64,000 nucleotides of DNA from Limosilactobacillus oris (GTDB lineage Bacteria > Bacillota > Bacilli > Lactobacillales > Lactobacillaceae). The position numbers were made by a program, and so were the translations under genes. The notes below the pieces were generated by a model that worked only from the letters and a program-made list of their open reading frames with translations, did not search any database and was not told where the DNA came from. The stretch is from assembly GCF_025311495.1 (NCBI RefSeq), contig NZ_CP104398.1, forward strand, positions 1,860,001 to 1,924,000, read 5' to 3'. Shown in pieces: positions 1 through 64,000 of the stretch. The stretch's first letter is position 1; each line of letters opens with the position of its first letter.

Positions 1-34
1 CTAAAATGAAATATGCCAAAAGCAAGCTCGTTAA

Positions 35-178
35 CTCGCCAATAAGAGTAAGTTAGACCGGTTAAAAGAAGAATTAGCGAAGAAGAACCAGGAACTCTAT
101 GACACAAAGTTGGAGCGCGATATCTTAAAAAATCACTGTCCCTGTTCGGACCCTCAAAGCCAGAAAGAAAACTTAAAT
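35..178 (+). pseudogene. Possible IS3-type OrfA remnant
   Basis: An open frame without a start codon reads as a Lys/Glu-rich coiled stretch followed by LERDILKN, which resembles the leucine-zipper end of IS3-family OrfA proteins (…E-RDILKKA). A separate frame from base 6 opens with Met-Lys-Tyr-Ala-Lys and stops after 16 codons, which would fit a frameshifted OrfA start. No OrfB follows; the cupin gene on the other strand begins immediately after. The identification rests on one short motif and is weak. Confidence 0.3.
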
Positions 179-224
179 AGTAGATTAAGCCAGGAACGGT
201 CAACCAGCACAGCTAAAAGGCGAG

Positions 225-731
225 TCATTCCCTTTCACCATCAATCCTCTTATAAGCAAGCTTCTCAATCACATCACAGTTTTGCGGGTACTTAGCCAAC
301 AGAGTCTTTTGGTCAAAGATTTCAAAATCATGGTAGTCAAAGCCGGGTGCAACGGCACAACTAACCAGGCTAAAGCCATCTGCGTTGACTGCTGAGCCAA
401 AAATAACGCCGGCTGATACCCGGTACTGGAGTTGTTTGCCCTTGTCCAGATGGGGATCGAGGATGACTTGGCTGGACGAACCATTAGGGTAGAGAATGTA
501 AATCGTAATCGGATCACCAGCATGATAATACCAGAGCTCGTCATGCTTCAGCCGGTGAAAGTGTGATGGCGAACTGGCATCCAGCAAGAAATAGATGGAA
601 GTATAGTAGTAGCGATCCTTATTTACAGTGACCGGTGCAAATGTGTCAGCACTGTGATAAACCTGGCGGTACCAGCCGCCCTCCGGATGGGGCTGAAGAT
701 GGAGATAGTTGATGTAATCGGCCTTGTTCAT
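225..731 (-). CDS. Cupin family protein (DUF985/cupin_5 type)
   Basis: A 168-residue cytosolic protein with the conserved N-terminal pattern LHLQPHPEGGWYR and the cupin signature SSPSHFHRLKHDELWYYHAGD, whose His and Glu residues would line a beta-barrel metal or ligand site. Late motifs (FGSAV, CAVAPGFDYHDFE) complete the DUF985 pattern. The start was set at Met 731 because GAGGAGG lies 9 bases before it; a longer frame starting at 749 lacks a ribosome site. The biochemical function of this family is poorly defined, and the gene is alone, so no pathway can be inferred. Confidence 0.85.
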   Translation of the reverse strand: MNKADYINYLHLQPHPEGGWYRQVYHSADTFAPVTVNKDRYYYTSIYFLLDASSPSHFHRLKHDELWYYHAGDPITIYILYPNGSSSQVILDPHLDKGKQLQYRVSAGVIFGSAVNADGFSLVSCAVAPGFDYHDFEIFDQKTLLAKYPQNCDVIEKLAYKRIDGERE

Positions 732-819
732 GTCGGTGGACCTCCTCAAATTAATGTGAACATTATACCATTAAGCGGACAACTTTGTTCGTGCTAATTA
801 TATTGTTAATTTGCATATC

Positions 820-852
820 GCATTCTCTCAGTATTTTGAGGGAATGTTTTTT
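820..852 (+). terminator. Rho-independent terminator-like hairpin
   Basis: GCATTC-CTCA / TTGAG-GAATG stem with a short loop, followed by seven T. It points along the plus strand, but no intact plus-strand gene lies upstream; the transcript it once ended is not visible here. Confidence 0.55.
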
Positions 853-933
853 TATGGAAAGTAACGACTAAGAAATTGGAATCAACCAAAAAGTACAACA
901 GAATTCGCTGTTAAAATGAGAGAGGAAGTTGTG

Positions 934-964
934 TTGCAAAGGTAGGATAGATAAATCATATAAT
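934..964 (+). promoter_or_regulatory. Putative promoter split from the antitoxin gene by IS66
   Basis: A perfect -10 TATAAT (959-964) with a TTGCAA at 934-939 (19-base gap, longer than ideal). Removing the IS at 984-3291 and one target duplication places this -10 about 50 bases before the ATG at 3311, suggesting that it was the native promoter of that gene. Confidence 0.45.
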
Positions 965-1066
965 GTACAGAAACGGTTACATGGTAAGCAGTCAATAACA
1001 ACACGTCTATGAATTATTCAATGTGCCTTCTATACTGAGACTATCCCAGTGTAGGAGGCATTTTTG

Positions 1067-1255
1067 ATGGAAGAAAAATCTGAAATTATTACCCCAGTTT
1101 TTAAAAGTAAGGATACCTTTAATAAAAGCAAACGCATGGCCTCGCGGCCCGCAGTAAAAATGGAAGTTAATGATATAAGATTAACTGCTTTCCGCGGAGC
1201 TAATCCTAATTTGGTAAGTGAAATAGCTAAGGTGATTGTTCGTTATGCTCATTGA
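1067..1255 (+). CDS. tnpA: IS66 accessory protein TnpA-like (short)
   Basis: A 62-residue basic protein in the first position of the IS66 cassette. Canonical IS66 TnpA proteins are roughly twice this size, so this is a short version or only the conserved part. The start at 1067 follows GGAGG; its stop overlaps the tnpB start by a few bases, which suggests translational coupling. The assignment is by position in the element rather than by a recognised domain. Confidence 0.6.
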   Translation: MEEKSEIITPVFKSKDTFNKSKRMASRPAVKMEVNDIRLTAFRGANPNLVSEIAKVIVRYAH

Positions 1256-1601
1256 TTGGACGGTCCCGGATTATGTCTATCTGGTATGCGGTAAAACGGA
1301 TTTAAGAAAAGGCATTGATGGTTTAGCAATGGTTATCGCTGAGAACTATGGACTTGAGCTATACAATAATTCTTTATTTCTTTTCTGTGGAAGTAGAAAT
1401 GATCGGTTCAAAGGATTATTTTGGGATGGTGAAGGATTTATCCTTTTGTACAAACGCTTTGAAAATGGCCGACTTAAGTGGCCCAGGTACAGTCAGGAGG
1501 CAAAACAACTATCCAGCAGACAAGTTAAGTGGTTATTAGCAGGACTTAATCCGCTTCCGGTAAAGCAAATTAAGCCTGCCAAACCCGGTAGTTTTTATTA
1601 G
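1245..1601 (+). CDS. tnpB: IS66 accessory protein TnpB
   Basis: A 118-residue protein with the IS66 Orf2 (TnpB) pattern: VCGKTDLRKGIDGLA near the N terminus, LFLFCGSRNDRFKGLFWDGEGF in the middle, and LYKRFENGRLKWP after it. TnpB is required together with TnpC for IS66 transposition, but its molecular role is not settled. The start was placed at ATG 1245, overlapping the end of tnpA, with AAGGTG upstream; a TTG at 1236 is possible. Confidence 0.9.
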   Translation: MLIDWTVPDYVYLVCGKTDLRKGIDGLAMVIAENYGLELYNNSLFLFCGSRNDRFKGLFWDGEGFILLYKRFENGRLKWPRYSQEAKQLSSRQVKWLLAGLNPLPVKQIKPAKPGSFY

Positions 1602-1667
1602 ATCACTCCTTTTTAAAATGATGGTTCTTTGGTATAATATCAAGGACATCAAAGGAGGTGACGCACG

Positions 1668-3209
1668 ATGACTGATTCAGCCGAGAAGAGAATTAAACAG
1701 TTAGAAGAACAGTTGGCAGAAGCAAATAAGAAAATTGCCCAATTAATGGCAATTATTAAGCTTCAACAGAATCAAATGTTTGGGAAAAAAACTGAAGTTA
1801 TTGATAAAGTAGCTGAGGGCCAACAATCACTTTTTAATGACCAAATCTTAAATCAGCTACAAGACAGCGATGTATCAATCACTGAAGTGATTGAACAAAT
1901 ACCAAGGAAAGTAGTGCGTCACCGCAAGCCCAAGGCAAGTGGTCAACGGACTACTTTTTTGAATAATTTGCCTCAAATTAATCATGTTATTCACCTTGAA
2001 AGTAACCTTTGTCCAGATTGTCATCAAGAAATGAAACTAATTGGAAAACATCTGTATAGTCGTGAACCAAAACTAAAGCCAGCAGAACTTTTATGTGTAA
2101 ACTACTATCAGGAAAGTTATCGCTGTAAAACGTGCCACCGTCGTGGTGGCGATAAAATTGTTAGTAGTAAGATGCCACAGAGTCTCTTACCGCATAGTTA
2201 TTTTTCCAGCTCAATTTTAGCGAAAGTGGCGGAATATAAGTTTAACTTGGCGTTACCATTTCATCGCCAAATTAAGCTCTGGCAAGCCTTAGGTTTGCCA
2301 GTCAAAGGGCGCCAATTAGCAACTAATATTATCAAAGTAAGTCAAACTTATTTAGAGCCCCTATATCAACGGCTACTTAATCTAACTAAGCAAGAGGCGG
2401 TTATTCATATGGATGAAACACCGTTTAAAGTAATCGATGAGCGTAATGAAACCAGCTACTTCTGGGTAACTAGAACTACCGAAGAGTTTAGTAAGCATCA
2501 AATTGCGTTGTTTCATTATTTTAATACTCGTTCGGGTAAAATAATCGGTAAGCTTATGGGGCACAATTACAATGGAGTTATTATGTGCGACGGCTATGGT
2601 GGTTATAGTAATCGACTATATCCTAGGGCAAAGTTTGGTTCATGCCTGGTTCACATTCGTCGTGAGTTTTACCGAATAACACGGCTACTGAAAAAGGAGC
2701 AGTTGAAGCATTCCAAGGCTTATCAAGTGCTAAAATTGATGCGTCCGATTTTTTATTACGAAAATCGGTTAAAGTATCATAATCAAATTGAAAAGCTTCA
2801 ACAACGAAAGTTGTTGGTTAAGCCTTTAGTAGACCAACTGTATGATTATCTGGAAGAAATTAACTTTCCCCAGGGTCAATTAAAAGCAGCCATTAATAAT
2901 GCCTTGAAACTTAAAAAGCGAGTATATCGAATCTTTGAAAATGGACAAATTCCATTGACCAATAATCCGGTGGAACAAACAATCAGACCATCAACTCTGA
3001 TTCGTAAAAATAGTTTATTCGCTAAAAGTATTGATGGTGCACAAGCCAGTGCAGTTTACTACAGCTTAACTGCCACTGCAAAATTAAATCATTTGAATAT
3101 CTATAAGTATTTTAAATACTTATTTGATCACCTACCAAACCGCGAGGACGAAGGCCTCGAGGCTTATTTGCCATGGGCAAAACAAGTACAAAGAAATTGT
3201 CATGAATAA
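1668..3209 (+). CDS. tnpC: IS66 transposase TnpC (DDE enzyme)
   Basis: A 513-residue transposase. It opens with a leucine-rich coiled coil (residues 5-40), then a zinc-finger-like region with CPDC and CKTC pairs (about 120-165), then the catalytic core: the first Asp in VIHMDETPF, the second in VIMCDGYGGY and the Glu in NNPVEQTIRP. All three acidic residues are present, so the enzyme looks functional. A strong AAAGGAGGTG ribosome site precedes the ATG, and a TTGGTATAAT-like box at about 1628-1637 may be an internal promoter. Confidence 0.95.
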   Translation: MTDSAEKRIKQLEEQLAEANKKIAQLMAIIKLQQNQMFGKKTEVIDKVAEGQQSLFNDQILNQLQDSDVSITEVIEQIPRKVVRHRKPKASGQRTTFLNNLPQINHVIHLESNLCPDCHQEMKLIGKHLYSREPKLKPAELLCVNYYQESYRCKTCHRRGGDKIVSSKMPQSLLPHSYFSSSILAKVAEYKFNLALPFHRQIKLWQALGLPVKGRQLATNIIKVSQTYLEPLYQRLLNLTKQEAVIHMDETPFKVIDERNETSYFWVTRTTEEFSKHQIALFHYFNTRSGKIIGKLMGHNYNGVIMCDGYGGYSNRLYPRAKFGSCLVHIRREFYRITRLLKKEQLKHSKAYQVLKLMRPIFYYENRLKYHNQIEKLQQRKLLVKPLVDQLYDYLEEINFPQGQLKAAINNALKLKKRVYRIFENGQIPLTNNPVEQTIRPSTLIRKNSLFAKSIDGAQASAVYYSLTATAKLNHLNIYKYFKYLFDHLPNREDEGLEAYLPWAKQVQRNCHE

Positions 3210-3310
3210 ACAAGAAGGCGTCCAAGACTAGATCAAAAAGATTCGGCCTTGGACGCCTTTTTGTCAATACGTATCAATAACGACTGCTTACGTTACATGG
3301 AGGCAATAGT

Positions 3311-3565
3311 ATGGATAATGTAGTTAACCCAACGCAGGGCCGGAAGGATTTTTTCAAGATTATTAAGGAAGTTAATGTAAATAAGAAACCTGTGATGATC
3401 AAACCTACCAAGAGTAAGAAAAAAGGCGCAGTTATAATTGGTGAAGATGATTGGAATGCCATCCAAGAAACGCTGTTCCTGGCGAATCAAGGAGTAGATA
3501 AGCAAATCCGGGAACGGGAAAATGATGACGTAGAAGATTTCGGTAAGGCATGGAATGAGCTATGA
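3311..3565 (+). CDS. RelB/Phd-YefM-type antitoxin, orphan
   Basis: An 84-residue protein with the Phd/YefM layout: an N-terminal DNA-binding segment (about 1-45, GRKDFFKIIKEVNVNKKPVMI) and an acidic C-terminal tail that would wrap a RelE/YoeB-type toxin. GGAGG precedes the ATG. The stop codon overlaps an ATGA (3562-3565), the usual coupling to a toxin gene, but that downstream frame ends after five codons, so no toxin is present. The IS66 copy directly upstream cuts it off from its likely promoter. Either the toxin has been lost or this is a solitary antitoxin. Confidence 0.75.
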   Translation: MDNVVNPTQGRKDFFKIIKEVNVNKKPVMIKPTKSKKKGAVIIGEDDWNAIQETLFLANQGVDKQIRERENDDVEDFGKAWNEL

Positions 3566-3620
3566 GTAATGCTAGTTAGTAGTAATGACTAATGGCTTTC
3601 AAAACTAGTAATAATACAGT

Positions 3621-3654
3621 AAAGCCCAGGGAGACAGCAATTCCCTAGGCTTTT
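3621..3654 (+). terminator. Terminator downstream of the antitoxin
   Basis: AAGCC-C-AGGGA / TCCCT-A-GGCTT stem (one C/A mismatch) followed by TTTT. It ends the antitoxin transcript. Confidence 0.7.
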
Positions 3655-3713
3655 CGCTTGGCATATAGGTGTTGTAAAATTCGGCTGTTCAATGGAGCAA
3701 CTCCATCCCCAAA

Positions 3714-4832
3714 TCAATAAAATGGATTATAGCGGATCGAGTTAGGATCCTGTGTATCAGCTAGGTACTCCTTGAACAGTGGCAGCTTAAATCGGACCCG
3801 GCCATTACCCGCGGGACTAATCAGGTCCTGCTGAATCATCCGCCGCCGGTACTGGTTAACGTAGTTTTGCTGCTGTTTAGCCGACTTTTGGTAATCCATT
3901 AGACCAGCAATCTGACTTGTCGTCAGGTTATTAGCTGTTCCGACCAGGTATTCACGGTCGTGGTTGGACAAGTTATCGAAGATGATGTCGTAGCTTTGCG
4001 TGAACAGGTCCTGGATGTACAGCGGCTTAATTGCGTCAAAGGTTTGCTGACTAGCAGGCTGCTGACTAATCTTAGTGGCATTCCACAGCTTATAGCCCAG
4101 TAGTTGAAAACCAAAGGAGTAGCCACCGGTCAGTTGAGCAATTTGGTGAGAAACACCTGGGTCGAAGTTGAGGTGTTTCTGGTATTCCATTTCAATCTCG
4201 TTTAGGTTCAGCATCGTGGTTTGGATATGCCGAGCACGTTTTAAGAAGGTCAGTGTTTGGTCATGTTCAATATCGTAGATCATTTTTGGCAAACCGTCAG
4301 CGACCAAGTAAAAATTAAGGTTGTGCCGTTTTAGATTTTGCAGGAGTTGGATAAACTCTCGGGTGTTTTCCTTATGATTAAATTCATCGATAAAAATCAC
4401 GACCCGCTTGTGGAGCTTAGTCAGCATTGTCATGAAATTTTCAATGTCCTGGGTCGTGTAATCCTCATTGTTCTTGCTGAAGCTAAGGCCAAAACCCATC
4501 ACCGAAATTGATGAAAGCTTGTCAGTAAGAGCATGAATTTTGAAAAGGTTTTTGAGGTTGTGCCCGAAATTTTGGACCATTCGCTGGTTATTGTCGATTT
4601 CCACTACGTACGTGTTAGTCAGCTTCATCACCTGTTGTTCAATTTGGGTAAGGAGAGCTGTTTTCCCAGATCCCCGCAGACCGGTGATAAAAATGACCCG
4701 GTTCGGATCGTCGTACGCGATTGCTTGAGCAACTGACGCGGGGCTTTCAAAATCACTTTGGTAATTTGGGAGAATAATTTGTGGGGGAGTTCCGAAGCTC
4801 GGATCAAATGGATTTCGTGCGTTGTTAGTCAT
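3714..4832 (-). CDS. AAA-family ATPase with winged-helix-like C terminus
   Basis: A 372-residue cytosolic protein. The Walker A motif GLRGSGKT is at residues 51-58 and Walker B VVIFIDEF at 145-152, followed by a sensor-like LVADG. The C-terminal third (LTTSQIAGLMDYQ..QYRRRMIQQDLIS) looks like a winged helix, the arrangement seen in the Orc1/Cdc6-like and archaeal-type ATPase families found in bacterial genomes. No partner nuclease or receptor is adjacent, so its process is unknown. Its promoter region carries four repeats (see 4849-4896), which suggests tight or self-regulation. It could be a stand-alone defence or stress ATPase, but nothing shows this. Confidence 0.75.
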   Translation of the reverse strand: MTNNARNPFDPSFGTPPQIILPNYQSDFESPASVAQAIAYDDPNRVIFITGLRGSGKTALLTQIEQQVMKLTNTYVVEIDNNQRMVQNFGHNLKNLFKIHALTDKLSSISVMGFGLSFSKNNEDYTTQDIENFMTMLTKLHKRVVIFIDEFNHKENTREFIQLLQNLKRHNLNFYLVADGLPKMIYDIEHDQTLTFLKRARHIQTTMLNLNEIEMEYQKHLNFDPGVSHQIAQLTGGYSFGFQLLGYKLWNATKISQQPASQQTFDAIKPLYIQDLFTQSYDIIFDNLSNHDREYLVGTANNLTTSQIAGLMDYQKSAKQQQNYVNQYRRRMIQQDLISPAGNGRVRFKLPLFKEYLADTQDPNSIRYNPFY

Positions 4833-4848
4833 TTTAGTTCACCACCAT

Positions 4849-4896
4849 TTTTACATTATTTTACATTTTGATTTTATTTTACATTCTTTTACATTT
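4849..4896 (-). repeat. Four iterated TTTACAT boxes upstream of the ATPase
   Basis: TTACAT occurs at 4851, 4861, 4879 and 4889: two pairs, each with a 10-bp period, separated by 18 bp. On the coding (minus) strand the unit is AATGTAAAA. One helical turn within a pair is what a cooperative DNA-binding protein would need. They lie in the 5' leader of the ATPase gene. Confidence 0.6.
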
Positions 4897-4991
4897 GCAG
4901 TCCACTTTTAGAACTTCGCTGTTGTACTACTGAGCATGTCTACATCAGTATTAATATACTTGCTGCAGCAAATGGGATTGCTAGGACGGTT

Positions 4992-5029
4992 AGACATCCT
5001 TTCATTGTTTATGGAAGGGTGTCTTTTTT
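4992..5029 (+). terminator. Terminator-like hairpin
   Basis: GACATCCTT / AAGGGTGTC stem (one wobble pair) with a 12-base loop and a TTTTTT tail, in the gap between the divergent ATPase and GntR genes. No plus-strand gene precedes it in the gap. Confidence 0.6.
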
Positions 5030-5075
5030 ATCAATTCAGTTGCCTACATTATTATTCTTTATGTTTTTTACCTCA

Positions 5076-5089
5076 AGAAAGCGCTTGCT
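5076..5089 (+). promoter_or_regulatory. cre-like site overlapping a -35 box
   Basis: AGAAAGCGCTTGCT matches the central part of the CcpA catabolite-response element (TGNAANCGNTNNCA) with mismatches only at its ends. It overlaps a TTGCTA -35 (5084-5089) whose -10 TAATAT lies 16 bases downstream, so catabolite repression of the GntR operon is plausible. Confidence 0.5.
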
Positions 5090-5114
5090 ATTTTGCGATT
5101 CGATGTTAATATGT

Positions 5115-5130
5115 ACTTGAGTACTCAAGT
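5115..5130 (+). promoter_or_regulatory. Perfect 16-bp palindrome, likely GntR operator
   Basis: ACTTGAGTACTCAAGT is a perfect palindrome lying just after the -10 and 16 bases before the GntR start codon. The position fits an operator for autoregulation of the GntR operon. Confidence 0.65.
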
Positions 5131-5146
5131 GTTAAGGATGGTAATA

Positions 5147-5842
5147 ATGTATTTAGATCGGAATGGTAACTTGCGCGCACAAATAGTTTCAGCAATTCAG
5201 AATGATATTTTTACTAATAGAAAGGCTGGGGATAAACTGCCCTCTGAAACAGAATATTCAAAAATGTTTGATGTCACGCGGACAACGGTGCAAAAGGCCC
5301 TAAAAGACCTTGAACAGATGAACCTGATTGAAAAGGTTCAAGGCAAAGGTTCCTTTGTCCGGCAGACTAAGCCGCGGGTCAAGCTCTTTAACTTTAAAGG
5401 CTTTTCTGACTACGCTCGCCAAATCGGTGCTGTCGCTGTTAACAGAATTATTTCGGCAGAGATTAAGCACGAAAATGGACGAGAGCTGTATGTTTTGCGC
5501 CGGTTACGACTAATTAAAGCAGATCAAAATCTGACCCCGATGACTCTTGATGAGTCAGTACTTGACTTACAACGGTTTCCCGGTTTGAACGACTATGATT
5601 TTTCTAAGCAGTCTCTGTATGAAACTATCCGGCAGGAATATAAGACTTACCCATCGACTTCACTCCTTCGGATGTCGGCCTTGTCGGCTAATCAAGAGGA
5701 AGCCAAGCTGCTCGATTGCGATGAACATTCTGCCTTGCTACAAGCAGAGGGGATCGTTCATGACCAGAATGGTGAAACGGTCGAGAGGGTAAAAGTTATT
5801 TATAGTCATTATGCAGAATTTGATTTGACGTTAGGAATGTAA
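5147..5842 (+). CDS. GntR-family transcriptional regulator (HutC/UTRA type)
   Basis: A 231-residue repressor: an N-terminal winged helix (about 1-68, GDKLPSETEYSKMFDVTRTTVQKALKDLEQMNLIEKVQGKGSFV) and a C-terminal UTRA-type ligand domain (about 80-230, YVLRRLRLIKADQN, ALLQAEGIVHDQNG). The start at 5147 was chosen because AAGGATGG precedes it and the upstream frame would run through the palindromic operator. It is the first gene of a four-gene operon with a glycohydrolase, a permease and a kinase, and it most likely represses them until a substrate-derived ligand binds. Confidence 0.9.
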   Translation: MYLDRNGNLRAQIVSAIQNDIFTNRKAGDKLPSETEYSKMFDVTRTTVQKALKDLEQMNLIEKVQGKGSFVRQTKPRVKLFNFKGFSDYARQIGAVAVNRIISAEIKHENGRELYVLRRLRLIKADQNLTPMTLDESVLDLQRFPGLNDYDFSKQSLYETIRQEYKTYPSTSLLRMSALSANQEEAKLLDCDEHSALLQAEGIVHDQNGETVERVKVIYSHYAEFDLTLGM

Positions 5843-5857
5843 GAGGAAGTGCACAGC

Positions 5858-6856
5858 ATGAGAGATATTGATAAAATTTTGGGAGCTTTGTATGGACAGG
5901 CGATTGGCGATGCAATGGGGATGCCAACCGAGCTCTGGCCAATTCAGCAAATTCAAGCCAAGTTTGGCAAGCACATTACGACTTTTTTAGATGGTACTGA
6001 AGACAACGACATTGCGATTAACTTCAAAGCAGGCGAGTATACCGACGATACTAACCAGGCGTTTGCAATCCTGGATGCGCTCATTGAAACTAACTGGCAA
6101 CCTGATACCCGAGTAATCGTTAAGCACATTATGAAATGGGCTGACCAGGTCGGCGCCTGGACCAATAATATTCTTGGACCAAGCAGTAAGGCAGCTCTGA
6201 CTCTGGTTAAGGAGGGAAAAAATCCATCCGAGGTTACCAAATCGGCCCTTACAAATGGCTGTGGGATGCGGATTTCACCAATTGGAACTCTGTATGCTCC
6301 TGATCAATTGGATGAGCTGGTCAAGATGGTTTATGAAGTTACAAAGATTACACACTCAAGCGATGTTGCCATTAGCGGGGCTGCAATGGTTGCTGGTGCG
6401 GTAACGGCTGCCTTAGCAGATTATGATTGGGACAGCATTATTGCTTACGCAGAAAGAGCAAACGATGCTGGCTTCAAGCTCGGGGCGCCAACCTGGGCGG
6501 CCCATAACAAGGAACGGCTTGAAGTTGGCCTGCGGCTCGCTGAAAAATACGCTGGCGACGACGAAGCCTTTAGTCAGGCAATCTATAACACGGTGGGGAC
6601 AGGGACGATGGTTTCCGAAAGCATTCCAGCAGCCGTTGCAATTGCTTATTACGCTCGAGACGTAAAAAAGAGCGCGATTATCTGTACTAATTTAGGTGGT
6701 GACACGGACACGATAGGAGCCATGGCAACTGCGATTTGCGGAGCCAAAGTTGGTGCTCAGGCAATTCCAGCTGACTGGAAGAATTTAATTGACCACAAGA
6801 ATCCACAACATAATATTAAGGAGTTTGCGCAACAGATTAGCACTTTCAATGGCTAG
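5858..6856 (+). CDS. ADP-ribosylglycohydrolase-family enzyme
   Basis: A 332-residue cytosolic enzyme of the ARH/DraG fold. Both metal-binding motifs are intact: EYTDDTNQ near residue 60 and GGDTDTIGA near residue 280, the pair that coordinates two Mg ions for cleavage of an N-glycosidic bond to ribose. The start is at ATG 5858 after GAGGAAG; an upstream GTG at 5849 is less likely. Located 15 bases after the GntR gene and 21 bases before a nucleobase-type permease, it more likely hydrolyses a small ribosylated metabolite than a modified protein. The arrangement recalls E. coli yegU in yegTUV/yegW, whose substrate is also unsettled. Confidence 0.88.
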   Translation: MRDIDKILGALYGQAIGDAMGMPTELWPIQQIQAKFGKHITTFLDGTEDNDIAINFKAGEYTDDTNQAFAILDALIETNWQPDTRVIVKHIMKWADQVGAWTNNILGPSSKAALTLVKEGKNPSEVTKSALTNGCGMRISPIGTLYAPDQLDELVKMVYEVTKITHSSDVAISGAAMVAGAVTAALADYDWDSIIAYAERANDAGFKLGAPTWAAHNKERLEVGLRLAEKYAGDDEAFSQAIYNTVGTGTMVSESIPAAVAIAYYARDVKKSAIICTNLGGDTDTIGAMATAICGAKVGAQAIPADWKNLIDHKNPQHNIKEFAQQISTFNG

Positions 6857-6877
6857 AAAATAATGAGGTGATTTCTC

Positions 6878-8257
6878 ATGAATAATGACTTTGTTAAAGT
6901 TCCAGAAGAAGATAAGACATTAAGTCCGGGGAAATTGTTTTACAATTGGTTTGCAGCTAATATCGGGATAATGGGTTTTGTTTATGGTGCAATTATTGTC
7001 AGCTATCGTTTGTCATTTTGGCAATCCATTACGGCAGCGTTAATTGGGGCGTTGACTTTTGCAATTCCCGGTTGGGTAGCGATGATTGGCCGGCGTGAGG
7101 GGGTAACTACCTTCAAGATGAGTCGTGCGGCGTTTGGAATTTACGGTAATAAGATTCCGAACTTTATGGCCTGGCTCAACATGGTCGGCTGGCTGGCCGT
7201 TAATGTGATTACTGGGACGCTGTTATTTTCGGCGATGCTGAAGACCATTCGAGTACCCCAAACTGGGTTTACGAAGCTGATTTGCCTGGTAATATTTGCC
7301 GGCCTGGTTATTTTATCGGGGATCTTTAAGGAAGATACCCTGGCTAAAATTCAAACCTGGCTGAGCTGGATCTTTGGCGCCCTGACCTTAGTGATGCTGA
7401 TTATGTTCTTAGTGAACGCTAATTGGGATGAAGCATTTTCGATGAAATCCGGTAGTTGGGTGACCGGCTGGCTACCAGCGGTTGCCTTCGTTGCGGCGGG
7501 GTCGAGTATTTCCTGGTCAATGGCTGCCGCTGACTGGGGAGCCTATGTTCGCCCTGACACCAAGCTATCGGCCACCTTTTGGAATACTACGATGGGGGCC
7601 GCAACGCCACTGTTCATTTTAATGGCCGGCGGAATCCTGTTAAGTACGATTTCACCTAGTTTGGCAACCGCAAGCGACCCTTATCAGGTGATGTATAACG
7701 CGATTCCAAGCTGGTTTGGTTTTCTGTACTTCCTAGTTGCGGCCGGTGGAATCATTCCACAATGCCTGGTATCTTTCAGGTCCGCGCGAATCAACCTAGC
7801 GACGATTGGGATTGAAGTTACCCAGAAGACTTCCCTGATAATCCATGCTTTAATTATTGTTGTCATTTCTGTTTACGTTTTATTTATCTCCGGTAACTTC
7901 CTAACCAACTTTGAGCTCTTCTTGAACTTCCTGGGAATTTGCTTGGCCTCCTGGGTAGCCATCTTCCTGGTGGATAACGTTATTTACCGGCGGCAGGGCT
8001 ACTCTGTCTTTTTGATGAAGGAAGATTCGCCGGTCCGTTATAACTGGCCGGGAATTATTTCCTGGGTTATTGCAACGGTCTTTGGCTTTCTCTTTACGTC
8101 AAATGCTGTTTATAGGGGCCCGTTTGCCCACGGAATCTTTGAAAATAACAGCAGTTTAGCGGTCTTTGTTTCGGGAATCGCCGCCATTGTCGTGATGTTT
8201 GTGCTTTCGTTGTTTGTAAAGAATGGCAAGAAGACTGGGGATGAGCAGCATGGCTAG
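6878..8257 (+). CDS. NCS1-family permease (purine/cytosine type)
   Basis: A 459-residue integral membrane protein with about 12 hydrophobic helices. The N-terminal VPEEDKTLSPGKLFYNWFAANIGIMGFVYGA region and SWSMAAADWGAYVRPDTK are characteristic of the nucleobase:cation symporter-1 (codB-like) family. It would import the substrate processed by the flanking glycohydrolase and kinase. Its end overlaps the kinase start by 8 bases. Which nucleobase or nucleoside is carried cannot be read from the sequence. Confidence 0.88.
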   Translation: MNNDFVKVPEEDKTLSPGKLFYNWFAANIGIMGFVYGAIIVSYRLSFWQSITAALIGALTFAIPGWVAMIGRREGVTTFKMSRAAFGIYGNKIPNFMAWLNMVGWLAVNVITGTLLFSAMLKTIRVPQTGFTKLICLVIFAGLVILSGIFKEDTLAKIQTWLSWIFGALTLVMLIMFLVNANWDEAFSMKSGSWVTGWLPAVAFVAAGSSISWSMAAADWGAYVRPDTKLSATFWNTTMGAATPLFILMAGGILLSTISPSLATASDPYQVMYNAIPSWFGFLYFLVAAGGIIPQCLVSFRSARINLATIGIEVTQKTSLIIHALIIVVISVYVLFISGNFLTNFELFLNFLGICLASWVAIFLVDNVIYRRQGYSVFLMKEDSPVRYNWPGIISWVIATVFGFLFTSNAVYRGPFAHGIFENNSSLAVFVSGIAAIVVMFVLSLFVKNGKKTGDEQHG

Positions 8258-9131
8258 CAAAAGTCTGATCCTGGGGGCGGCGTTTGTGGATGTCATTATG
8301 GATATTGCACAGATGCCAGAATCTGGCGGTGACGCTACCGCTAAGTTCAAGTCCAATCACGTTGGCGGCTGTGCTTTCAATGTTTACGGAGCAATTAGCC
8401 ATTATTTGGGGAAGAACAGTACTGACTTACTGGTTCCCGTTGGCAACGGGCAGTATGCGGAGATTGTCCGACAAACGTTGAAGGAAAAAGGAATTCCGGT
8501 TATTTTGCATGAAAATTCGTTTGATAATGGCTGGGATCTGTGCCTGGTTGAGCCTTCGGGAGAGCGGACATTTATTACCGTTCCGGGAATTGAACAGCAC
8601 TGGGATGAGTCGTGGTTTAAAGAGATTAATTTAAGCGATTACGACTACTTCTACATCAGCGGGTACGAAATGGAAGACCCCCGGGCAGCACGGGTAATCC
8701 TAAAGTGGTTGAGTGGACGGAAATCGGGGGCACGAATCCTGTTCGATGCTTCACCCCGGATTAGTCATATCGATTCCGCAACTGTGTCCGCGATTTTAAA
8801 GGCGGAGACGATTGTTAACGCGAATGAAGACGAAATCAGTTACCTGAGTAGTAAAAGAACCCTTGCTGAGCAGGCAGCTGATATTTACCGGAAGACTAAG
8901 ACGCCTGTCATTGTTACTCTTGGAGCACGAGGAACATACCTTTATGACGCGGGTGGCGGACGGTCGATTCCTGCTAAGCAGGTTAAGGTCGTTAACACGA
9001 TTGGCGCTGGAGATACGCATTGTGGTGGTGTATTGGCCGGCCTTCAGGAAGGAATGGCGATTGATGAAGCGGTAAAGCTCGGCAATCAGTTATCCGCAGA
9101 GGTGATTCAACAGGAAAGTGGTAGTTTATAA
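8250..9131 (+). CDS. PfkB-family carbohydrate/nucleoside kinase
   Basis: A 293-residue kinase of the ribokinase/PfkB family. The second signature NTIGAGDTHCGG near residue 250 carries the catalytic Asp; the N-terminal GG of NHVGGCAFNVYGA is the substrate-binding motif; VNANEDEISYL is the expected mid-domain pattern. The start was set at ATG 8250, overlapping the permease stop by 8 bases (translational coupling), with GGGG upstream; ATG 8241 is an alternative. It probably phosphorylates the ribose or nucleoside freed by the upstream glycohydrolase. It corresponds in position to YegV. Confidence 0.9.
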   Translation: MASKSLILGAAFVDVIMDIAQMPESGGDATAKFKSNHVGGCAFNVYGAISHYLGKNSTDLLVPVGNGQYAEIVRQTLKEKGIPVILHENSFDNGWDLCLVEPSGERTFITVPGIEQHWDESWFKEINLSDYDYFYISGYEMEDPRAARVILKWLSGRKSGARILFDASPRISHIDSATVSAILKAETIVNANEDEISYLSSKRTLAEQAADIYRKTKTPVIVTLGARGTYLYDAGGGRSIPAKQVKVVNTIGAGDTHCGGVLAGLQEGMAIDEAVKLGNQLSAEVIQQESGSL

Positions 9132-9149
9132 AGTAGAATTGCGATACTA

Positions 9150-9195
9150 AAGCAGCTCGTACCTGAGTTTTGGTGCGGGCTACTTGCTTTTAGGG
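9150..9195 (+). terminator. Imperfect hairpin after the kinase
   Basis: AAGCAGCTCGTACC and GGTGCGGGCTACTTGC can pair imperfectly and are followed by TTTTA. This is a weak terminator candidate for the GntR operon. Confidence 0.4.
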
Positions 9196-9276
9196 GTTAA
9201 AACCCACCGGTTTATTAGGTTCTAATTATTTGTTACAATCAAGGCGATTGGATTAGGAATAAAGGAGTTGTTCACG

Positions 9277-10131
9277 ATGAAGAAGACGATTGATGTACCA
9301 GCAGTTCGTGACGGTTTGTGGATGGATACCGATATTACCTACGCCCAGGTCCCAGGTTGGCTAGGCAACACTACCCGTGACCTGAAGCTGACCGTGATTT
9401 GCCACTTTCAAACGGACGATGATAAACGCTACCCAGTAATCTTTTGGTTCGCCGGTGGTGGCTGGATGGACACTGACAACAACGTCCACCTGCCGGACCT
9501 GGTTGACTTGGCCCACGCCGGCTACATAGTGGTCGGCGTCGAATACCGCGACAGCAACAAGGTCCAATTTCCCGGCCAACTGGAGGACGCTAAGGCGGCG
9601 GTTCGCTATCTGCGGGCGAATGCCGACCGTTTCCAGGCCGATCCAGACCGCTTTATCGCGATGGGGGAGTCTGCCGGCGGGCACCTGGCCAGCATGTTAG
9701 GGGTGACAAATGGCCACAAAGAATTTGACCGGGGCGCTCACCTTGATGTTTCAAGTGCTGTTCAGGCGGCGGTCCCGTTTTACGGGGTTGTGGATCCGCT
9801 GAGTGCTAAGCAGGGCAGTGTGACGGACGACTTCGACTTCGTTTACCGGAACCTACTGGGGGCGGAACCCGAAGCGGCACCAGAGTTGGACCGGGTGGCG
9901 AACCCGTTGACCTACATCGACCAGAATACCGTGCCATTCCTGATTTTCCACGGCAGTGAGGATAAGGTGGTGCCGGTGCAGGACAGTGAGCGTCTTTACG
10001 ATGAATTAGCTGAGAAGCACGTCCCGGCCGATCTGTACATCCTCAAAGGGGCTGAGCACATGGACGTGAAGTTTTTGCAGCCGCAGGTCTTTAAGATTAT
10101 CGAGGACTTCTTGGCAGAACATTTGAAGTAG
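9277..10131 (+). CDS. Alpha/beta-hydrolase esterase
   Basis: A 284-residue cytosolic hydrolase with an oxyanion motif FAGGGW, nucleophile elbow GESAGGH (Ser near residue 135), a DP/ED segment HGSEDKVVP carrying the acid, and a final GAEHMD carrying the catalytic His. These match the BD-FAE/HSL-like carboxylesterases that deacylate small esters such as acetylated or feruloylated sugars. The start at ATG 9277 follows AAGGAG. It is a single gene with no visible operon partner; the LacI gene begins about 100 bases later with its own promoter. Confidence 0.88.
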   Translation: MKKTIDVPAVRDGLWMDTDITYAQVPGWLGNTTRDLKLTVICHFQTDDDKRYPVIFWFAGGGWMDTDNNVHLPDLVDLAHAGYIVVGVEYRDSNKVQFPGQLEDAKAAVRYLRANADRFQADPDRFIAMGESAGGHLASMLGVTNGHKEFDRGAHLDVSSAVQAAVPFYGVVDPLSAKQGSVTDDFDFVYRNLLGAEPEAAPELDRVANPLTYIDQNTVPFLIFHGSEDKVVPVQDSERLYDELAEKHVPADLYILKGAEHMDVKFLQPQVFKIIEDFLAEHLK

Positions 10132-10194
10132 GAGCTGCTTTTTGCCGGAAAATGAACACTCTTACGTTGCCTTAGGAAGTATCTGCTTAAGCAT

Positions 10195-10218
10195 TTACTG
10201 GTATAATTAAACCAGTAA
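10195..10218 (+). promoter_or_regulatory. Inverted repeat around the lacI-like promoter
   Basis: Half-sites TTACTGGT and ACCAGTAA are perfect inverted repeats separated by 8 bases; the -10 TATAAT (10202-10207) lies between them. A regulator bound here would block RNA polymerase, so autoregulation is likely. The motif is unlike the palindrome at 11414, so the two sites may bind different proteins. Confidence 0.6.
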
Positions 10219-10239
10219 CTAGTATTGGACTGAATTTCG

Positions 10240-11262
10240 ATGAAATATACAATGAAAGATATTGCGCAGGCCGCGGGGGTGTCATTGAGTACGGTTTCTT
10301 TAGTGCTCAATGACCGCCCGGTCCGCGTCAGCGACAAGACCAGGAAGCGGATTAAGCAGATTGCGGCAGAAAACCACTATCAGCCTAATTCCGCGGCGGT
10401 TTCTTTAAGCCGGCACGTTAGCTATAACATTGGCTTGATTGTTCCCGACATTACCAATCCCTTTTTTGCCCAGATGACACGGGAAATCAATGAACAATTA
10501 GCGCAGCATGGCTACTCTACCTTATTTGCTGATAGCAATAATTCGGCAGAAAAGGAAAGACATATTCTTCACAACATGGTATCGCGAGGAGTTGATGGTA
10601 TCCTGCTAGTGCCGTCCAACGAATTTTTCTACCAAGACATGGAGAAGCTGCAAAAGCAGATTGATGAGACCGGGAAGCCGTTCGTGCTAGTTAACGCAAC
10701 TGCGGATAAATTAAGGGTTTGCTCAGTCAATTTTGATAACTTTGAGGGGGCCGCTCTCGCCACCCAGGAGCTGATTGACCATGGTCACCATAATATCGCT
10801 TTTATCCAAGGAAAAACTCAATATGTCAACGCACCAGAGCGTTACCAAGGTTATCGTCAGACGCTAGAAAAGAATGGCTTGACGTTTCATACCGACTTCC
10901 TTTATGAAGGCGACTATTCGATTGAAAGTGGGTACCAGGCAGCCAGCTCCATTATTAATAATAATGAAGTCACCGCTGTCTTGAGCTCCAGTGATATGAT
11001 GCTCTTTGGAATTATCAAGTGGGCTAATGAACACCAGGTAAACGCCTTTAACCGGTTCTCAATGATTGGTTTTGATAATGATCCTTACGACGTGATTACT
11101 CAGTATCCATTGACCACAGTTGACCAGCAAATTTCCAAAATGGCTAGTGAGAGTGTCGGAGCTCTCTTAAAAATGATTGTTGCTAAAAAAATTACGCACC
11201 AGAAATTAATCGTAACTCCCGAGTTAATCAGGCGTCAGTCCGTGCGAATGATCAAAAAATAA
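10240..11262 (+). CDS. LacI-family transcriptional regulator
   Basis: A 340-residue regulator. The N-terminal HTH (MKYTMKDIAQAAGVSLSTVS, residues 1-20) and hinge helix (about 45-58) are followed by a periplasmic-binding-protein-like core with GLIVPDITNPFFAQM at about residue 68 and the late motif SMIGFDNDPY. It lies directly upstream of, and in line with, a three-gene operon whose promoter region has a perfect LacI-type palindrome (11414-11431), so it is the most likely local regulator of that operon. Its effector is unknown. Confidence 0.93.
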   Translation: MKYTMKDIAQAAGVSLSTVSLVLNDRPVRVSDKTRKRIKQIAAENHYQPNSAAVSLSRHVSYNIGLIVPDITNPFFAQMTREINEQLAQHGYSTLFADSNNSAEKERHILHNMVSRGVDGILLVPSNEFFYQDMEKLQKQIDETGKPFVLVNATADKLRVCSVNFDNFEGAALATQELIDHGHHNIAFIQGKTQYVNAPERYQGYRQTLEKNGLTFHTDFLYEGDYSIESGYQAASSIINNNEVTAVLSSSDMMLFGIIKWANEHQVNAFNRFSMIGFDNDPYDVITQYPLTTVDQQISKMASESVGALLKMIVAKKITHQKLIVTPELIRRQSVRMIKK

Positions 11263-11275
11263 TCCTTTTGTTCGA

Positions 11276-11289
11276 TAAAAGCGTTTACA
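11276..11289 (+). promoter_or_regulatory. cre-like element
   Basis: TAAAAGCGTTTACA fits the CcpA consensus TGNAANCGNTNNCA at all fixed positions but one. It sits in the 219-base gap before the amidotransferase-like gene, suggesting carbon-catabolite control. A LacI paralogue could also bind it. Confidence 0.5.
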
Positions 11290-11413
11290 TTTCGTGATTA
11301 TGTGTTATATTTAAGACGAAGTTTGCTAATGATTCTTTTAATTTGAATGTCACTTAATATCAAAATTGGTCGATTTTAAATACATTCGGATTAAAAGATT
11401 TTTTTTAGCAATT

Positions 11414-11431
11414 TGATAAAGCGCTTTATCA
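11414..11431 (+). promoter_or_regulatory. Perfect 18-bp LacI-type operator
   Basis: TGATAAAGCGCTTTATCA is a perfect palindrome with the central CG typical of LacI/GalR operators, 51 bases before the start of the amidotransferase-like gene. It is probably bound by the LacI regulator encoded just upstream. Confidence 0.7.
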
Positions 11432-11481
11432 CTTCAAGAATCATTTACTTACTTCAATTTTAGCTTGAAGGAGGGCTTTAG

Positions 11482-12222
11482 ATGGCAAACGTTTTGATTG
11501 CAGGCGAATCATGGATTTCTTCGACGATTGAATATAAGGGTTATGACTCCTTTACCAGTACCAAACTTGAAAATGGGTGTGCGCACCTCATTAAAGAACT
11601 AGAAGCACATGGTCATTCAGTGACGCACTTATTTGCCCATGATGTTCCTGAACTATTTCCGTGGTCTGACAAGGAATTGGATGAATATGATGTAGTTATT
11701 CTCTCGGATATAGGTGCTAATTCTATTTTGCTTCCCGATAAGGTTTTTAATAAGGGAGAAGCAACCGTTAACCGACTTGAACTATTAAAAAGCTGGGTCT
11801 TAAACGGTGGGGCCCTGATGATGGCAGGTGGCTACCTATCATTTGCCGGCTTTGAGGGGAAAGCGCACTATCATGGGACCGCGGTAGAAGATGTTCTGCC
11901 GGTCGATATTCTTCCGTATGATGATCGGCGAGAAGTTCCACAAGGACTGCTTCCGCAGATTACTAAGACTAACCCAATTACTGAAAAGTTGGGCAAGTTC
12001 CCGCCAATTCTTGGTTATCAGTTAGCCACCCCTAAGGAAGGGAGTGAAGTTTTACTTACTGTGGATGATAATCCGTTGTTAATTACCGCAAGTTTTGGAA
12101 AAGGCAGGTCATTGGCCTATATGAGCGACATCGGTCCTCACTGGGCGTCAAATAAATTTATGGATTGGAATAATTACGGGGAGTTTTACTCCCGTTGTAT
12201 TAGCTGGCTTTCTAATAACTAG
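11482..12222 (+). CDS. Putative glutamine-amidotransferase-like protein
   Basis: A 246-residue protein of the class I amidotransferase-like fold (the PF07090/STM3548 type). Recognisable patterns are VLIAGESW at the N terminus, LKSWVLNGGALMMAGGYLSF in the middle and YHGTAVEDVLPVDI. No clear Cys-His-Glu glutaminase triad is visible, in keeping with this family's non-glutaminase relatives. AAGGAGGG precedes the ATG. It opens an operon with a DMT transporter (26-base gap) and an Ntn amidase. A catabolic role on an amide is possible, but its own chemistry is unknown. Confidence 0.7.
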   Translation: MANVLIAGESWISSTIEYKGYDSFTSTKLENGCAHLIKELEAHGHSVTHLFAHDVPELFPWSDKELDEYDVVILSDIGANSILLPDKVFNKGEATVNRLELLKSWVLNGGALMMAGGYLSFAGFEGKAHYHGTAVEDVLPVDILPYDDRREVPQGLLPQITKTNPITEKLGKFPPILGYQLATPKEGSEVLLTVDDNPLLITASFGKGRSLAYMSDIGPHWASNKFMDWNNYGEFYSRCISWLSNN

Positions 12223-12248
12223 GTCTGAAATGGGAAGAAGGTTTAAAA

Positions 12249-13226
12249 ATGAATTCCTCAAACAATAGGGTAAAGAAGGACATCGTGATTCCCTTACTTG
12301 TACTAGCAACTATTTTTGCTGGAATGCTCTCACCGTTACAATCGGCTGTAAATGGTCAGCTCGGTAACACTTTGCATGGCGATGGAAATGCGGCGGCAGT
12401 CATTTCGTTTGGCTCGGGTTTAGTCGTGATGACGGTTATCATCCTCGCCCGGCATTCGACCAGGGCGCAGTTTGCCTCTATTCCGCGGAAAATGCGCGCT
12501 CATGATCTTCCGTGGTGGAACTGGATTGCTGGAATTTGCGGAGCAATGGTAGTCTTTTCTGAAGGGGCATCTGCTTCAGTCCTTGGTGTTGCCACCTTTC
12601 AAACGACGTTAATTTCCGGGCTGGTGATTTCCGGATTACTTTGTGACCGTTTTGGAATTGGGGTGGATGTAAAACAGCCGTTTAATTTTGCTCGGATCCT
12701 GGGCGCGGTATGCGCGATTGCTGCGACGATCTTGGTTGTTTCGCCAAACTGGTCAGCTCCGAAAGTAATCGGTCTTGCCGTTTTGCCGTTCTTAGCGGGA
12801 ATCCTTGCTGGTTGGCAACCGGCGGGTAATTCCGCAATTGCCAAGGAAACTGGTTCAATGCTAGTGTCGATTACTTGGAATTTCATCGTTGGCTTTTCTA
12901 TTCTGACGGTTATTTTGCTGGTCAGAATTGGGATGGGCCAAGTCAGTTTCGAGCTTCCCCACGTTTGGTGGATGTACTTGGGCGGACCCCTGGGGCTTTT
13001 GTCGATTGCCTTGATGGCATTGCTTGTGCGTGGACTGGGACTGCTTCTACTGGGCTTGGCTTCGACTGCTGGTCAGCTGATTGGTTCAGTCTTGATGGAT
13101 TTGCTGATTCCCCAACTTGGTGCTCATGTGTATATGGTAACTGTATTGGGAGCGTTAGTAGCCCTGATTGGTGCCGGAATTGCAATGATCCCTTCGCAAA
13201 AAGAAGCGGAATCTACGAATAATTAA
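12249..13226 (+). CDS. DMT-superfamily transporter (DUF606/YdcZ type)
   Basis: A 325-residue membrane protein with about ten hydrophobic helices arranged as two similar halves (residues about 15-165 and 175-320), each starting with a motif like SPLQSAVNGQLG or AGWQPAGNSAIAKETGS. This matches fused DUF606 proteins of the drug/metabolite transporter superfamily. It lies between an amidotransferase-like gene and an amidase gene, 14 bases before the latter, so it probably carries the operon's substrate or product across the membrane. Confidence 0.82.
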   Translation: MNSSNNRVKKDIVIPLLVLATIFAGMLSPLQSAVNGQLGNTLHGDGNAAAVISFGSGLVVMTVIILARHSTRAQFASIPRKMRAHDLPWWNWIAGICGAMVVFSEGASASVLGVATFQTTLISGLVISGLLCDRFGIGVDVKQPFNFARILGAVCAIAATILVVSPNWSAPKVIGLAVLPFLAGILAGWQPAGNSAIAKETGSMLVSITWNFIVGFSILTVILLVRIGMGQVSFELPHVWWMYLGGPLGLLSIALMALLVRGLGLLLLGLASTAGQLIGSVLMDLLIPQLGAHVYMVTVLGALVALIGAGIAMIPSQKEAESTNN

Positions 13227-13240
13227 GGAGGTGGCTGCAG

Positions 13241-14296
13241 ATGGCTTGTACCGGAATAGAATTAGTTAGCAAGCAGGGGAATCCCTTTTGGGGACGAACC
13301 CAGGATTTTGAACAGCATTTTGAATATTCAGGAGTCAAGATTCCCAAGGGTTACAATTTCTCATCAATGTCTTCGCCTTTTATTACTCAGCAAGCGGTGA
13401 TGGGAATTGTCTGGGCGAAGGACTTGCATAAGTCCCCCGTCTTATTGGATGGAATTAATGAAAGTGGTATTTGTGGCGGTTCATTTTATTTTGATCATTT
13501 CTATCGCTATGTATCTACGAAAGAAGTTAAGGATAGTGGCAAGACGCCGATCCGGGGCGAGGAAATTTGTAGTTGGATTTTAACTCATTACGGCAGTTTA
13601 GATGAGATTAAAGAAAAATTGAATCAGGACGTGGGGGTTACGAATGAAGCTGGACCAATGATGGGGATGTCGGTACCTCAGCATTGTGTCTTTGTTGACA
13701 AAACTGGTCGTTCAATCGTTGTGGAGCCTTCTGTCCCCAATGGATTTAAGATTTACGAGAATAGACTGGGCGTGTTCACGAATGCGCCGACCTTTGATTG
13801 GCAGATTAATAATGTCAAACTATGGTTAGAACGCACAACTGGGCGTAGCTATGATTACAAGATGGATGAAGAAATTGAGCCAATTGCAATGGATGAGGCG
13901 ACTAGCGGCATGGTTGGCATTCCAGCGGATTATAAACCAGAGTCACGCTTTCTGCGGGCAGCGTTTGCTAAATTACTTTCTCCGACGGTAAGTGATAACG
14001 AAGCGCTTAACCAAATTTTTCAATTGATCACAACGGTTAACACACCGAAAGGCTCGCTAAGAATAGGCGGTAATGAGAAAACAATTTATGCCTGGACGCA
14101 GTATACTTCTGGCTATGATATTCGGCACAAAAAGCTATTTGCCTTCACCTACGATAACCGTAATTTGCGAGAACTAGATTGGGGAGATACCGCAGATTGG
14201 GGTAATCAGCTTAGCTTCTTCTCGTTTATTGCTCCACAAAAGACGGTGCCATTTATCGCAAAGAATAGCTGGAAAGAAGGTGAAAACACCCTTTAA
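13241..14296 (+). CDS. Choloylglycine-hydrolase-family amidase (linear amide C-N hydrolase)
   Basis: A 351-residue Ntn-type hydrolase related to bile-salt hydrolases and penicillin V acylases. It begins Met-Ala-Cys-Thr-Gly; the nucleophile would be Cys3, whereas bile-salt hydrolases start Met-Cys. Family residues follow: FWGRTQDFE near residue 20 (Arg and Asp) and GINESGICGGSF near residue 70 (Asn). The GGCTGCAG leader with AAGGAGGTGG is a strong ribosome site. Because Cys3 needs removal of two residues, activation may differ from that of bile-salt hydrolases. The LacI-controlled setting with a transporter argues for a dedicated substrate rather than bile salts; the substrate is unknown. Confidence 0.83.
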   Translation: MACTGIELVSKQGNPFWGRTQDFEQHFEYSGVKIPKGYNFSSMSSPFITQQAVMGIVWAKDLHKSPVLLDGINESGICGGSFYFDHFYRYVSTKEVKDSGKTPIRGEEICSWILTHYGSLDEIKEKLNQDVGVTNEAGPMMGMSVPQHCVFVDKTGRSIVVEPSVPNGFKIYENRLGVFTNAPTFDWQINNVKLWLERTTGRSYDYKMDEEIEPIAMDEATSGMVGIPADYKPESRFLRAAFAKLLSPTVSDNEALNQIFQLITTVNTPKGSLRIGGNEKTIYAWTQYTSGYDIRHKKLFAFTYDNRNLRELDWGDTADWGNQLSFFSFIAPQKTVPFIAKNSWKEGENTL

Positions 14297-14318
14297 GACA
14301 ACTGTTTAATCTAAAATA

Positions 14319-14367
14319 AACACGCCCAAGCGAGATTATTACCCCTTAAATCTCGCTTGGGCGTGTT
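14319..14367. terminator. Long hairpin after the amidase operon
   Basis: A 19-bp perfect stem (AACACGCCCAAGCGAGATT and its complement) with an 11-base loop. The plus strand lacks a T run afterwards; the minus strand has TTTATTTTA, so it resembles a minus-strand terminator but can still fold in the operon mRNA. Confidence 0.7.
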
Positions 14368-14553
14368 GTGGTGATTTGACGAAGTTGGCCTATAGTGGAT
14401 TACTATGACTGTGAAGATGCGTTGAGGAAGAACGTCCGATGTTTTAACTGTTTCGAAAATAATTAAAAACGTTCACAAGGAGTGCAATAATTTGCATCAG
14501 CCAATTTTTGGCGACTGAAAAAAAGGATTAAGGCCGACCGCCGCTCACCAGGA

Positions 14554-14697
14554 GTGGTGTGCGAAGTATCTCGCCGGTCAATGCTGACGATTCTTGTCCA
14601 GCTACTAGGCCAGCAAGTCATTACGCCAGCCGACCTAGTTGACTTTAGTCCCGAGTTGAGAGCGCAAGTTGACGACCTCAGTAATCTATATAATTAA
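14554..14697 (+). CDS. Small unassigned open frame, possibly a gene fragment
   Basis: A 47-codon frame from a GTG, ending in TPADLVDFSPELRAQVDDL. AGGAG stands directly before the GTG. The frame stays open upstream to about 14520 without a start, so it could be the 3' end of a decayed gene. I do not recognise a domain. The rest of the gap (14368-14550) holds nothing else that I can support. Confidence 0.3.
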   Translation: MVCEVSRRSMLTILVQLLGQQVITPADLVDFSPELRAQVDDLSNLYN

Positions 14698-14702
14698 GCA
14701 GA

Positions 14703-14754
14703 AAACAACCAAGCCCGCTACTGGCATACCAGCAACGAGCTTGGTTTGTTTTTT
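14703..14754. terminator. Bidirectional hairpin
   Basis: AACAACCAAGC / GCTTGGTTTGTT stem followed by TTTTTT on the plus strand; the minus strand has a T-rich tail too. It ends the minus-strand gene at 14753 and any read-through from the left. Confidence 0.7.
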
Positions 14755-15382
14755 AACGGAGTGCTTTCCGGTATCCGGTGGCCTGCGCTTCCGCTTCTGA
14801 GTTAAAGTACACGGCATTGCCAGAGTTCATCCGGTACCCCTGCTGGCCCGGTGTGTGGTAAACCATCGTCCGGCTGTTACCGACAATGGTTCCCGCTTGG
14901 TCGGTCGTCATATCGCCATTATTATGCAGGTTTGCGTTACGATTCTCCGTAGTGGTTGAGATGTCGGTGCTACTGGTGCGCTCACTAGCAGCATATTCGG
15001 TTGATTCGGTATCCTCACTGCTATCTTCAATGGATTCTGAATCGAAGTCATCCTTATCCTCATCATCGTCACTCGAATTATCAGTAGAACTACTGTCAGC
15101 ATGCTTATGGGTAGTTTTAGCACTGCTGCTTGCTGCTTCATGGTGGCTAGTTTGTTGACCACCAGAAAGGGTCCCTGTAAAACCAAAGCACAAGACCATC
15201 GCGACCACTGCCGGGAGCAACCGTTTCTTCAGCAGTGTTTGCCGGTTATTCTTATCGCGCACGGCTTGATAAAGAAAGTAGCCGCTGGCACAGAGGGCAA
15301 CGATTCCGCCTACAACTAAAAAGAACTTGATAAATGCAAAGAAAATAACCAAACCAATAATAGTAATAACTGTATTTCTCAT
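14753..15382 (-). CDS. Membrane protein with Ser/Asp-rich linker and nuclease-tail-like C terminus
   Basis: A 209-residue protein: two hydrophobic helices (about 4-40 and 55-75), a Ser/Asp/Glu-rich linker (about 78-150) and a compact C-terminal module, IVGNSRTMVYHTPGQQGYRM…VYFNSEAEAQATGYRKAL. That last pattern recurs at the C termini of secreted nucleases and other extracellular lactobacillus proteins and resembles an Ada-type zinc module without its cysteines. The protein is probably membrane-anchored with the tail outside. It stands alone upstream of the secreted repeat proteins. Confidence 0.6.
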   Translation of the reverse strand: MRNTVITIIGLVIFFAFIKFFLVVGGIVALCASGYFLYQAVRDKNNRQTLLKKRLLPAVVAMVLCFGFTGTLSGGQQTSHHEAASSSAKTTHKHADSSSTDNSSDDDEDKDDFDSESIEDSSEDTESTEYAASERTSSTDISTTTENRNANLHNNGDMTTDQAGTIVGNSRTMVYHTPGQQGYRMNSGNAVYFNSEAEAQATGYRKALR

Positions 15383-15551
15383 TCTCTTCCTCCCGAATAA
15401 ACAAAATATTTTTTCATTATACGGAAATATTATTGTGATGAAAATGCTAAAATTTAACTGAATAAATCAGCAGATAGTAGAAAGTTGCCATATTAAGGCC
15501 CGGGTCATTGTATAATATGGGTGATTATCATTAGGGGAGGACTATGAATCC

Positions 15552-18076
15552 ATGAAGGAACATAAGAAACTGCATAAGCATGGAAAATTGTGGGTCACGG
15601 CCACGATTTTCGCCGTGACGTTGTGAATCCCAGTCGGTACCAGTCAAGCTCAGGCTGCCACTGACCCGGCAACGATCATGCCAGCTGTCCAGCAAGTCGG
15701 TCAAGCTACTACGGGTGGGGGTCAAAATGGGAGGGAGACCAACCAGCAACCTTCTGCCACTACACCTCAGCGGGATGCTAACCAGGGTACTGCTGTAGCC
15801 AGCCAGGCAACTACTGACCAGGCTAACATCAACCCGAATGACCATGCAACTATGGCTGGCTAGACCAGACGAAGCTGGACTCAGATGGTAGCCTGAACGT
15901 CAGTGGCTGGCACGCAACGAATGAATCGCAAGGCCGGCAGTACCACTACATCATTGCCTTTGATCCAATTCACCGGACGGAAATCGCACGGCAAGGTGTC
16001 ACCGAAACCGCTACCAAGCGTCCGGATGTTGCTCAAGTCCACCCGGTTGCTGGTGCTGCGCAGTCCGGCTTTAACGCCAGCTTTGATCTTAGCCAGCAAC
16101 TGGCAAATCTTAGTCAAGTTCAAATTATCAGTCGGTATACTGATGATCCTACTGGGAACGGTAATGCGGCGGACTACTGGTTTGCGCCAATCGTAATTGA
16201 CCGTGCCAATCGCGCGAGCCTTGATTTAGCTACCGCAATTGACGGCCAGCTAGTAGTAGCTGGTTGGCATGCTAGCAACGCGGCCGCGGGCAAGAATCAC
16301 CACTACGTGATCTTCTTTGACCGGACGATCAACAGTGAAATCGGGCGGGGTGAGGTCAAACCCATTGCACGTCCGGACGTCGCCAGAGCCGTTCCCGACG
16401 TTTACCATGCCGACCAATCTGGTTTTACAGCTAAAATTGCGTTAAATAAAGTTAACCTGAACCACCAGATTCAGATCATCAGCCGCTATAGTGCTAGTGC
16501 GGATGGCAACAGCGACTACCTGGATTACTGGTTTAACTCAATTACCGGTGCTAACCAAGTCAACCAGGGCTGGTTGGATAGCTTCAACCTCAGTGACGGT
16601 CAACGCTTGAGCTTTGCTGGTTGGCACGCTAGCGGTTTAGCACCGTTTGAGAATAACCACTTTGGAATCCTTTACGATTTGACGGCGAACTCTCAGGTCG
16701 CCGTTGTCAAGACAAGTCTGGCCAATCGCCCAGATATTGCCCGCTTGTTGCCAAACGTTCCAGAATCTGGACAGGCTGGCTTTAGCGGTCAAATTGATTT
16801 GGCGGGGCTAAACCTGCAACCTGGTCACCAGTACACGCTCGTCAGTCGGTATTCCACCAGTAACGACGGCAACGGTGGCGGTGGGCAGTATAGTGACTAC
16901 TGGTCACCGGCTTTTACGTTGAACCAACACGCTTTTTATATTGATGGCCTCCAGATGACCGAGCAGGGGCTGCGGGTCAATGGTTGGCTCGTCAGTGACC
17001 AATCGCTTACGAAGACTCATCCATACCTCATTGTCCTGAACAACGGCAAGGAAGTTAACCGGGCGGCGCTCACCTTCACCAGTCGGCCTGATGTTGCTAA
17101 GGCTTATGGTCAGGTTTATAACAGTGCTAACAGCGGCTTTTCGACCTTAGTCAAGTTAGACCCGGCCCAAGTCAATGGCAATATCCAGCTGATTCTTCGC
17201 TTCTCAGATGATCCAGCTGGTAATGGCAACTACGACGACCAGTACAGTCAAACTTATGCTTCGAACGCTGGCAATTTTGACGCCATCCAAGTTAATGCTA
17301 CCGGTATTTACGTCAGTGGTTGGCACGCTAGCAATCAGGCTGTTGGTAAGCCGTATCAGTATCTGATTTTTGTCGACCAAAATGGTCATGAATTATACCG
17401 GCAGGAGGTCTTAGACAAAAACCGCACCCGGGGAGATGTTGCCAAGGCAGAGCCGGCAATCTACAACAGTGGCAAGTCTGGTTACCAGCTTGGCTTCAAT
17501 ATTCCAAACCAGCTCAACCACCACATGGTGCGGATTATCCACCGGATTACCGACGACAAATACGGGAACGGCAACGCGGTCGACGAATGGTCCGGCTTAG
17601 TTTCCATCAATGCGATGCGGACACCGATCGACTACCGACAGCCGTCTGAATACTTTGACTACCCGAACTTGAGCCAGCTCAACAACTTCTGGATCCATGT
17701 CCGGATCGGCCAAAACCGGGTCTACCTGATGAACAACAATGACGTGGTTTACACAATGTACTGTACCGCTGGCTACTACCAAAACGGGGTCAGCACCACG
17801 CCCCTTGGAACCTACTACATCCAGGCCGAGCGGGGCAACAGCTTCTACAACGGTGCCTTGGGTGAGGGGGCTAACTACTGGACGTCCTTCCTTAACCACG
17901 GGGAATACCTCTTCCACACGGTTCCGACTGACCGCTGGGGCAACTACAAACCATACGAAGCCTCACAACTGGGCATCAACCAAGGTTCCCACGGCTGTAT
18001 CCGGCTCTCTGTTCCCGATGCCTACTGGATTATGCACAACGTTCCAACTGGCACCCGGGTTGTTATTGATAATTAA
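15552..18076 (+). pseudogene. Secreted L,D-transpeptidase with surface repeats, broken
   Basis: Starts MKEHKKLHKHGKLW, a KxYKxGKxW-type export signal, but the frame meets TGA at 15624-15626 inside the signal hydrophobic core. Reading through it, a second lesion near 15845 shifts the frame: adding one G in the CATGCAAC stretch would give D-H-G-N-Y-G-W-L-D, matching the repeat start in the gene at 18309. From 15854 the frame is open to 18076: four to five ~110-residue repeats (GWHASN, RPDVA, SGF, SRY, DYW landmarks), then a YkuD L,D-transpeptidase domain with SHGCIRLS (catalytic Cys). Product if intact: a ~840-residue wall enzyme forming 3-3 peptidoglycan cross-links or attaching proteins. Sequencing errors could mimic either lesion. 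Confidence 0.85.
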
Positions 18077-18099
18077 TTACTTTTACAGAGAGAGTGAAA

Positions 18100-18140
18100 A
18101 AAGCACCGAAAATCCACGCTGATTTTCGGTGCTTGTCTTT
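18100..18140 (+). terminator. Terminator
   Basis: AAGCACCGAAAATC / GATTTTCGGTGCTT, a perfect 14-bp stem with a six-base loop, then GTCTTTT. It ends the transpeptidase transcript. Confidence 0.85.
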
Positions 18141-18308
18141 TCGCCGCGCAGCCTATTTGGGAGTGGTCCAGTGTTTGAATTGCCAGCCTGCGACTACGCT
18201 GGGGTATCATTATCCATAAAACGGCTAAGAGACGGAGGTTATTCCCACTCCCATTTCGCTTGAACTCATAGTAAAATATTACAAGATTCACATGAGGGGG
18301 AGCATTTA

Positions 18309-20753
18309 ATGAACACTACGGTTGCTAAACTAATCGCTACGGCGGCGGTTACAACCTTTGGCTTGACGCTGATCACCACGGGCGCTCGGGCCGATGATGT
18401 TACCGTCAGTACGACAGCCAACCAGCCAACTACTATCCAGTCCACAACAACTAATCTAAATCTCTATTCCAAAAACTTGTCCCGGGTCCAGGCTACCCAG
18501 GCAATTAACTTTCCGGCCGGCTACACCCTCGACGCAGTTCGTAATGTCAATAGCCAGGCGGCGGCCAATGCCTTCGAGCAGACCGCCCAGCAGGGAATTT
18601 ACAATAATAACTACCAGTCCAACCGACTCGCGGCCACCCAGGCGGTTGACCTAAACAGCCTGACCGCTGACCAGGTCAGCCAGCTTAACCAGTACGGGCT
18701 TAACCTTGTCAACCGGGCCCGGGCTGAATTTGGCCTAGAGCCATTTACCCAGGATGCCGGAACCATTAACCAGGTACGAGCAATGGCCCTTGAGTACCAG
18801 TTTCGTGACGAGTCCCTCCTCAATGGTCACTGGCACGATTACGAAATCCTGCAGGGTCAGTCCGAAAACATCGCGGCCCATCAGGTTTATGTGGATAATA
18901 TTCCAAACCTGGCGGCGCGACCATTTGCCAGCGCGGTGGGAACCGACTTCGTGAACGTCAATGCAGTGCCGCTATTTACCATTAAGACGATGGATGACCT
19001 GCAAGCCTGTGTTTACTATGGCTTGATGGGGATGTTCTTCAACGACGCTGGCGACCTCTTCGGCCACGCCCAGAACTTCCTGACGGTCCAGCAGCCAATC
19101 ACGACCCTGGCCCTGTACCCATCCCTGACCTACGCGACGGGGAGGGGAACATGGTCAAACGGGATCCCATTTACTTTCCGGCTGGAAAATGTCGATATGC
19201 ACTATATCTGGACGACCGGGACCAACTATAACCGGGATGACTTCAGTAACCAGGGAACGGTCACTCCAGACTGGGACCGGACTGATAATGGCAACTACGC
19301 CTACTTGGATGGAGCCTTTATCACCAGTTCTGGTCAGCTCGTGGCGACTGGCTGGCACGCGACCAATGCCTCCCAGGGGCGCCCTTACCACTACCTGATT
19401 GCACTCGACCAGAATGGACACGAGCTTCAGCGGGTGATCACCAACCGGGTTGACCGTCCCGATGTTCAGCGAGCTCATAACGTCTATGACGCGGCCAAGG
19501 CAGGTTTTTCAACCAAGCTTGATCTGGCAAACCAGCTTGCTAATGTGACCAGTATCCGCTTGATCAGCCGGTATAGTGGTAGCGCGGATGGCAACAGCGA
19601 TTACGTAGATTATTGGTTTGCGCCGCTCTCGGTGGACCAGGGGAACTATGCCAATCTGGATGGTGCCACGGTGGTGGGTGACCAGCTCCAGCTCAGCGGT
19701 TGGCACGCCAGCAACCAAGCGTCTGGAAAGGCGTACCACTACATCATTATTTTGAATAATGGTCGCGAAGTGGGGCGGCGGTTGGTGTCAGCAGGTACCA
19801 ACCGGCCGGACGTGGCTAACGTTTACGGCCACATCGCTGGCGCTGGGCAGTCCGGCTTTAGTGTGAACTTTGACTTGGCCGCACTCAACTTTAATCAGCG
19901 GCTCCAGGTATTGAGTCGCTACACAGACGACCCCGCCGGCAACGGCAACGCTGTCGACTACTGGTTTACGCCGCTGACGGATGGCCAGTACAGTAACCAG
20001 GCTTACCTGGATAACTTTACAGTCGGCAATGGACGGCTGAAAATTGCTGGTTGGCACGCGAACGGGGTCAGCCGGTTTGAACAGCACCACTTCATCATCC
20101 TGTTCGATGTGACGGTGAACCGTCAGGTAGAATCGTACCTGGTTATCGCTGCCGCCCGGCCCGATGTTCAACGAGCTTACCCGGGAGTTGCCAACGCCGG
20201 GCAGTCTGGCTTTGAGCTAACCTTAAACCTGACGGAACTCAACCTGATTCCCGGGCACCGCTACGTGATTGTCAGCCGCTATTCTAGTAGTGCTGACGGC
20301 AACGGGAATGGTAACGGCAGCCAGTACACCGACTACTGGTTCACACCCCAGAAATTATTGTCACAGAAGGAAGCAGGGTACGTAGACCAGCACGTCCTTC
20401 GTCAGGCTAATGACCAAGCTAAGTTGACAGTTGCTGGCTGGCGGGTCACTAACTTGGCTCGTGGCTACCACACCCTGATCCTGTTCGATAACACGCGGGG
20501 CCGGGAGCTGGCCCGGCAGACGATTGCCGACACGCCAACAGGTTTGGCCCGGCCAGATATCATGCGGTTGTACGGACGGCAGTATCTGAATGCTGCGCAC
20601 GCCGGCTTTACAGGAACGATAACTTTACCAGTAGGGTGGCCGCAGGGGGATGACTATACGATAATTAGCCGTTATACCCCGACCCCCGATGCAAACCGTG
20701 ACTACGTGGATGTTTTCTACCACTTGGGAAGCTTACAATTTGAACAACTTTAA
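18309..20753 (+). CDS. Secreted CAP-domain protein with surface repeats
   Basis: An 814-residue exported protein. Signal peptide 1-29 (cleavage near ARA|DD). Residues about 110-290 hold a CAP/SCP-type domain (LVNRARAEFGLEPF, GHWHDYEILQGQSENIA, FGHAQNFL). Five ~110-residue repeats follow from about 330 (landmarks YLDG, GWHA(S/T)N, YHY(L/I)I, RPDV, SGF, SRY(S/T), DYWF). No LPXTG, LysM or lipobox is seen, so attachment would have to come from the repeats themselves, or the protein is released. GGGGAG precedes the ATG. The same repeats occupy the broken gene just upstream, so one probably arose by duplication and domain swap. Function unknown; a role in wall binding is my inference. Confidence 0.8.
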   Translation: MNTTVAKLIATAAVTTFGLTLITTGARADDVTVSTTANQPTTIQSTTTNLNLYSKNLSRVQATQAINFPAGYTLDAVRNVNSQAAANAFEQTAQQGIYNNNYQSNRLAATQAVDLNSLTADQVSQLNQYGLNLVNRARAEFGLEPFTQDAGTINQVRAMALEYQFRDESLLNGHWHDYEILQGQSENIAAHQVYVDNIPNLAARPFASAVGTDFVNVNAVPLFTIKTMDDLQACVYYGLMGMFFNDAGDLFGHAQNFLTVQQPITTLALYPSLTYATGRGTWSNGIPFTFRLENVDMHYIWTTGTNYNRDDFSNQGTVTPDWDRTDNGNYAYLDGAFITSSGQLVATGWHATNASQGRPYHYLIALDQNGHELQRVITNRVDRPDVQRAHNVYDAAKAGFSTKLDLANQLANVTSIRLISRYSGSADGNSDYVDYWFAPLSVDQGNYANLDGATVVGDQLQLSGWHASNQASGKAYHYIIILNNGREVGRRLVSAGTNRPDVANVYGHIAGAGQSGFSVNFDLAALNFNQRLQVLSRYTDDPAGNGNAVDYWFTPLTDGQYSNQAYLDNFTVGNGRLKIAGWHANGVSRFEQHHFIILFDVTVNRQVESYLVIAAARPDVQRAYPGVANAGQSGFELTLNLTELNLIPGHRYVIVSRYSSSADGNGNGNGSQYTDYWFTPQKLLSQKEAGYVDQHVLRQANDQAKLTVAGWRVTNLARGYHTLILFDNTRGRELARQTIADTPTGLARPDIMRLYGRQYLNAAHAGFTGTITLPVGWPQGDDYTIISRYTPTPDANRDYVDVFYHLGSLQFEQL

Positions 20754-20761
20754 TGGAACAC

Positions 20762-20798
20762 AAAAAGCCGCTCGAGAAAATTCCCGAGCGGCTTTTTG
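20762..20798. terminator. Bidirectional terminator
   Basis: AAAAAGCCGCTCG / CGAGCGGCTTTTT stem with A and T flanks, between the convergent CAP-protein and lipoprotein genes. Confidence 0.85.
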
Positions 20799-20823
20799 CG
20801 GAATGCTATTATTAGGTCACCGG

Positions 20824-21348
20824 TTAGTGGTGGCTAACAACCGCATTGCTTGGCAGTTGACCAGACCAGTCTTGGTATTGAACCTGTGAACTGCCCTTGG
20901 CAGTGTAACGATCCATCCCGTCGCTATCAACGTGGTGGGTAACACCCTGAGCGTCAGTCCAGCTGGCAACATCACCTAAGCCGAGTTGGATGTTTTGGTT
21001 TTCCTTCACGCTGCTGGATGATTCTTGGGCAGCCTTTGCAGGAGCAGCAACAGCACTGGCATTAGCACTTCTCGTGGAAGCAATAGTGCTGCTTGCTGCT
21101 TGGCTGCTAGCCTGCTTGGAAACCGTACTTGCGGAGCTGCTGTTATTCGAAGTTATCTTTTGTTCGCTAGTACTTTCCTTAGCTGCTGCCTTGTCGCTAG
21201 CTTTCTTATGGTTCTGCTTAACGACCTGGGCGCTTTGCGCTTCGTGACTCTTGTGGGTCGTAGTTGCACTATTGGCAGCGCAACCGCCTAACCCTAACGC
21301 AAGCATAACAACTAATGAACTCTTTAAGACCTTTTGATTTAACTTCAT
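20824..21348 (-). CDS. Lipoprotein A of a paralogous pair
   Basis: A 174-residue lipoprotein: signal SSLVVMLALGLGGC with a lipobox Cys near residue 22, a Ser/Ala/Lys-rich linker (about 30-120), and a short C-terminal module containing WTDAQGVTHHVDSDGMDRY. The start at 21348 has AAGGGG upstream; an ATG at 21399 has none. A second lipoprotein with the same signal and the WxDxQGxTHxVD motif lies at 22773-23462 across the AI-2E-family gene. The module has no known function that I recognise. Confidence 0.75.
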   Translation of the reverse strand: MKLNQKVLKSSLVVMLALGLGGCAANSATTTHKSHEAQSAQVVKQNHKKASDKAAAKESTSEQKITSNNSSSASTVSKQASSQAASSTIASTRSANASAVAAPAKAAQESSSSVKENQNIQLGLGDVASWTDAQGVTHHVDSDGMDRYTAKGSSQVQYQDWSGQLPSNAVVSHH

Positions 21349-21600
21349 AATAATAGCACCCCTTCCGCAATGTTTTTTAACATTGTTCTTTTCTTTCAAT
21401 AGTTATATTGTAACACGGTTGAAATATTTATGTAACCTTTTAGACAATAAAATGTCAATTTATTTCAAACTTAGTCATTTTTCGTAATAAATGTTTAATG
21501 AGCTGGTGATTACGACCAGAAAAGGGGACCTAAGCTATCTTTTCGGTGGTAAAAGGCTTACTATATTATACGAATGCTTAACGAGAAACGAGGAGAAAAC

Positions 21601-22716
21601 GTGAAAGAAAAATACTACCATTGGCTCTTTTGGCCGAGCCTACTACTGGTGATCGCGGCTCTGATTTGGGTGTGCACCAAGATCCAGTTTATTTTCCAGC
21701 CCTTTCTTACCTTTATTTCAGTAGTCTTTGTGCCATTGATTTTGTCGGGTTTTCTTTATTACATGCTCAACCCGATTTTGAAATTATTACTGAAAGTCCG
21801 TCTGGGTCGCTTTCGCCTTAACCGGGGCGTTGCTAGCTTGCTGCTGGTTTTAATGCTGATTTTGATTATCTGTGGCGGCCTGGCAATGTTGATTCCGCCA
21901 GTGGTCAAGGAAATTACGAGTCTGGTGGCCCACTTGCCACAGACGGCGAGCGGCTTGCAACGGCAGCTGAATGATACGATCCAGCATTCGCCTCTGAAAA
22001 ATATCGACCTGACGGCTTACTACCGGCAGTTTGATCACCAGCTTGCAAATTATGCCCAGGTGGTCCTCAAGGGTCTATCATCGCGGATTGGCGACGTCAT
22101 TAATGCGGTGACGAATATTACGGTTGTGACCATCACGGTGCCAGTAATGCTCTTCTATATGCTGAAGGATGGGTCCAAACTGGGGCCAAGCATCCAGAAG
22201 TGGCTATCACCGCACCACGCTAAGGAAGTCGACCAGCTGCTGGGGAAGATGAATGATACCCTGTCTTCCTACATTGCGGGGCAGGTAATTGAGTGCTTGT
22301 TTGTGGCCGTCTTTACCTCGCTGGGCTACCTGTTGATCCACCAGCCGTTGGCCCTGGTGCTCGGGATTGTTGCCGGTCTGTGCAACATTATTCCCTATAT
22401 CGGTCCTTATATTGGAATCGCGCCGGCACTCTTTGTGTCACTGACGATGGCTCCGCAGAAGCTGATTTTGGTTATCATTGTGGTTATTGTGGTCCAGCAA
22501 ATCGACGGGAACGTGATTTACCCGAATATTATCGGGAAGACGCTCCAAATTCACCCGTTGACAATCATCCTGCTCTTGCTTGCAGCGGGCCACATCGCGG
22601 GAATTGCGGGAATGATTCTCTGCATCCCGTTCTACGCCGTCCTCAAGACGATTGCGGAATACTTCTTTGATATTTACCGGATTGAACACCCGGTAAAGGA
22701 TGAAACAAAAGAATAA
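21601..22716 (+). CDS. AI-2E-family (PerM/YdbI-like) membrane protein
   Basis: A 371-residue protein with about eight hydrophobic helices (PF01594 type): two helix pairs at the N terminus (about 8-80), a long soluble segment (about 100-190), and the later conserved VTVPVMLFYMLKDG, LSSYIAGQVIEC, GLCNIIPYIGPYIG. Proteins of this family transport or efflux small molecules or ions; the AI-2 name is historical and should not be taken literally. GTG 21601 is chosen because GAGGAG lies five bases before it. A strong terminator follows at once, so it is monocistronic. Confidence 0.88.
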   Translation: MKEKYYHWLFWPSLLLVIAALIWVCTKIQFIFQPFLTFISVVFVPLILSGFLYYMLNPILKLLLKVRLGRFRLNRGVASLLLVLMLILIICGGLAMLIPPVVKEITSLVAHLPQTASGLQRQLNDTIQHSPLKNIDLTAYYRQFDHQLANYAQVVLKGLSSRIGDVINAVTNITVVTITVPVMLFYMLKDGSKLGPSIQKWLSPHHAKEVDQLLGKMNDTLSSYIAGQVIECLFVAVFTSLGYLLIHQPLALVLGIVAGLCNIIPYIGPYIGIAPALFVSLTMAPQKLILVIIVVIVVQQIDGNVIYPNIIGKTLQIHPLTIILLLLAAGHIAGIAGMILCIPFYAVLKTIAEYFFDIYRIEHPVKDETKE

Positions 22717-22718
22717 TA

Positions 22719-22762
22719 AAAGAAGCAGTTAGATGGACATTCCGTCTAACTGCTTCTTTATC
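22719..22762. terminator. Bidirectional terminator
   Basis: AAGAAGCAGTTAGA / TCTAACTGCTTCTT stem with an 11-base loop and T tails both ways; ends the AI-2E-family gene and, from the other side, the lipoprotein gene. Confidence 0.85.
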
Positions 22763-22772
22763 TTTAAATGGG

Positions 22773-23462
22773 TTAATTCATGCGGTTAACAACCCCGTGG
22801 TTCGGGTTGGCGTTAATCTGGTTGTCGAAGTTAACTACCCATTGGTAACCGCCATCATGGTAGTGGAGGTTGAATTCCCGACTATCATATTGAACAGCTT
22901 GGCCTGGAATCGGGTCATAGCGATATTCATTGGTAATCGTGCCATTGTTGTGGTTGATGATATCAGACATATCCCAATCAACGTTATGGGTCCGTCCTTG
23001 CTCATCGTTCCAAACCCAGTAGTAGAAAAACGGTGCCGGTAATTCTTGTTCGTCATTGTTATTAACTGCTTGCTGGGTGTTTTGTTCAGGCCGCACAAGC
23101 TGATTGCTTTGGTTAGCATTAGTTTGGCCTGCGACAGGAGCCTGGTTGCCGGAAGCTACCGCGTTGCTGTTAGCGAGTGCTGGATTAATAACGCTGGCTG
23201 GCTGATTTACGTTTGCATAGCTCGCGGGGGTCTCAATGGCCGCCTGGTTAGCAGTGGCCTGGTTGCTTTCCTGCTTAGTGCTTGGCTGGTCAGTGCTATC
23301 GTTAGCGGCTTTCTTATGGTTATTTGCTTTCGTGACCTTTGCGGAAGTTGGCTCGTGGCTAGTCTTATGCGTGCTGGCACTATTATTGGCCGCACAGCCA
23401 CCAAGTCCGAGTGCGAGTAATAATACTAATGAACTATTGATAATGGCTTTATTTAATCTCAT
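22773..23462 (-). CDS. Lipoprotein B of a paralogous pair
   Basis: A 229-residue lipoprotein with signal SSLVLLLALGLGGC, a Lys/Asn/Gln-rich linker and a C-terminal module WNDEQGRTHNVDWD matching lipoprotein A, extended by about 60 residues rich in Asn, Tyr and His. AAAGGGG precedes the ATG at 23462. Signal, linker composition and tail motif show common origin with the 20824 gene. Role unknown; position outside the membrane is supported by the lipobox. Confidence 0.75.
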   Translation of the reverse strand: MRLNKAIINSSLVLLLALGLGGCAANNSASTHKTSHEPTSAKVTKANNHKKAANDSTDQPSTKQESNQATANQAAIETPASYANVNQPASVINPALANSNAVASGNQAPVAGQTNANQSNQLVRPEQNTQQAVNNNDEQELPAPFFYYWVWNDEQGRTHNVDWDMSDIINHNNGTITNEYRYDPIPGQAVQYDSREFNLHYHDGGYQWVVNFDNQINANPNHGVVNRMN

Positions 23463-23644
23463 TATAAACACCCCTTTAACCGCAGGAGGCATTACTACTT
23501 CTTGTTTACACTATTATTGTAACATATCAGCAATTAAAATGTAATGTTTTTGTAATAAAAATCATAAAAAGAGAGAATACTAGCTCGGCTAGTTCACCAT
23601 CCTGTTTTCGCACGGGCACTGCGCTACGGTTTTCCTTTAAAATA

Positions 23645-23785
23645 AAAGAGGCTGGGAATTAACTCAACCTCTTTAATATTTTAAAGTTAGTAATGCCTCA
23701 GTGCAGCAAGCCTTCCTACAGGCTATCTGCGCGTCGACGGAGGTGGGACGACGAACTAGACAAGCTAGTTCTGTCCCACTCTCAT
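23645..23785 (+). repeat. Dispersed intergenic repeat, copy A
   Basis: Begins GAGGCTGGGAATTAACTC, which folds with CCTCTTT as a terminator-like hairpin, and ends with CGGAGGTGGGACGACGAA and a TAGACAAGCTA stem. Closely related copies lie at 42948, 48183, 50211, 58619 (reverse), 60547 (reverse) and 62731; a divergent segment lies at 25355. Confidence 0.8.
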
Positions 23786-23788
23786 ACT

Positions 23789-24505
23789 TTAATCTTCTTG
23801 ATTATCGACAATGACGTAGTTTCCAGTGATGAAGCGCTGGTCGCCAATTTGGTACCAGGTAATTTCGCCATTATCATCTAACTTACCGCTGATGCTGACC
23901 CGTTTACCATCGGGGATGGTCGCGACCTTTTTGCCATAGGGGGCGTCATAGACATCGATTTCCCGGTTCGGCAGGTAATCCACGGTTCCCTGAACGTTCT
24001 TTAGCGGTAGGATTGTTAACTGATCCGCCAGTGTGGAAGGCTGGTGATCATTATTTTGGTAGGGATTGGTGATGACGCGCATCCCCTGGTAGCGAACCCA
24101 CTGGTCGGCGCCCAGCTCGTACCAGGTGTCACCATTTTCGGTATTGACCCGGTGAAAGGCCTTAACAACAATTCCGGCGGGGAGGGGGATGTCAATTGGC
24201 AAGCCCTTGACGTTATCGTAGACCGTGGCTGCCTGGTCGATTTGCAGGTAGGTATCAACGGCTTCGACTTCCTGCCAGTTGTCCTTCCGATAATAGAACT
24301 TGACGTCCTTGCGCTGCATGTTAAAAGTGCCATCGGTCGCACCGTCGACGTCGACATAGCGGTAGCGGGGAAAGTTTTTCCGTTCAACGTGGTACTTGCA
24401 GCCGGCGACGCCCCGCATCAGTTGGGGGACCATTAAGTTCTCACCAGTGTCAATATCAAGGTAGTACACCCAAATTGGGTTGCCAGTTTTCAAAGGTTCT
24501 AACAC
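23789..24505 (-). CDS. Protein with MucBP-like and SH3-like segments, no signal peptide
   Basis: About 238 residues. The N-terminal 85 residues (VYYLDIDTGENLMVPQLMRGVAGCKYHVERK) resemble a MucBP repeat; two SH3-like segments follow (about 90-150, TVYDNVKGLPIDIPLPAGIVVKAFHRVNTENGDTWYELG, and about 170-238, IDVYDAPYGKKVATIPDGKRVSISGKLDDNGEITWYQIG). No secretion signal or anchor is visible, which is odd for wall-type domains. GAGGTGG lies before GTG 24505; a GTG at 24514 is the other possible start. It may be a fragment of a larger surface protein. Confidence 0.6.
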   Translation of the reverse strand: MLEPLKTGNPIWVYYLDIDTGENLMVPQLMRGVAGCKYHVERKNFPRYRYVDVDGATDGTFNMQRKDVKFYYRKDNWQEVEAVDTYLQIDQAATVYDNVKGLPIDIPLPAGIVVKAFHRVNTENGDTWYELGADQWVRYQGMRVITNPYQNNDHQPSTLADQLTILPLKNVQGTVDYLPNREIDVYDAPYGKKVATIPDGKRVSISGKLDDNGEITWYQIGDQRFITGNYVIVDNQED

Positions 24506-24644
24506 GATTCCCACCTCATTGTAAAAGATAATTAATTTAATTATACCGCATTTTGGCCCTTAGTCCCTGAGAAGTCAGAAACTAGCCAACTTTATTTCCG
24601 TTTGCTAAAATAGTTTCAGTAAATTTACAAAAGGGGATAACCAG

Positions 24645-25241
24645 ATGAAACGCCGCCAACAGATCCAGCGAAGCACCATTCGCTCAATTTTGATTGCGAT
24701 TATTATTTTACAAGACTTCGTACCATTTTTAGGGAACATTCCGGTTGGCCCACTGAGTATTACAACCATGCACGTAACCGTGATTATTGCGGCAATCGTG
24801 GTTGGACCGGTAGATGGTGCCATTATCGGCGGGGTCTGGGGAATTCTGACCTGGGTCCGGGCCTTCGTCGCACCGTCAAGCCCCCTGGCCCCCCTGGTCA
24901 TGATTAACCCCCTGGTTTCGGTGGTGCCGCGAATCATGATTGGGTTGGTAGCGGGTTACCTTTACCGTTGGCTGGCCCGCCTGAGTAAGCAGCCCCGGCT
25001 AGCGATGATTCTTGCGGGAATCGCTGGCAGCCTAACGAACACCGGCCTTGTCTTGGGAGCAATCGCAATCTTTTACCGGACTCCGGCTGTGGCACGGGCC
25101 TATGGAGTTAACGTTGCTCACTTGCTGCCTGCTCTTGAAACGATCATGGCGACGAATGGACTGGCTGAGCTAGTTTTTGCCGCTATCGTGGTGCCACTGG
25201 TTGCTTACCCGGTCTTGGAAGTGCGCCGGCGATTAGGATAG
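24645..25241 (+). CDS. ECF-transporter substrate-binding (S) component
   Basis: A 198-residue membrane protein with about six helices and a basic N terminus. PFLGNIPVGPLSITTMHVTVIIAAIVVG and NPLVSVVPRIMIGLVAGYLY are typical of the ECF vitamin S components; the pattern is closest to the pantothenate-type group in my judgement. It would work with the shared EcfA/A'/T module encoded elsewhere. GGGG precedes the ATG. No riboswitch was seen in the 130-base leader, so the substrate is unproved. Confidence 0.8.
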   Translation: MKRRQQIQRSTIRSILIAIIILQDFVPFLGNIPVGPLSITTMHVTVIIAAIVVGPVDGAIIGGVWGILTWVRAFVAPSSPLAPLVMINPLVSVVPRIMIGLVAGYLYRWLARLSKQPRLAMILAGIAGSLTNTGLVLGAIAIFYRTPAVARAYGVNVAHLLPALETIMATNGLAELVFAAIVVPLVAYPVLEVRRRLG

Positions 25242-25297
25242 GAAAAAGGGCTATGACATAAGTACTATTACTTAGATAAAAGACGAACAGCGCAGTA

Positions 25298-25349
25298 CAC
25301 AAAGGGGCTTCAGTGCTCGGTAAAGCCGAACGCTGAAGCCCTCTTTGTG
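25298..25349. terminator. Bidirectional terminator between ECF S gene and clpE
   Basis: CACAAAGGGGCTTCAG pairs with CTGAAGCCCTCTTTGTG around a 19-base loop. A long stem with A and T flanks that serves both converging genes. Confidence 0.75.
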
Positions 25350-25354
25350 CTTTC

Positions 25355-25436
25355 TAAAGACTAGCTGCGCGTCGACGGGGGCTCGAAAACGAAGCCGATT
25401 TCGACTTCTGTCTCGCTCCCTTGATTGAGCTAGTAT
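25355..25436. repeat. Divergent copy of the dispersed repeat
   Basis: Contains TGCGCGTCGACGGGGGCTCG and a GAAACGAAGCCGATTTCG-like stem, a variant of the second half of the repeat at 23645. It lies after clpE. Confidence 0.5.
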
Positions 25437-27653
25437 TTACTTGTTTTCTGCTGGTGCTTCGGCTGGTTGGGTGGCACCGGCGGCAACGACGGTAATGTTG
25501 CCAGCAGAGTCTAGTTGGGCGGCTAAGTCGTGGACGTCACCGTGGTCAAGGACGTAGTCGGCAATCCGGTCTTCAATTTGTTCTTGGATTACCCGACGAA
25601 GAGGCCGAGCCCCCATCTTCGGATCGTAACCCAGGTCGACCAGCTTTTCGTCCACGTCATCCGGAACGGTAATGTGGAGGTCCTTTTCCTTTAGCATTCT
25701 GTTAACGTCATCGATCATCAGGTTGACGATCTTCATCAGGTCCTCCTTGGTGAGGGCGTTGAACTGGACGATGTCATCAAACCGGTTTAAGAACTCCGGC
25801 TTGAAGTAGTTGGTTAACTTGTCGATGATCGAGTGGGTCGAGCCAGCAGCTTCGGCTCCAAAACCAACACTGGCAACTGCATCGCCCGTTCCGGCGTTGG
25901 AAGTCATAATGATAATCGTGTCCTTGAAGCTAACAGTCCGGCCCTGGGAGTCAGTCAGTCGGCCGTCATCCAGGATTTGCAGGAACATGTGCATGACATC
26001 CGGGTGGGCCTTTTCCACTTCATCCAGCAGGATCAAGCTGTACGGGTGACGCCGAACTTGTTCAGTCAGCTGCCCGGCTTCTTCGTAACCAACGTAGCCA
26101 GGAGCTGCCCCAATCAACTTGGAAGTGGACGTCTTGTCCATGTATTCTGACATGTCAAAGCGAATCATGGCGTCCTTAGAACCAAAGAGCTGCTTAGCCA
26201 ATTGCTTAGCAGTTTCGGTCTTTCCGACCCCGGTTGGTCCAACGAAGAGGAAGGAACCAATTGGCCGACCGGACTTATTCAAGCCGATCCGGTTCCGCCG
26301 AATTGCCCGTGCCACCTTGTCAACGGCCTGGTTTTGGCCAATTACGTGGGCTTCCAGTTCCTTATCGAGGTCCCGTAGCTGGTTTTCTTCCTGCTGCTGG
26401 AGGTCACCAACGGGGATGTTGGTCTTTTCCTCGACAATCTTTTGCATATCCTGAGCAGTAACCGTTGCGGACTCCTCAGTGTGGTTTTCTTCGGCATCCT
26501 TCTTAGCCTTTTCCAGTCGGGTAACTTGGTCCCGGTAGAAGGCGGCCTTCTCGTAGTCCTGGTTGTCAACGGCTTGCTGCTTGTGCGCTTCGGCCGTGTG
26601 AATCTCGTTTTCAATCATGTTCGGGTCGGCCGTCTTCAGGGTCAGGTTCTTGCGCGAGCCAGCTTCGTCTAGGAGGTCGATCGCCTTGTCCGGCAGGAAG
26701 CGGTCCTGGATGTAGCGGTCAGAGAGCTTGGCAGCGGCAACGACCGCTTTGTCGGTGTACTTGACGTGGTGGTAGTCCTGGTAGCGGGCCTTGATTCCAT
26801 TCAAGATTTTGATGGTTTCGTCCACGGATGGTTCGTCGACTTCGACCGGTTGGAACCGGCGGGCGAGGGCTGCGTCCTTTTCAATCTTCCGGTATTCATT
26901 CAGGGTCGTCGCGCCGACTAATTGGAAGTCGCCACGGGCGAGGGCCGGCTTCAAAACGTTGCCAGCGTCCATGCCGCCCTCGGCATTTCCGGCACCCATA
27001 ATTTCATGGATTTCATCAATGAAGAGGATGATGTTCTTGTTTTTGCGAACTTCTTCCATTAATTGCTGCATCCGCTTTTCAAATTGGCCCCGAATTCCGG
27101 TCCCTTGAACTAAGGATACAACGTCTAAACGGATGATTTCCTTATTAGCCAGCTTTTCAGGAACTTGGCCGGAAACGATGGCCTGGGCGAGGCCTTCAAC
27201 TACGGCGGTCTTACCAACCCCGGCTTCACCGATTAGGACCGGGTTATTCTTGGTCCGCCGGTTTAAAATTTCAATGACCCGTTTAATTTCGTTGTCCCGG
27301 CCGATTACCGGGTCAATTTTACCCTGGCGCGCCATTTCAGTAAGGTTGATCCCGTATTGGCCGAGGATGCCCTTACCGCCACGCCGCCCGCCGGCTTGTT
27401 GCCCCTGGGGACCAGCGGCTTGACCATTCTGGCCGGCCGCCTGGCTTTGCATATCGTTCATTGCGTTCATAAAGTCTTCGAGACTTCCAAAGTTAAAGTT
27501 ATTCATTCCGTTACCTCCGTTCATCAGATTAGTTTGGAGATTTTGTAATTTTTGGTAGCATTGTTGGCAGAGGTCAATTTGCACCCGCTGACCATTAAAG
27601 TTCATTTGTAGGTGGATTGATGCGGGATTTTGATGACAATTTTGACAGAGCAT
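25437..27653 (-). CDS. clpE: ClpE-type ATP-dependent protease ATPase subunit
   Basis: A 738-residue Hsp100 ATPase that unfolds damaged proteins for ClpP. The N-terminal zinc finger (Cys3, Cys6, Cys29, Cys32) is diagnostic of ClpE rather than ClpC. Two AAA modules follow: Walker A GEAGVGKT near residue 145 and GPTGVGKT near 465. A UVR/coiled-coil segment [13 protein letters not shown] lies between them. A CtsR box sits in its promoter (27692-27709). Single gene; the last 12 residues are Ala/Pro/Glu rich. Confidence 0.95.
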
Positions 27654-27691
27654 CAGGTAAATACCTCCTTGATAAAATCATGGCAAAAAAT

Positions 27692-27709
27692 GTTTGACCA
27701 TTCTTGACT
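27692..27709 (-). promoter_or_regulatory. CtsR operator upstream of clpE
   Basis: On the minus strand AGTCAAGAATGGTCAAAC, a tandem heptad like the CtsR consensus (A/G)GTCAAANANA(G)GTCAAA, placed between the start codon and the -10 TATAAT (about 27714-27724). This indicates CtsR heat-shock control of clpE. Confidence 0.8.
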
Positions 27710-27920
27710 ATTGATTATATTATACTTACTTTTTATTACAGCGCAAGTCAAGTGTCTCGACCTGGCTAAAAAATACCGCCTGCTTGATTGCAGAGGTGAT
27801 ATGGCCTTTCTAATCAGGAAAAGCAGCTGATTTAGCATTATTTTAGCACTCTTCAAGTGAGTTTGCTAAAGAGGGTCACTCAGGGGTCGTGTATAATAGA
27901 AGAAAAATGGAGGCGAGAAG

Positions 27921-28106
27921 ATGGCAGAACAAGATTATCAACAGCTCCTCGACGACTTGCGGGCAGGGAAAATCGACCAGTTTGAAATTGGACCAGAGCA
28001 GTTTCAGGAATTTCAGCCGGTCTACCACTCATATCCCTACCGGACCCAAATTGTGGGGAAGGCGCACATTGGCGGTAAAATCATCTACCGGTTGGTAAAG
28101 CGATAA
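27921..28106 (+). CDS. Small conserved hypothetical protein
   Basis: A 61-residue acidic protein with a conserved-looking pattern FQPVYHSYPYRTQIVGKAHIGGKIIYRLVKR. GGAGG lies 7 bases before the ATG and a TATAAT box about 30 bases upstream. No domain recognised; its position between clpE and ptsH is not informative. Confidence 0.65.
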   Translation: MAEQDYQQLLDDLRAGKIDQFEIGPEQFQEFQPVYHSYPYRTQIVGKAHIGGKIIYRLVKR

Positions 28107-28224
28107 GTGCCCCGGACTCGCTTGTATTTACCGCTTACAATTGCTAAAATATATCTATCGAGGTGTATCGGTGGTAGAATAATCACTGATAAAAGTAAAT
28201 CTGCTCGAAGGAGACTGATTAATA

Positions 28225-28491
28225 ATGGAAAAACGCGATTTTACTATTACTGCTGAAACTGGTATCCACGCACGTCCAGCAACGATCTTGGTACAAGCTG
28301 CTTCCAAGTTTGCTTCAGACGTTACCCTGTCATACGAGGGCAAGAGCGTTAACCTGAAGTCCATCATGGGTGTAATGTCACTTGGTGTGGGCCAAAACGC
28401 CAACGTTACCATCACCGCAAGTGGGGATGACGAAAAGGAAGCCCTGGATGCCGTTGCTGAAACAATGAAGAAGGAAGGATTGACTGACTAA
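28225..28491 (+). CDS. ptsH: PTS phosphocarrier protein HPr
   Basis: An 88-residue HPr. His15 in GIHARPA takes phosphate from Enzyme I; Ser46 in [10 protein letters not shown] is the HPr-kinase site that makes P-Ser-HPr, the CcpA co-repressor. Length and both sites are typical. AAGGAG precedes the ATG. Its stop codon overlaps the ptsI start by one base, so the two are translated together. Confidence 0.97.
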
Positions 28492-30221
28492 TGTCTTTAC
28501 TGCTAAATGGGTTGGCAGCGAGCAACGGGATTGCAATTGCTCCTGCCTACCTGTTAGTGGGGTCAGATCTGCCTGTTCAAAAACAGCATACTAATGATAA
28601 GGATCATGAGGTCACGCGGCTTCATGATTCTTTTGCGTTCAGCCGCCAGGAACTTCGCCGCATTCGTGACCAGGCCCACGAACGATTAGGGCAGCGGGCG
28701 GCCGCTGTGGTAGATACCCAATTAGCAATGCTGGGGGATCCGGCCCTCTTTGCGATGATGCGGCAAGAGATTATGCAGTCCGGGGTGACTGCGGAGTGGG
28801 CGGTCAAGCAGACCGCGGATCACTACCTAACCATTTTTGAAAAGCAAAATGACAATGATTACTTGCAGGCGCGGGGGACGGCCATGCGGGATGTTGCCAA
28901 ACGGCTGCTAAGCCACTTAATGGCGGTGGAACTTCCGGATCCGCAAAAGCTGGACCACCGGGCAATTATTGTTGCCGCAAACATCACTCCGACCGACACC
29001 GCCCAATTTGACCGGCGCTATGTCGCTGGGTTGGTTACTGATACAGGGGGCCGGACCTCACACTTTACCATTATGAGTCGGACCCTTTCGCTGCCGGTCG
29101 TTGTCGGGACAAAAACCGCAACGACGGAAATCCAAAACGGTGACCTCCTCATTGTCGATGGCATTCACGGCAAGGTAATCGTCCGGCCAACGGAGGAAGA
29201 GCTTGAGCAATACCGCTTACTGGCTGGCAAGTTTGCCCGGGAGCAGGAAGCCTGGGGAGCGGTTCGGAACCAGCAGACAATTAGTGCGGACGGCCGGCAC
29301 TTTGAAGTTGCTGCCAACGTGGGCACCCTGGCGGATATGGAGGATGCTCGGAAGAACGGCGCCGAGGGGATTGGCCTTCTTCGGACCGAGTTCTTATACA
29401 TGAACCAGTCCCGCTTGCCGAGTGAGGAGGAACAGTTTCGCGCCTACAAGCAATTTGTCGCGGGGATGAATGAAAAACGGGTGGTTGCCCGCACCCTCGA
29501 TGTTGGGGGAGACAAGCGGCTGGGGATGGTCCCGCTGCCGAGCGAGGCGAACCCCTATCTTGGTTTTCGCGCTATTCGGATTGGGTTAGCCCGCCCGGAA
29601 ATTTTGCGTCCCCAATTGCGGGCCCTGCTCCGGGCGTCTGTTTACGGCCGGCTGGCGATTATGTTTCCGATGGTGGCAACGTTAGAAGAGTTTCACCAGG
29701 CCCGGGCAATTTTGGAGGAAGAACGGGCTCAACTTAGTTCGGCGGGGGTTCCACTGGCCCAGAACGTTGAGCTGGGGATGATGCTGGAAATTCCCGCGGT
29801 TGCCATGATGGCGGATATTTTTGCCCCGGAGGTCGACTTCTTTAGCATCGGCAGCAACGACCTGATTCAATACCTGTTCGCGGCGGACCGGGGGAACCCA
29901 CGGGTGGCCTACCTTTATCAAGAGTTGCACCCCGCAGTCTTGCGGACGGTCAAACGAGTGATTGACGCCGCCCATGCTGAAGGAAAGTGGGTTGGAATGT
30001 GCGGTGAAATGGCAGGGAACCCGTTGGCCGCCCCCTTATTAATGGGGATGGGGCTAGATGAGTTTTCAATGAATAGCAACCGGATCTTACAAATTCGGTC
30101 CCTGATTAAGAAAATGAACACCCGCCAGCTGCAACCGCTTGTGCACCGGGCGTTGAATGCACAAAGCGCTCCGGAAGTGGCGGAGCTGGTTCGCACAGCG
30201 CTTCCGGAACTCAATAGATAG
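28491..30221 (+). CDS. ptsI: Phosphoenolpyruvate-protein phosphotransferase (Enzyme I)
   Basis: A 576-residue cytosolic enzyme that moves phosphate from PEP to HPr. The phosphohistidine motif TGGRTSHFTIMSRTLSLPVVVG is near residue 190; the PEP-binding half has EGIGLLRTEFLYM near 300, DVGGDKRLGM and FSIGSNDLIQY, and the redox-conserved GMCGEMAG near 500. The ATG shares one base with the HPr stop. A strong terminator follows. Confidence 0.97.
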   Translation: MSLLLNGLAASNGIAIAPAYLLVGSDLPVQKQHTNDKDHEVTRLHDSFAFSRQELRRIRDQAHERLGQRAAAVVDTQLAMLGDPALFAMMRQEIMQSGVTAEWAVKQTADHYLTIFEKQNDNDYLQARGTAMRDVAKRLLSHLMAVELPDPQKLDHRAIIVAANITPTDTAQFDRRYVAGLVTDTGGRTSHFTIMSRTLSLPVVVGTKTATTEIQNGDLLIVDGIHGKVIVRPTEEELEQYRLLAGKFAREQEAWGAVRNQQTISADGRHFEVAANVGTLADMEDARKNGAEGIGLLRTEFLYMNQSRLPSEEEQFRAYKQFVAGMNEKRVVARTLDVGGDKRLGMVPLPSEANPYLGFRAIRIGLARPEILRPQLRALLRASVYGRLAIMFPMVATLEEFHQARAILEEERAQLSSAGVPLAQNVELGMMLEIPAVAMMADIFAPEVDFFSIGSNDLIQYLFAADRGNPRVAYLYQELHPAVLRTVKRVIDAAHAEGKWVGMCGEMAGNPLAAPLLMGMGLDEFSMNSNRILQIRSLIKKMNTRQLQPLVHRALNAQSAPEVAELVRTALPELNR

Positions 30222-30265
30222 GAAGGACGGGAGCTGACTTTTCAATAAGGGCAGCCTGTCAAACT

Positions 30266-30321
30266 AAACAACAACCAGGAGATGAGCCGTTACCAGCCAA
30301 TCACCTGGTTGTTTGTTTTAA
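30266..30321 (+). terminator. Terminator of ptsHI
   Basis: AACAACCAGG / CCTGGTTGTT stem with a long internal loop, then TGTTTT. Confidence 0.75.
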
Positions 30322-30391
30322 GAAAGACTTAATCCATCCATCAGAGCTTGTCGCTTGTGGTAATTCATCTTACAATAAAAAATACGGGTCT

Positions 30392-30420
30392 TTGCTAAAG
30401 AAAGATGCATTTAGTATAAT
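30392..30420 (+). promoter_or_regulatory. Sigma-A promoter of the glycosyltransferase operon
   Basis: TTGCTA (30392-30397), 17-base spacer, TATAAT (30415-30420), 43 bases before the GTG start. Near-consensus. Confidence 0.75.
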
Positions 30421-30462
30421 AGCTAATATTATGGACGAAAATAATAGATGGGAGCAGTTAGT

Positions 30463-31680
30463 GTGAATATCGGTCTTTTTACAGATACATATTTTCCGCA
30501 GGTCAGCGGGGTGGCGACGTCGATCAAGACCCTCCGTGACGAGTTAACTGCTCAGGGACACAACGTATACATCTTTACGACCACTGATCCCAAGGCAAAG
30601 GAGGATGATGTTGAGGCGGGAATTTACCGCTTCCCGAGCATCCCCTTTGTCTCTTTTACTGAGCGCCGAATTGCGGTGCGCGGAGCCTTTCGGGCAGTCC
30701 ACTTGGCAAAGAAGTTTCAGCTAGACGTGGTTCATAACCAGACCGAGTTTGCGCTGGGGATGATGGGCAAGATAGTTGCGCACGAGTTGAAAATTCCGTG
30801 CTTGCATACTTATCACACGATGTACCAGGACTACCTCCACTACATTGCAAATGGTCACATTGTTAAGCCTAAGAATGTAGCGACCTATGCCCGACTCTAC
30901 ATGAAAAACATGGATGGAATCGTGGCTCCAAGTGAGCGGGTGCTAGATACGCTCCGTTCGTACGGGATTAGTGCGCCGATTCGGATCATTCCCACCGGAA
31001 TTAACTTACGGGTTTACCAGCAGTGGGATTCTCCCGCGGAGCTGGCGGCCCTACGGGAAAAGTACGGTTATGAGCCGGATACGCCGGTCCTGTTGTCACT
31101 TAGCCGGCTGGCTTACGAAAAGAATATTCATGCGCTGATTGAGGCGATGCCAGATATTCTGGCCCAGGATCCCCGGACCCAGCTGCTGATTGTTGGGGAT
31201 GGTCCGGCCCGGACTACTTTGGAACGGCAGGTTCGGCAGATGAAGCTAACTGACCACGTTCAATTTGCTGGTGAGATTAAAAACGCGGACGTCCATCATT
31301 ATTACCAGATGGCGGACGTTTTCGTGTCAGCCTCGGATTCGGAGTCTCAGGGCTTGACCTATGATGAGGCCCTGGCTTCCGATCTGCCAATTGTAGTGAT
31401 GCGGAGCGTGTACACGGATGAGCTGATTGATGATCCGGCGATTGGGGTTAGTTTCCAAAAACGGGCAGACCTGGTAAAGGGAGTTCATTACTACCTTAAC
31501 CATCCTGCCAGTCAGGAATCCCATGCTCGCCGCCAGGAAAAACTTCACGCGATTTCGGCAGAGGTGTTTGCAAAACGGGTGGTCGCTTTTTATAATGACT
31601 GCCAGGAACAGCTTGCGGCAGAAGAAGCGGCGAAAGCCCACCATCATTCTCGTCGTCTATTTCATCGTTCAAGGAGTTAG
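30463..31680 (+). CDS. GT4 glycosyltransferase, probable diacylglycerol glucosyltransferase
   Basis: A 405-residue GT-B enzyme: N-terminal FTDTYFPQVSGVATSI, acceptor loop MYQDYLHYIA, and C-terminal nucleotide-sugar site SASDSESQGLTYDEALAS, the EX7E of family GT4. These patterns fit the alpha-monoglucosyl-diacylglycerol synthases that start glycolipid anchors of lipoteichoic acid. GTG 30463 was chosen, with GGGAG six bases before it; ATG 30448 has no ribosome site. The next gene begins three bases after the stop. Confidence 0.85.
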   Translation: MNIGLFTDTYFPQVSGVATSIKTLRDELTAQGHNVYIFTTTDPKAKEDDVEAGIYRFPSIPFVSFTERRIAVRGAFRAVHLAKKFQLDVVHNQTEFALGMMGKIVAHELKIPCLHTYHTMYQDYLHYIANGHIVKPKNVATYARLYMKNMDGIVAPSERVLDTLRSYGISAPIRIIPTGINLRVYQQWDSPAELAALREKYGYEPDTPVLLSLSRLAYEKNIHALIEAMPDILAQDPRTQLLIVGDGPARTTLERQVRQMKLTDHVQFAGEIKNADVHHYYQMADVFVSASDSESQGLTYDEALASDLPIVVMRSVYTDELIDDPAIGVSFQKRADLVKGVHYYLNHPASQESHARRQEKLHAISAEVFAKRVVAFYNDCQEQLAAEEAAKAHHHSRRLFHRSRS

Positions 31681-31682
31681 TG

Positions 31683-32714
31683 ATGATTAAGATTACAATG
31701 TTTTCGTCTGCTGATAAGGTAGCTGGCCAGGGGGTCGGCAGTGCCTACCTGGAATTGGTCAACCTGCTACGGAGCCGGTGCCAAGACCAATTGGACATCC
31801 AGATCAACCACTACCGAGAAAGCGACATTAGTCATTACCACACAATTGATTTACCCTTCTATTTTTCGACGTTTTCCAAAAAGCGGGGCCGAAAAATCGG
31901 CTACGTTCACTTCTTGCCGGAAACACTGGAGGGGAGTTTAAAAATCCCACAGCCTTTTCGTGGGATTTTTTACCATTATGTCATTGCCTTTTATAAACGA
32001 ATGGACCATTTAGTGGTGGTTAACCCGTCTTTTATTGATAAGTTAACCGCTTATGGTATTCCCCGCCAGAAAATTACCTATATTCCAAATTTTGTTGACG
32101 CCAAACGTTTCCACCCGGTGGATGCAAGCCAGCGTGCGCAATTGCGGCGTCATTACCACCTGCCTGCGGATAAGTTTGTCGTTTTAGGTTCGGGGCAGGT
32201 ACAGGAACGCAAGGGAGTACCGGACTTTATTACCTTGGCGCGGCAGAATCCAGACGTTCAGTTTATTTGGGCCGGGGGCTTTTCCTTTGGACGGTTGACG
32301 GACGGCTATACAGAGTTGAAAAAAGTTGTCGATAACCCGCCAAGCAACCTGCTTTTTACCGGAATCGTTAGCCGGGACGAAATTGCCGATCTAAATAACC
32401 TAGCGGACTTGTTTTTGCTCCCTTCTTATAATGAACTTTTCCCAATGTCGGTCTTAGAAGCGTTTAGCTGTGGGACCCCAGTAATGCTGCGGGACCTTGA
32501 CCTGTATCATTCAATCATTGCTGGTGACTACGAGCCGGCTAAGGATGTGGATGAGATGCAGGTAAAACTGACCCTCTTACGAAATGACCCGGCGCGGCTG
32601 GCTCATTGGCAGGAGCAGGCTCATCGGGCGGCCCAACGCTACTCGGAGGATCATTTAGCAAAGGTTTGGCTTGCCTTTTACCAAAGCCAGGTAAAGGAGG
32701 GCCAGCATGAGTAG
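31683..32714 (+). CDS. GT4 glycosyltransferase, probable second glycolipid sugar transferase
   Basis: A 343-residue GT4 enzyme with a recognisable C-terminal domain: GSGQVQERKGVPDF, FTGIVSRDEIADLNNLADLFLLPSYNELFPMSVLEAFSCG. AAGGAG in the end of the upstream gene is its ribosome site. The order monoglucosyl-DAG synthase, second GT and a lipid flippase-like protein matches glycolipid operons of lactobacilli and enterococci, so it likely adds the second hexose. Ends with an 8-base overlap into the following gene. Confidence 0.82.
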   Translation: MIKITMFSSADKVAGQGVGSAYLELVNLLRSRCQDQLDIQINHYRESDISHYHTIDLPFYFSTFSKKRGRKIGYVHFLPETLEGSLKIPQPFRGIFYHYVIAFYKRMDHLVVVNPSFIDKLTAYGIPRQKITYIPNFVDAKRFHPVDASQRAQLRRHYHLPADKFVVLGSGQVQERKGVPDFITLARQNPDVQFIWAGGFSFGRLTDGYTELKKVVDNPPSNLLFTGIVSRDEIADLNNLADLFLLPSYNELFPMSVLEAFSCGTPVMLRDLDLYHSIIAGDYEPAKDVDEMQVKLTLLRNDPARLAHWQEQAHRAAQRYSEDHLAKVWLAFYQSQVKEGQHE

Positions 32715-33726
32715 GAAAAATTGGCTCGCTCTGGTTGCGATGCTGCTGATTGGTGGGGGGATCGTTGCCTACTCCCTACGGACCGTCAACCTCCGCTTAC
32801 TGATCCAGGACTTTTTTACCCTTAACTGGTGGTGGATGCTGGTTGCATTAGCCTGTATTTGTCTTTACCTAATTCTAGAGGGGGTCGTGGTGAAGATTTT
32901 TATGAATAACCGTCATGCTGACTTTACCTGGAAAGATGCGCTGCGGTTGCCCCCGATTGAGCAGCTCTTTAACGGGATTACGCCCTTTTCCACCGGGGGT
33001 CAGCCTGCCCAGCTTGTAGCAATGCTGCAGTGTGGCGTTGACGGGGGACTGGCAAGCTCGGTTCTCTTGATGAAGTTCGTGGTTTTCCAAGCGATGATCG
33101 TGATTAACTTCCTGGTCAGCTTACTGATTGGTTTCCACTTTATCGCAGAAAAACTCCATGCGTTATCACTGCTGGTATTGCTGGGGTTTGTTATCCACTT
33201 GGCGGTGATCGTCGGTTTGCTGCTGGTGATGTACTGGTACGGATTCACCAAGCGGGCCCTGAACTTGTTGATTAAACCCTGCGCCTGGTTTATGAAACCG
33301 CAACGGTACGAGCGACTACGAATTTCTTTGAATGAAAAGGTGGACTCTTTTTATCAGGAAAGTCTCCGCATGAAGGAAGAATACGGGAAGATGGCTAAGG
33401 TCTGCCTGGTAACGTTGTGCCAGCTGTTTTTCTATTATGCGATTCCATACTTCATTATGCTGGCACTTGGGGTTCACGGAATGAACTTTATAATGGTGAT
33501 TAGCCTCCATGTGCTTATTTTCATGATCATTTCGCTCTTCCCAATTCCGGGAGGAGCAGGTGGGGCAGAGTACTCATTCTCCGTTCTTTTTGCCAGCTTT
33601 ATTGGTTCTGGTACTAAGCTAGTGTTGGCGATGATTTTGTGGCGGCTGTTGACGTACTATTTCGGGATGTTCGCCGGGATGGTTGCATTGTTTATTAAAC
33701 CAGATAAAATTAAACATGAAGATTAG
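32707..33726 (+). CDS. Lysylphosphatidylglycerol-synthetase-TM/flippase-like protein
   Basis: A 339-residue protein with about eight hydrophobic helices and the conserved EQLFNGITPFSTGGQPAQ of UPF0104/YbhN-type proteins, and late FPIPGGAGGAEYSF. It lacks the soluble synthetase domain of MprF. Members are linked to lipid or glycolipid movement across membranes; here it is the third gene of the glycolipid operon with an 8-base overlap. A role in transferring the glycolipid outward is inferred from context. Confidence 0.8.
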   Translation: MSRKNWLALVAMLLIGGGIVAYSLRTVNLRLLIQDFFTLNWWWMLVALACICLYLILEGVVVKIFMNNRHADFTWKDALRLPPIEQLFNGITPFSTGGQPAQLVAMLQCGVDGGLASSVLLMKFVVFQAMIVINFLVSLLIGFHFIAEKLHALSLLVLLGFVIHLAVIVGLLLVMYWYGFTKRALNLLIKPCAWFMKPQRYERLRISLNEKVDSFYQESLRMKEEYGKMAKVCLVTLCQLFFYYAIPYFIMLALGVHGMNFIMVISLHVLIFMIISLFPIPGGAGGAEYSFSVLFASFIGSGTKLVLAMILWRLLTYYFGMFAGMVALFIKPDKIKHED

Positions 33727-33774
33727 CGGTTGGGGATGTTCTCCAGCCCTTTTTAGTTAAGGAGGATTGACTTA

Positions 33775-34023
33775 GTGGAAGAATCAATGTTGCTGCCGAT
33801 TGTTCGCCGCCTCAATGCGATGCGGTGTGATACAAGCGGGAAAAGACAGCGTCGGATGTTTGAACAGTTTGGAATTCCGGTTTGCGAAGTGACCTATGTT
33901 CGTGAAAGCGATGAGTTTATTTTTGTGCGTTTCCGTCCACAGGAACGGTTCTGCTTTGACAGCATTGACTTAACGGCGATTGAAGTTTACGACAGTTTAT
34001 ATGAACTGCGGCATACTTTTTAA
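33775..34023 (+). CDS. YkuJ/DUF1797-like small protein
   Basis: An 82-residue protein with the DUF1797 pattern VRRLNAM near the N terminus, RMFEQFG, FVRFRPQERFCFDSIDLTAIEVYDSLYEL at the C terminus. GTG start with AAGGAGG nine bases before it. Function not established for the family. It ends just before the rRNA promoters. Confidence 0.75.
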   Translation: MEESMLLPIVRRLNAMRCDTSGKRQRRMFEQFGIPVCEVTYVRESDEFIFVRFRPQERFCFDSIDLTAIEVYDSLYELRHTF

Positions 34024-34037
34024 ATTCAAAAAAAGTG

Positions 34038-34066
34038 TTGACGAACAGGGGAATGCCTGGTATATT
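34038..34066 (+). promoter_or_regulatory. rRNA operon promoter P1
   Basis: TTGACG, 17-base spacer, TATATT. First of three sites in line ahead of the 16S gene. Confidence 0.8.
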
Positions 34067-34113
34067 ATTACTTGCTGTTACGGAGCAGTGTGATTGATGC
34101 TTCAAAATAGTTG

Positions 34114-34142
34114 TTGACAGAGATTTACATCTTTGTTACCAT
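34114..34142 (+). promoter_or_regulatory. rRNA operon promoter P2
   Basis: TTGACA, 17-base spacer, TACCAT. Confidence 0.7.
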
Positions 34143-34191
34143 GAATGAGTTGTCTTGTGAGATGATAATCAAGAATCGTTAAAAGTTGTTC

Positions 34192-34220
34192 TTGACATCA
34201 AATCACCTTGATGATAAAAT
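34192..34220 (+). promoter_or_regulatory. rRNA operon promoter P3
   Basis: TTGACA, 17-base spacer, TAAAAT. A small hairpin (AGCTGTC/GACAGCT, about 34226-34243) follows, in the usual place of leader antitermination signals. Confidence 0.8.
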
Positions 34221-34383
34221 ATAAAAGCTGTCTGATGACAGCTTGGTAGACCTTTGAAAACTGAACAAAGTTTCGACGAATCAAATGTGTAGGGTCTTCG
34301 GTCACTTCGGTGATTGAAGCAAAAACATTTGCGAAGTCAATTCGCTTAATTAATTTGAAATAGAGCTATTCAAGTTCTTATAT

Positions 34384-35966
<1,583 letters not shown>

Positions 35967-36043
35967 ATAAAACGGAACCTGCACATAGTTGAAACTTTGT
36001 TTAGTTTTGAGAGGTTTACCTTTCAAAACGAAGACGCTTATTT

Positions 36044-36114
36044 GGGCCTATAGCTCAGTTGGTTTAGAGCGCACGCCTGATAAGGGGGGGGTGGTGGTTT
36101 AATTCCTTTTAGGC
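36044..36114 (+). tRNA. tRNA-Ile(GAT), corrupted 3' half
   Basis: GGGCCTATAGCTCAGTTGG with D-arm and anticodon arm start ..GCCTGATAAG, clearly tRNA-Ile with an extra T in the D loop. From 36083 the sequence turns into runs of G and T and the TψC arm is only partly recognisable. Probably sequence error rather than a real gene defect. Confidence 0.6.
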
Positions 36115-36195
36115 CTTTTTTTTGGGGGTTTTGTTCGGGGGGGGGGGCCTTTTTTGTAAGGGGGGGGGTTTGTTTTTTCCCTTTTTTTTTTTTTG
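36083..36195. other. Low-quality or chimeric spacer sequence
   Basis: Nearly pure runs of G and T, including about nine G and twelve T in a row, at the exact place where tRNA-Ile and tRNA-Ala of a long 16S-23S spacer would lie. It resembles collapsed consensus from rRNA operons with different spacers. No feature should be called in it. Confidence 0.85.
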
Positions 36196-36334
36196 AGCTT
36201 GTACTTTGAAAACTAAATAATATCTAATTTCTTTTTATTGAAAACAATAAACCGAGAACACCGCGTTATTTGAGTTTAATTAACGAAATAATCGCTAACT
36301 CAATTAATCAGGGTGATCACGAAGTGATCATCAA

Positions 36335-39258
<2,924 letters not shown>

Positions 39259-39340
39259 GGCAAAGCGGAAAGGTTTGTTGGAAAGGGATAGATATTGTTT
39301 AGTTTTGAGAGCGCAAGCTCTCATCTCGGAAGAGATGAAG

Positions 39341-39457
39341 TGTGGTGATGATGGCTTGAAGGATACACCTGTTCCCATGCCGAACACAGAAGTTAAGCTT
39401 CAACACGCCGAAAGTAGTTGGGGGATCGCTCCCTGCGAGGATAGGACGTTGCCACGC
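39341..39457 (+). rRNA. 5S ribosomal RNA
   Basis: A 117-base gene with the CCTGTTCCCATGCCGAACAC core and paired ends TGTGG / CCACGC, about 80 bases after 23S. Confidence 0.93.
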
Positions 39458-39503
39458 GATTGACGGACTTTGGCACCTGGCTTTGTGCCGGGGTTCGGAT
39501 ACT

Positions 39504-39595
39504 GGAGAGTTGTCCGAGTTGGCCGAAGGAGCAGCATTGGAAATGCTGTATACGGGTTAAAGCCTGTATCAAGGGTTCGAATCCCTTACTCTCCG
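39504..39595 (+). tRNA. tRNA-Ser(GGA)
   Basis: 92 bases with a long variable arm; anticodon GGA in ATTGGAAAT; 7-bp acceptor GGAGAGT/ACTCTCC. No encoded CCA. Confidence 0.93.
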
Positions 39596-39599
39596 TTAT

Positions 39600-39671
39600 G
39601 ACCCGTTAGTCAAGTGGTTAAGACACCAGCCTTTCACGCTGGTATCGTGGGTTCAAATCCCGCACGGGTCA
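39600..39671 (+). tRNA. tRNA-Glu(TTC)
   Basis: 72 bases, anticodon TTC, acceptor GACCCGT/ACGGGTC, no encoded CCA. Confidence 0.93.
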
Positions 39672-39676
39672 CTTTT

Positions 39677-39749
39677 GGAGGATTAGCTCAGTTGGGAGAG
39701 CGTCTGCCTTACAAGCAGAGGGTCACAGGTTCGAGCCCTGTATCCTCCA
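39677..39749 (+). tRNA. tRNA-Val(TAC)
   Basis: 73 bases, anticodon TAC in CTTACAA, acceptor GGAGGAT/ATCCTCC, no encoded CCA. Confidence 0.92.
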
Positions 39750-39782
39750 TTAACAACTTAATAGTTGTTACCCATACACGAT

Positions 39783-39855
39783 GGCTCGGTAGCTCAGTTG
39801 GTAGAGCAACGGATTGAAGCTCCGTGTGTCGGCGGTTCGATTCCGTCCCGCGCCA
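39783..39855 (+). tRNA. tRNA-Phe(GAA)
   Basis: 73 bases, anticodon GAA in the loop TTGAAGC. The acceptor GGCTCGG/CCGCGCC has a T/C mismatch at the fourth pair, which is unusual. No encoded CCA. Confidence 0.88.
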
Positions 39856-39860
39856 TTTAT

Positions 39861-39943
39861 GGAGGAGTAGCGAAGTCTGGCTAAACGCGACGGTCTGTAA
39901 AACCGTTCCTTCGGGTTCGGCGGTTCGAATCCACCCTCCTCCA
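39861..39943 (+). tRNA. tRNA-Tyr(GTA)
   Basis: 83 bases with a long variable arm (TTCCTTCGGGTTC), anticodon GTA, acceptor GGAGGAG/CTCCTCC. Confidence 0.93.
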
Positions 39944-39948
39944 TTTAT

Positions 39949-40019
39949 AGGGATATAGTTAAACGGTATAACTACGGTCTCCAAAACCGTCATTGTGGGT
40001 TCGATTCCTACTATCCCTG
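39949..40019 (+). tRNA. tRNA-Trp(CCA)
   Basis: 71 bases, anticodon CCA in CTCCAAA, acceptor AGGGATA/TATCCCT with G discriminator. Confidence 0.93.
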
Positions 40020-40035
40020 CTTAACTGAATATTTT

Positions 40036-40112
40036 GGCGGTATTGGTGAAGTTTGGTTAACACACCGGTTTGTGGGTCCGGCACGCGTGGGTTCAAATCC
40101 CACATACCGCCC
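40036..40112 (+). tRNA. tRNA-His(GTG)
   Basis: 77 bases, anticodon GTG, acceptor GGCGGTA/TACCGCC. The D loop reads GAAGTTTGGTTAAC, longer by about two bases than usual. Confidence 0.88.
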
Positions 40113-40157
40113 TTATGATTGAACATGAGGGTCTTTCCTGTTCAATCTTAACTATTT

Positions 40158-40228
<71 letters not shown>

Positions 40229-40242
40229 TTTAGTTAGCTGAT

Positions 40243-40327
40243 GCCTCTGTGGCGGAATTGGCAGACGCGCTGGACTCAAAATCCAGTTCCCGTTGAGGGA
40301 GTGTGGGTTCGACCCCCACCGGAGGCA
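40243..40327 (+). tRNA. tRNA-Leu(CAA)
   Basis: 85 bases with a long variable arm, anticodon CAA in CTCAAAA, acceptor GCCTCTG/CGGAGGC. Last gene of the rRNA-tRNA operon. Confidence 0.93.
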
Positions 40328-40358
40328 TTTTACAGATACTATTCAGCTAATATTAAAT

Positions 40359-40402
40359 AGGCTTGAATTGCTGGCTTAGAAGCGTTCAAGCCTGTTTTTA
40401 TT
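40359..40402 (+). terminator. Terminator of the rRNA-tRNA operon
   Basis: AGGCTTGAA / TTCAAGCCT stem with an 18-base loop followed by GTTTTTA. IS66 copy 2 lies 35 bases after it. Confidence 0.85.
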
Positions 40403-40520
40403 TTAAATTTTATTTCTGCTTGGACATCAGTTAAAATGTAAGCAGTCAATAACAACACGTCTATGAATTATTCAATGTGCCTTCTATACTGAGACTATCC
40501 CAGTGTAGGAGGCATTTTTG

Positions 40521-40709
40521 ATGGAAGAAAAATCTGAAATTATTACCCCAGTTTTTAAAAGTAAGGATACCTTTAATAAAAGCAAACGCATGGCCTCGCG
40601 GCCCGCAGTAAAAATGGAAGTTAATGATATAAGATTAACTGCTTTCCGCGGAGCTAATCCTAATTTGGTAAGTGAAATAGCTAAGGTGATTGTTCGTTAT
40701 GCTCATTGA
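40521..40709 (+). CDS. tnpA: IS66 accessory protein TnpA-like (short), copy 2
   Basis: Identical to the 62-residue protein at 1067-1255, with the same ribosome site. See that entry for its features and doubts. Confidence 0.6.
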   Translation: MEEKSEIITPVFKSKDTFNKSKRMASRPAVKMEVNDIRLTAFRGANPNLVSEIAKVIVRYAH

Positions 40710-41055
40710 TTGGACGGTCCCGGATTATGTCTATCTGGTATGCGGTAAAACGGATTTAAGAAAAGGCATTGATGGTTTAGCAATGGTTATCGCTGAGAAC
40801 TATGGACTTGAGCTATACAATAATTCTTTATTTCTTTTCTGTGGAAGTAGAAATGATCGGTTCAAAGGATTATTTTGGGATGGTGAAGGATTTATCCTTT
40901 TGTACAAACGCTTTGAAAATGGCCGACTTAAGTGGCCCAGGTACAGTCAGGAGGCAAAACAACTATCCAGCAGACAAGTTAAGTGGTTATTAGCAGGACT
41001 TAATCCGCTTCCGGTAAAGCAAATTAAGCCTGCCAAACCCGGTAGTTTTTATTAG
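40699..41055 (+). CDS. tnpB: IS66 accessory protein TnpB, copy 2
   Basis: Identical to the 118-residue TnpB at 1245-1601. Confidence 0.9.
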   Translation: MLIDWTVPDYVYLVCGKTDLRKGIDGLAMVIAENYGLELYNNSLFLFCGSRNDRFKGLFWDGEGFILLYKRFENGRLKWPRYSQEAKQLSSRQVKWLLAGLNPLPVKQIKPAKPGSFY

Positions 41056-41121
41056 ATCACTCCTTTTTAAAATGATGGTTCTTTGGTATAATATCAAGGA
41101 CATCAAAGGAGGTGACGCACG

Positions 41122-42663
41122 ATGACTGATTCAGCCGAGAAGAGAATTAAACAGTTAGAAGAACAGTTGGCAGAAGCAAATAAGAAAATTGCCCAATTAA
41201 TGGCAATTATTAAGCTTCAACAGAATCAAATGTTTGGGAAAAAAACTGAAGTTATTGATAAAGTAGCTGAGGGCCAACAATCACTTTTTAATGACCAAAT
41301 CTTAAATCAGCTACAAGACAGCGATGTATCAATCACTGAAGTGATTGAACAAATACCAAGGAAAGTAGTGCGTCACCGCAAGCCCAAGGCAAGTGGTCAA
41401 CGGACTACTTTTTTGAATAATTTGCCTCAAATTAATCATGTTATTCACCTTGAAAGTAACCTTTGTCCAGATTGTCATCAAGAAATGAAACTAATTGGAA
41501 AACATCTGTATAGTCGTGAACCAAAACTAAAGCCAGCAGAACTTTTATGTGTAAACTACTATCAGGAAAGTTATCGCTGTAAAACGTGCCACCGTCGTGG
41601 TGGCGATAAAATTGTTAGTAGTAAGATGCCACAGAGTCTCTTACCGCATAGTTATTTTTCCAGCTCAATTTTAGCGAAAGTGGCGGAATATAAGTTTAAC
41701 TTGGCGTTACCATTTCATCGCCAAATTAAGCTCTGGCAAGCCTTAGGTTTGCCAGTCAAAGGGCGCCAATTAGCAACTAATATTATCAAAGTAAGTCAAA
41801 CTTATTTAGAGCCCCTATATCAACGGCTACTTAATCTAACTAAGCAAGAGGCGGTTATTCATATGGATGAAACACCGTTTAAAGTAATCGATGAGCGTAA
41901 TGAAACCAGCTACTTCTGGGTAACTAGAACTACCGAAGAGTTTAGTAAGCATCAAATTGCGTTGTTTCATTATTTTAATACTCGTTCGGGTAAAATAATC
42001 GGTAAGCTTATGGGGCACAATTACAATGGAGTTATTATGTGCGACGGCTATGGTGGTTATAGTAATCGACTATATCCTAGGGCAAAGTTTGGTTCATGCC
42101 TGGTTCACATTCGTCGTGAGTTTTACCGAATAACACGGCTACTGAAAAAGGAGCAGTTGAAGCATTCCAAGGCTTATCAAGTGCTAAAATTGATGCGTCC
42201 GATTTTTTATTACGAAAATCGGTTAAAGTATCATAATCAAATTGAAAAGCTTCAACAACGAAAGTTGTTGGTTAAGCCTTTAGTAGACCAACTGTATGAT
42301 TATCTGGAAGAAATTAACTTTCCCCAGGGTCAATTAAAAGCAGCCATTAATAATGCCTTGAAACTTAAAAAGCGAGTATATCGAATCTTTGAAAATGGAC
42401 AAATTCCATTGACCAATAATCCGGTGGAACAAACAATCAGACCATCAACTCTGATTCGTAAAAATAGTTTATTCGCTAAAAGTATTGATGGTGCACAAGC
42501 CAGTGCAGTTTACTACAGCTTAACTGCCACTGCAAAATTAAATCATTTGAATATCTATAAGTATTTTAAATACTTATTTGATCACCTACCAAACCGCGAG
42601 GACGAAGGCCTCGAGGCTTATTTGCCATGGGCAAAACAAGTACAAAGAAATTGTCATGAATAA
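41122..42663 (+). CDS. tnpC: IS66 transposase TnpC, copy 2
   Basis: Identical to the 513-residue transposase at 1668-3209, with all three catalytic acidic residues. Two intact identical copies suggest recent movement. Confidence 0.95.
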   Translation: MTDSAEKRIKQLEEQLAEANKKIAQLMAIIKLQQNQMFGKKTEVIDKVAEGQQSLFNDQILNQLQDSDVSITEVIEQIPRKVVRHRKPKASGQRTTFLNNLPQINHVIHLESNLCPDCHQEMKLIGKHLYSREPKLKPAELLCVNYYQESYRCKTCHRRGGDKIVSSKMPQSLLPHSYFSSSILAKVAEYKFNLALPFHRQIKLWQALGLPVKGRQLATNIIKVSQTYLEPLYQRLLNLTKQEAVIHMDETPFKVIDERNETSYFWVTRTTEEFSKHQIALFHYFNTRSGKIIGKLMGHNYNGVIMCDGYGGYSNRLYPRAKFGSCLVHIRREFYRITRLLKKEQLKHSKAYQVLKLMRPIFYYENRLKYHNQIEKLQQRKLLVKPLVDQLYDYLEEINFPQGQLKAAINNALKLKKRVYRIFENGQIPLTNNPVEQTIRPSTLIRKNSLFAKSIDGAQASAVYYSLTATAKLNHLNIYKYFKYLFDHLPNREDEGLEAYLPWAKQVQRNCHE

Positions 42664-42753
42664 ACAAGAAGGCGTCCAAGACTAGATCAAAAAGATTCGG
42701 CCTTGGACGCCTTTTTGTCAATACGTATCAATAACGACTGCTTACGTTAAAAT

Positions 42754-42947
42754 AAGGGCGTCCATTTGCCTAAAAGCAAATAAATTTTATAGAGATGACC
42801 CTCCAGGATTATAAACTTGTTCCTAACAGAATGATCCTCGGGAATGTCAGCGAGGGGTCAACCCGGGTGCTTCAGTAGGCTAAGACAACGGCAGCGCTAA
42901 ATGCAGGCTGGATTGCCAGTTAGGTGCTGCGTTAAGACATTCTATTA
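42754..42947. other. Intergenic stretch without a supported gene
   Basis: About 190 bases between the IS66 end and the dispersed repeat. Contains short hairpins (ACCCTCC..GGAGGG-like and GGATTGCCAG) but no open frame, RNA gene or motif that I can support. Confidence 0.5.
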
Positions 42948-43085
42948 AGAGGCTGGGAGGTTTTCCCGGCCTCTTTAGTCTTTTTAAAAGCGGTAGTTCT
43001 TAATTAAAGTTAGCGCTTCGTATCATCAGACGTGGGACCCTACGAATAATAGCCGTGCAGCTAGTCCCACCTGCCGAGGAAGCTC
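42948..43085 (+). repeat. Dispersed intergenic repeat, copy F
   Basis: GAGGCTGGGAGG..CCGGCCTCTTT hairpin start, a TTTTTAAAAG middle and a GTGGGACC..AGTCCCAC stem at the end. A shorter, diverged member of the family at 23645. Confidence 0.65.
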
Positions 43086-43296
43086 TTTCTCGCCTTTCCT
43101 ATGCTTGAAGAATGATGGTTCCTTCATGTGTGGGCAAGTTAAAATCAAATATATCTAACGATAAAGCAAACTGAGATTTAGGAGGCAGGAGAAAAGGGTA
43201 ACTGTTGGGCTAGTGAGCGTGTCAGAGGGAATTGCTCTTTTTATCGTGTAATCTAGTTAATCGGTTTAACCAGGGAAGGGAGTAATCCAAATCCTA

Positions 43297-43312
43297 ACCA
43301 CAACATATAGTG
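43297..43312 (+). promoter_or_regulatory. NrdR-box-like site upstream of nrdD
   Basis: CCACAACATATAGTGG is close to the NrdR consensus (CACNATATATNGTG). A second, weaker site may lie near 43335-43350. A TATAAA -10-like box (about 43354) places it in the nrdD promoter. NrdR represses ribonucleotide reductase genes when dATP is high. Confidence 0.55.
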
Positions 43313-43390
43313 GTAAAAATGTCAATCCTTTCTACCAATTGTATTTGTGCTAGTATATAAACTGTTAACTTTTGAAGGGAGACGGCATTA

Positions 43391-45628
43391 ATGAAGGTCC
43401 AAATAATTGATAAAAAAAATTTAAATAACCTGGCAGATGTGAAGGTTATTAAGCGTGATGGGACCCCCAGCTCCTTTTACGCCTACAAGATCGACCTAGT
43501 CTTAGACGCCCTGGATGCCGACGAGCAAACGCGGCACAGCGTCGATTTGGCCATTTTCAATGCCTTAATGGGAAACCATGAGGTACAGACGAGTACGATT
43601 GCTGATTTATTCGTCGCTGGGCTCAAGGCAGCTGGTCATGATGACCTGGCTAAGCAGTACCGCGACTACCGGCAAGCGGATGAACGGGCTTTTGCCGAGG
43701 CGACTAACCCCCAGCACAAGCTAGAACAGCTTTTTGGGCGCAAGGACACGGTGGTCCACGAAAACGCCAACAAGGATAGTCGGGTTTTCAACACCCAGCG
43801 TGATCTTGAGGCCGGGGTTGTCAGCCGGGCCCTCGGTTTACGGATGCTTCCTGAGGTGGTTGCCAAGGCCCACCTCCGTGGTGATATTCACTGGCACGAC
43901 CTGGATTATTCCCCAGTGACGCCGGAAACGAACTGTTGCCTAATCGATTTCGACGAGATGTTCAAGCACGGCTTTAAGATTGGGAATGCCTGGGTTTCCT
44001 CGCCCCGCTCCATCCAGACCGCAACGGCCCAGATGTCCCAGATCATCGCTAACGTTGCCTCCCTCCAATACGGGGGCTGTTCGGCCAACCGGATTGACCA
44101 GCTCTTGGAACCGTACGCGAAGATTAACTACGAAAAGCACATGGCGGATGCAAAGAAGTGGATTGCTCCCGACAAGCGGGAGGAGTTTGCCCGTGAAAAG
44201 ACCAAGAAGGATATCTACGACGCCATGCAGGCACTGGAATACGAGATTAACACCCTTTACTCTAGCCAGGGTCAGACCCCATTCACGACCATTAATTTTG
44301 GCCTGGGGACATCGTGGATCTCGCGGGAAATCCAAAAGGCTATTTTGCAAATTCGGATCAAGGGACTGGGGAAAGAACACCGGACGGCAATCTTCCCGAA
44401 GTTGATCTTTACTATTAAGCGGGGGCTTAATTTGAACCCCGGCGACCCGAACTATGACATTAAGCAGCTGGCCCTGGAATGTTCGACCAAGCGGATGTAC
44501 CCCGACCTCTTAATGTACGACAAAATCAAGGAAATCACCGGGAGCTTCAAGACGCCAATGGGCTGCCGGTCCTTCCTGCAGGGCTGGACGGACCCCGAAA
44601 CGGGCAAGGAAGTCAACTCCGGCCGGCTAAACTTGGGGGTCGTCACTGTTAACCTGCCACGGATCGCCCTGGAAGCCCATGGCGACAAGCGGCTCTTCTG
44701 GGAAATTTTCCAGGAAAAGATGGGTATCTGCAAGCAGGCCCTCGACTACCGGATTAAGCGGACCAAGGAAGCCAAGCCTGAGAACGCCCCGTTACTGTAC
44801 ATGTACGGAGCCTTTGGCAAGCGGCTCAAGAAGACCGATAGTGTGGATGAGGTCTTCAAGAATAGTCGGGCCACCGTTTCGCTCGGCTACATCGGCCTTT
44901 ACGAAGTCTGCACGACCTTCTACGGCCCAAACTGGGAGCACAATCAGGAGGCCCATGATTTTGCGGTTTCAATTACCAAAACGATGCACGACCTCTGTGC
45001 CAAGTGGGAGGACGAAGAGGGCTACCACTTTAGCCTCTACTCCACGCCGGCAGAATCGCTGACCGATACCTTCTGCCAGGATGACCTGAAAAAGTTTGGC
45101 CGGGTTGCTAACGTCACCGACAAGGAATACTACACTAACAGTTTCCACTACGACGTTCGAAAGCACCCAACCCCGTTTGAAAAGCTGGAATTTGAGGAGG
45201 ACTTTCCTTACCAGGCAGCGGGTGGCTTTATCCACTACTGTGAGTACCCAAACCTGCGGCAAAACCCGAAGGCCCTGGAAGCCGTTTGGGACTGGGCCTA
45301 TGACCACGTGGGCTACCTGGGAACAAATACGTCAATTGACCAGTGCTTCAAGTGCGGCTTTAAGGGCGAATTCAAGGCGACTGCCCGGGGCTTCAAGTGT
45401 CCCCAGTGTGGCAACTCCGACCCGGCAACCTGTGACGTGGTCAAGCGGACCTGCGGCTACTTGGGGAACCCCCAGGCGCGGCCAATGGTTCACGGCCGGC
45501 ATGAAGAAATCATCCACCGGGAAAAACACATGAGCCCGTCGATGATCAAGCACGCGGCGGCCTTTGAAGCGGCCCGGCAGTGTGACTCACGTGAAGGTCA
45601 CGCTACCGTTAAGGGTCAGCAGATTTAA
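43391..45628 (+). CDS. nrdD: Anaerobic ribonucleoside-triphosphate reductase
   Basis: A 745-residue class III reductase that makes dNTPs without oxygen. N-terminal ATP-cone (about 12-105, KRDGTPSSFYAYKIDLVLDAL). The zinc site is in CFKCGF..FKCPQCG (about 650-680), and the glycyl radical motif RTCGYLGNP is near the C terminus. GAAGGGAGA precedes the ATG. The activase nrdG follows 14 bases later. Confidence 0.96.
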   Translation: MKVQIIDKKNLNNLADVKVIKRDGTPSSFYAYKIDLVLDALDADEQTRHSVDLAIFNALMGNHEVQTSTIADLFVAGLKAAGHDDLAKQYRDYRQADERAFAEATNPQHKLEQLFGRKDTVVHENANKDSRVFNTQRDLEAGVVSRALGLRMLPEVVAKAHLRGDIHWHDLDYSPVTPETNCCLIDFDEMFKHGFKIGNAWVSSPRSIQTATAQMSQIIANVASLQYGGCSANRIDQLLEPYAKINYEKHMADAKKWIAPDKREEFAREKTKKDIYDAMQALEYEINTLYSSQGQTPFTTINFGLGTSWISREIQKAILQIRIKGLGKEHRTAIFPKLIFTIKRGLNLNPGDPNYDIKQLALECSTKRMYPDLLMYDKIKEITGSFKTPMGCRSFLQGWTDPETGKEVNSGRLNLGVVTVNLPRIALEAHGDKRLFWEIFQEKMGICKQALDYRIKRTKEAKPENAPLLYMYGAFGKRLKKTDSVDEVFKNSRATVSLGYIGLYEVCTTFYGPNWEHNQEAHDFAVSITKTMHDLCAKWEDEEGYHFSLYSTPAESLTDTFCQDDLKKFGRVANVTDKEYYTNSFHYDVRKHPTPFEKLEFEEDFPYQAAGGFIHYCEYPNLRQNPKALEAVWDWAYDHVGYLGTNTSIDQCFKCGFKGEFKATARGFKCPQCGNSDPATCDVVKRTCGYLGNPQARPMVHGRHEEIIHREKHMSPSMIKHAAAFEAARQCDSREGHATVKGQQI

Positions 45629-45642
45629 CGGGAGGGGATTAA

Positions 45643-46230
45643 ATGGTAGAACATCAGCGCCAACGCTTACCGAAGAATCCTCAACCGCAGGAGTGGCTTG
45701 CTACAGACCACTCCCTCCAGTACGTGGCCGATTACAAGCCTTTTAACTTTGTTGACGGCGAGGGGGTCCGCTGCAGTGTCTACGTCAGCGGTTGCCTCTT
45801 TAACTGCCCAGGCTGCTACAACAAGGCTGCTCAAAACTTTCACTATGGCCAACCCTATACCCAGGAGCTGGAAGACCAGATTATGGAAGATCTTTCGCAA
45901 AGCTACGTCCAGGGCTTGACCCTGCTGGGCGGCGAACCCTTTCTTAACACCCAGGTCTGCCTGAAACTGGTTCACCGCTTGCGAAAGGAGTTTGGTCACA
46001 CTAAGGATATCTGGTCCTGGTCGGGGTATACCTGGGAAGAATTGCAAAAGGAGTCGGCCGATAAGCTGGAACTCTTGCATAACATTGACATCCTCGTTGA
46101 TGGCCGCTTCATGCTGGCTCAAAAAGATTTAACCCTCCAGTTTCGGGGAAGTGCCAACCAACGGATTATCGACGTTCCGAAGTCACTGGACCAGGGACAG
46201 GTAGTCATCTGGGACAAGCTAGTTCACTAG
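45643..46230 (+). CDS. nrdG: Anaerobic ribonucleotide reductase activase (radical SAM)
   Basis: A 195-residue radical SAM enzyme that installs the glycyl radical in NrdD. The SAM/[4Fe-4S] triad is in VSGCLFNCPGCYN (CxxxxCxxC-type, near residues 50-60), with the GGEPF motif near 110. GGGAGGGG precedes the ATG. Immediately followed by a SufB/SufD-like gene. Confidence 0.95.
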   Translation: MVEHQRQRLPKNPQPQEWLATDHSLQYVADYKPFNFVDGEGVRCSVYVSGCLFNCPGCYNKAAQNFHYGQPYTQELEDQIMEDLSQSYVQGLTLLGGEPFLNTQVCLKLVHRLRKEFGHTKDIWSWSGYTWEELQKESADKLELLHNIDILVDGRFMLAQKDLTLQFRGSANQRIIDVPKSLDQGQVVIWDKLVH

Positions 46231-46241
46231 GGGGTTATGCG

Positions 46242-47153
46242 ATGACAGTTAAAAAGCAGGCTGGAAAAGCAGAACCGGACTGGCTGCAAAAGAAGCGCCA
46301 GCTAGCGACCCTCTTACAAAGCCATTTTCCCGTGCTCCCGGGGCAAGAACAGTGGCTCCCATGGCAAACAACTAGCTGTACTGGGCAGGAGAATGGTGGC
46401 TGGCTGCGTCATGCTGGAACTTACACTGCGCTTCCCCTGGAAGAGGCGGTGTGGGACTACTCCGAACTCCTGCAGGAGAACTTAATGGAGAAGGCCCTCC
46501 GCTGGCAGGACAACCAGTTGTTTGCGGGCCACCTTGCCAACATTGACGGTGGTCAGTTCATTTACGTGCCCGATGATTGCCAGTTAACGGTGCCGCTTGA
46601 GTTCACGGGGCAGGGGTGCTTTGCTAACCCCCATAATGTGATTATCGTGGGGGCCCGGAGTCAGGTGACAATCGACGAACGGCTGATGGTGAAGAGCGCC
46701 CAGGGCTTATTCGCCGGGACTGAAATTTTGCTGGGTGCCGGGGCCCGGGTGGAATACCGGCAGGCAAATGACTTGCGGGCGCCGGTAGTTTACACGGCGG
46801 TTCACGCCTACCAAGCTCACGGGGCTACGCTAGACCTGCACCTGGTGGTTGCAAACCAGGGAGCAGTCACGGTTAGTGCCAGCGACTTTCTCGATGGGGC
46901 TGGCAGCGAGTGGACGACGACCGCCTTGCTGGATCCTGGGGATACCGGTCAGCTCCGCTTTATTCCGGTTGCAGATGGTTTTGGTCAAGGCAGTCATGCC
47001 GACTTGACTACCTATATCAACGACCAAGGCCAGGGGCAGGTTAAGCTGACCCCATTTAAGACCGGCTCAGGAGAACCGCTTCCTTTGAAGAGTACGGTTA
47101 TTAGAAAATCGGGAGCGGCCAAGTGGCCCCTAAGTCTTACTGGGGTGCAGTAA
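46242..47153 (+). CDS. Short SufB/SufD-like protein
   Basis: A 303-residue protein resembling the beta-helix core of SufB/SufD: ANIDGGQFIYVPDDCQLTVPLEFTG near residue 100, NPHNVIIVGARSQVTI, and HADLTTYINDQGQGQV. Full SufD is usually about 400-450 residues; the usual C-terminal helical part is missing here. No SufC or SufU in the window. It follows nrdG by 11 bases, so it might help supply iron-sulfur clusters to NrdG/NrdD, or be a remnant. Terminator directly after. Confidence 0.7.
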   Translation: MTVKKQAGKAEPDWLQKKRQLATLLQSHFPVLPGQEQWLPWQTTSCTGQENGGWLRHAGTYTALPLEEAVWDYSELLQENLMEKALRWQDNQLFAGHLANIDGGQFIYVPDDCQLTVPLEFTGQGCFANPHNVIIVGARSQVTIDERLMVKSAQGLFAGTEILLGAGARVEYRQANDLRAPVVYTAVHAYQAHGATLDLHLVVANQGAVTVSASDFLDGAGSEWTTTALLDPGDTGQLRFIPVADGFGQGSHADLTTYINDQGQGQVKLTPFKTGSGEPLPLKSTVIRKSGAAKWPLSLTGVQ

Positions 47154-47192
47154 TCGTTACGACAGTATTACAAAAAGTGTTTAAGACAGTTT

Positions 47193-47240
47193 AAAAGTGG
47201 TCAAAATCAGCTTGGCAAGCCGGTTTTGACCACTTTTTTT
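47193..47240 (+). terminator. Terminator of the nrdDG operon
   Basis: AAAAGTGGTCAAAA / TTTTGACCACTTTT stem with a ~16-base loop, then a T run. Confidence 0.9.
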
Positions 47241-47295
47241 CGTGTGTTTGTTACAAATATCCATCCTGGTTGGGGAATGAATTAAGACCGAATTG

Positions 47296-47382
47296 ATGCG
47301 CTTATTCCGCATTATCATCACTTTTTTAATGGCCTATGTTACGGATTATTACCAGCGGCTAGAAATTGAAAATTGGGGGTAA
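47296..47382 (+). CDS. Possible 28-residue membrane peptide
   Basis: ATG frame reading MRLFRIIITFLMAYVTDYYQ then an acidic end and TAA. A short hydrophobic helix with a charged tail resembles type I toxin peptides, but no good ribosome site or antisense RNA promoter is evident. Low confidence. Confidence 0.2.
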   Translation: MRLFRIIITFLMAYVTDYYQRLEIENWG

Positions 47383-47491
47383 TTGTGGTGTAACCTCGAG
47401 GCGTTATAGTATTAACTGTTGATTGATATCAATCGTTTCTCAAGAAAAGATCGCAAAATCAAAAATATGAAAAGGATGGGATTTTATCTCT

Positions 47492-48154
47492 ATGAAGTTA
47501 TCTAAACACATCGCAAAAATTACCGCTGCTGTTGCTGGTGCCGTTGCTTTAGGAACCATTGCTACCGCGACGACTGCAAATGCAGATTCAATTTACACGG
47601 TGCAAAGTGGCGATACTTTATCAGGAATTTCCTACAAATTCGGTCACGATTTGAACTTTGTTGACACGCTGGCTTCTTCCAACAACATTGCTAACAAGAA
47701 CCTGATTTACGTCGGTCAAAAGTTGGTAATCAAGGATAATGGTGAAGTTGCACCAGCAACGCAGGAAGAAGTCGCAACCCTGCCAAGTTCAAACGGAACT
47801 AACCAGGCTGCTAGCCAGACACAGGCGGCCACTCAACAACAAACTGCTGGTCAAGCCCAACAGGCTACGGCTACTGCAACAACCCAGGCTGCGAATGCCG
47901 CTGCTTCTAACTACACTTCTAGCGTAGCTGGTAGTGACGCCGCTGCTAAGGCCTGGATTGCTGCTCGTGAATCCGGTGGCAACTACGGCGCAACCAATGG
48001 TCAATACATTGGTAAGTACCAATTATCTGCTGCTTACCTGAACGGTGACTACTCAGCCGCTAACCAGGAACGGGTTGCCGACCAGTATGTTGCGAGTCGT
48101 TACGGCTCTTGGACTGCTGCCCAGGCGTTCTGGCAATCACACGGCTGGTACTAA
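47492..48154 (+). CDS. LysM peptidoglycan-binding protein, Apf-like
   Basis: A 220-residue secreted protein: signal peptide to about residue 31 (ANA|DS), a LysM domain (about 33-82, [18 protein letters not shown]), an Ala/Gln/Thr-rich linker and a C-terminal ~60-residue domain ([26 protein letters not shown] .. AFWQSHGWY) like the aggregation-promoting factors of lactobacilli, related to transglycosylase folds. Binds the cell wall and is likely abundant on the surface. Confidence 0.88.
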
Positions 48155-48182
48155 AATTAATCAACATAAATATTAATTGCAA

Positions 48183-48350
48183 GGAGGCTGGGAATTAGCT
48201 CAACCTCTTTAATATTTTAAAGTTAGTAATGCTTCAGCGCAGTAGCTGGCTGGCAGGTCAAATGCTGATAAATCAGCATTTGACCAACCTAGCCATCCTT
48301 GCGGAGGTGGGACGACGAACTAGACAAGCTAGTTCTGTCCCACTCTCTTT
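48183..48350 (+). repeat. Dispersed intergenic repeat, copy B
   Basis: The fullest copy: GAGGCTGGGAATTAGCTC, a GGTCAAATGCTGATAAATCA palindromic core, and the GGAGGTGGGACGACGAA..TAGTTCTGTCCCACTC stem that ends in CTCTTTTTT. The first hairpin and the last stem both look like terminators. Confidence 0.85.
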
Positions 48351-48420
48351 TTTGTTTAAAAAGAGTTGACCCGCCTAAAGGTTTGTTATATGATAATGAC
48401 AATCAAATTATAAAACGCTG

Positions 48421-48692
48421 AGAAAAGATGAGTAACTATTTAAGAAACTGGTCCAGAGAGCGGAGGAAGGTGGGAGCCCGTCCGGTTAAGGATAGTGAAG
48501 ATGGTCTTGGAGCGGTTCACGGTGGTGAGTCAGGTAGCAAGCAACCGTGCGGGGTGACCTCGATATCAGGTCTGAGTATGTTAGTACTCAATGAGGAGTG
48601 GGCTGTGAGGTCCAGTTAAATCCGGGTGGTAACACGTTAGAACAGCGACGTCCCGAAGAGCAGAGTTGAACTGCTTTTCGGGACGTTTTTTT
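48421..48692 (+). promoter_or_regulatory. T-box riboswitch, methionine specifier
   Basis: A T-box leader: Stem I starts with GATGAGTAACTAT paired to GATAGTGAAG, and the specifier is ATG (48501-48503, in GAAGATGG), so tRNA-Met is sensed. An AGAGAGCGG segment follows the first arm, and the T-box sequence GGGTGGTAACACG is at 48624-48636. The terminator is ACGTCCCGAA / TTCGGGACGT plus a T run (48648-48692). Uncharged tRNA-Met would allow read-through into the MetQ-like gene. Confidence 0.9.
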
Positions 48693-48712
48693 ATATTAAG
48701 GAGGAAGTGCAA

Positions 48713-49573
48713 ATGCAGAGAAGAAAACGGCGGCAGCGCCGCAATTGGATTATTGGAATTATTGTTGTCCTGTTAGTGCTGGGCGGACTTGGCCGCCTCG
48801 TTTATCAGCGCCACCAGCTGGCAGCTACCAAGACGGTCCGGCTGGGGTTAGTTGGCACCGATTCCGAACCGGTTTGGGACAACGTCCGGGCCCGGCTGAA
48901 AAAGGAGCACATCGAGATTAAGTACGTGACCTTCAACGATTACGTCCAACCAGACGTGGCGTTGAAGGAAGGCAAGATTGATCTGCACTCCTGCCTGACC
49001 CGCTATTACTTTGACTCTTATAATAAAAGTCAGCACGCCCATTTGACCAGTATCGGCAATACGGTGATTTCGCCTCTGGGAATCTACTCGAAAAAGTACT
49101 CGGGCTTAAAGAACCTGCCGGATGGCGCGACAATTGCAATCCCAAATGAACCGACGACCCTAGGACGGGGGCTGAACCTCCTGCAGTCGGCGGGGCTGAT
49201 CAAGGTCAAGGGCAACAGCGGAATCAGGCCGTCGCTCAGTGACATCACGGCCAACCCGAAAAAGCTGAAGTTCAAGGAGGTCGATCCCGCGGAAACGGCC
49301 CGGGCGCTGACTTCTGTGGATGCGTCAATCATTAACGGCAACTACGCGGTGGCGGCAAACCTGCAACCAAAGAAGGATGCCCTCTACCTGGAGCCGGTCA
49401 ACAAGCAGGCCCGGCCGTACGTCAACATTATTGCAGTTCAGGTCAAGGATAAGGACAACCCGACCTATAAGAAAATCGTTGATGCCTACCAGACTGAGGC
49501 CACTAGGCAGGTTATCCAAAAGACTTACAAGGGCAGTCAGGTAGCGGCATGGCCGATCTTTGGCCGGAACTAA
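48713..49573 (+). CDS. MetQ/NlpA-family substrate-binding protein
   Basis: A 286-residue extracellular binding protein of the NlpA/MetQ type, likely for methionine. Recognisable parts are VRLGLVGTDSEPVWDNVR near residue 45 and IAIPNEPTTLGRGL near 145. The signal region is polybasic (RRKRRQRRNW) followed by a hydrophobic helix, and there is no lipobox Cys, so it is probably membrane-anchored by the helix rather than lipidated. Preceded by a Met T-box, AAGGAGG eight bases before ATG 48713. The ABC partners MetN and MetI are not here. msrA follows. Confidence 0.85.
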   Translation: MQRRKRRQRRNWIIGIIVVLLVLGGLGRLVYQRHQLAATKTVRLGLVGTDSEPVWDNVRARLKKEHIEIKYVTFNDYVQPDVALKEGKIDLHSCLTRYYFDSYNKSQHAHLTSIGNTVISPLGIYSKKYSGLKNLPDGATIAIPNEPTTLGRGLNLLQSAGLIKVKGNSGIRPSLSDITANPKKLKFKEVDPAETARALTSVDASIINGNYAVAANLQPKKDALYLEPVNKQARPYVNIIAVQVKDKDNPTYKKIVDAYQTEATRQVIQKTYKGSQVAAWPIFGRN

Positions 49574-49594
49574 GCTATGAAGGAGGAAATGCAA

Positions 49595-50119
49595 ATGAGT
49601 GTAGACACAGCAATCTTTGCGGGCGGGTGCTTCTGGTGCATGGTTCAACCCTTTGATACCTACCCGGGAATCGAGAAGGTCGAGTCCGGTTATACCGGCG
49701 GCCACGTGCCCAATCCGACCTACGAGCAGGTCAAGTCGGGGGCAACCGGGCATACGGAGGCGGTGCGCATTACCTTTGATCCGACAGTCGTTTCTTACGC
49801 GGACCTGGTCGAAATCTACTGGCAGCAAACAGATCCGACGGACGCCATGGGACAGTTTCAGGACCGTGGTGATAACTACCGGCCGGTAATCTTTGTTAAG
49901 AATCAGGACCAGCGCCGGATTGCAGAGGCTTCCAAGAAACGGTTGGCGGCGAGTGGCCGGTTCGCAGACCCAATCGTCACCCGGATTGAGCCGGCCCAGC
50001 CCTTTTACCTGGCAGAAGACTACCACCAGCAGTTTTATAAGAAGAATCCGGAGCGGTTTGCGGCCGAGGAAGCGGCTGGTCGGGACCAGTTCCGGCAGGA
50101 GCATTGGAATAAAAAGTGA
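49595..50119 (+). CDS. msrA: Peptide methionine sulfoxide reductase A
   Basis: A 174-residue MsrA that repairs oxidised methionine. The catalytic motif is GCFWC near residue 10, followed by the family patterns VESGYTGG and [16 protein letters not shown] eight bases before ATG 49595. It follows the MetQ-like gene by 21 bases, so it is probably induced by the same T-box, a sensible link between methionine supply and repair. Confidence 0.95.
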
Positions 50120-50210
50120 AGATGTGATACGCAACAAGGCCTCCAATTCTGGTAAAACCGAACTGGAGACCTTGCTTACATTGTCTTTGTAATTGAAGAA
50201 GTGAGAAAAA

Positions 50211-50346
50211 GAGGCTGGGAATAAATCCAACCTCTTTGCTATTTTAAAGTTAACACTGCCACAGCGCAGTAGCTGGCTGGCAGTTCAACCGCTGATTTAT
50301 CAGCGGTTGACCAACCTAGCCATCCTTGCGGAGGTGGGACGACGAA
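50211..50346 (+). repeat. Dispersed intergenic repeat, copy C
   Basis: Same order as copy B (GAGGCTGGGAATAAATCC hairpin, palindromic core TCAACCGCTGATTTATCAGC, GGAGGTGGGACGACGAA) but ending early as the minus-strand gene begins. It lies between the converging msrA and PEPCK-like genes. Confidence 0.8.
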
Positions 50347-50366
50347 GTTACATTATTAGCTATCAA

Positions 50367-52061
50367 TTAGTTGTTCATCAAGACGTCGAGCAGCTCCCGT
50401 GCAGACTCCTGCAGAGCTTCCTTGGACTTGTCGTTCCCCAGGTGGGTGTAGACTTCACCGACGTAGACGCCGTTGTTGAAAAGTTTATTGAAGATCTTGT
50501 CGATAATCGGCTTCGTCTTTTCTTCCTCTTGAACCGGGCCAAATGGATTAGCAAAGAAGGTGGTGCTCATGCCGACCTCGTCAGTCGTCCCCAAGGCCTT
50601 CCGTTTACCGGCAACGAAGACTTTCTTGGCTTCGTCTTCGTTGTCAAAGCGGTGGATACCAACCTTGTCATCGTAGTTGTTAGCGTAAACCCACATGTCG
50701 ATTGGGTGGTGCTTGATGATGTTTTCATAAGCATCGGCAGGGATGATGACCCGGGCGTTGGAAAGTTCAGGATTGAGGTAAACCCCGCGGTCCATGTTGT
50801 TAAAGGCGACCGCGCTGGACAGGTCATCGAGCCGGACAAAGGCCCCGGTTTCTGTTCCCTGGGCGTAAACCTTGCCGTCTTCACCGATTGCAAAGCTGCC
50901 CATGTCATCAAAAATGGTCTCCATGTCAACAATCTTGTCGTCAGCAATTTCCTGCATGGCTTCGATTGATTCGGACTTGCCGGCGCCGGAATCGCCAAAG
51001 AAGACCACGTTCTTTTCCTTGCCGTTAGTGAAGCGAACCCGGAGCATGGAACCGTGGATTGGTAAGCGACCGCTGTAAATCTGGTGTAGGTTGTGCAGGG
51101 TCAGACACATCTTCTTCATGTAGCCGAAGTAGGTGGTCTTGTCCGTGTATGGCACTTCGCCGACCCAGATATCGTTAGCAGTGTCGTGGTAGTAGTGGGA
51201 AACCATCCCTTCGGTTTCTTTCAGGCCGAAGAGGAGGATTAGGTCGGGCTTTTGGCCCTGTACTTCATCGGGGCGGGCCAGCTGGAAGAGGTTGGAAAGG
51301 GCAATCCCGTTGACCAGGTAGTCCACGTTGAAGTAGATATAGGCCAGGCTTTCACCGATCTTGGCCGGGTAGCAGTACCACTGTCCCTTTTGCCCATGGA
51401 ACCGTTTGATAGGATTTTCATCGACCGCGGAGAAGACACCCTCCCGCTTATTGCTCTTGGTGTGCATCATCATTGGCGGCCGGAGCATGACGGTGTCGAT
51501 GAAGTCAATGTCACGGAGCTGGTCGTAGCCTTCTGGAATTGGCCAGTCGTGAGTTTGAACGAGCATTGACGCGTTGGAACCAGCGTTGACCTGCCGGTAA
51601 GTCTGGTTAGGGTAGCCCTGTAGCTTTTCTTCAACGACCCGGTAGGCTTCCCGAACCAGGTCGTTGAGGTGGCTATCAATCATCTTAAATTCGTTCCCGG
51701 CGATCTTGCTGTTGTTGTAATTGATGACTGTTACCCGTAATAGTGACCGGTAGAAGGAATACAATTCTTCAACACTGGCCAGAATGTCTTTCGGGTCATA
51801 CTTATCAAAGGCGCTATCATCATCGATTAGGATTTTCTTGAGGACACTTACATACTGGGTTGGGGTGGCGTTATCAAAAGCGTCATCATCATACTCGGGA
51901 TTCTTGGAATCAAGGTAGAGCTTAATGATTTCCAACAATTCGTCACTGTTAACCAGTGAATAGGTATCCTTATAGTATGCTTGACTTAGGTTTAACAACG
52001 CGACTCCTGCATCGGTGTTGACGTACAGCGATGGGGTTTGAACTTTTTCTTGCTTAGCCAT
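50367..52061 (-). CDS. PEPCK/HPr-kinase-superfamily protein, likely PEP carboxykinase
   Basis: A 564-residue cytosolic protein. The P-loop FFGDSGAGKSES (near residue 360) and the following ETIFDDMG segment fit the PEP carboxykinase/HPr kinase superfamily, but the P-loop differs from the usual GLSGTGKTT of ATP-PEPCK. Lactobacillus genomes carry long proteins of this type annotated as phosphoenolpyruvate carboxykinase. The N-terminal 200 residues show no motif that I recognise. AAAGGA precedes the ATG. No CO2-fixing partner genes nearby. Confidence 0.7.
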   Translation of the reverse strand: MAKQEKVQTPSLYVNTDAGVALLNLSQAYYKDTYSLVNSDELLEIIKLYLDSKNPEYDDDAFDNATPTQYVSVLKKILIDDDSAFDKYDPKDILASVEELYSFYRSLLRVTVINYNNSKIAGNEFKMIDSHLNDLVREAYRVVEEKLQGYPNQTYRQVNAGSNASMLVQTHDWPIPEGYDQLRDIDFIDTVMLRPPMMMHTKSNKREGVFSAVDENPIKRFHGQKGQWYCYPAKIGESLAYIYFNVDYLVNGIALSNLFQLARPDEVQGQKPDLILLFGLKETEGMVSHYYHDTANDIWVGEVPYTDKTTYFGYMKKMCLTLHNLHQIYSGRLPIHGSMLRVRFTNGKEKNVVFFGDSGAGKSESIEAMQEIADDKIVDMETIFDDMGSFAIGEDGKVYAQGTETGAFVRLDDLSSAVAFNNMDRGVYLNPELSNARVIIPADAYENIIKHHPIDMWVYANNYDDKVGIHRFDNEDEAKKVFVAGKRKALGTTDEVGMSTTFFANPFGPVQEEEKTKPIIDKIFNKLFNNGVYVGEVYTHLGNDKSKEALQESARELLDVLMNN

Positions 52062-52187
52062 TTATCTCAATCCTTTCTTATAGCCTTGCTCCTATTATAA
52101 GCTACTTTTAATCGATTGGTGAGAAAAATCTAATATTTATCCCGTTGTGGTAAAATAGGTAGTAATAAATTATGTAAGGGGTTTCAG

Positions 52188-52697
52188 ATGATGAAGATAA
52201 ATTGTAAGCAAACACTATCAGTTTCGATTCACCGAGTCTTCAATGCCGACTTGAACGAACACGGCACGGTGTTCGGCGGGCGGATCTTAGAGTTGGTAGA
52301 CGGGGAAGCATCGGTGGCGGCGATGCGGGTTACCCGGGCAACGGTGGTTACTGCGGCAATGGACCATGTTCAGTTCTTAAAACCCTTCCGCCTGCAGGAT
52401 TCAATGTGCATGGAGGCGTACGTCACCGGGATCGGGCACCGTTCCTTAGAGGTGTTTGTTAAAGTGATCGGTGAACACCTCCGGACTGGGGAACGCTTTT
52501 TAGGCTTTACCTGTTTTATGACCTATGTGATCCAGGATCCGGCAGAACAGGTGAAGTATGACGAAGTGCTCCCAGAAAATAACGAGCAGAGGGCACTGGT
52601 CGCCGGTTACGAACGGCGTCGCGAACAGCGGGCAGCCAACCGGGGCCACCAGCAGGAAGCGTTAGTAGCCATTACGATTGATAAACCTTGGGAATAG
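52188..52697 (+). CDS. Acyl-CoA thioesterase (hotdog fold)
   Basis: A 169-residue hotdog thioesterase. NADLNEHGTVFGGRILELVDGEASVAA is the active-site helix region of the YciA/BACH-like group (conserved Asn, Gly-Gly, Asp-Glu), and MDHVQFLKPF the second strand. Releases fatty acids from CoA. AAGGGG before the ATG; the second Met (52191) is also possible. Terminator directly after. Confidence 0.88.
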   Translation: MMKINCKQTLSVSIHRVFNADLNEHGTVFGGRILELVDGEASVAAMRVTRATVVTAAMDHVQFLKPFRLQDSMCMEAYVTGIGHRSLEVFVKVIGEHLRTGERFLGFTCFMTYVIQDPAEQVKYDEVLPENNEQRALVAGYERRREQRAANRGHQQEALVAITIDKPWE

Positions 52698-52698
52698 C

Positions 52699-52744
52699 AA
52701 AACCGGCTGACCATCTCCAATTAGGAGGCGGTCAGCCGGTTTTA
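52699..52744 (+). terminator. Terminator
   Basis: AAAACCGGCTGACC / GGTCAGCCGGTTTT stem with a ~16-base loop. Confidence 0.85.
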
Positions 52745-52858
52745 TCAGGTGGAAGACTGCTTGTTACGTGGCCCTGTAGTTAAATTACGTGGGCTGTGTA
52801 GAATCACCGTTTGTACTGCAATCAGCGTTAGAGCCTCGCGCTGACTTTGAGAACCGGC

Positions 52859-53422
52859 CTAGTTTTCCTGGACGACGACTTTCGTGCCGGCAGGGACACT
52901 CATCATCCATTTGGAGTCAGGCACTGAGAGCCGGACACAGCCGTGCGAAGCGGTTTGCTTGCCTAGCTTGGCCGCCTCCGACTTGATGTAGTGACCGTCC
53001 TTATCGGTTGGAACGCTGTGAAAGAGGTAGGCCCCGTTATCATGCCAGGAGACATAGTTGTTAGCGCCACACTTGACCGCGGCATTGTAGAAGCTCGCAC
53101 CCCGGTCGTCTTGAATGGCAAAGGTTCCGGTCGGCGTAGCACTGACGCGTTTGCCATGCTTGCTTTCATACTTGCCCGCGCTGGCGTACATAGTGTAGAC
53201 ACACCGGTGACCATCCATGATGTAGACCCGGTTTTTAGCAATGCTGACCTTGATCCAGGGATCCTTCAGTTTGTTAATATCTGGGTAGGGGATGGTCTCG
53301 GAAGACTTGAGATAGTTGATTGGCGTCCGCATATGGGAAGCGGCACTAGCAGTTCCGGGGAGTGCCAGCAAGAAGAGCGTGGCGATCCCGGTGATTAGCA
53401 GCAGGAATTTTTTAATTGTCAT
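52859..53422 (-). CDS. Secreted L,D-transpeptidase (YkuD)
   Basis: A 187-residue exported enzyme: signal peptide 1-27 (ASA|AS), then a YkuD domain with YIMDGHRCVYTMYASAGK, TPTGTFAIQ and the catalytic ASHGCVRLSVPDSKW. Forms 3-3 cross-links in peptidoglycan or related bonds. It is closely related to the C-terminal domain of the broken gene at 15552-18076 and may cover its loss. AAGGGG precedes the ATG. Confidence 0.9.
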   Translation of the reverse strand: MTIKKFLLLITGIATLFLLALPGTASAASHMRTPINYLKSSETIPYPDINKLKDPWIKVSIAKNRVYIMDGHRCVYTMYASAGKYESKHGKRVSATPTGTFAIQDDRGASFYNAAVKCGANNYVSWHDNGAYLFHSVPTDKDGHYIKSEAAKLGKQTASHGCVRLSVPDSKWMMSVPAGTKVVVQEN

Positions 53423-53523
53423 TCTGAGTTACCCCTTGTGGTTTAAAATAATCAAACCCATTTTAGCATAGTCACTCCTGAAATAAAGATGTATTTTTTA
53501 TCATGTGGCAGATTGTAAAATTT

Positions 53524-54543
53524 AAGTTGAACATTTAAGTGGACAGAAAAGCCCATCAAGGTCTTTAATGGTGTTACCTCAACATTCCATTAGAAAGAAG
53601 GACCTTGATGGGCACCACTATTTTATCATTCCAGCACCGCGTTGTCATTGAAACGCTTCATAATAAAGGACGTTCCTTGCGATACATCGCTAACTACTTA
53701 GGCTTTAGTAAGACCACCATCTTTAACGAACTTCACCGGCTAAATAGTGAGTACCAGGCTGAGCTAGCGCAAACTGACTTTGAACAAAAGGTTAGTCAAC
53801 GGGGGCGGAAGTCTTCGCTCACTAAAAACCTTAAACACTTGATTGAGGAAAAGATTCAAACCCAGAAATGGTCCCCTGAACAAGTTGCCCATGTGGTTGG
53901 GATTGCCTACAAGACGGTTTATAACTGGATTGATCAAAAATGGCTTGATGTGCAGTTATCTGATTTGCCTGATCATGGAATACGTCGCCATCGCGCTAAA
54001 GAAAAGCGTGGTACGTTCAGTCACGGCCGCTCAATTGAGGAGCGTCCTCATAAAATCGAAACTCGACAGGAATTCGGCCACTTTGAAGCTGATACCGTAC
54101 TTTCTGGCAAACGTAAAGGTCAAGCTGTAGCTACTTTTGTGGAGCGTAAGAGTCGCCTGACAATTGTTAAACGGCTCCATGGTCGCGACAGTCAGTCTAT
54201 GACTCAAGCCGTACTTGAACTAGCTAGTCAACTTCAAGGCAAGCTCAAAACGCTTACCGTAGACCATGGTAAAGAGTTCGCTAACTACCAGGCAATTGAG
54301 CAGCTAACTGGTACTCCGGTTTATTTTGCCCATGCTTATTTACCACATGAACGCGGTAGTAATGAGAACCGTAACCGAGTTTTACGGCGCTTTATTCCCA
54401 AAGGCCAAGCTATTGAAGAGTTAAGCGATCACAAGCTAGTTCAAATTAATTGGTATCTGAATTCCCGACCACTTAAATGTCTTAACTGGCATACACCAAT
54501 CGAGATCTTCTTGCTTAATTTACGTCATTAAATTCGTTCAAGT
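53524..54543 (+). mobile_element. IS30-family insertion sequence
   Basis: About 1,020 bp. Imperfect inverted ends: AAGTTGAACATTTAAGTG at the left and the complement of AACTTGAACGAATTTAATG at the right. Target duplication not resolved by eye. It lies against an ISL3 remnant at its right edge. Confidence 0.8.
53608..54531 (+). CDS. IS30-family transposase
   Basis: A 307-residue transposase: HTH near residues 10-50 (SLRYIANYLGFSKTTIFNEL), a second HTH-like part (WSPEQVAHVVGIAYKTVYNWI), and a DDE core with FEADTVLSGK (D), TVDHGKEF (D) and RGSNENRNRVLRRFIPKG (E). AAGGA lies before ATG 53608. Looks intact. Confidence 0.92.
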   Translation: MGTTILSFQHRVVIETLHNKGRSLRYIANYLGFSKTTIFNELHRLNSEYQAELAQTDFEQKVSQRGRKSSLTKNLKHLIEEKIQTQKWSPEQVAHVVGIAYKTVYNWIDQKWLDVQLSDLPDHGIRRHRAKEKRGTFSHGRSIEERPHKIETRQEFGHFEADTVLSGKRKGQAVATFVERKSRLTIVKRLHGRDSQSMTQAVLELASQLQGKLKTLTVDHGKEFANYQAIEQLTGTPVYFAHAYLPHERGSNENRNRVLRRFIPKGQAIEELSDHKLVQINWYLNSRPLKCLNWHTPIEIFLLNLRH

Positions 54544-54553
54544 TGTTTCTTGA

Positions 54554-54794
54554 AATCTGCCTTTTTCAAATGGACAAACCGAAGGTTTTAACAACCGCAT
54601 TAAACTTATTAAGCGCATTGCTTTTGGCTATCGCAACTTCACAACTTTTAAAACTCGCATCTACTTGATTATCAATCATCAAATTACCGTAAAATAAAAG
54701 AGTCACATACCGAAGGCATGCAACTCATAAAAACTATACCAATTTAGTGTCAATTTCATTATTTTGTTAAACCAACACTAAATGGTGTAGAGCC
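54554..54794 (+). pseudogene. ISL3-family transposase 3' remnant with right end
   Basis: The frame ending at 54697 reads FSNGQTEGFNNRIKLIKR then IAFGYRNFTTFKTR, the C terminus of ISL3 transposases. A candidate right terminal repeat lies at 54772-54794 (complement begins GGCTCTACACC). The rest of the element is absent, probably lost when IS30 inserted. Confidence 0.85.
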
Positions 54795-54871
54795 ATTAAA
54801 TTAGTTATCAGTAACGAAAAAGATTATAACCTTATTTAAGACTAACTTATTCATTTAGTAAAATCAATATT

Positions 54872-57160
54872 CTATTCATGTTCCCGCTTCTTCCAACCGA
54901 AGCCAAAGACCCCAAGAGCTGCAAGTACAACACCTAAGAGCCCAAGTTGGTTTTCTTTTTCACCAGTTTGTGGAAGCTTCTTAGCTACTTTATTAGCAGT
55001 AACTGGCGCCTCAGTCTTAGTGGTTGAACCACTAGGCTGAGTATTTTCACCAGTTGCTTGGTCATGCTTTCCATTCTCATTTGAGGCTGGAGTCTGTGGT
55101 TTTTGTCCTTGATCCTTATCTTTGTCCTTGCTGTGATCTGGTTGAGCTGGGGTCTCATTAGCTGTATAGCTAATCTCAACAGTTGTATCCGGAGTGTTCT
55201 CGTTCACAGTAGTTTCATCAACTTGAGCTTTGTCTGGAGTATAACCCTCAAATTTTGGAGCTGAGTATGCTTCCCACTTAGCAGTAGACCATTTACCCAC
55301 AGATTTGATTTCCCCAGTAGTTGCATCACGAATCACTTCCCGTGTCAATGTTGCTGTTTGTTTAACTGTTTGGTCAGTTCCGTTTGGCGCGTGGACAATA
55401 ATTGTTCGAGTAATGTCCTTCTTAACATCATAGACATAAACCTTGCGACTATCCTTAACTACTTGATTATTAGCATAAGTATGACTGTAAGTGACAGTGT
55501 ATACCCCCGCCTTAGTCAAATCGACCTTATCAACCGCAACGGCCGTAGCAGCCCCTGGAGCTTGGTATTCATAACTAATATCCACGTCCGTCTTTGGTAA
55601 CTTTTCTAGTTGATCGCGCGTCTTCCGCTGTTGCCCTGCGTCATCAGCAGCATAAATCTCATCAATCATTGAAGTGGGGTCCCATGGCTTAGCATTCGGA
55701 TCTGCCACATAGTGTTGATCCTTATCTAAAATAATAGCAGGCACAGCTTGGACGTGGATTACCCAGATAGATGGGTCATTAGAGACAGGTTTATCATCAT
55801 CAACACGTTTTGCCAGTGGTATGGTGGAGTATGCATAGAATGGCATTTCCTGAGCTTTACCGTTGTTGGTAGCATACTTGACCGTGTAACCATGGTTAGC
55901 AAAAATTTCTTGAATTTTGCTTAGGTCAATAAAGTATTGCGCAGTGCCATAAACAACCGATGGTAAGTCCCCTTTTGGTAGTGAATCCATATTGAATGAT
56001 CCCTTATAGGTTGGGAAGTTGCTAATTTTAAAGGCATCCCACCCATTTGGCATATCTTTGGAAATTTCCTTAACGAGCTTCCAGTCTGATTCACCAGATT
56101 GTTCCCCCATGAACTCAGTCGGAAGCAAGACTACCTGCTTAACCTCACTTAAGTCCTTCTTCACAGTTGTAAAGTAAAGAGTTGACCAGTTTTGAGTGAA
56201 ACCATTACCATAGTCGTTAATATGTGGAGCGAAAGTTAAGGATGGGGTTGTGGCAGACAGCTGACCGGTATACTTAACTGGGATAACGAATTCAATCGTA
56301 TCATCTGGCTTGAGAGCAACCCATGTCATAGAAATCTCAGTGGCCTGGTCTCCTACATTGTTGTGAGCCTTGAGATATTCTGCCCAACTATTATAATAGT
56401 TGCCTCCGTCACCAACTCCATGAATGGCCCATTTATAGGACTGACCTTGCTGACTACTCTTTAATTGAATACCGTCGGAACCAAGACGACTAGTATCCAC
56501 TTTCAATGTCTTACCATCAGCAAAGCTAAACCAAAGTCCGGAGCTAACTTCTTTGTCACCATTGTGATAAAGCAAGTGGAATTCTAAGCTATTTAAATCA
56601 ATTTGGTCGACATTAAAGATTGATTGTGAATTACCTTTGGCAGCCACATATCCTGTTACATATGTTTTACCATCTTTGCCTTTAGCAGTGTAGTAACCAA
56701 TAGCATCACCATGTGTCATTTTAATCCAGTCGGAAGATGTAACCAGTGGGTTGTTGTAAACTCCTGTAGTCACCCCTGCTTTATCAGTAGTCGGAGTTGC
56801 CGGTGTGTAATCAGCTACTGCATCAGTTGATGCAGTCGGAGTAACATTTTTTTGTACTAGAGCAGGCTGAGGCGAAGTTACCTTTTGATCCTTGCCGTTA
56901 TCGGTTGTAGCGTTACTATCTCCACTAGGCTGCAACGGATATGTTTGACCTCCAGTACCCGTATTGCCCGTTGAAGTCGTGGTACTTGGTGTTGCACCAC
57001 TAGCAATAGTATCGGCTGATACCGCATGGTTGCTATGTAGCATAAAAGTTGTCCCCAACAATACTGATGCTACTCCTACAGATAACTTCCGTAATCCCCA
57101 ACGTTGCTTCTTTTCAACATTCTTCTGTTGGTAAAATTGATGATTATTTTTAGAAATCAT
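54872..57160 (-). CDS. LPXTG-anchored surface protein with Mub_B2-like repeat
   Basis: A 762-residue surface protein. The N terminus has the YSIRK/GS-like signal WGLRKLSVGVASVLLGTTFM, the C terminus LPQTGEKEN, a hydrophobic helix and KKRE, a sortase A substrate. Residues about 110-500 form an unrecognised adhesin-like part; about 590-690 holds a Mub_B2-type segment (TRTIIVHAPNGTDQTVKQ, PKFEGYTP). A Pro/Lys/Asp-rich stalk precedes the anchor. Likely adhesion to mucus or other hosts. It is AT-rich and lies next to IS elements, suggesting acquisition. GGGGTG precedes the ATG. Confidence 0.85.
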   Translation of the reverse strand: MISKNNHQFYQQKNVEKKQRWGLRKLSVGVASVLLGTTFMLHSNHAVSADTIASGATPSTTTSTGNTGTGGQTYPLQPSGDSNATTDNGKDQKVTSPQPALVQKNVTPTASTDAVADYTPATPTTDKAGVTTGVYNNPLVTSSDWIKMTHGDAIGYYTAKGKDGKTYVTGYVAAKGNSQSIFNVDQIDLNSLEFHLLYHNGDKEVSSGLWFSFADGKTLKVDTSRLGSDGIQLKSSQQGQSYKWAIHGVGDGGNYYNSWAEYLKAHNNVGDQATEISMTWVALKPDDTIEFVIPVKYTGQLSATTPSLTFAPHINDYGNGFTQNWSTLYFTTVKKDLSEVKQVVLLPTEFMGEQSGESDWKLVKEISKDMPNGWDAFKISNFPTYKGSFNMDSLPKGDLPSVVYGTAQYFIDLSKIQEIFANHGYTVKYATNNGKAQEMPFYAYSTIPLAKRVDDDKPVSNDPSIWVIHVQAVPAIILDKDQHYVADPNAKPWDPTSMIDEIYAADDAGQQRKTRDQLEKLPKTDVDISYEYQAPGAATAVAVDKVDLTKAGVYTVTYSHTYANNQVVKDSRKVYVYDVKKDITRTIIVHAPNGTDQTVKQTATLTREVIRDATTGEIKSVGKWSTAKWEAYSAPKFEGYTPDKAQVDETTVNENTPDTTVEISYTANETPAQPDHSKDKDKDQGQKPQTPASNENGKHDQATGENTQPSGSTTKTEAPVTANKVAKKLPQTGEKENQLGLLGVVLAALGVFGFGWKKREHE

Positions 57161-57260
57161 ATTTGTTCACCCCTAAACTCATAAAATATATATAATTATC
57201 TTACTTTTAATATATCACATATTTCACCCGTGGTGCTAGTTGATTTTTTCCTAGAGGAAA

Positions 57261-58031
57261 ATGTCTAAACATGTTGGTAAATCAACAAACTACGATGGTT
57301 ACGTCGTGATAACTGAACATTTTGACTTAGCCAATCCTGTTACTAAAGTCGATGATATCCCCGATTATGAAATGTACAGTCAAACAATCGATAGCTTAAA
57401 TAGGCGTTTTGGCAATCGTGTTTTAAAAGGCATCGAAATCGGTTGCATCGCTTCTGAAAAGGATCGGATCATCGACTATTTAGCCGATAAAGATTACGAT
57501 TTAAAATTACTCAGTGTGCATCATAATGGTCAATATGATTATTTAGATGACGAAGTCAAAGATATGGATCCTGCTATTGTGATTCCTCAGTATTTTACAC
57601 AACTTTCAGAAGCACTAGTTGTTATAGAAGCAGATGTCTTTGCTCATTTTGACTATGGTTTTCGGGTATTTGGTCTATCCGTTGCTGAATTTAAACAATA
57701 TGAAGCGCAGTTTTTACCGATTCTAGATCAAGTAATCAAAAATAAATTGGCATTCGAATTAAATGCTAAGAGCGCTTACTTGTATGACAATTTAGCGTTA
57801 TATGAATATGTCATCGATTTATATCTTTCACGTGGTGGTACCTTGTTTAGTGTTGGATCAGATGGGCATTACCTTGAACATTTCCGTTTCCATTTCGATG
57901 ATCTTTTTGCTCTGTTAAAAGCAAAAGGTGTGACGGAATTAGCGATTTATCAAATAAGGAAAGCGAATTATGGTTCCATTACCAGTCTAAAAAAAACGTC
58001 CTCAGCATCAAAAGTGAGGACGTTTTTTTAG
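57261..58031 (+). CDS. PHP-domain phosphoesterase, 5'-truncated
   Basis: A 256-residue protein matching histidinol-phosphatase/PHP proteins from the second motif on: GYVVITEHFDL near residue 14, GIEIGCIA, LLSVHHNG, ADVFAHFDY and VGSDGHYLEHF near 205. The first metal motif (DxHxH) that should precede residue 1 is missing, and the upstream frame is stopped, so the protein is probably inactive. The last 15 codons overlap a terminator hairpin and may be abnormal. AGAGGAAA precedes the ATG. Confidence 0.75.
   Translation: MSKHVGKSTNYDGYVVITEHFDLANPVTKVDDIPDYEMYSQTIDSLNRRFGNRVLKGIEIGCIASEKDRIIDYLADKDYDLKLLSVHHNGQYDYLDDEVKDMDPAIVIPQYFTQLSEALVVIEADVFAHFDYGFRVFGLSVAEFKQYEAQFLPILDQVIKNKLAFELNAKSAYLYDNLALYEYVIDLYLSRGGTLFSVGSDGHYLEHFRFHFDDLFALLKAKGVTELAIYQIRKANYGSITSLKKTSSASKVRTFF
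57992..58028. terminator. Bidirectional terminator within the PHP gene end
   Basis: AACGTCCTCA / TGAGGACGTT stem with A and T runs, serving both converging genes. Confidence 0.85.
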
Positions 58032-58525
58032 ATTTCTTTTTCTAAAATCGGACAAATACGATCTTGTTTTCCTAAAAGAAAATGTTTGATCCCGATTTTT
58101 TTAAATCCATAACGTTCATAAAAACGAATAGCTGCATGATTTTTTTCATAAACAGCCAAACGTAAATAACGTTTTTGTTTAGTTTTAGCATAACGATTCG
58201 CTTCATCGAGTAACCGTTGCCCTAACCCTTTGTTTTGATAATCTTTGAGCAGATAGAGCCGTTGAATCTCTATAGCATCTTTTTCATCATTGACTTTCAT
58301 ATAACCAACGAGTATTTGATGATCCTTAATACCAATAAATTTACTGGTTGACTGTGCCAATTCTACTGCCAATATTTCAGTTGTCAATTGTGTCTGTAAA
58401 TATTCTTGCATATCAAGTGGATCTGCGCCATCGATAAACGATTCATAAAAACTGACAACACTTACAACTTGTAAAGCATCTAGATCATCATGATCTAAAT
58501 ACGCTAGTGTGATTTGATTGTTCAT
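58028..58525 (-). CDS. GNAT acetyltransferase (PaiA-like)
   Basis: A 165-residue GNAT protein with the acetyl-CoA loop DYQNKGLGQRLLDEA (Q/R-x-x-G-x-G/A) near residue 95 and the late YERYGFKKIG. The whole pattern resembles PaiA-type polyamine acetyltransferases. AGGAGG precedes the ATG. AT-rich like its neighbours, so part of the same acquired block. Confidence 0.85.
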   Translation of the reverse strand: MNNQITLAYLDHDDLDALQVVSVVSFYESFIDGADPLDMQEYLQTQLTTEILAVELAQSTSKFIGIKDHQILVGYMKVNDEKDAIEIQRLYLLKDYQNKGLGQRLLDEANRYAKTKQKRYLRLAVYEKNHAAIRFYERYGFKKIGIKHFLLGKQDRICPILEKEI

Positions 58526-58618
58526 CTAACTCCTCCTTTTTTACACAGCATTTTTGACACTCTCTAATCATAAACTAAATAATATTTTAAAACAAATATC
58601 TTATAAATAAAAAATGGA

Positions 58619-58745
58619 AGGAGGACAGAATTAGCTCAGCTAGTTCGCTGTCCCACCCCCGTCACCGCGCAGCCAGCTACTGCGCTGAGGCATTTTTATC
58701 TCCTTTAAAACAGTAAAGAGACTGAGTTAATTTCCAGCCTCCGAT
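58619..58745 (-). repeat. Dispersed intergenic repeat, copy D (reverse)
   Basis: The inverse of the family at 23645: ends GAGACTGAGTTAATTTCCAG then CCTCC, with GAATTAGCTCAGCTAGTTCG and CTACTGCGCTGAGGC inside. It borders the small protein gene. Confidence 0.7.
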
Positions 58746-58748
58746 TCA

Positions 58749-58931
58749 CTATTCTTCATGCTGTCCCAGGTGTTCCCGGATACCGTGGGGGAAATCCTTG
58801 TCAATTTCCTTTAGCAAGGGCACCAGGTAGTTGACATAGCGATGATATGCCTCGAGGGGTTCTAAGTCCTTCGCATTGGCTTGCACGAGGGCTACCGCGA
58901 TGTCGTGCGCACGTTGTTCATTTGAAATCAT
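58749..58931 (-). CDS. Small conserved hypothetical protein
   Basis: A 60-residue, probably helical protein (MISNEQRAHDIAVALVQANA) with an acidic C terminus. GAGGTG precedes the ATG. Similar small proteins are frequent in lactobacilli; no domain or role recognised. Confidence 0.6.
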   Translation of the reverse strand: MISNEQRAHDIAVALVQANAKDLEPLEAYHRYVNYLVPLLKEIDKDFPHGIREHLGQHEE

Positions 58932-59121
58932 TTTCTCTCACCTCGTCCCTAAGTTTACCAGACTTTCGCCGCTTGCGGCGGATTTGTTTACCCAAGGTGA
59001 ATAAAGATGAGCCGAGTTGTACTGGAGCAGTAATTAGGTATACAATGAAGGTTTACAATTTACGGATCAAAAATTAGGGCGCGGTAAACTCTAAATACGA
59101 ACCATAGGAGAGTTAGCAAAT

Positions 59122-60480
59122 ATGAATAAGCAACAGCGGATGAAGAGGAGTCTCAAGAGTCGGCACATTCAGTTGATGGCGCTGGGCGGAACAATTGGGA
59201 CCGGACTGTTCCTGGGATCTGGAAAGGCTATTCGGATGGCAGGCCCGGCGATCCTGTTAGCCTACCTAATTACGGGGATTGTCTGCTTTGGCATTATGCG
59301 GGCCCTAGGGGAGCTATTGATGGCAAACCTCAAATACCGTTCCTTTATGGAAGCAATTCGGGACTACCTGGGCAACCGGATCAGTTTTATTACTGGTTGG
59401 GCCTATTGGGCGTGCTGGCTGGCACTGGCAATGGCTGAAATCACAGCAATTGGGCTTTACATTCAAATCTGGCTGCCCGACCTTCCCCAATGGGTTCCTG
59501 GGCTGATTACGCTCCTGATTTTTCTCTGCCTCAACCTGATTACCGTTAATATATTTGGTGAAATTGAGTTCTGGTTTGCCTTGATTAAGATTGTCGCTAT
59601 CCTGGTCTTGATTGCTGTGGGGATTTTTATGATGATCATTCAGTTCCGCTCCCGGGGAGGCTACGTGGCGTCGCCGGGAAACCTGGTCGCCTATAACGGC
59701 TTCTTTGCGACCGGGTGGAAGGGGTTCGTAATGTCCTTTCAGATGGTTGTCTTCGCCTTTGTTGGGATTGAAATGGTGGGGGTCACAGCGGCAGAAGCGG
59801 AAAAGCCGCGCCAGGTAATTCCAAAGGCCATCAACGGTATTCCCATCCGGATCCTGCTCTTTTATATCGGTGCGTTGGCGGTAATTATGTGTATTTACCC
59901 TTGGAACCGGCTGTCGCCAACTAACAGCCCCTTTGTCCTGGTCTTTCGTGATGCGGGTTTACGTGGGGCAGCGAGCGTGGTTAACTTTGTGGTAATTACC
60001 GCGGCAGCATCCGCCTGCAACAGTTCCATTTACACCACCGGCCGGATGCTGGCGGAGCTGACGTCTAACGCTCACCGGCCGGCAATTCGGAGCCTTTCCC
60101 GCCTCTCAAAGCACCGGGTACCGGCCCGGGCCGTGGCTTTTTCCACGGCGGTCATCGCCCTAGCAGCGGTGCTTAACTTAACGATGCCAGGGGAAGTCTT
60201 CACCCTGGTTTCCAGTATTGCAACGACCAGCTTTCTTTTTATCTGGGCAGCGATTATTGGTGCCCACCTGCGCTTTATCAAGCTGCACCCGACCGACCGG
60301 CAGTTCAAGATGCCGGGGGCTCCGTTTACGGACTGGCTGGTCCTGGTATTTCTCGCCTTTGTGATGGTCGTGTTGTGTTTTGAAAAGCAGACGCTGATTG
60401 CGTTGCTCTTTACCCTGGCCTGGTTTGCCGTTTTGGGGGTAGCCTCGCTAAGTCAGCCGGCCCGGACAAAAATTAAATAA
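59122..60480 (+). CDS. Amino-acid permease (APC superfamily)
   Basis: A 452-residue membrane protein with about 12 helices. The start GGTIGTGLFLGSGKAIRMAGP and the long GEIEFWFALIKIVAILVLIAVG match the amino-acid/polyamine/organocation family (AAT group: AnsP, CycA, ProY-like). The consensus VGIEMVGVTAAEAEKPR is intact. Substrate among neutral amino acids cannot be fixed. GGAG precedes the ATG. Confidence 0.9.
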   Translation: MNKQQRMKRSLKSRHIQLMALGGTIGTGLFLGSGKAIRMAGPAILLAYLITGIVCFGIMRALGELLMANLKYRSFMEAIRDYLGNRISFITGWAYWACWLALAMAEITAIGLYIQIWLPDLPQWVPGLITLLIFLCLNLITVNIFGEIEFWFALIKIVAILVLIAVGIFMMIIQFRSRGGYVASPGNLVAYNGFFATGWKGFVMSFQMVVFAFVGIEMVGVTAAEAEKPRQVIPKAINGIPIRILLFYIGALAVIMCIYPWNRLSPTNSPFVLVFRDAGLRGAASVVNFVVITAAASACNSSIYTTGRMLAELTSNAHRPAIRSLSRLSKHRVPARAVAFSTAVIALAAVLNLTMPGEVFTLVSSIATTSFLFIWAAIIGAHLRFIKLHPTDRQFKMPGAPFTDWLVLVFLAFVMVVLCFEKQTLIALLFTLAWFAVLGVASLSQPARTKIK

Positions 60481-60546
60481 ACTGATCAATCAGCGGCGGG
60501 GAGTGGCCCGACCGCTGATTTCAGTTTAAAAATAAAAAGGAATGAG

Positions 60547-60680
60547 CGTGGGAGTGGGAGCGCCCCAAATCGTGGGGCGTTTGTCTTTCGACGCGCAGCA
60601 AGTCCTGTAGGAAGGGGGGCGCGTTATTTTTTATTTTTAAAACAGTAAAGAGACTGAGTTAATTCCCAGCCTCTGTTCCT
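60547..60680 (-). repeat. Dispersed intergenic repeat, copy E (reverse)
   Basis: Ends GAGACTGAGTTAATTCCCAGCCTC; the start has GTGGGAGTGGGAGCGCCCC and a CGACGCGCAGC segment as in copies A and H. Lies between the permease and the PerR-like gene. Confidence 0.7.
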
Positions 60681-61140
60681 ATAAGGTCTGATTTAAATGA
60701 AGCTTGCGCTGGCAGTCGGGGCATAAGCCGTGAATTTCAATGTTGCTTCCAGTCACGAGATAATGCGTTTTTTCCCGGGTCATCGTGGAAAGCTCTTTGG
60801 TGATTTCAGAAAAATGTTCATCGAAAACGTCCGTAATCTTGCCACAGTTATCGCAGACAACGTGGTAGTGGGGGCGGCCAAAGTAGTCGTAATGGGTACT
60901 GCCATCACCATTTTTTAATTCAATGACCAAATTGTAGTCGACGAAGAGTTTAATCGTGTTGTAGACCGTCGCCATGCTGATATTGTCGACCTGATCTTTT
61001 AAGTCCGCATAGATCATTTCCACACTGGGGTGGGTATGGTGGCTGATAAGGTATTCCAAAATTGTTTTCCGCTGGGGGGTGAGGCGAACCTTGTGCTTTC
61101 GTAGCATTTCCAGTGCCCGGTCCAATTCAGCTTCTGCCAT
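60679..61140 (-). CDS. Fur-family regulator, PerR-like
   Basis: A 153-residue metalloregulator: winged helix (about 10-80, RLTPQRKTILEYLISHHTHPSVEMIYADLK), metal site in STHYDYFGRPHYHVVCDNC, and a second Cys pair in HGLCPDCQ for structural zinc. The HVVC/CDNC pattern and an upstream Per-box-like palindrome favour PerR (peroxide response) over Fur. ATG 61140 has AAAGGAG eight bases before it. Confidence 0.85.
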   Translation of the reverse strand: MAEAELDRALEMLRKHKVRLTPQRKTILEYLISHHTHPSVEMIYADLKDQVDNISMATVYNTIKLFVDYNLVIELKNGDGSTHYDYFGRPHYHVVCDNCGKITDVFDEHFSEITKELSTMTREKTHYLVTGSNIEIHGLCPDCQRKLHLNQTL

Positions 61141-61161
61141 GAGCAATTCTCCTTTCTTAAT

Positions 61162-61176
61162 TTAAAATAGTTTTAA
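61162..61176. promoter_or_regulatory. Per-box-like operator
   Basis: TTAAAATAGTTTTAA, a 15-bp palindrome close to the Per box TTATAATNATTATAA. Lies between the -10 (about 61186-61191, minus strand) and the start of the PerR-like gene, fitting autoregulation; it may also affect the divergent MFS gene. Confidence 0.6.
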
Positions 61177-61268
61177 TCTATCAATATTATACCATTTACA
61201 AGGAGAGATTCAAAATATATAATTGATAACTAGCAAATAATAATAGTTCTAAAAAGGGAGCGAGTTAG

Positions 61269-62705
61269 ATGGAAAAGAGTATTGACCAACACGGCCGGCC
61301 TTACAGTCGGTTTTGGTTTATCTTTACCTTGTTAGTGGGAACTTTTACGATGTCAATTAGTCAGTCATCACTGTCGACGGCGTACCCGACGCTGATGCGG
61401 GCGTTTGGTATTTCAGCCGATACTGTCCAGTGGCTGACGACTGGCTTCATGCTGGTGATGTGTGTCAGCATGCCGATCAGTCCCTGGATGCTGAATAACT
61501 TAAACTTTAAGACGATGTTTGTCGTTGCCTTGGGGCTGTTTGATGTCGGCTCGCTGATGATTGTCCTGACCCCGGCAAGTTGGGGGAGCAACGGTTTTTG
61601 GTTTATGATGGTTGGTCGGGCGCTGGAAGCCTTCGCGGTGGGGGTCCTCTTTCCATCATACCAGTCGGTGCTCTTGGAAATCACGCCCAAGGATAACCGG
61701 GGGACGACCATGGGAATCGCTGGCCTGGTGATGGGATCAGCCCTTGCCTGCGGACCGATTGTCTCGGGAATTATCCTGAAATTCTTTGACTGGAAGAGCC
61801 TCTTTGCCTTCTTTATGATTGTTATCACCTTAATTATGGTGATGGCGGGAACTGGTCTAATTAGGGACGTCATGCCCCGGCACGAAACAGTTCTGGACTG
61901 GCTGTCCGTTATCTTATCGGTTGGCCTGATTGGGATTATGTACGTGGTCAATTTGGCGGCCAAGAAGGACGTCAACTGGCTTCTTAATGGCCTTATCCTG
62001 GTCGTCAGCGTGGCGGCAATTATTTGGTTCTGCTACCGGCAATTGCACTTGGCGGAACCGTTGCTGGAACTGCGGGTCTTAAAGACCTTCAATTACGATC
62101 TAGCGGTGTTGCTGACATCGATCTCCTACATTGCCTTGATTGTTACAACCATTATCTTCCCCCTTTATTACCAGGGAGTATTGCACGTCAGTCCCTTTGT
62201 TTCCGGGATGGCGTTGGTTCCGGGAGCGGTCTTCCTGAGTATCCTTAACCCATTGTCAGGAAAATTAGCTGATAGGATCGGCTTTAAGCCGACGATGCTG
62301 GTGGGGATGGTCATGATTATCTGCGGCTGGCTGGTTGGCTTAACCATGCTGAGTCGGCTGAGTCTCGTGGCAATGATTCTGTGCGCGATGATCATTGAAG
62401 GGGGAAACGCCTTTGTAATGATGCCAGCGGTCACCCTGGGAGCCAATTCCCTGCCCGACAAGCTGGTTCCTCACGGGACGGCCGTGATTACCACGGTTCG
62501 TCAGGTTCTGGGATCAGCGGGGGTTGCCGTAGCGACAATTGTTTTGACCGTGGCGAGCGAACACGCCCTGAGTGCTGGTAGCAAGCCATTAGCAGCGAAC
62601 CTTCATGGCTACCACCTGGTTTTTATCATGATGGTGGTAATTGAACTGGTGGGCCTGATTTTGGCAGTAATGCTGAAGAACACTAAAAAGCAAGGTGCAA
62701 AGTAA
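61269..62705 (+). CDS. MFS exporter, DHA2 type
   Basis: A 478-residue protein with about 14 helices. The motif LTTGFMLVMCVSMPISPWML and the GRALEAFAVGVLFPSYQSVLLEITPKDNRGTTMGIAGLVMG segment are those of the DHA2 (EmrB/QacA-like) drug exporters. GGGAG precedes the ATG. It is transcribed away from the PerR-like gene across a short region with a Per-box-like site, so redox control is conceivable. Substrate unknown. Confidence 0.88.
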   Translation: MEKSIDQHGRPYSRFWFIFTLLVGTFTMSISQSSLSTAYPTLMRAFGISADTVQWLTTGFMLVMCVSMPISPWMLNNLNFKTMFVVALGLFDVGSLMIVLTPASWGSNGFWFMMVGRALEAFAVGVLFPSYQSVLLEITPKDNRGTTMGIAGLVMGSALACGPIVSGIILKFFDWKSLFAFFMIVITLIMVMAGTGLIRDVMPRHETVLDWLSVILSVGLIGIMYVVNLAAKKDVNWLLNGLILVVSVAAIIWFCYRQLHLAEPLLELRVLKTFNYDLAVLLTSISYIALIVTTIIFPLYYQGVLHVSPFVSGMALVPGAVFLSILNPLSGKLADRIGFKPTMLVGMVMIICGWLVGLTMLSRLSLVAMILCAMIIEGGNAFVMMPAVTLGANSLPDKLVPHGTAVITTVRQVLGSAGVAVATIVLTVASEHALSAGSKPLAANLHGYHLVFIMMVVIELVGLILAVMLKNTKKQGAK

Positions 62706-62730
62706 GGTTAGCCCCGTATTTAAACTATGA

Positions 62731-62868
62731 GGGAGTCGTGAGCGGGCTGGACCAGCTTGTCTGGTTCGCAGTTCCTGCTGGCGCGTAGCTAGCCAACCAC
62801 CGTCAGTGGTATTATCGTTAAATTAGCAAAGAGGCTGGGAGAATTTCCCGGCCTCCTGACTTTTATTA
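62731..62868 (+). repeat. Dispersed intergenic repeat, copy G
   Basis: GAGTCGTGAGCGGGCTGGAC, a GGCGCGTAGCTAGCCAACC segment and the final GAGGCTGGGAGAATTTCCCGGCCTCC hairpin; here the order of the two halves is swapped relative to copy A. It lies between the MFS and tag genes. Confidence 0.65.
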
Positions 62869-62885
62869 TCTTAGGAGGACAGAAT

Positions 62886-63422
62886 ATGGCTATTATCCGT
62901 CCCGACTGGGCAAATAGTTCGGTTGCCATGCAGGATTATTACGATCATTACTGGGGCTTTCCGGTTCATGATGACCGCTTCCTCTTTGAAATGCTGAGCC
63001 TAGAAGCGTTTCAAGCCGGTCTGAGCTGGACGACGATTTGGCAGCGTCGCGCTGCATTTGAGAGGGCGTTCCACGATTTTCAAATTGCGGCCGTTGCTGA
63101 ATTTGATGACCGGGACCGCGCCAGGCTGCTGGGTGATTCAGGGATTATCCGCAACCGGCGTAAAATCGAAGCCACGATAAATAACGCCCGGGTGATTCAG
63201 AAACTTGCTGCAGCTGGGCAGAGTTTTGACGACTATGTTTGGCAGTTCGTCGATTACCAGCCACAGCGCCTCATTTTAAAGTCAGGTGAACCGTTGCCGG
63301 CCCAGACAAGTTTGTCACGGCAGATGGCCCGCCAGATGAAAAAAGATGGTTTGGCCTTTGTGGGGCCAACGACTGTGTACTCATTTATGACGGCGGTCGG
63401 GCTGGTGAATGCCCGTCTTTAA
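62886..63422 (+). CDS. tag: DNA-3-methyladenine glycosylase I-like protein
   Basis: A 178-residue protein of the Tag family, which excises 3-methyladenine. Family patterns DHYWGFPVHDDRFLFEML, LSLEAFQAGLSWTTI, RNRRKIEATINNA and FVGPTTVYSFMTAVGLVN are all present. The zinc-binding residues known in E. coli Tag (Cys4, His17, His175, Cys179) have no visible counterparts: residue 4 is Ile, Tyr stands at the His position and the protein ends right after GLVNARL. It may fold without zinc. AGGAGG precedes the ATG. Confidence 0.88.
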   Translation: MAIIRPDWANSSVAMQDYYDHYWGFPVHDDRFLFEMLSLEAFQAGLSWTTIWQRRAAFERAFHDFQIAAVAEFDDRDRARLLGDSGIIRNRRKIEATINNARVIQKLAAAGQSFDDYVWQFVDYQPQRLILKSGEPLPAQTSLSRQMARQMKKDGLAFVGPTTVYSFMTAVGLVNARL

Positions 63423-63470
63423 TAGATCCCTAATTGATTATTAATGTTACTTTGTGATAGTATTATCCTC

Positions 63471-63575
63471 GTTATGAAGCAAATTCCCGATAGGATTCAC
63501 TTAATTGTGAAGATGCCTTGTAACCGCAACTACAAAACTACTGTTAGAGTTTCGACTAGAATATGGGGGAATTAA
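63471..63575 (+). promoter_or_regulatory. S-MK box (SAM-III) riboswitch upstream of metK
   Basis: Has the conserved segments GAAGATGCCTTGTAACCG and TTCCCGATAGG, and a GGGGG ribosome site (63565-63569) just before the metK start, the elements of the S-MK box of Lactobacillales. When S-adenosylmethionine binds, the ribosome site pairs with the conserved CCC region and translation stops. The 5' stem GTTATGAAG can pair with CCTTGTAAC with wobbles. Confidence 0.88.
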
Positions 63576-63580
63576 TAAAG

Positions 63581-64000
63581 ATGACAGAAAAACACCTCTT
63601 CACATCAGAATCAGTTTCTGAAGGACACCCGGATAAAATTGCTGACCAAATCAGTGACGCCATTTTAGACGCCCTGCTAAAAGAGGATCCAGATGCGCGG
63701 GCTGCGGTGGAAACCTCAGTGACGACCGGTCTGGTCTTGGTGTTTGGCGAAGTCTCAACCAAGGGCTACGTTAATATCCAAAAGGTCGTTCGGGACACCA
63801 TCCGCAAGATTGGCTATACCGATGGCAAGTATGGCTTTGATGCTGATAACTGTGCAGTAATCACCGCCTTGGATGAGCAATCACCAGATATTGCTCAGGG
63901 GGTTGATGACTCACTGGAAACGCGGACTGGTGACAGTGATCCGCTTGACAAGATTGGTGCTGGTGACCAGGGGCTGATGTTTGGCTACGCAACCGATGAA
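63581..64000 (+). CDS. metK: S-adenosylmethionine synthetase, start only
   Basis: The first 140 codons of Met[44 protein letters not shown] motif (here [15 protein letters not shown]) at the end. It makes SAM from methionine and ATP and is controlled by the S-MK box. Truncated by the window end, not by a gene defect. Confidence 0.95.

Follow-up and report, generated by a model that had tools for sequence, protein, structure and literature searches.

The closest described system is the rikA locus of Salmonella (STM3547-STM3550), which, according to PMC13432705, encodes a PF07090-type protein, a DMT transporter and a hydrolase, ordered as in the window analysed here, a 64,000-nucleotide stretch of Limosilactobacillus oris DNA. 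The two loci differ in that the Salmonella hydrolase belongs to the phosphotriesterase family (PTE) and not to the choloylglycine hydrolase family (CBAH), and in that a ribose kinase lies inside the Salmonella cluster. RikA is described there as phosphorylating ribose, and its authors allow that this activity may be off-target (PMC13432705). A cluster on an E. coli plasmid has the same make-up as rikA, with a YdcZ-type transporter 68-70% and a PTE 60% identical to the nearest reference. A literature search whose coverage left most subscription journals outside found a related cluster described in PMC13432705 alone.

Further relatives were named from the best 80 of 92 loci, which two short peptide patterns had picked out and which are related to one another. 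Gene contexts were counted by tblastn at 1e-8 with reference proteins drawn partly from the same loci, so that genes of other families are invisible in these counts. Actinomycetota clusters of the form LacI, PF07090-(PfkB)-YdcZ-PTE-(PfkB) account for 31 of the named loci (best 80 of 92) and share core and order with the window, but carry PTE in the CBAH slot, with a PfkB kinase near in 24/31 and an M20 gene in 11/31. A second kind (SBP-ATPase-permease-PTE-PF07090-nucleoside hydrolase-PfkB-M20) likewise combines PF07090, an importer and a hydrolase, mostly with LacI, but an ABC importer replaces YdcZ and a nucleoside hydrolase is present (21/80, best 80 of 92). In the window, PF07090 again stands beside YdcZ; PTE is absent with CBAH in its position, and no PfkB-type kinase is found in the operon itself. 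The CBAH-bearing form of this uncharacterised, widespread gene set appears to be new, while the PTE-bearing rikA kind was already known.

Organization and conservation of the locus

Four genes make up the block:

10240-11262, + strand: LacI-family regulator, 340 aa (Pfam PF00356, 7.7e-18; Peripla_BP_4, 2.4e-30)
11482-12222, + strand: PF07090 "GATase1_like" protein, 246 aa (Pfam, 3.5e-85)
12249-13226, + strand: DMT_YdcZ transporter, 325 aa (Pfam PF04657, 1.5e-44)
13241-14296, + strand: CBAH-family Ntn hydrolase, 351 aa (Pfam PF02275, 2.2e-54)

A sequence-only reading had proposed lacI followed by three co-directional genes, and all four open reading frames are indeed found there, with families as assigned by Pfam. 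The gaps between PF07090 and YdcZ and between YdcZ and CBAH are 26 and 14 bp, respectively. The best NCBIfam model for the regulator is RbsR, at 239 bits against a cut-off of 382, and in 68/80 named loci (best 80 of 92) PF07090 has a LacI match no more than 6.5 kb away.

Is this arrangement a genuine unit? Among 301 Lactobacillaceae genomes, PF07090 occurs in nine (E <= 0.001), and the identical nine carry the CBAH subfamily (E <= 1e-60), a co-occurrence with a probability of 2e-17 on the assumption of independent genomes, which Lactobacillaceae genomes are not. The comparison of gene order that the sequence-only reading had suggested, made here in Lactobacillaceae, finds the four genes adjacent at 8/8 other loci while the flanks vary, and YdcZ identity across these loci is 75-80%. 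Levilactobacillus brevis ATCC 14869 is one of the strains with the operon (L067). The proposal of a LacI-linked block that combines a transporter with an Ntn-type amide hydrolase is thereby borne out, and lacI-PF07090-YdcZ-CBAH is, as judged by these comparisons, a real conserved unit. Values of dN/dS relative to L. oris of 0.06-0.12 indicate that all four genes are under purifying selection.

The genes immediately upstream (5849-10131; ADP-ribosylglycohydrolase, NCS1, PfkB and esterase) were considered as members of the system and rejected, because the full set occurs solely in a near-identical L. oris locus (L054), 1/17 named CBAH loci. The PfkB gene of this separate set, before lacI at 8223-9131, scores 98.5 against the ribokinase cut-off of 299.65.

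Candidate regulatory elements

The non-coding features are as follows:

10195-10218, no strand: inverted repeat TTACTGGT-N8-ACCAGTAA, upstream of lacI
11276-11289, + strand: cre-like site TAAAAGCGTTTACA, overlapping the -35 element of the promoter-like TTTACA-16-TATATT (11284-11311)
11415-11430, no strand: perfect 16-bp operator-like palindrome GATAAAGCGCTTTATC
14319-14336 and 14350-14367, no strand: arms of a perfect 18-bp inverted repeat after CBAH

Both upstream elements of the earlier reading, a perfect LacI-type palindrome and a cre-like site, are present. A pattern scan of the whole 2.0-Mb genome finds no site besides GATAAAGCGCTTTATC at up to two mismatches, and six further sites at three mismatches. 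Palindromes of the same form (central CG and at least 7/8 paired positions, sought by script in the 450 bp upstream of PF07090) occur at 12/14 named Lactobacillaceae loci, the exceptions being L059 and L066, and at 0/3 Bifidobacterium loci. The cre-like TAAAAGCGTTTACA, a possible site of CcpA control, has one mismatch to the consensus. In the stretch scanned, neither promoter-like matches (6 found vs 7.9 expected) nor terminator-like matches (4 vs 4.5) exceed those in shuffled sequence. The repeat upstream of lacI lacks a central CG and is possibly an autoregulatory site for lacI. The 18-bp repeat after CBAH may mark the transcript end; no T run follows it and the terminator scan did not call it. 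A wider LacI regulon was also considered and rejected, there being no other genome site at two or fewer mismatches. One three-mismatch site (genome 588748-588763) precedes a ribokinase match by about 150 bp; it carries no weight because the scan gave seven forward matches against four with the reversed-pattern control.

One hydrolase slot, two enzyme families

YdcZ is found near PF07090 in 48/80 named loci, and in all 48 the next recognised gene on the same strand within 700 bp encodes either PTE (31) or CBAH (17; best 80 of 92). PTE or CBAH therefore occupies one slot, at the level of gene order. In the PF07090 tree the CBAH rows form one clade (support 100/99); midpoint rooting, on which the nesting rests, places this clade inside the PTE rows. 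Therefore, CBAH probably replaced PTE once, in an ancestor of the Bifidobacterium-Lactobacillaceae branch, with both the single event and its direction read from this topology. The earlier interpretation holds for the LacI-linked transporter and hydrolase block; it had overlooked these PTE-slot relatives in Actinomycetota and Pseudomonadota, which have ribose-type enzymes beside them, and had missed PF07090 loci in other Bacillota as well as the rikA locus (PMC13432705).

The transporter slot also appears to be exchangeable. ABC components lie near PF07090 in 27/80 loci and never together with YdcZ (0/80, best 80 of 92), a pattern suggesting that YdcZ takes the role of importer. The Pfam description of PF04657 as a putative exporter counts against import, and would suit a system of detoxification or signal quenching. 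In that reading YdcZ would be an exporter, and the hydrolase (an acylase here, a PTE resembling esterases or lactonases in other loci) would render harmless a toxic amide or lactone, for instance a beta-lactam, an acyl-homoserine lactone or a compound of plant origin. Enzymes active on compounds of this kind are known from both families, PTE and CBAH, and the patchy distribution (9/301 genomes) is also in keeping with detoxification. However, the replacement of an absent YdcZ by ABC genes with binding proteins, together with kinase, nucleoside hydrolase and LacI neighbours that indicate catabolism, makes this an unlikely explanation, though one of some substance.

The neighbours of PF07090 are a ribokinase-like PfkB kinase in 45, an M20 gene in 29 and a nucleoside hydrolase in 21 of the 80 named loci; ten lack CBAH, PTE and M20, and five lack both transporter types (best 80 of 92). 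Two neighbour kinases that were scored reach 252 and 278 bits, below the ribokinase cut-off of 299.65, and two nucleoside hydrolases fall under the cut-offs of their models. In the CBAH form, PfkB is near in 1/17 named loci (L054, in the upstream gene set), M20 in 1/17 and nucleoside hydrolase in 0/17, and among YdcZ loci a nucleoside hydrolase is near PF07090 only at L120, about 6 kb off (best 80 of 92). PF07090 matches occur in 60/398 Bacillota genomes; from these, 12 loci other than the window's own, each full-length or nearly so, were examined, partial matches in long open reading frames being left out. Plasmid records with a match number 193; three of the 11 plasmid loci examined do not show the gene set. 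At some plasmid loci the neighbours are TenA (thiamin-type), nicotinate phosphoribosyltransferase (NAD-type) and BtpA, so several substrates are possible.

The hydrolase is unlikely to be an ordinary bile salt hydrolase

The window CBAH shares its family (PF02275, 185.7 bits against a gathering cut-off of 20.4) with bile salt hydrolases (BSH) and penicillin V acylases. It begins M-A-C, and alignments show C3, R19, D22, N181 and R236 in it and in 17/17 relatives; judged against the residue list in PMC6100381 (a Cys close to the N-terminus, then Arg, Asp, Asn and Arg), the catalytic residues common to the family are retained. Could the enzyme then be an ordinary BSH or penicillin V amidase whose neighbours are there by chance? 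Proteins with Tyr at site 82 are filed as BSH subtypes C and E, of lower activity, and both L. oris and L. brevis are named as BSH-rich (PMC6100381). However, the enzyme scores only 169.6 bits on the BSH model NF038245 (cut-off 350) and 144 bits on the YxeI-type penicillin V amidase model NF058572 (cut-off 600), and it is locked to an operon, with strict linkage of CBAH to PF07090 genes. Another CBAH gene in the same genome passes NF038245 at 448.1 bits and has Asn at site 82, and Asn or Gln there is linked to high BSH activity (PMC6100381). Aligning the window enzyme with 2bjf and 3pva puts its Tyr83 in this column, which holds Tyr in 17/17 relatives and also in the penicillin V acylase 3pva. 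Because the scores fall short of both curated models, and given Tyr at site 82, BSH or penicillin V amidase identity appears improbable; an ordinary bile salt hydrolase, the outcome that the earlier reading had named as its own refutation, is thus disfavoured on sequence grounds.

The PF07090 protein

An amidotransferase function for the PF07090 protein finds no support. Class I glutamine amidotransferases carry their nucleophile in a GxCxG motif; at the expected place, inferred from the GGYLSF motif as the nucleophile elbow, 93 of 96 homologues have Tyr and three have Trp, and the best Cys column of the alignment has Cys in 58/96. Since Tyr or Trp replaces the expected Cys in 96/96, the idea of a genuine glutamine amidotransferase feeding ammonia into a biosynthetic step, which only the Pfam and record annotation names favour, seems scarcely credible. 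D76, D216 and H220 are conserved in the PF07090 protein. The solved relatives are 2gk3, which we take to be Salmonella STM3548, and 3soz (STM1381).

Proposed function

What would such an operon do? Our leading reading, held at about even confidence, is a LacI-repressed operon that imports and hydrolyses an acylated, probably ribose-linked compound and is a compact member of the widespread uncharacterised set. LacI would repress the operon, YdcZ would bring in the acylated compound, the CBAH Ntn hydrolase would cut its acyl bond, most likely an amide, and the PF07090 protein may act on the same compound or its product. The set has PF07090, an importer and a hydrolase as its core; its recurring partners are ribokinase-like kinases, nucleoside hydrolases and M20 deacylases. 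These partners make a ribose-linked compound probable, for example an N-acylated nucleoside or a ribosylamide; CBAH-form loci are nearly without PfkB, M20 and nucleoside hydrolase, and the ribose link is therefore borrowed from the relatives. Processing of the ribose would be completed by ribokinases and nucleoside hydrolases from other parts of the genome, which has two and three, respectively, that score over cut-off.

CBAH enzymes are amide hydrolases, and a PTE/CBAH swap would therefore make little sense in a phosphonate or phosphate ester pathway. Such a pathway is suggested by Pmi1525, the closest solved protein to the PTE of a Streptomyces cluster (410 bits), since a paper that PMC5341072 cites for it names a methylphosphonate esterase in its title; we regard it as very improbable, and no phosphonate gene caught the eye in the annotation tables of the 11 plasmid loci. 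Pmi1525 reportedly has metal-stimulated esterase activity (PMC5341072), and the phosphotriesterase-related enzyme PTER is an amidase of N-acetyltaurine (PMC11374699), so that an acyl bond is within reach of both types of hydrolase.

We hypothesize more broadly, and with somewhat more doubt than belief, that PF07090 may mark an unrecognised multi-phylum catabolic system for acylated ribosides (N-acylated nucleosides, e.g. N4-acetylcytidine), in which the importer (YdcZ or ABC) and the acyl hydrolase (PTE, CBAH, M20 and perhaps nitrilase) can each be swapped as a module. The window operon would be its Bifidobacterium-Lactobacillaceae form and the "bile salt hydrolase" its pathway deacylase. That one slot can hold either a metal-dependent PTE or an Ntn hydrolase unrelated to it would narrow the substrate to an acyl amide or ester, open to both chemistries, and orphan rikA-type loci therefore become directly testable. 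For food and gut lactobacilli, genes likely filed as bile salt hydrolases would be moved from bile metabolism to an orphan pathway.

Operon organization and conservation

The window genome, 2.0 Mb in one contig, carries four co-directional genes identified from open reading frames and Pfam, with two intergenic sites:

10240-14296: LacI, PF07090 'GATase1_like', DMT_YdcZ and choloylglycine-hydrolase-family Ntn hydrolase (CBAH) genes, co-directional
11276-11289: cre-like sequence, between lacI and the PF07090 gene
11415-11430: perfect 16-bp palindrome, between lacI and the PF07090 gene

Gaps of 26 and 14 bp separate the PF07090, DMT_YdcZ and CBAH genes. All four proteins are 97-99% identical to their counterparts in L. 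oris DSM 4864 (locus L054), and dN/dS values of 0.06-0.12 between the window and L. oris indicate that all four genes are under purifying selection. In the scanned 2.0-Mb genome, the palindrome is the sole site with two or fewer mismatches. Palindromes that match it in form, with a central CG, are present within 450 bp upstream of PF07090 in 12 of the 14 named Lactobacillaceae loci (among the best 80 of 92 relatives); GATAAAsCGsTTTAnC fits nine of these and the other three are variants. The palindrome at L059 is dissimilar, and none was found in these 450 bp at L066, nor one of this form at the Bifidobacterium loci (0/3). At the level of sequence comparison, we count the operator-like site among the established features. 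Promoter-like and terminator-like matches showed no excess over shuffled sequence.

Directly upstream, consecutive genes at 5849-9131 for an ADP-ribosylglycohydrolase, an NCS1 nucleobase-type permease and a PfkB kinase, also present in L054, resemble an independent operon for the salvage of nucleosides or ribose. A BD-FAE-type alpha/beta hydrolase lies at 9268-10131; its L054 copy may be broken, as two consecutive ORFs match within one merged tblastn place. Downstream, 16307-20753 encodes two large proteins in which 'GWHA...RPDV' modules recur, the first ending in GSHGCIR, a motif typical of L,D-transpeptidases.

PF07090 is rare in Lactobacillaceae (9/301 genomes) and, among 15 genomes listed for the genus, occurs only in the window's own. 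The operon CBAH used as query (E <= 1e-60) returned the identical nine of the 301 genomes and, among 398 Bacillota genomes, solely the window's own. At the other Lactobacillaceae PF07090 loci, which are among the 14 named loci, the four genes are adjacent in 8/8; LacI is encoded divergently at three of them, and the genes on either side vary. Such comparisons show the four genes as a conserved unit. At one locus, L014, four riboflavin-synthesis-like genes (by eye; 80-3414) lie ~460 bp past CBAH.

Gene neighbourhoods of PF07090

The named-genome scan used a PF07090 alignment, depended on two short peptide patterns and retained the best 80 of 92 relatives. Of these loci, 14 are from Lactobacillaceae, 3 from Bifidobacterium and 63 from other Actinomycetota. 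Neighbours within 6.5 kb were identified in tblastn searches using a limited set of reference proteins. Among these best 80 of 92, LacI is near PF07090 in 68, phosphotriesterase-family hydrolase (PTE) in 53, YdcZ in 48, PfkB kinase in 45, M20 in 29, an ABC component in 27, nucleoside hydrolase in 21 and CBAH in 17, while ten have none of CBAH, PTE or M20. Pfam checks of ten representative neighbours returned PTE PF02126, PfkB, Peripla_BP_4, BPD_transp_2, IU_nuc_hydro and M20. YdcZ and ABC components never co-occur (0/80; neither in 5/80), and across these loci they are mutually exclusive. The first recognised gene after YdcZ (same strand, <=700 bp) is PTE in 31/48 and CBAH in 17/48, a pattern showing one slot filled by either hydrolase.

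Seven Propionibacteriaceae loci show no PTE, CBAH or M20; ribose-type ABC genes lie near some, and one (L074:6143-6712) has a gene resembling, by eye, ribose-5-phosphate isomerase B. The PF07090 match at L142 and the YdcZ match at L162 are each divided into two parts, and both genes may be broken there.

In the 12 Bacillota PF07090 loci analysed from outside Lactobacillaceae, M20 is nearby in 11/12 and nucleoside hydrolase in 6/12, and no PTE, CBAH or YdcZ was found near PF07090 in them. Eleven of 193 matching plasmid records were read. A Streptomyces plasmid carries LacI | PF07090-DMT-PTE with M20; four alphaproteobacterial plasmids carry LacI-ABC-PTE-PF07090 with ribokinase or PfkB and BtpA (TenA in 3/4); a Pantoea plasmid has PTE, M20 and PfkB; an E. 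coli plasmid has PfkB-PF07090-YdcZ-PTE; and a nitrilase-family gene adjoins PF07090 on a Raoultella plasmid. The gene set was not seen in three of the 11, namely Haladaptatus, a Ti plasmid and Rhodococcus, the last having LacI and PfkB with no recognised acyl hydrolase adjoining PF07090. The theme is broad, not universal.

Probable replacement of the hydrolase

A maximum-likelihood tree was built from 96 PF07090 proteins: the window's, those of the 80 named loci (best 80 of 92), 12 from other Bacillota loci and 3 from plasmids. The 18 CBAH-linked rows form a single clade (100/99), and all 200 bootstrap trees (100%) give a single change; the sister group and next groups out have PTE or neither hydrolase. 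This topology argues for one replacement, probably from PTE to CBAH, a direction that depends on midpoint rooting. Within the clade, the earliest split sets off the Bifidobacterium rows and all Lactobacillaceae share one branch, a pattern suggestive of transfer out of an actinobacterial source. Elsewhere in the tree, several rows sit on long branches and their placement is uncertain.

Properties of the encoded proteins

Cys3, Arg19, Asp22, Asn181 and Arg236 are kept in the window CBAH and 17/17 relatives (among the best 80 of 92), and by this alignment the catalytic residues are retained. All of these proteins have Tyr at site 82, a column assigned by alignment with 2bjf and 3pva and occupied by Asn in the bile salt hydrolase (BSH) 2bjf and Tyr in the penicillin V acylase 3pva. 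The window CBAH scores 169.6 bits against a BSH cut-off of 350 and 144 bits against a penicillin V amidase cut-off of 600. Three other CBAH genes occur in the genome, and one, at L001, exceeds the BSH cut-off (448.1 bits) and has Asn at site 82. A Lactobacillaceae BSH gene survey links high BSH activity to Asn/Gln82, places Tyr82 proteins in the BSH subtypes C and E, which have lower activity, and describes several cassette carriers as BSH-rich (PMC6100381).

The solved PF07090 relatives, 2gk3 and 3soz, bear only the name cytoplasmic protein. At the presumed nucleophile elbow, 93 of 96 homologues have Tyr and 3 have Trp, and there is no conserved Cys column. Wherever they align, Lys19, Asp76, Asp216, His220 and Trp221 do not vary, and an archaeal member outside the 96 has them too. 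The PF07090 protein is therefore probably an enzyme, and the elbow and absent Cys column argue against a class I amidotransferase.

Proposed function

PTER (phosphotriesterase-related) is a PF02126 member. It hydrolyses N-acetyltaurine and N-acetyl-beta-alanine (PMC11374699, PMC13311154), and metal-stimulated esterase activity is reported for Proteus Pmi1525 (PMC5341072). Pmi1525 is the closest solved match (410 bits) of the Streptomyces cluster PTE. Both hydrolase types can thus act on an acyl bond. In our model YdcZ would import a compound, since it stands in for importers, and CBAH would remove its acyl group.

The substrate probably carries ribose, as we infer from relatives: genes for nucleoside hydrolases and PfkB kinases occur repeatedly, and RikA of the Salmonella locus STM3547-STM3550 (PF07090-type protein, DMT transporter, PTE and RikA) phosphorylates ribose, although its authors allow that this activity may be off-target (PMC13432705). 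However, two neighbour kinases tested scored 252 and 278 bits against a ribokinase cut-off of 299.65, and two nucleoside hydrolases tested were nearest to uridine/pyrimidine-type models, under those cut-offs. Moreover, PfkB is near only 1/17 CBAH-form loci and nucleoside hydrolase near 0/17 (among the best 80 of 92); elsewhere the window genome has two ribokinases over cut-off and three nucleoside hydrolases. One guess for such a ribose-bearing substrate that fits the parts is N-acylated nucleosides such as N4-acetylcytidine.

Our literature search, which covered few subscription journals, revealed no publication about the CBAH form or the wider pattern; the Salmonella cluster is described in PMC13432705, whose authors state that its substrate is not known. 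We regard the operon as a further form of the kind already represented by that cluster, with the CBAH form as new.
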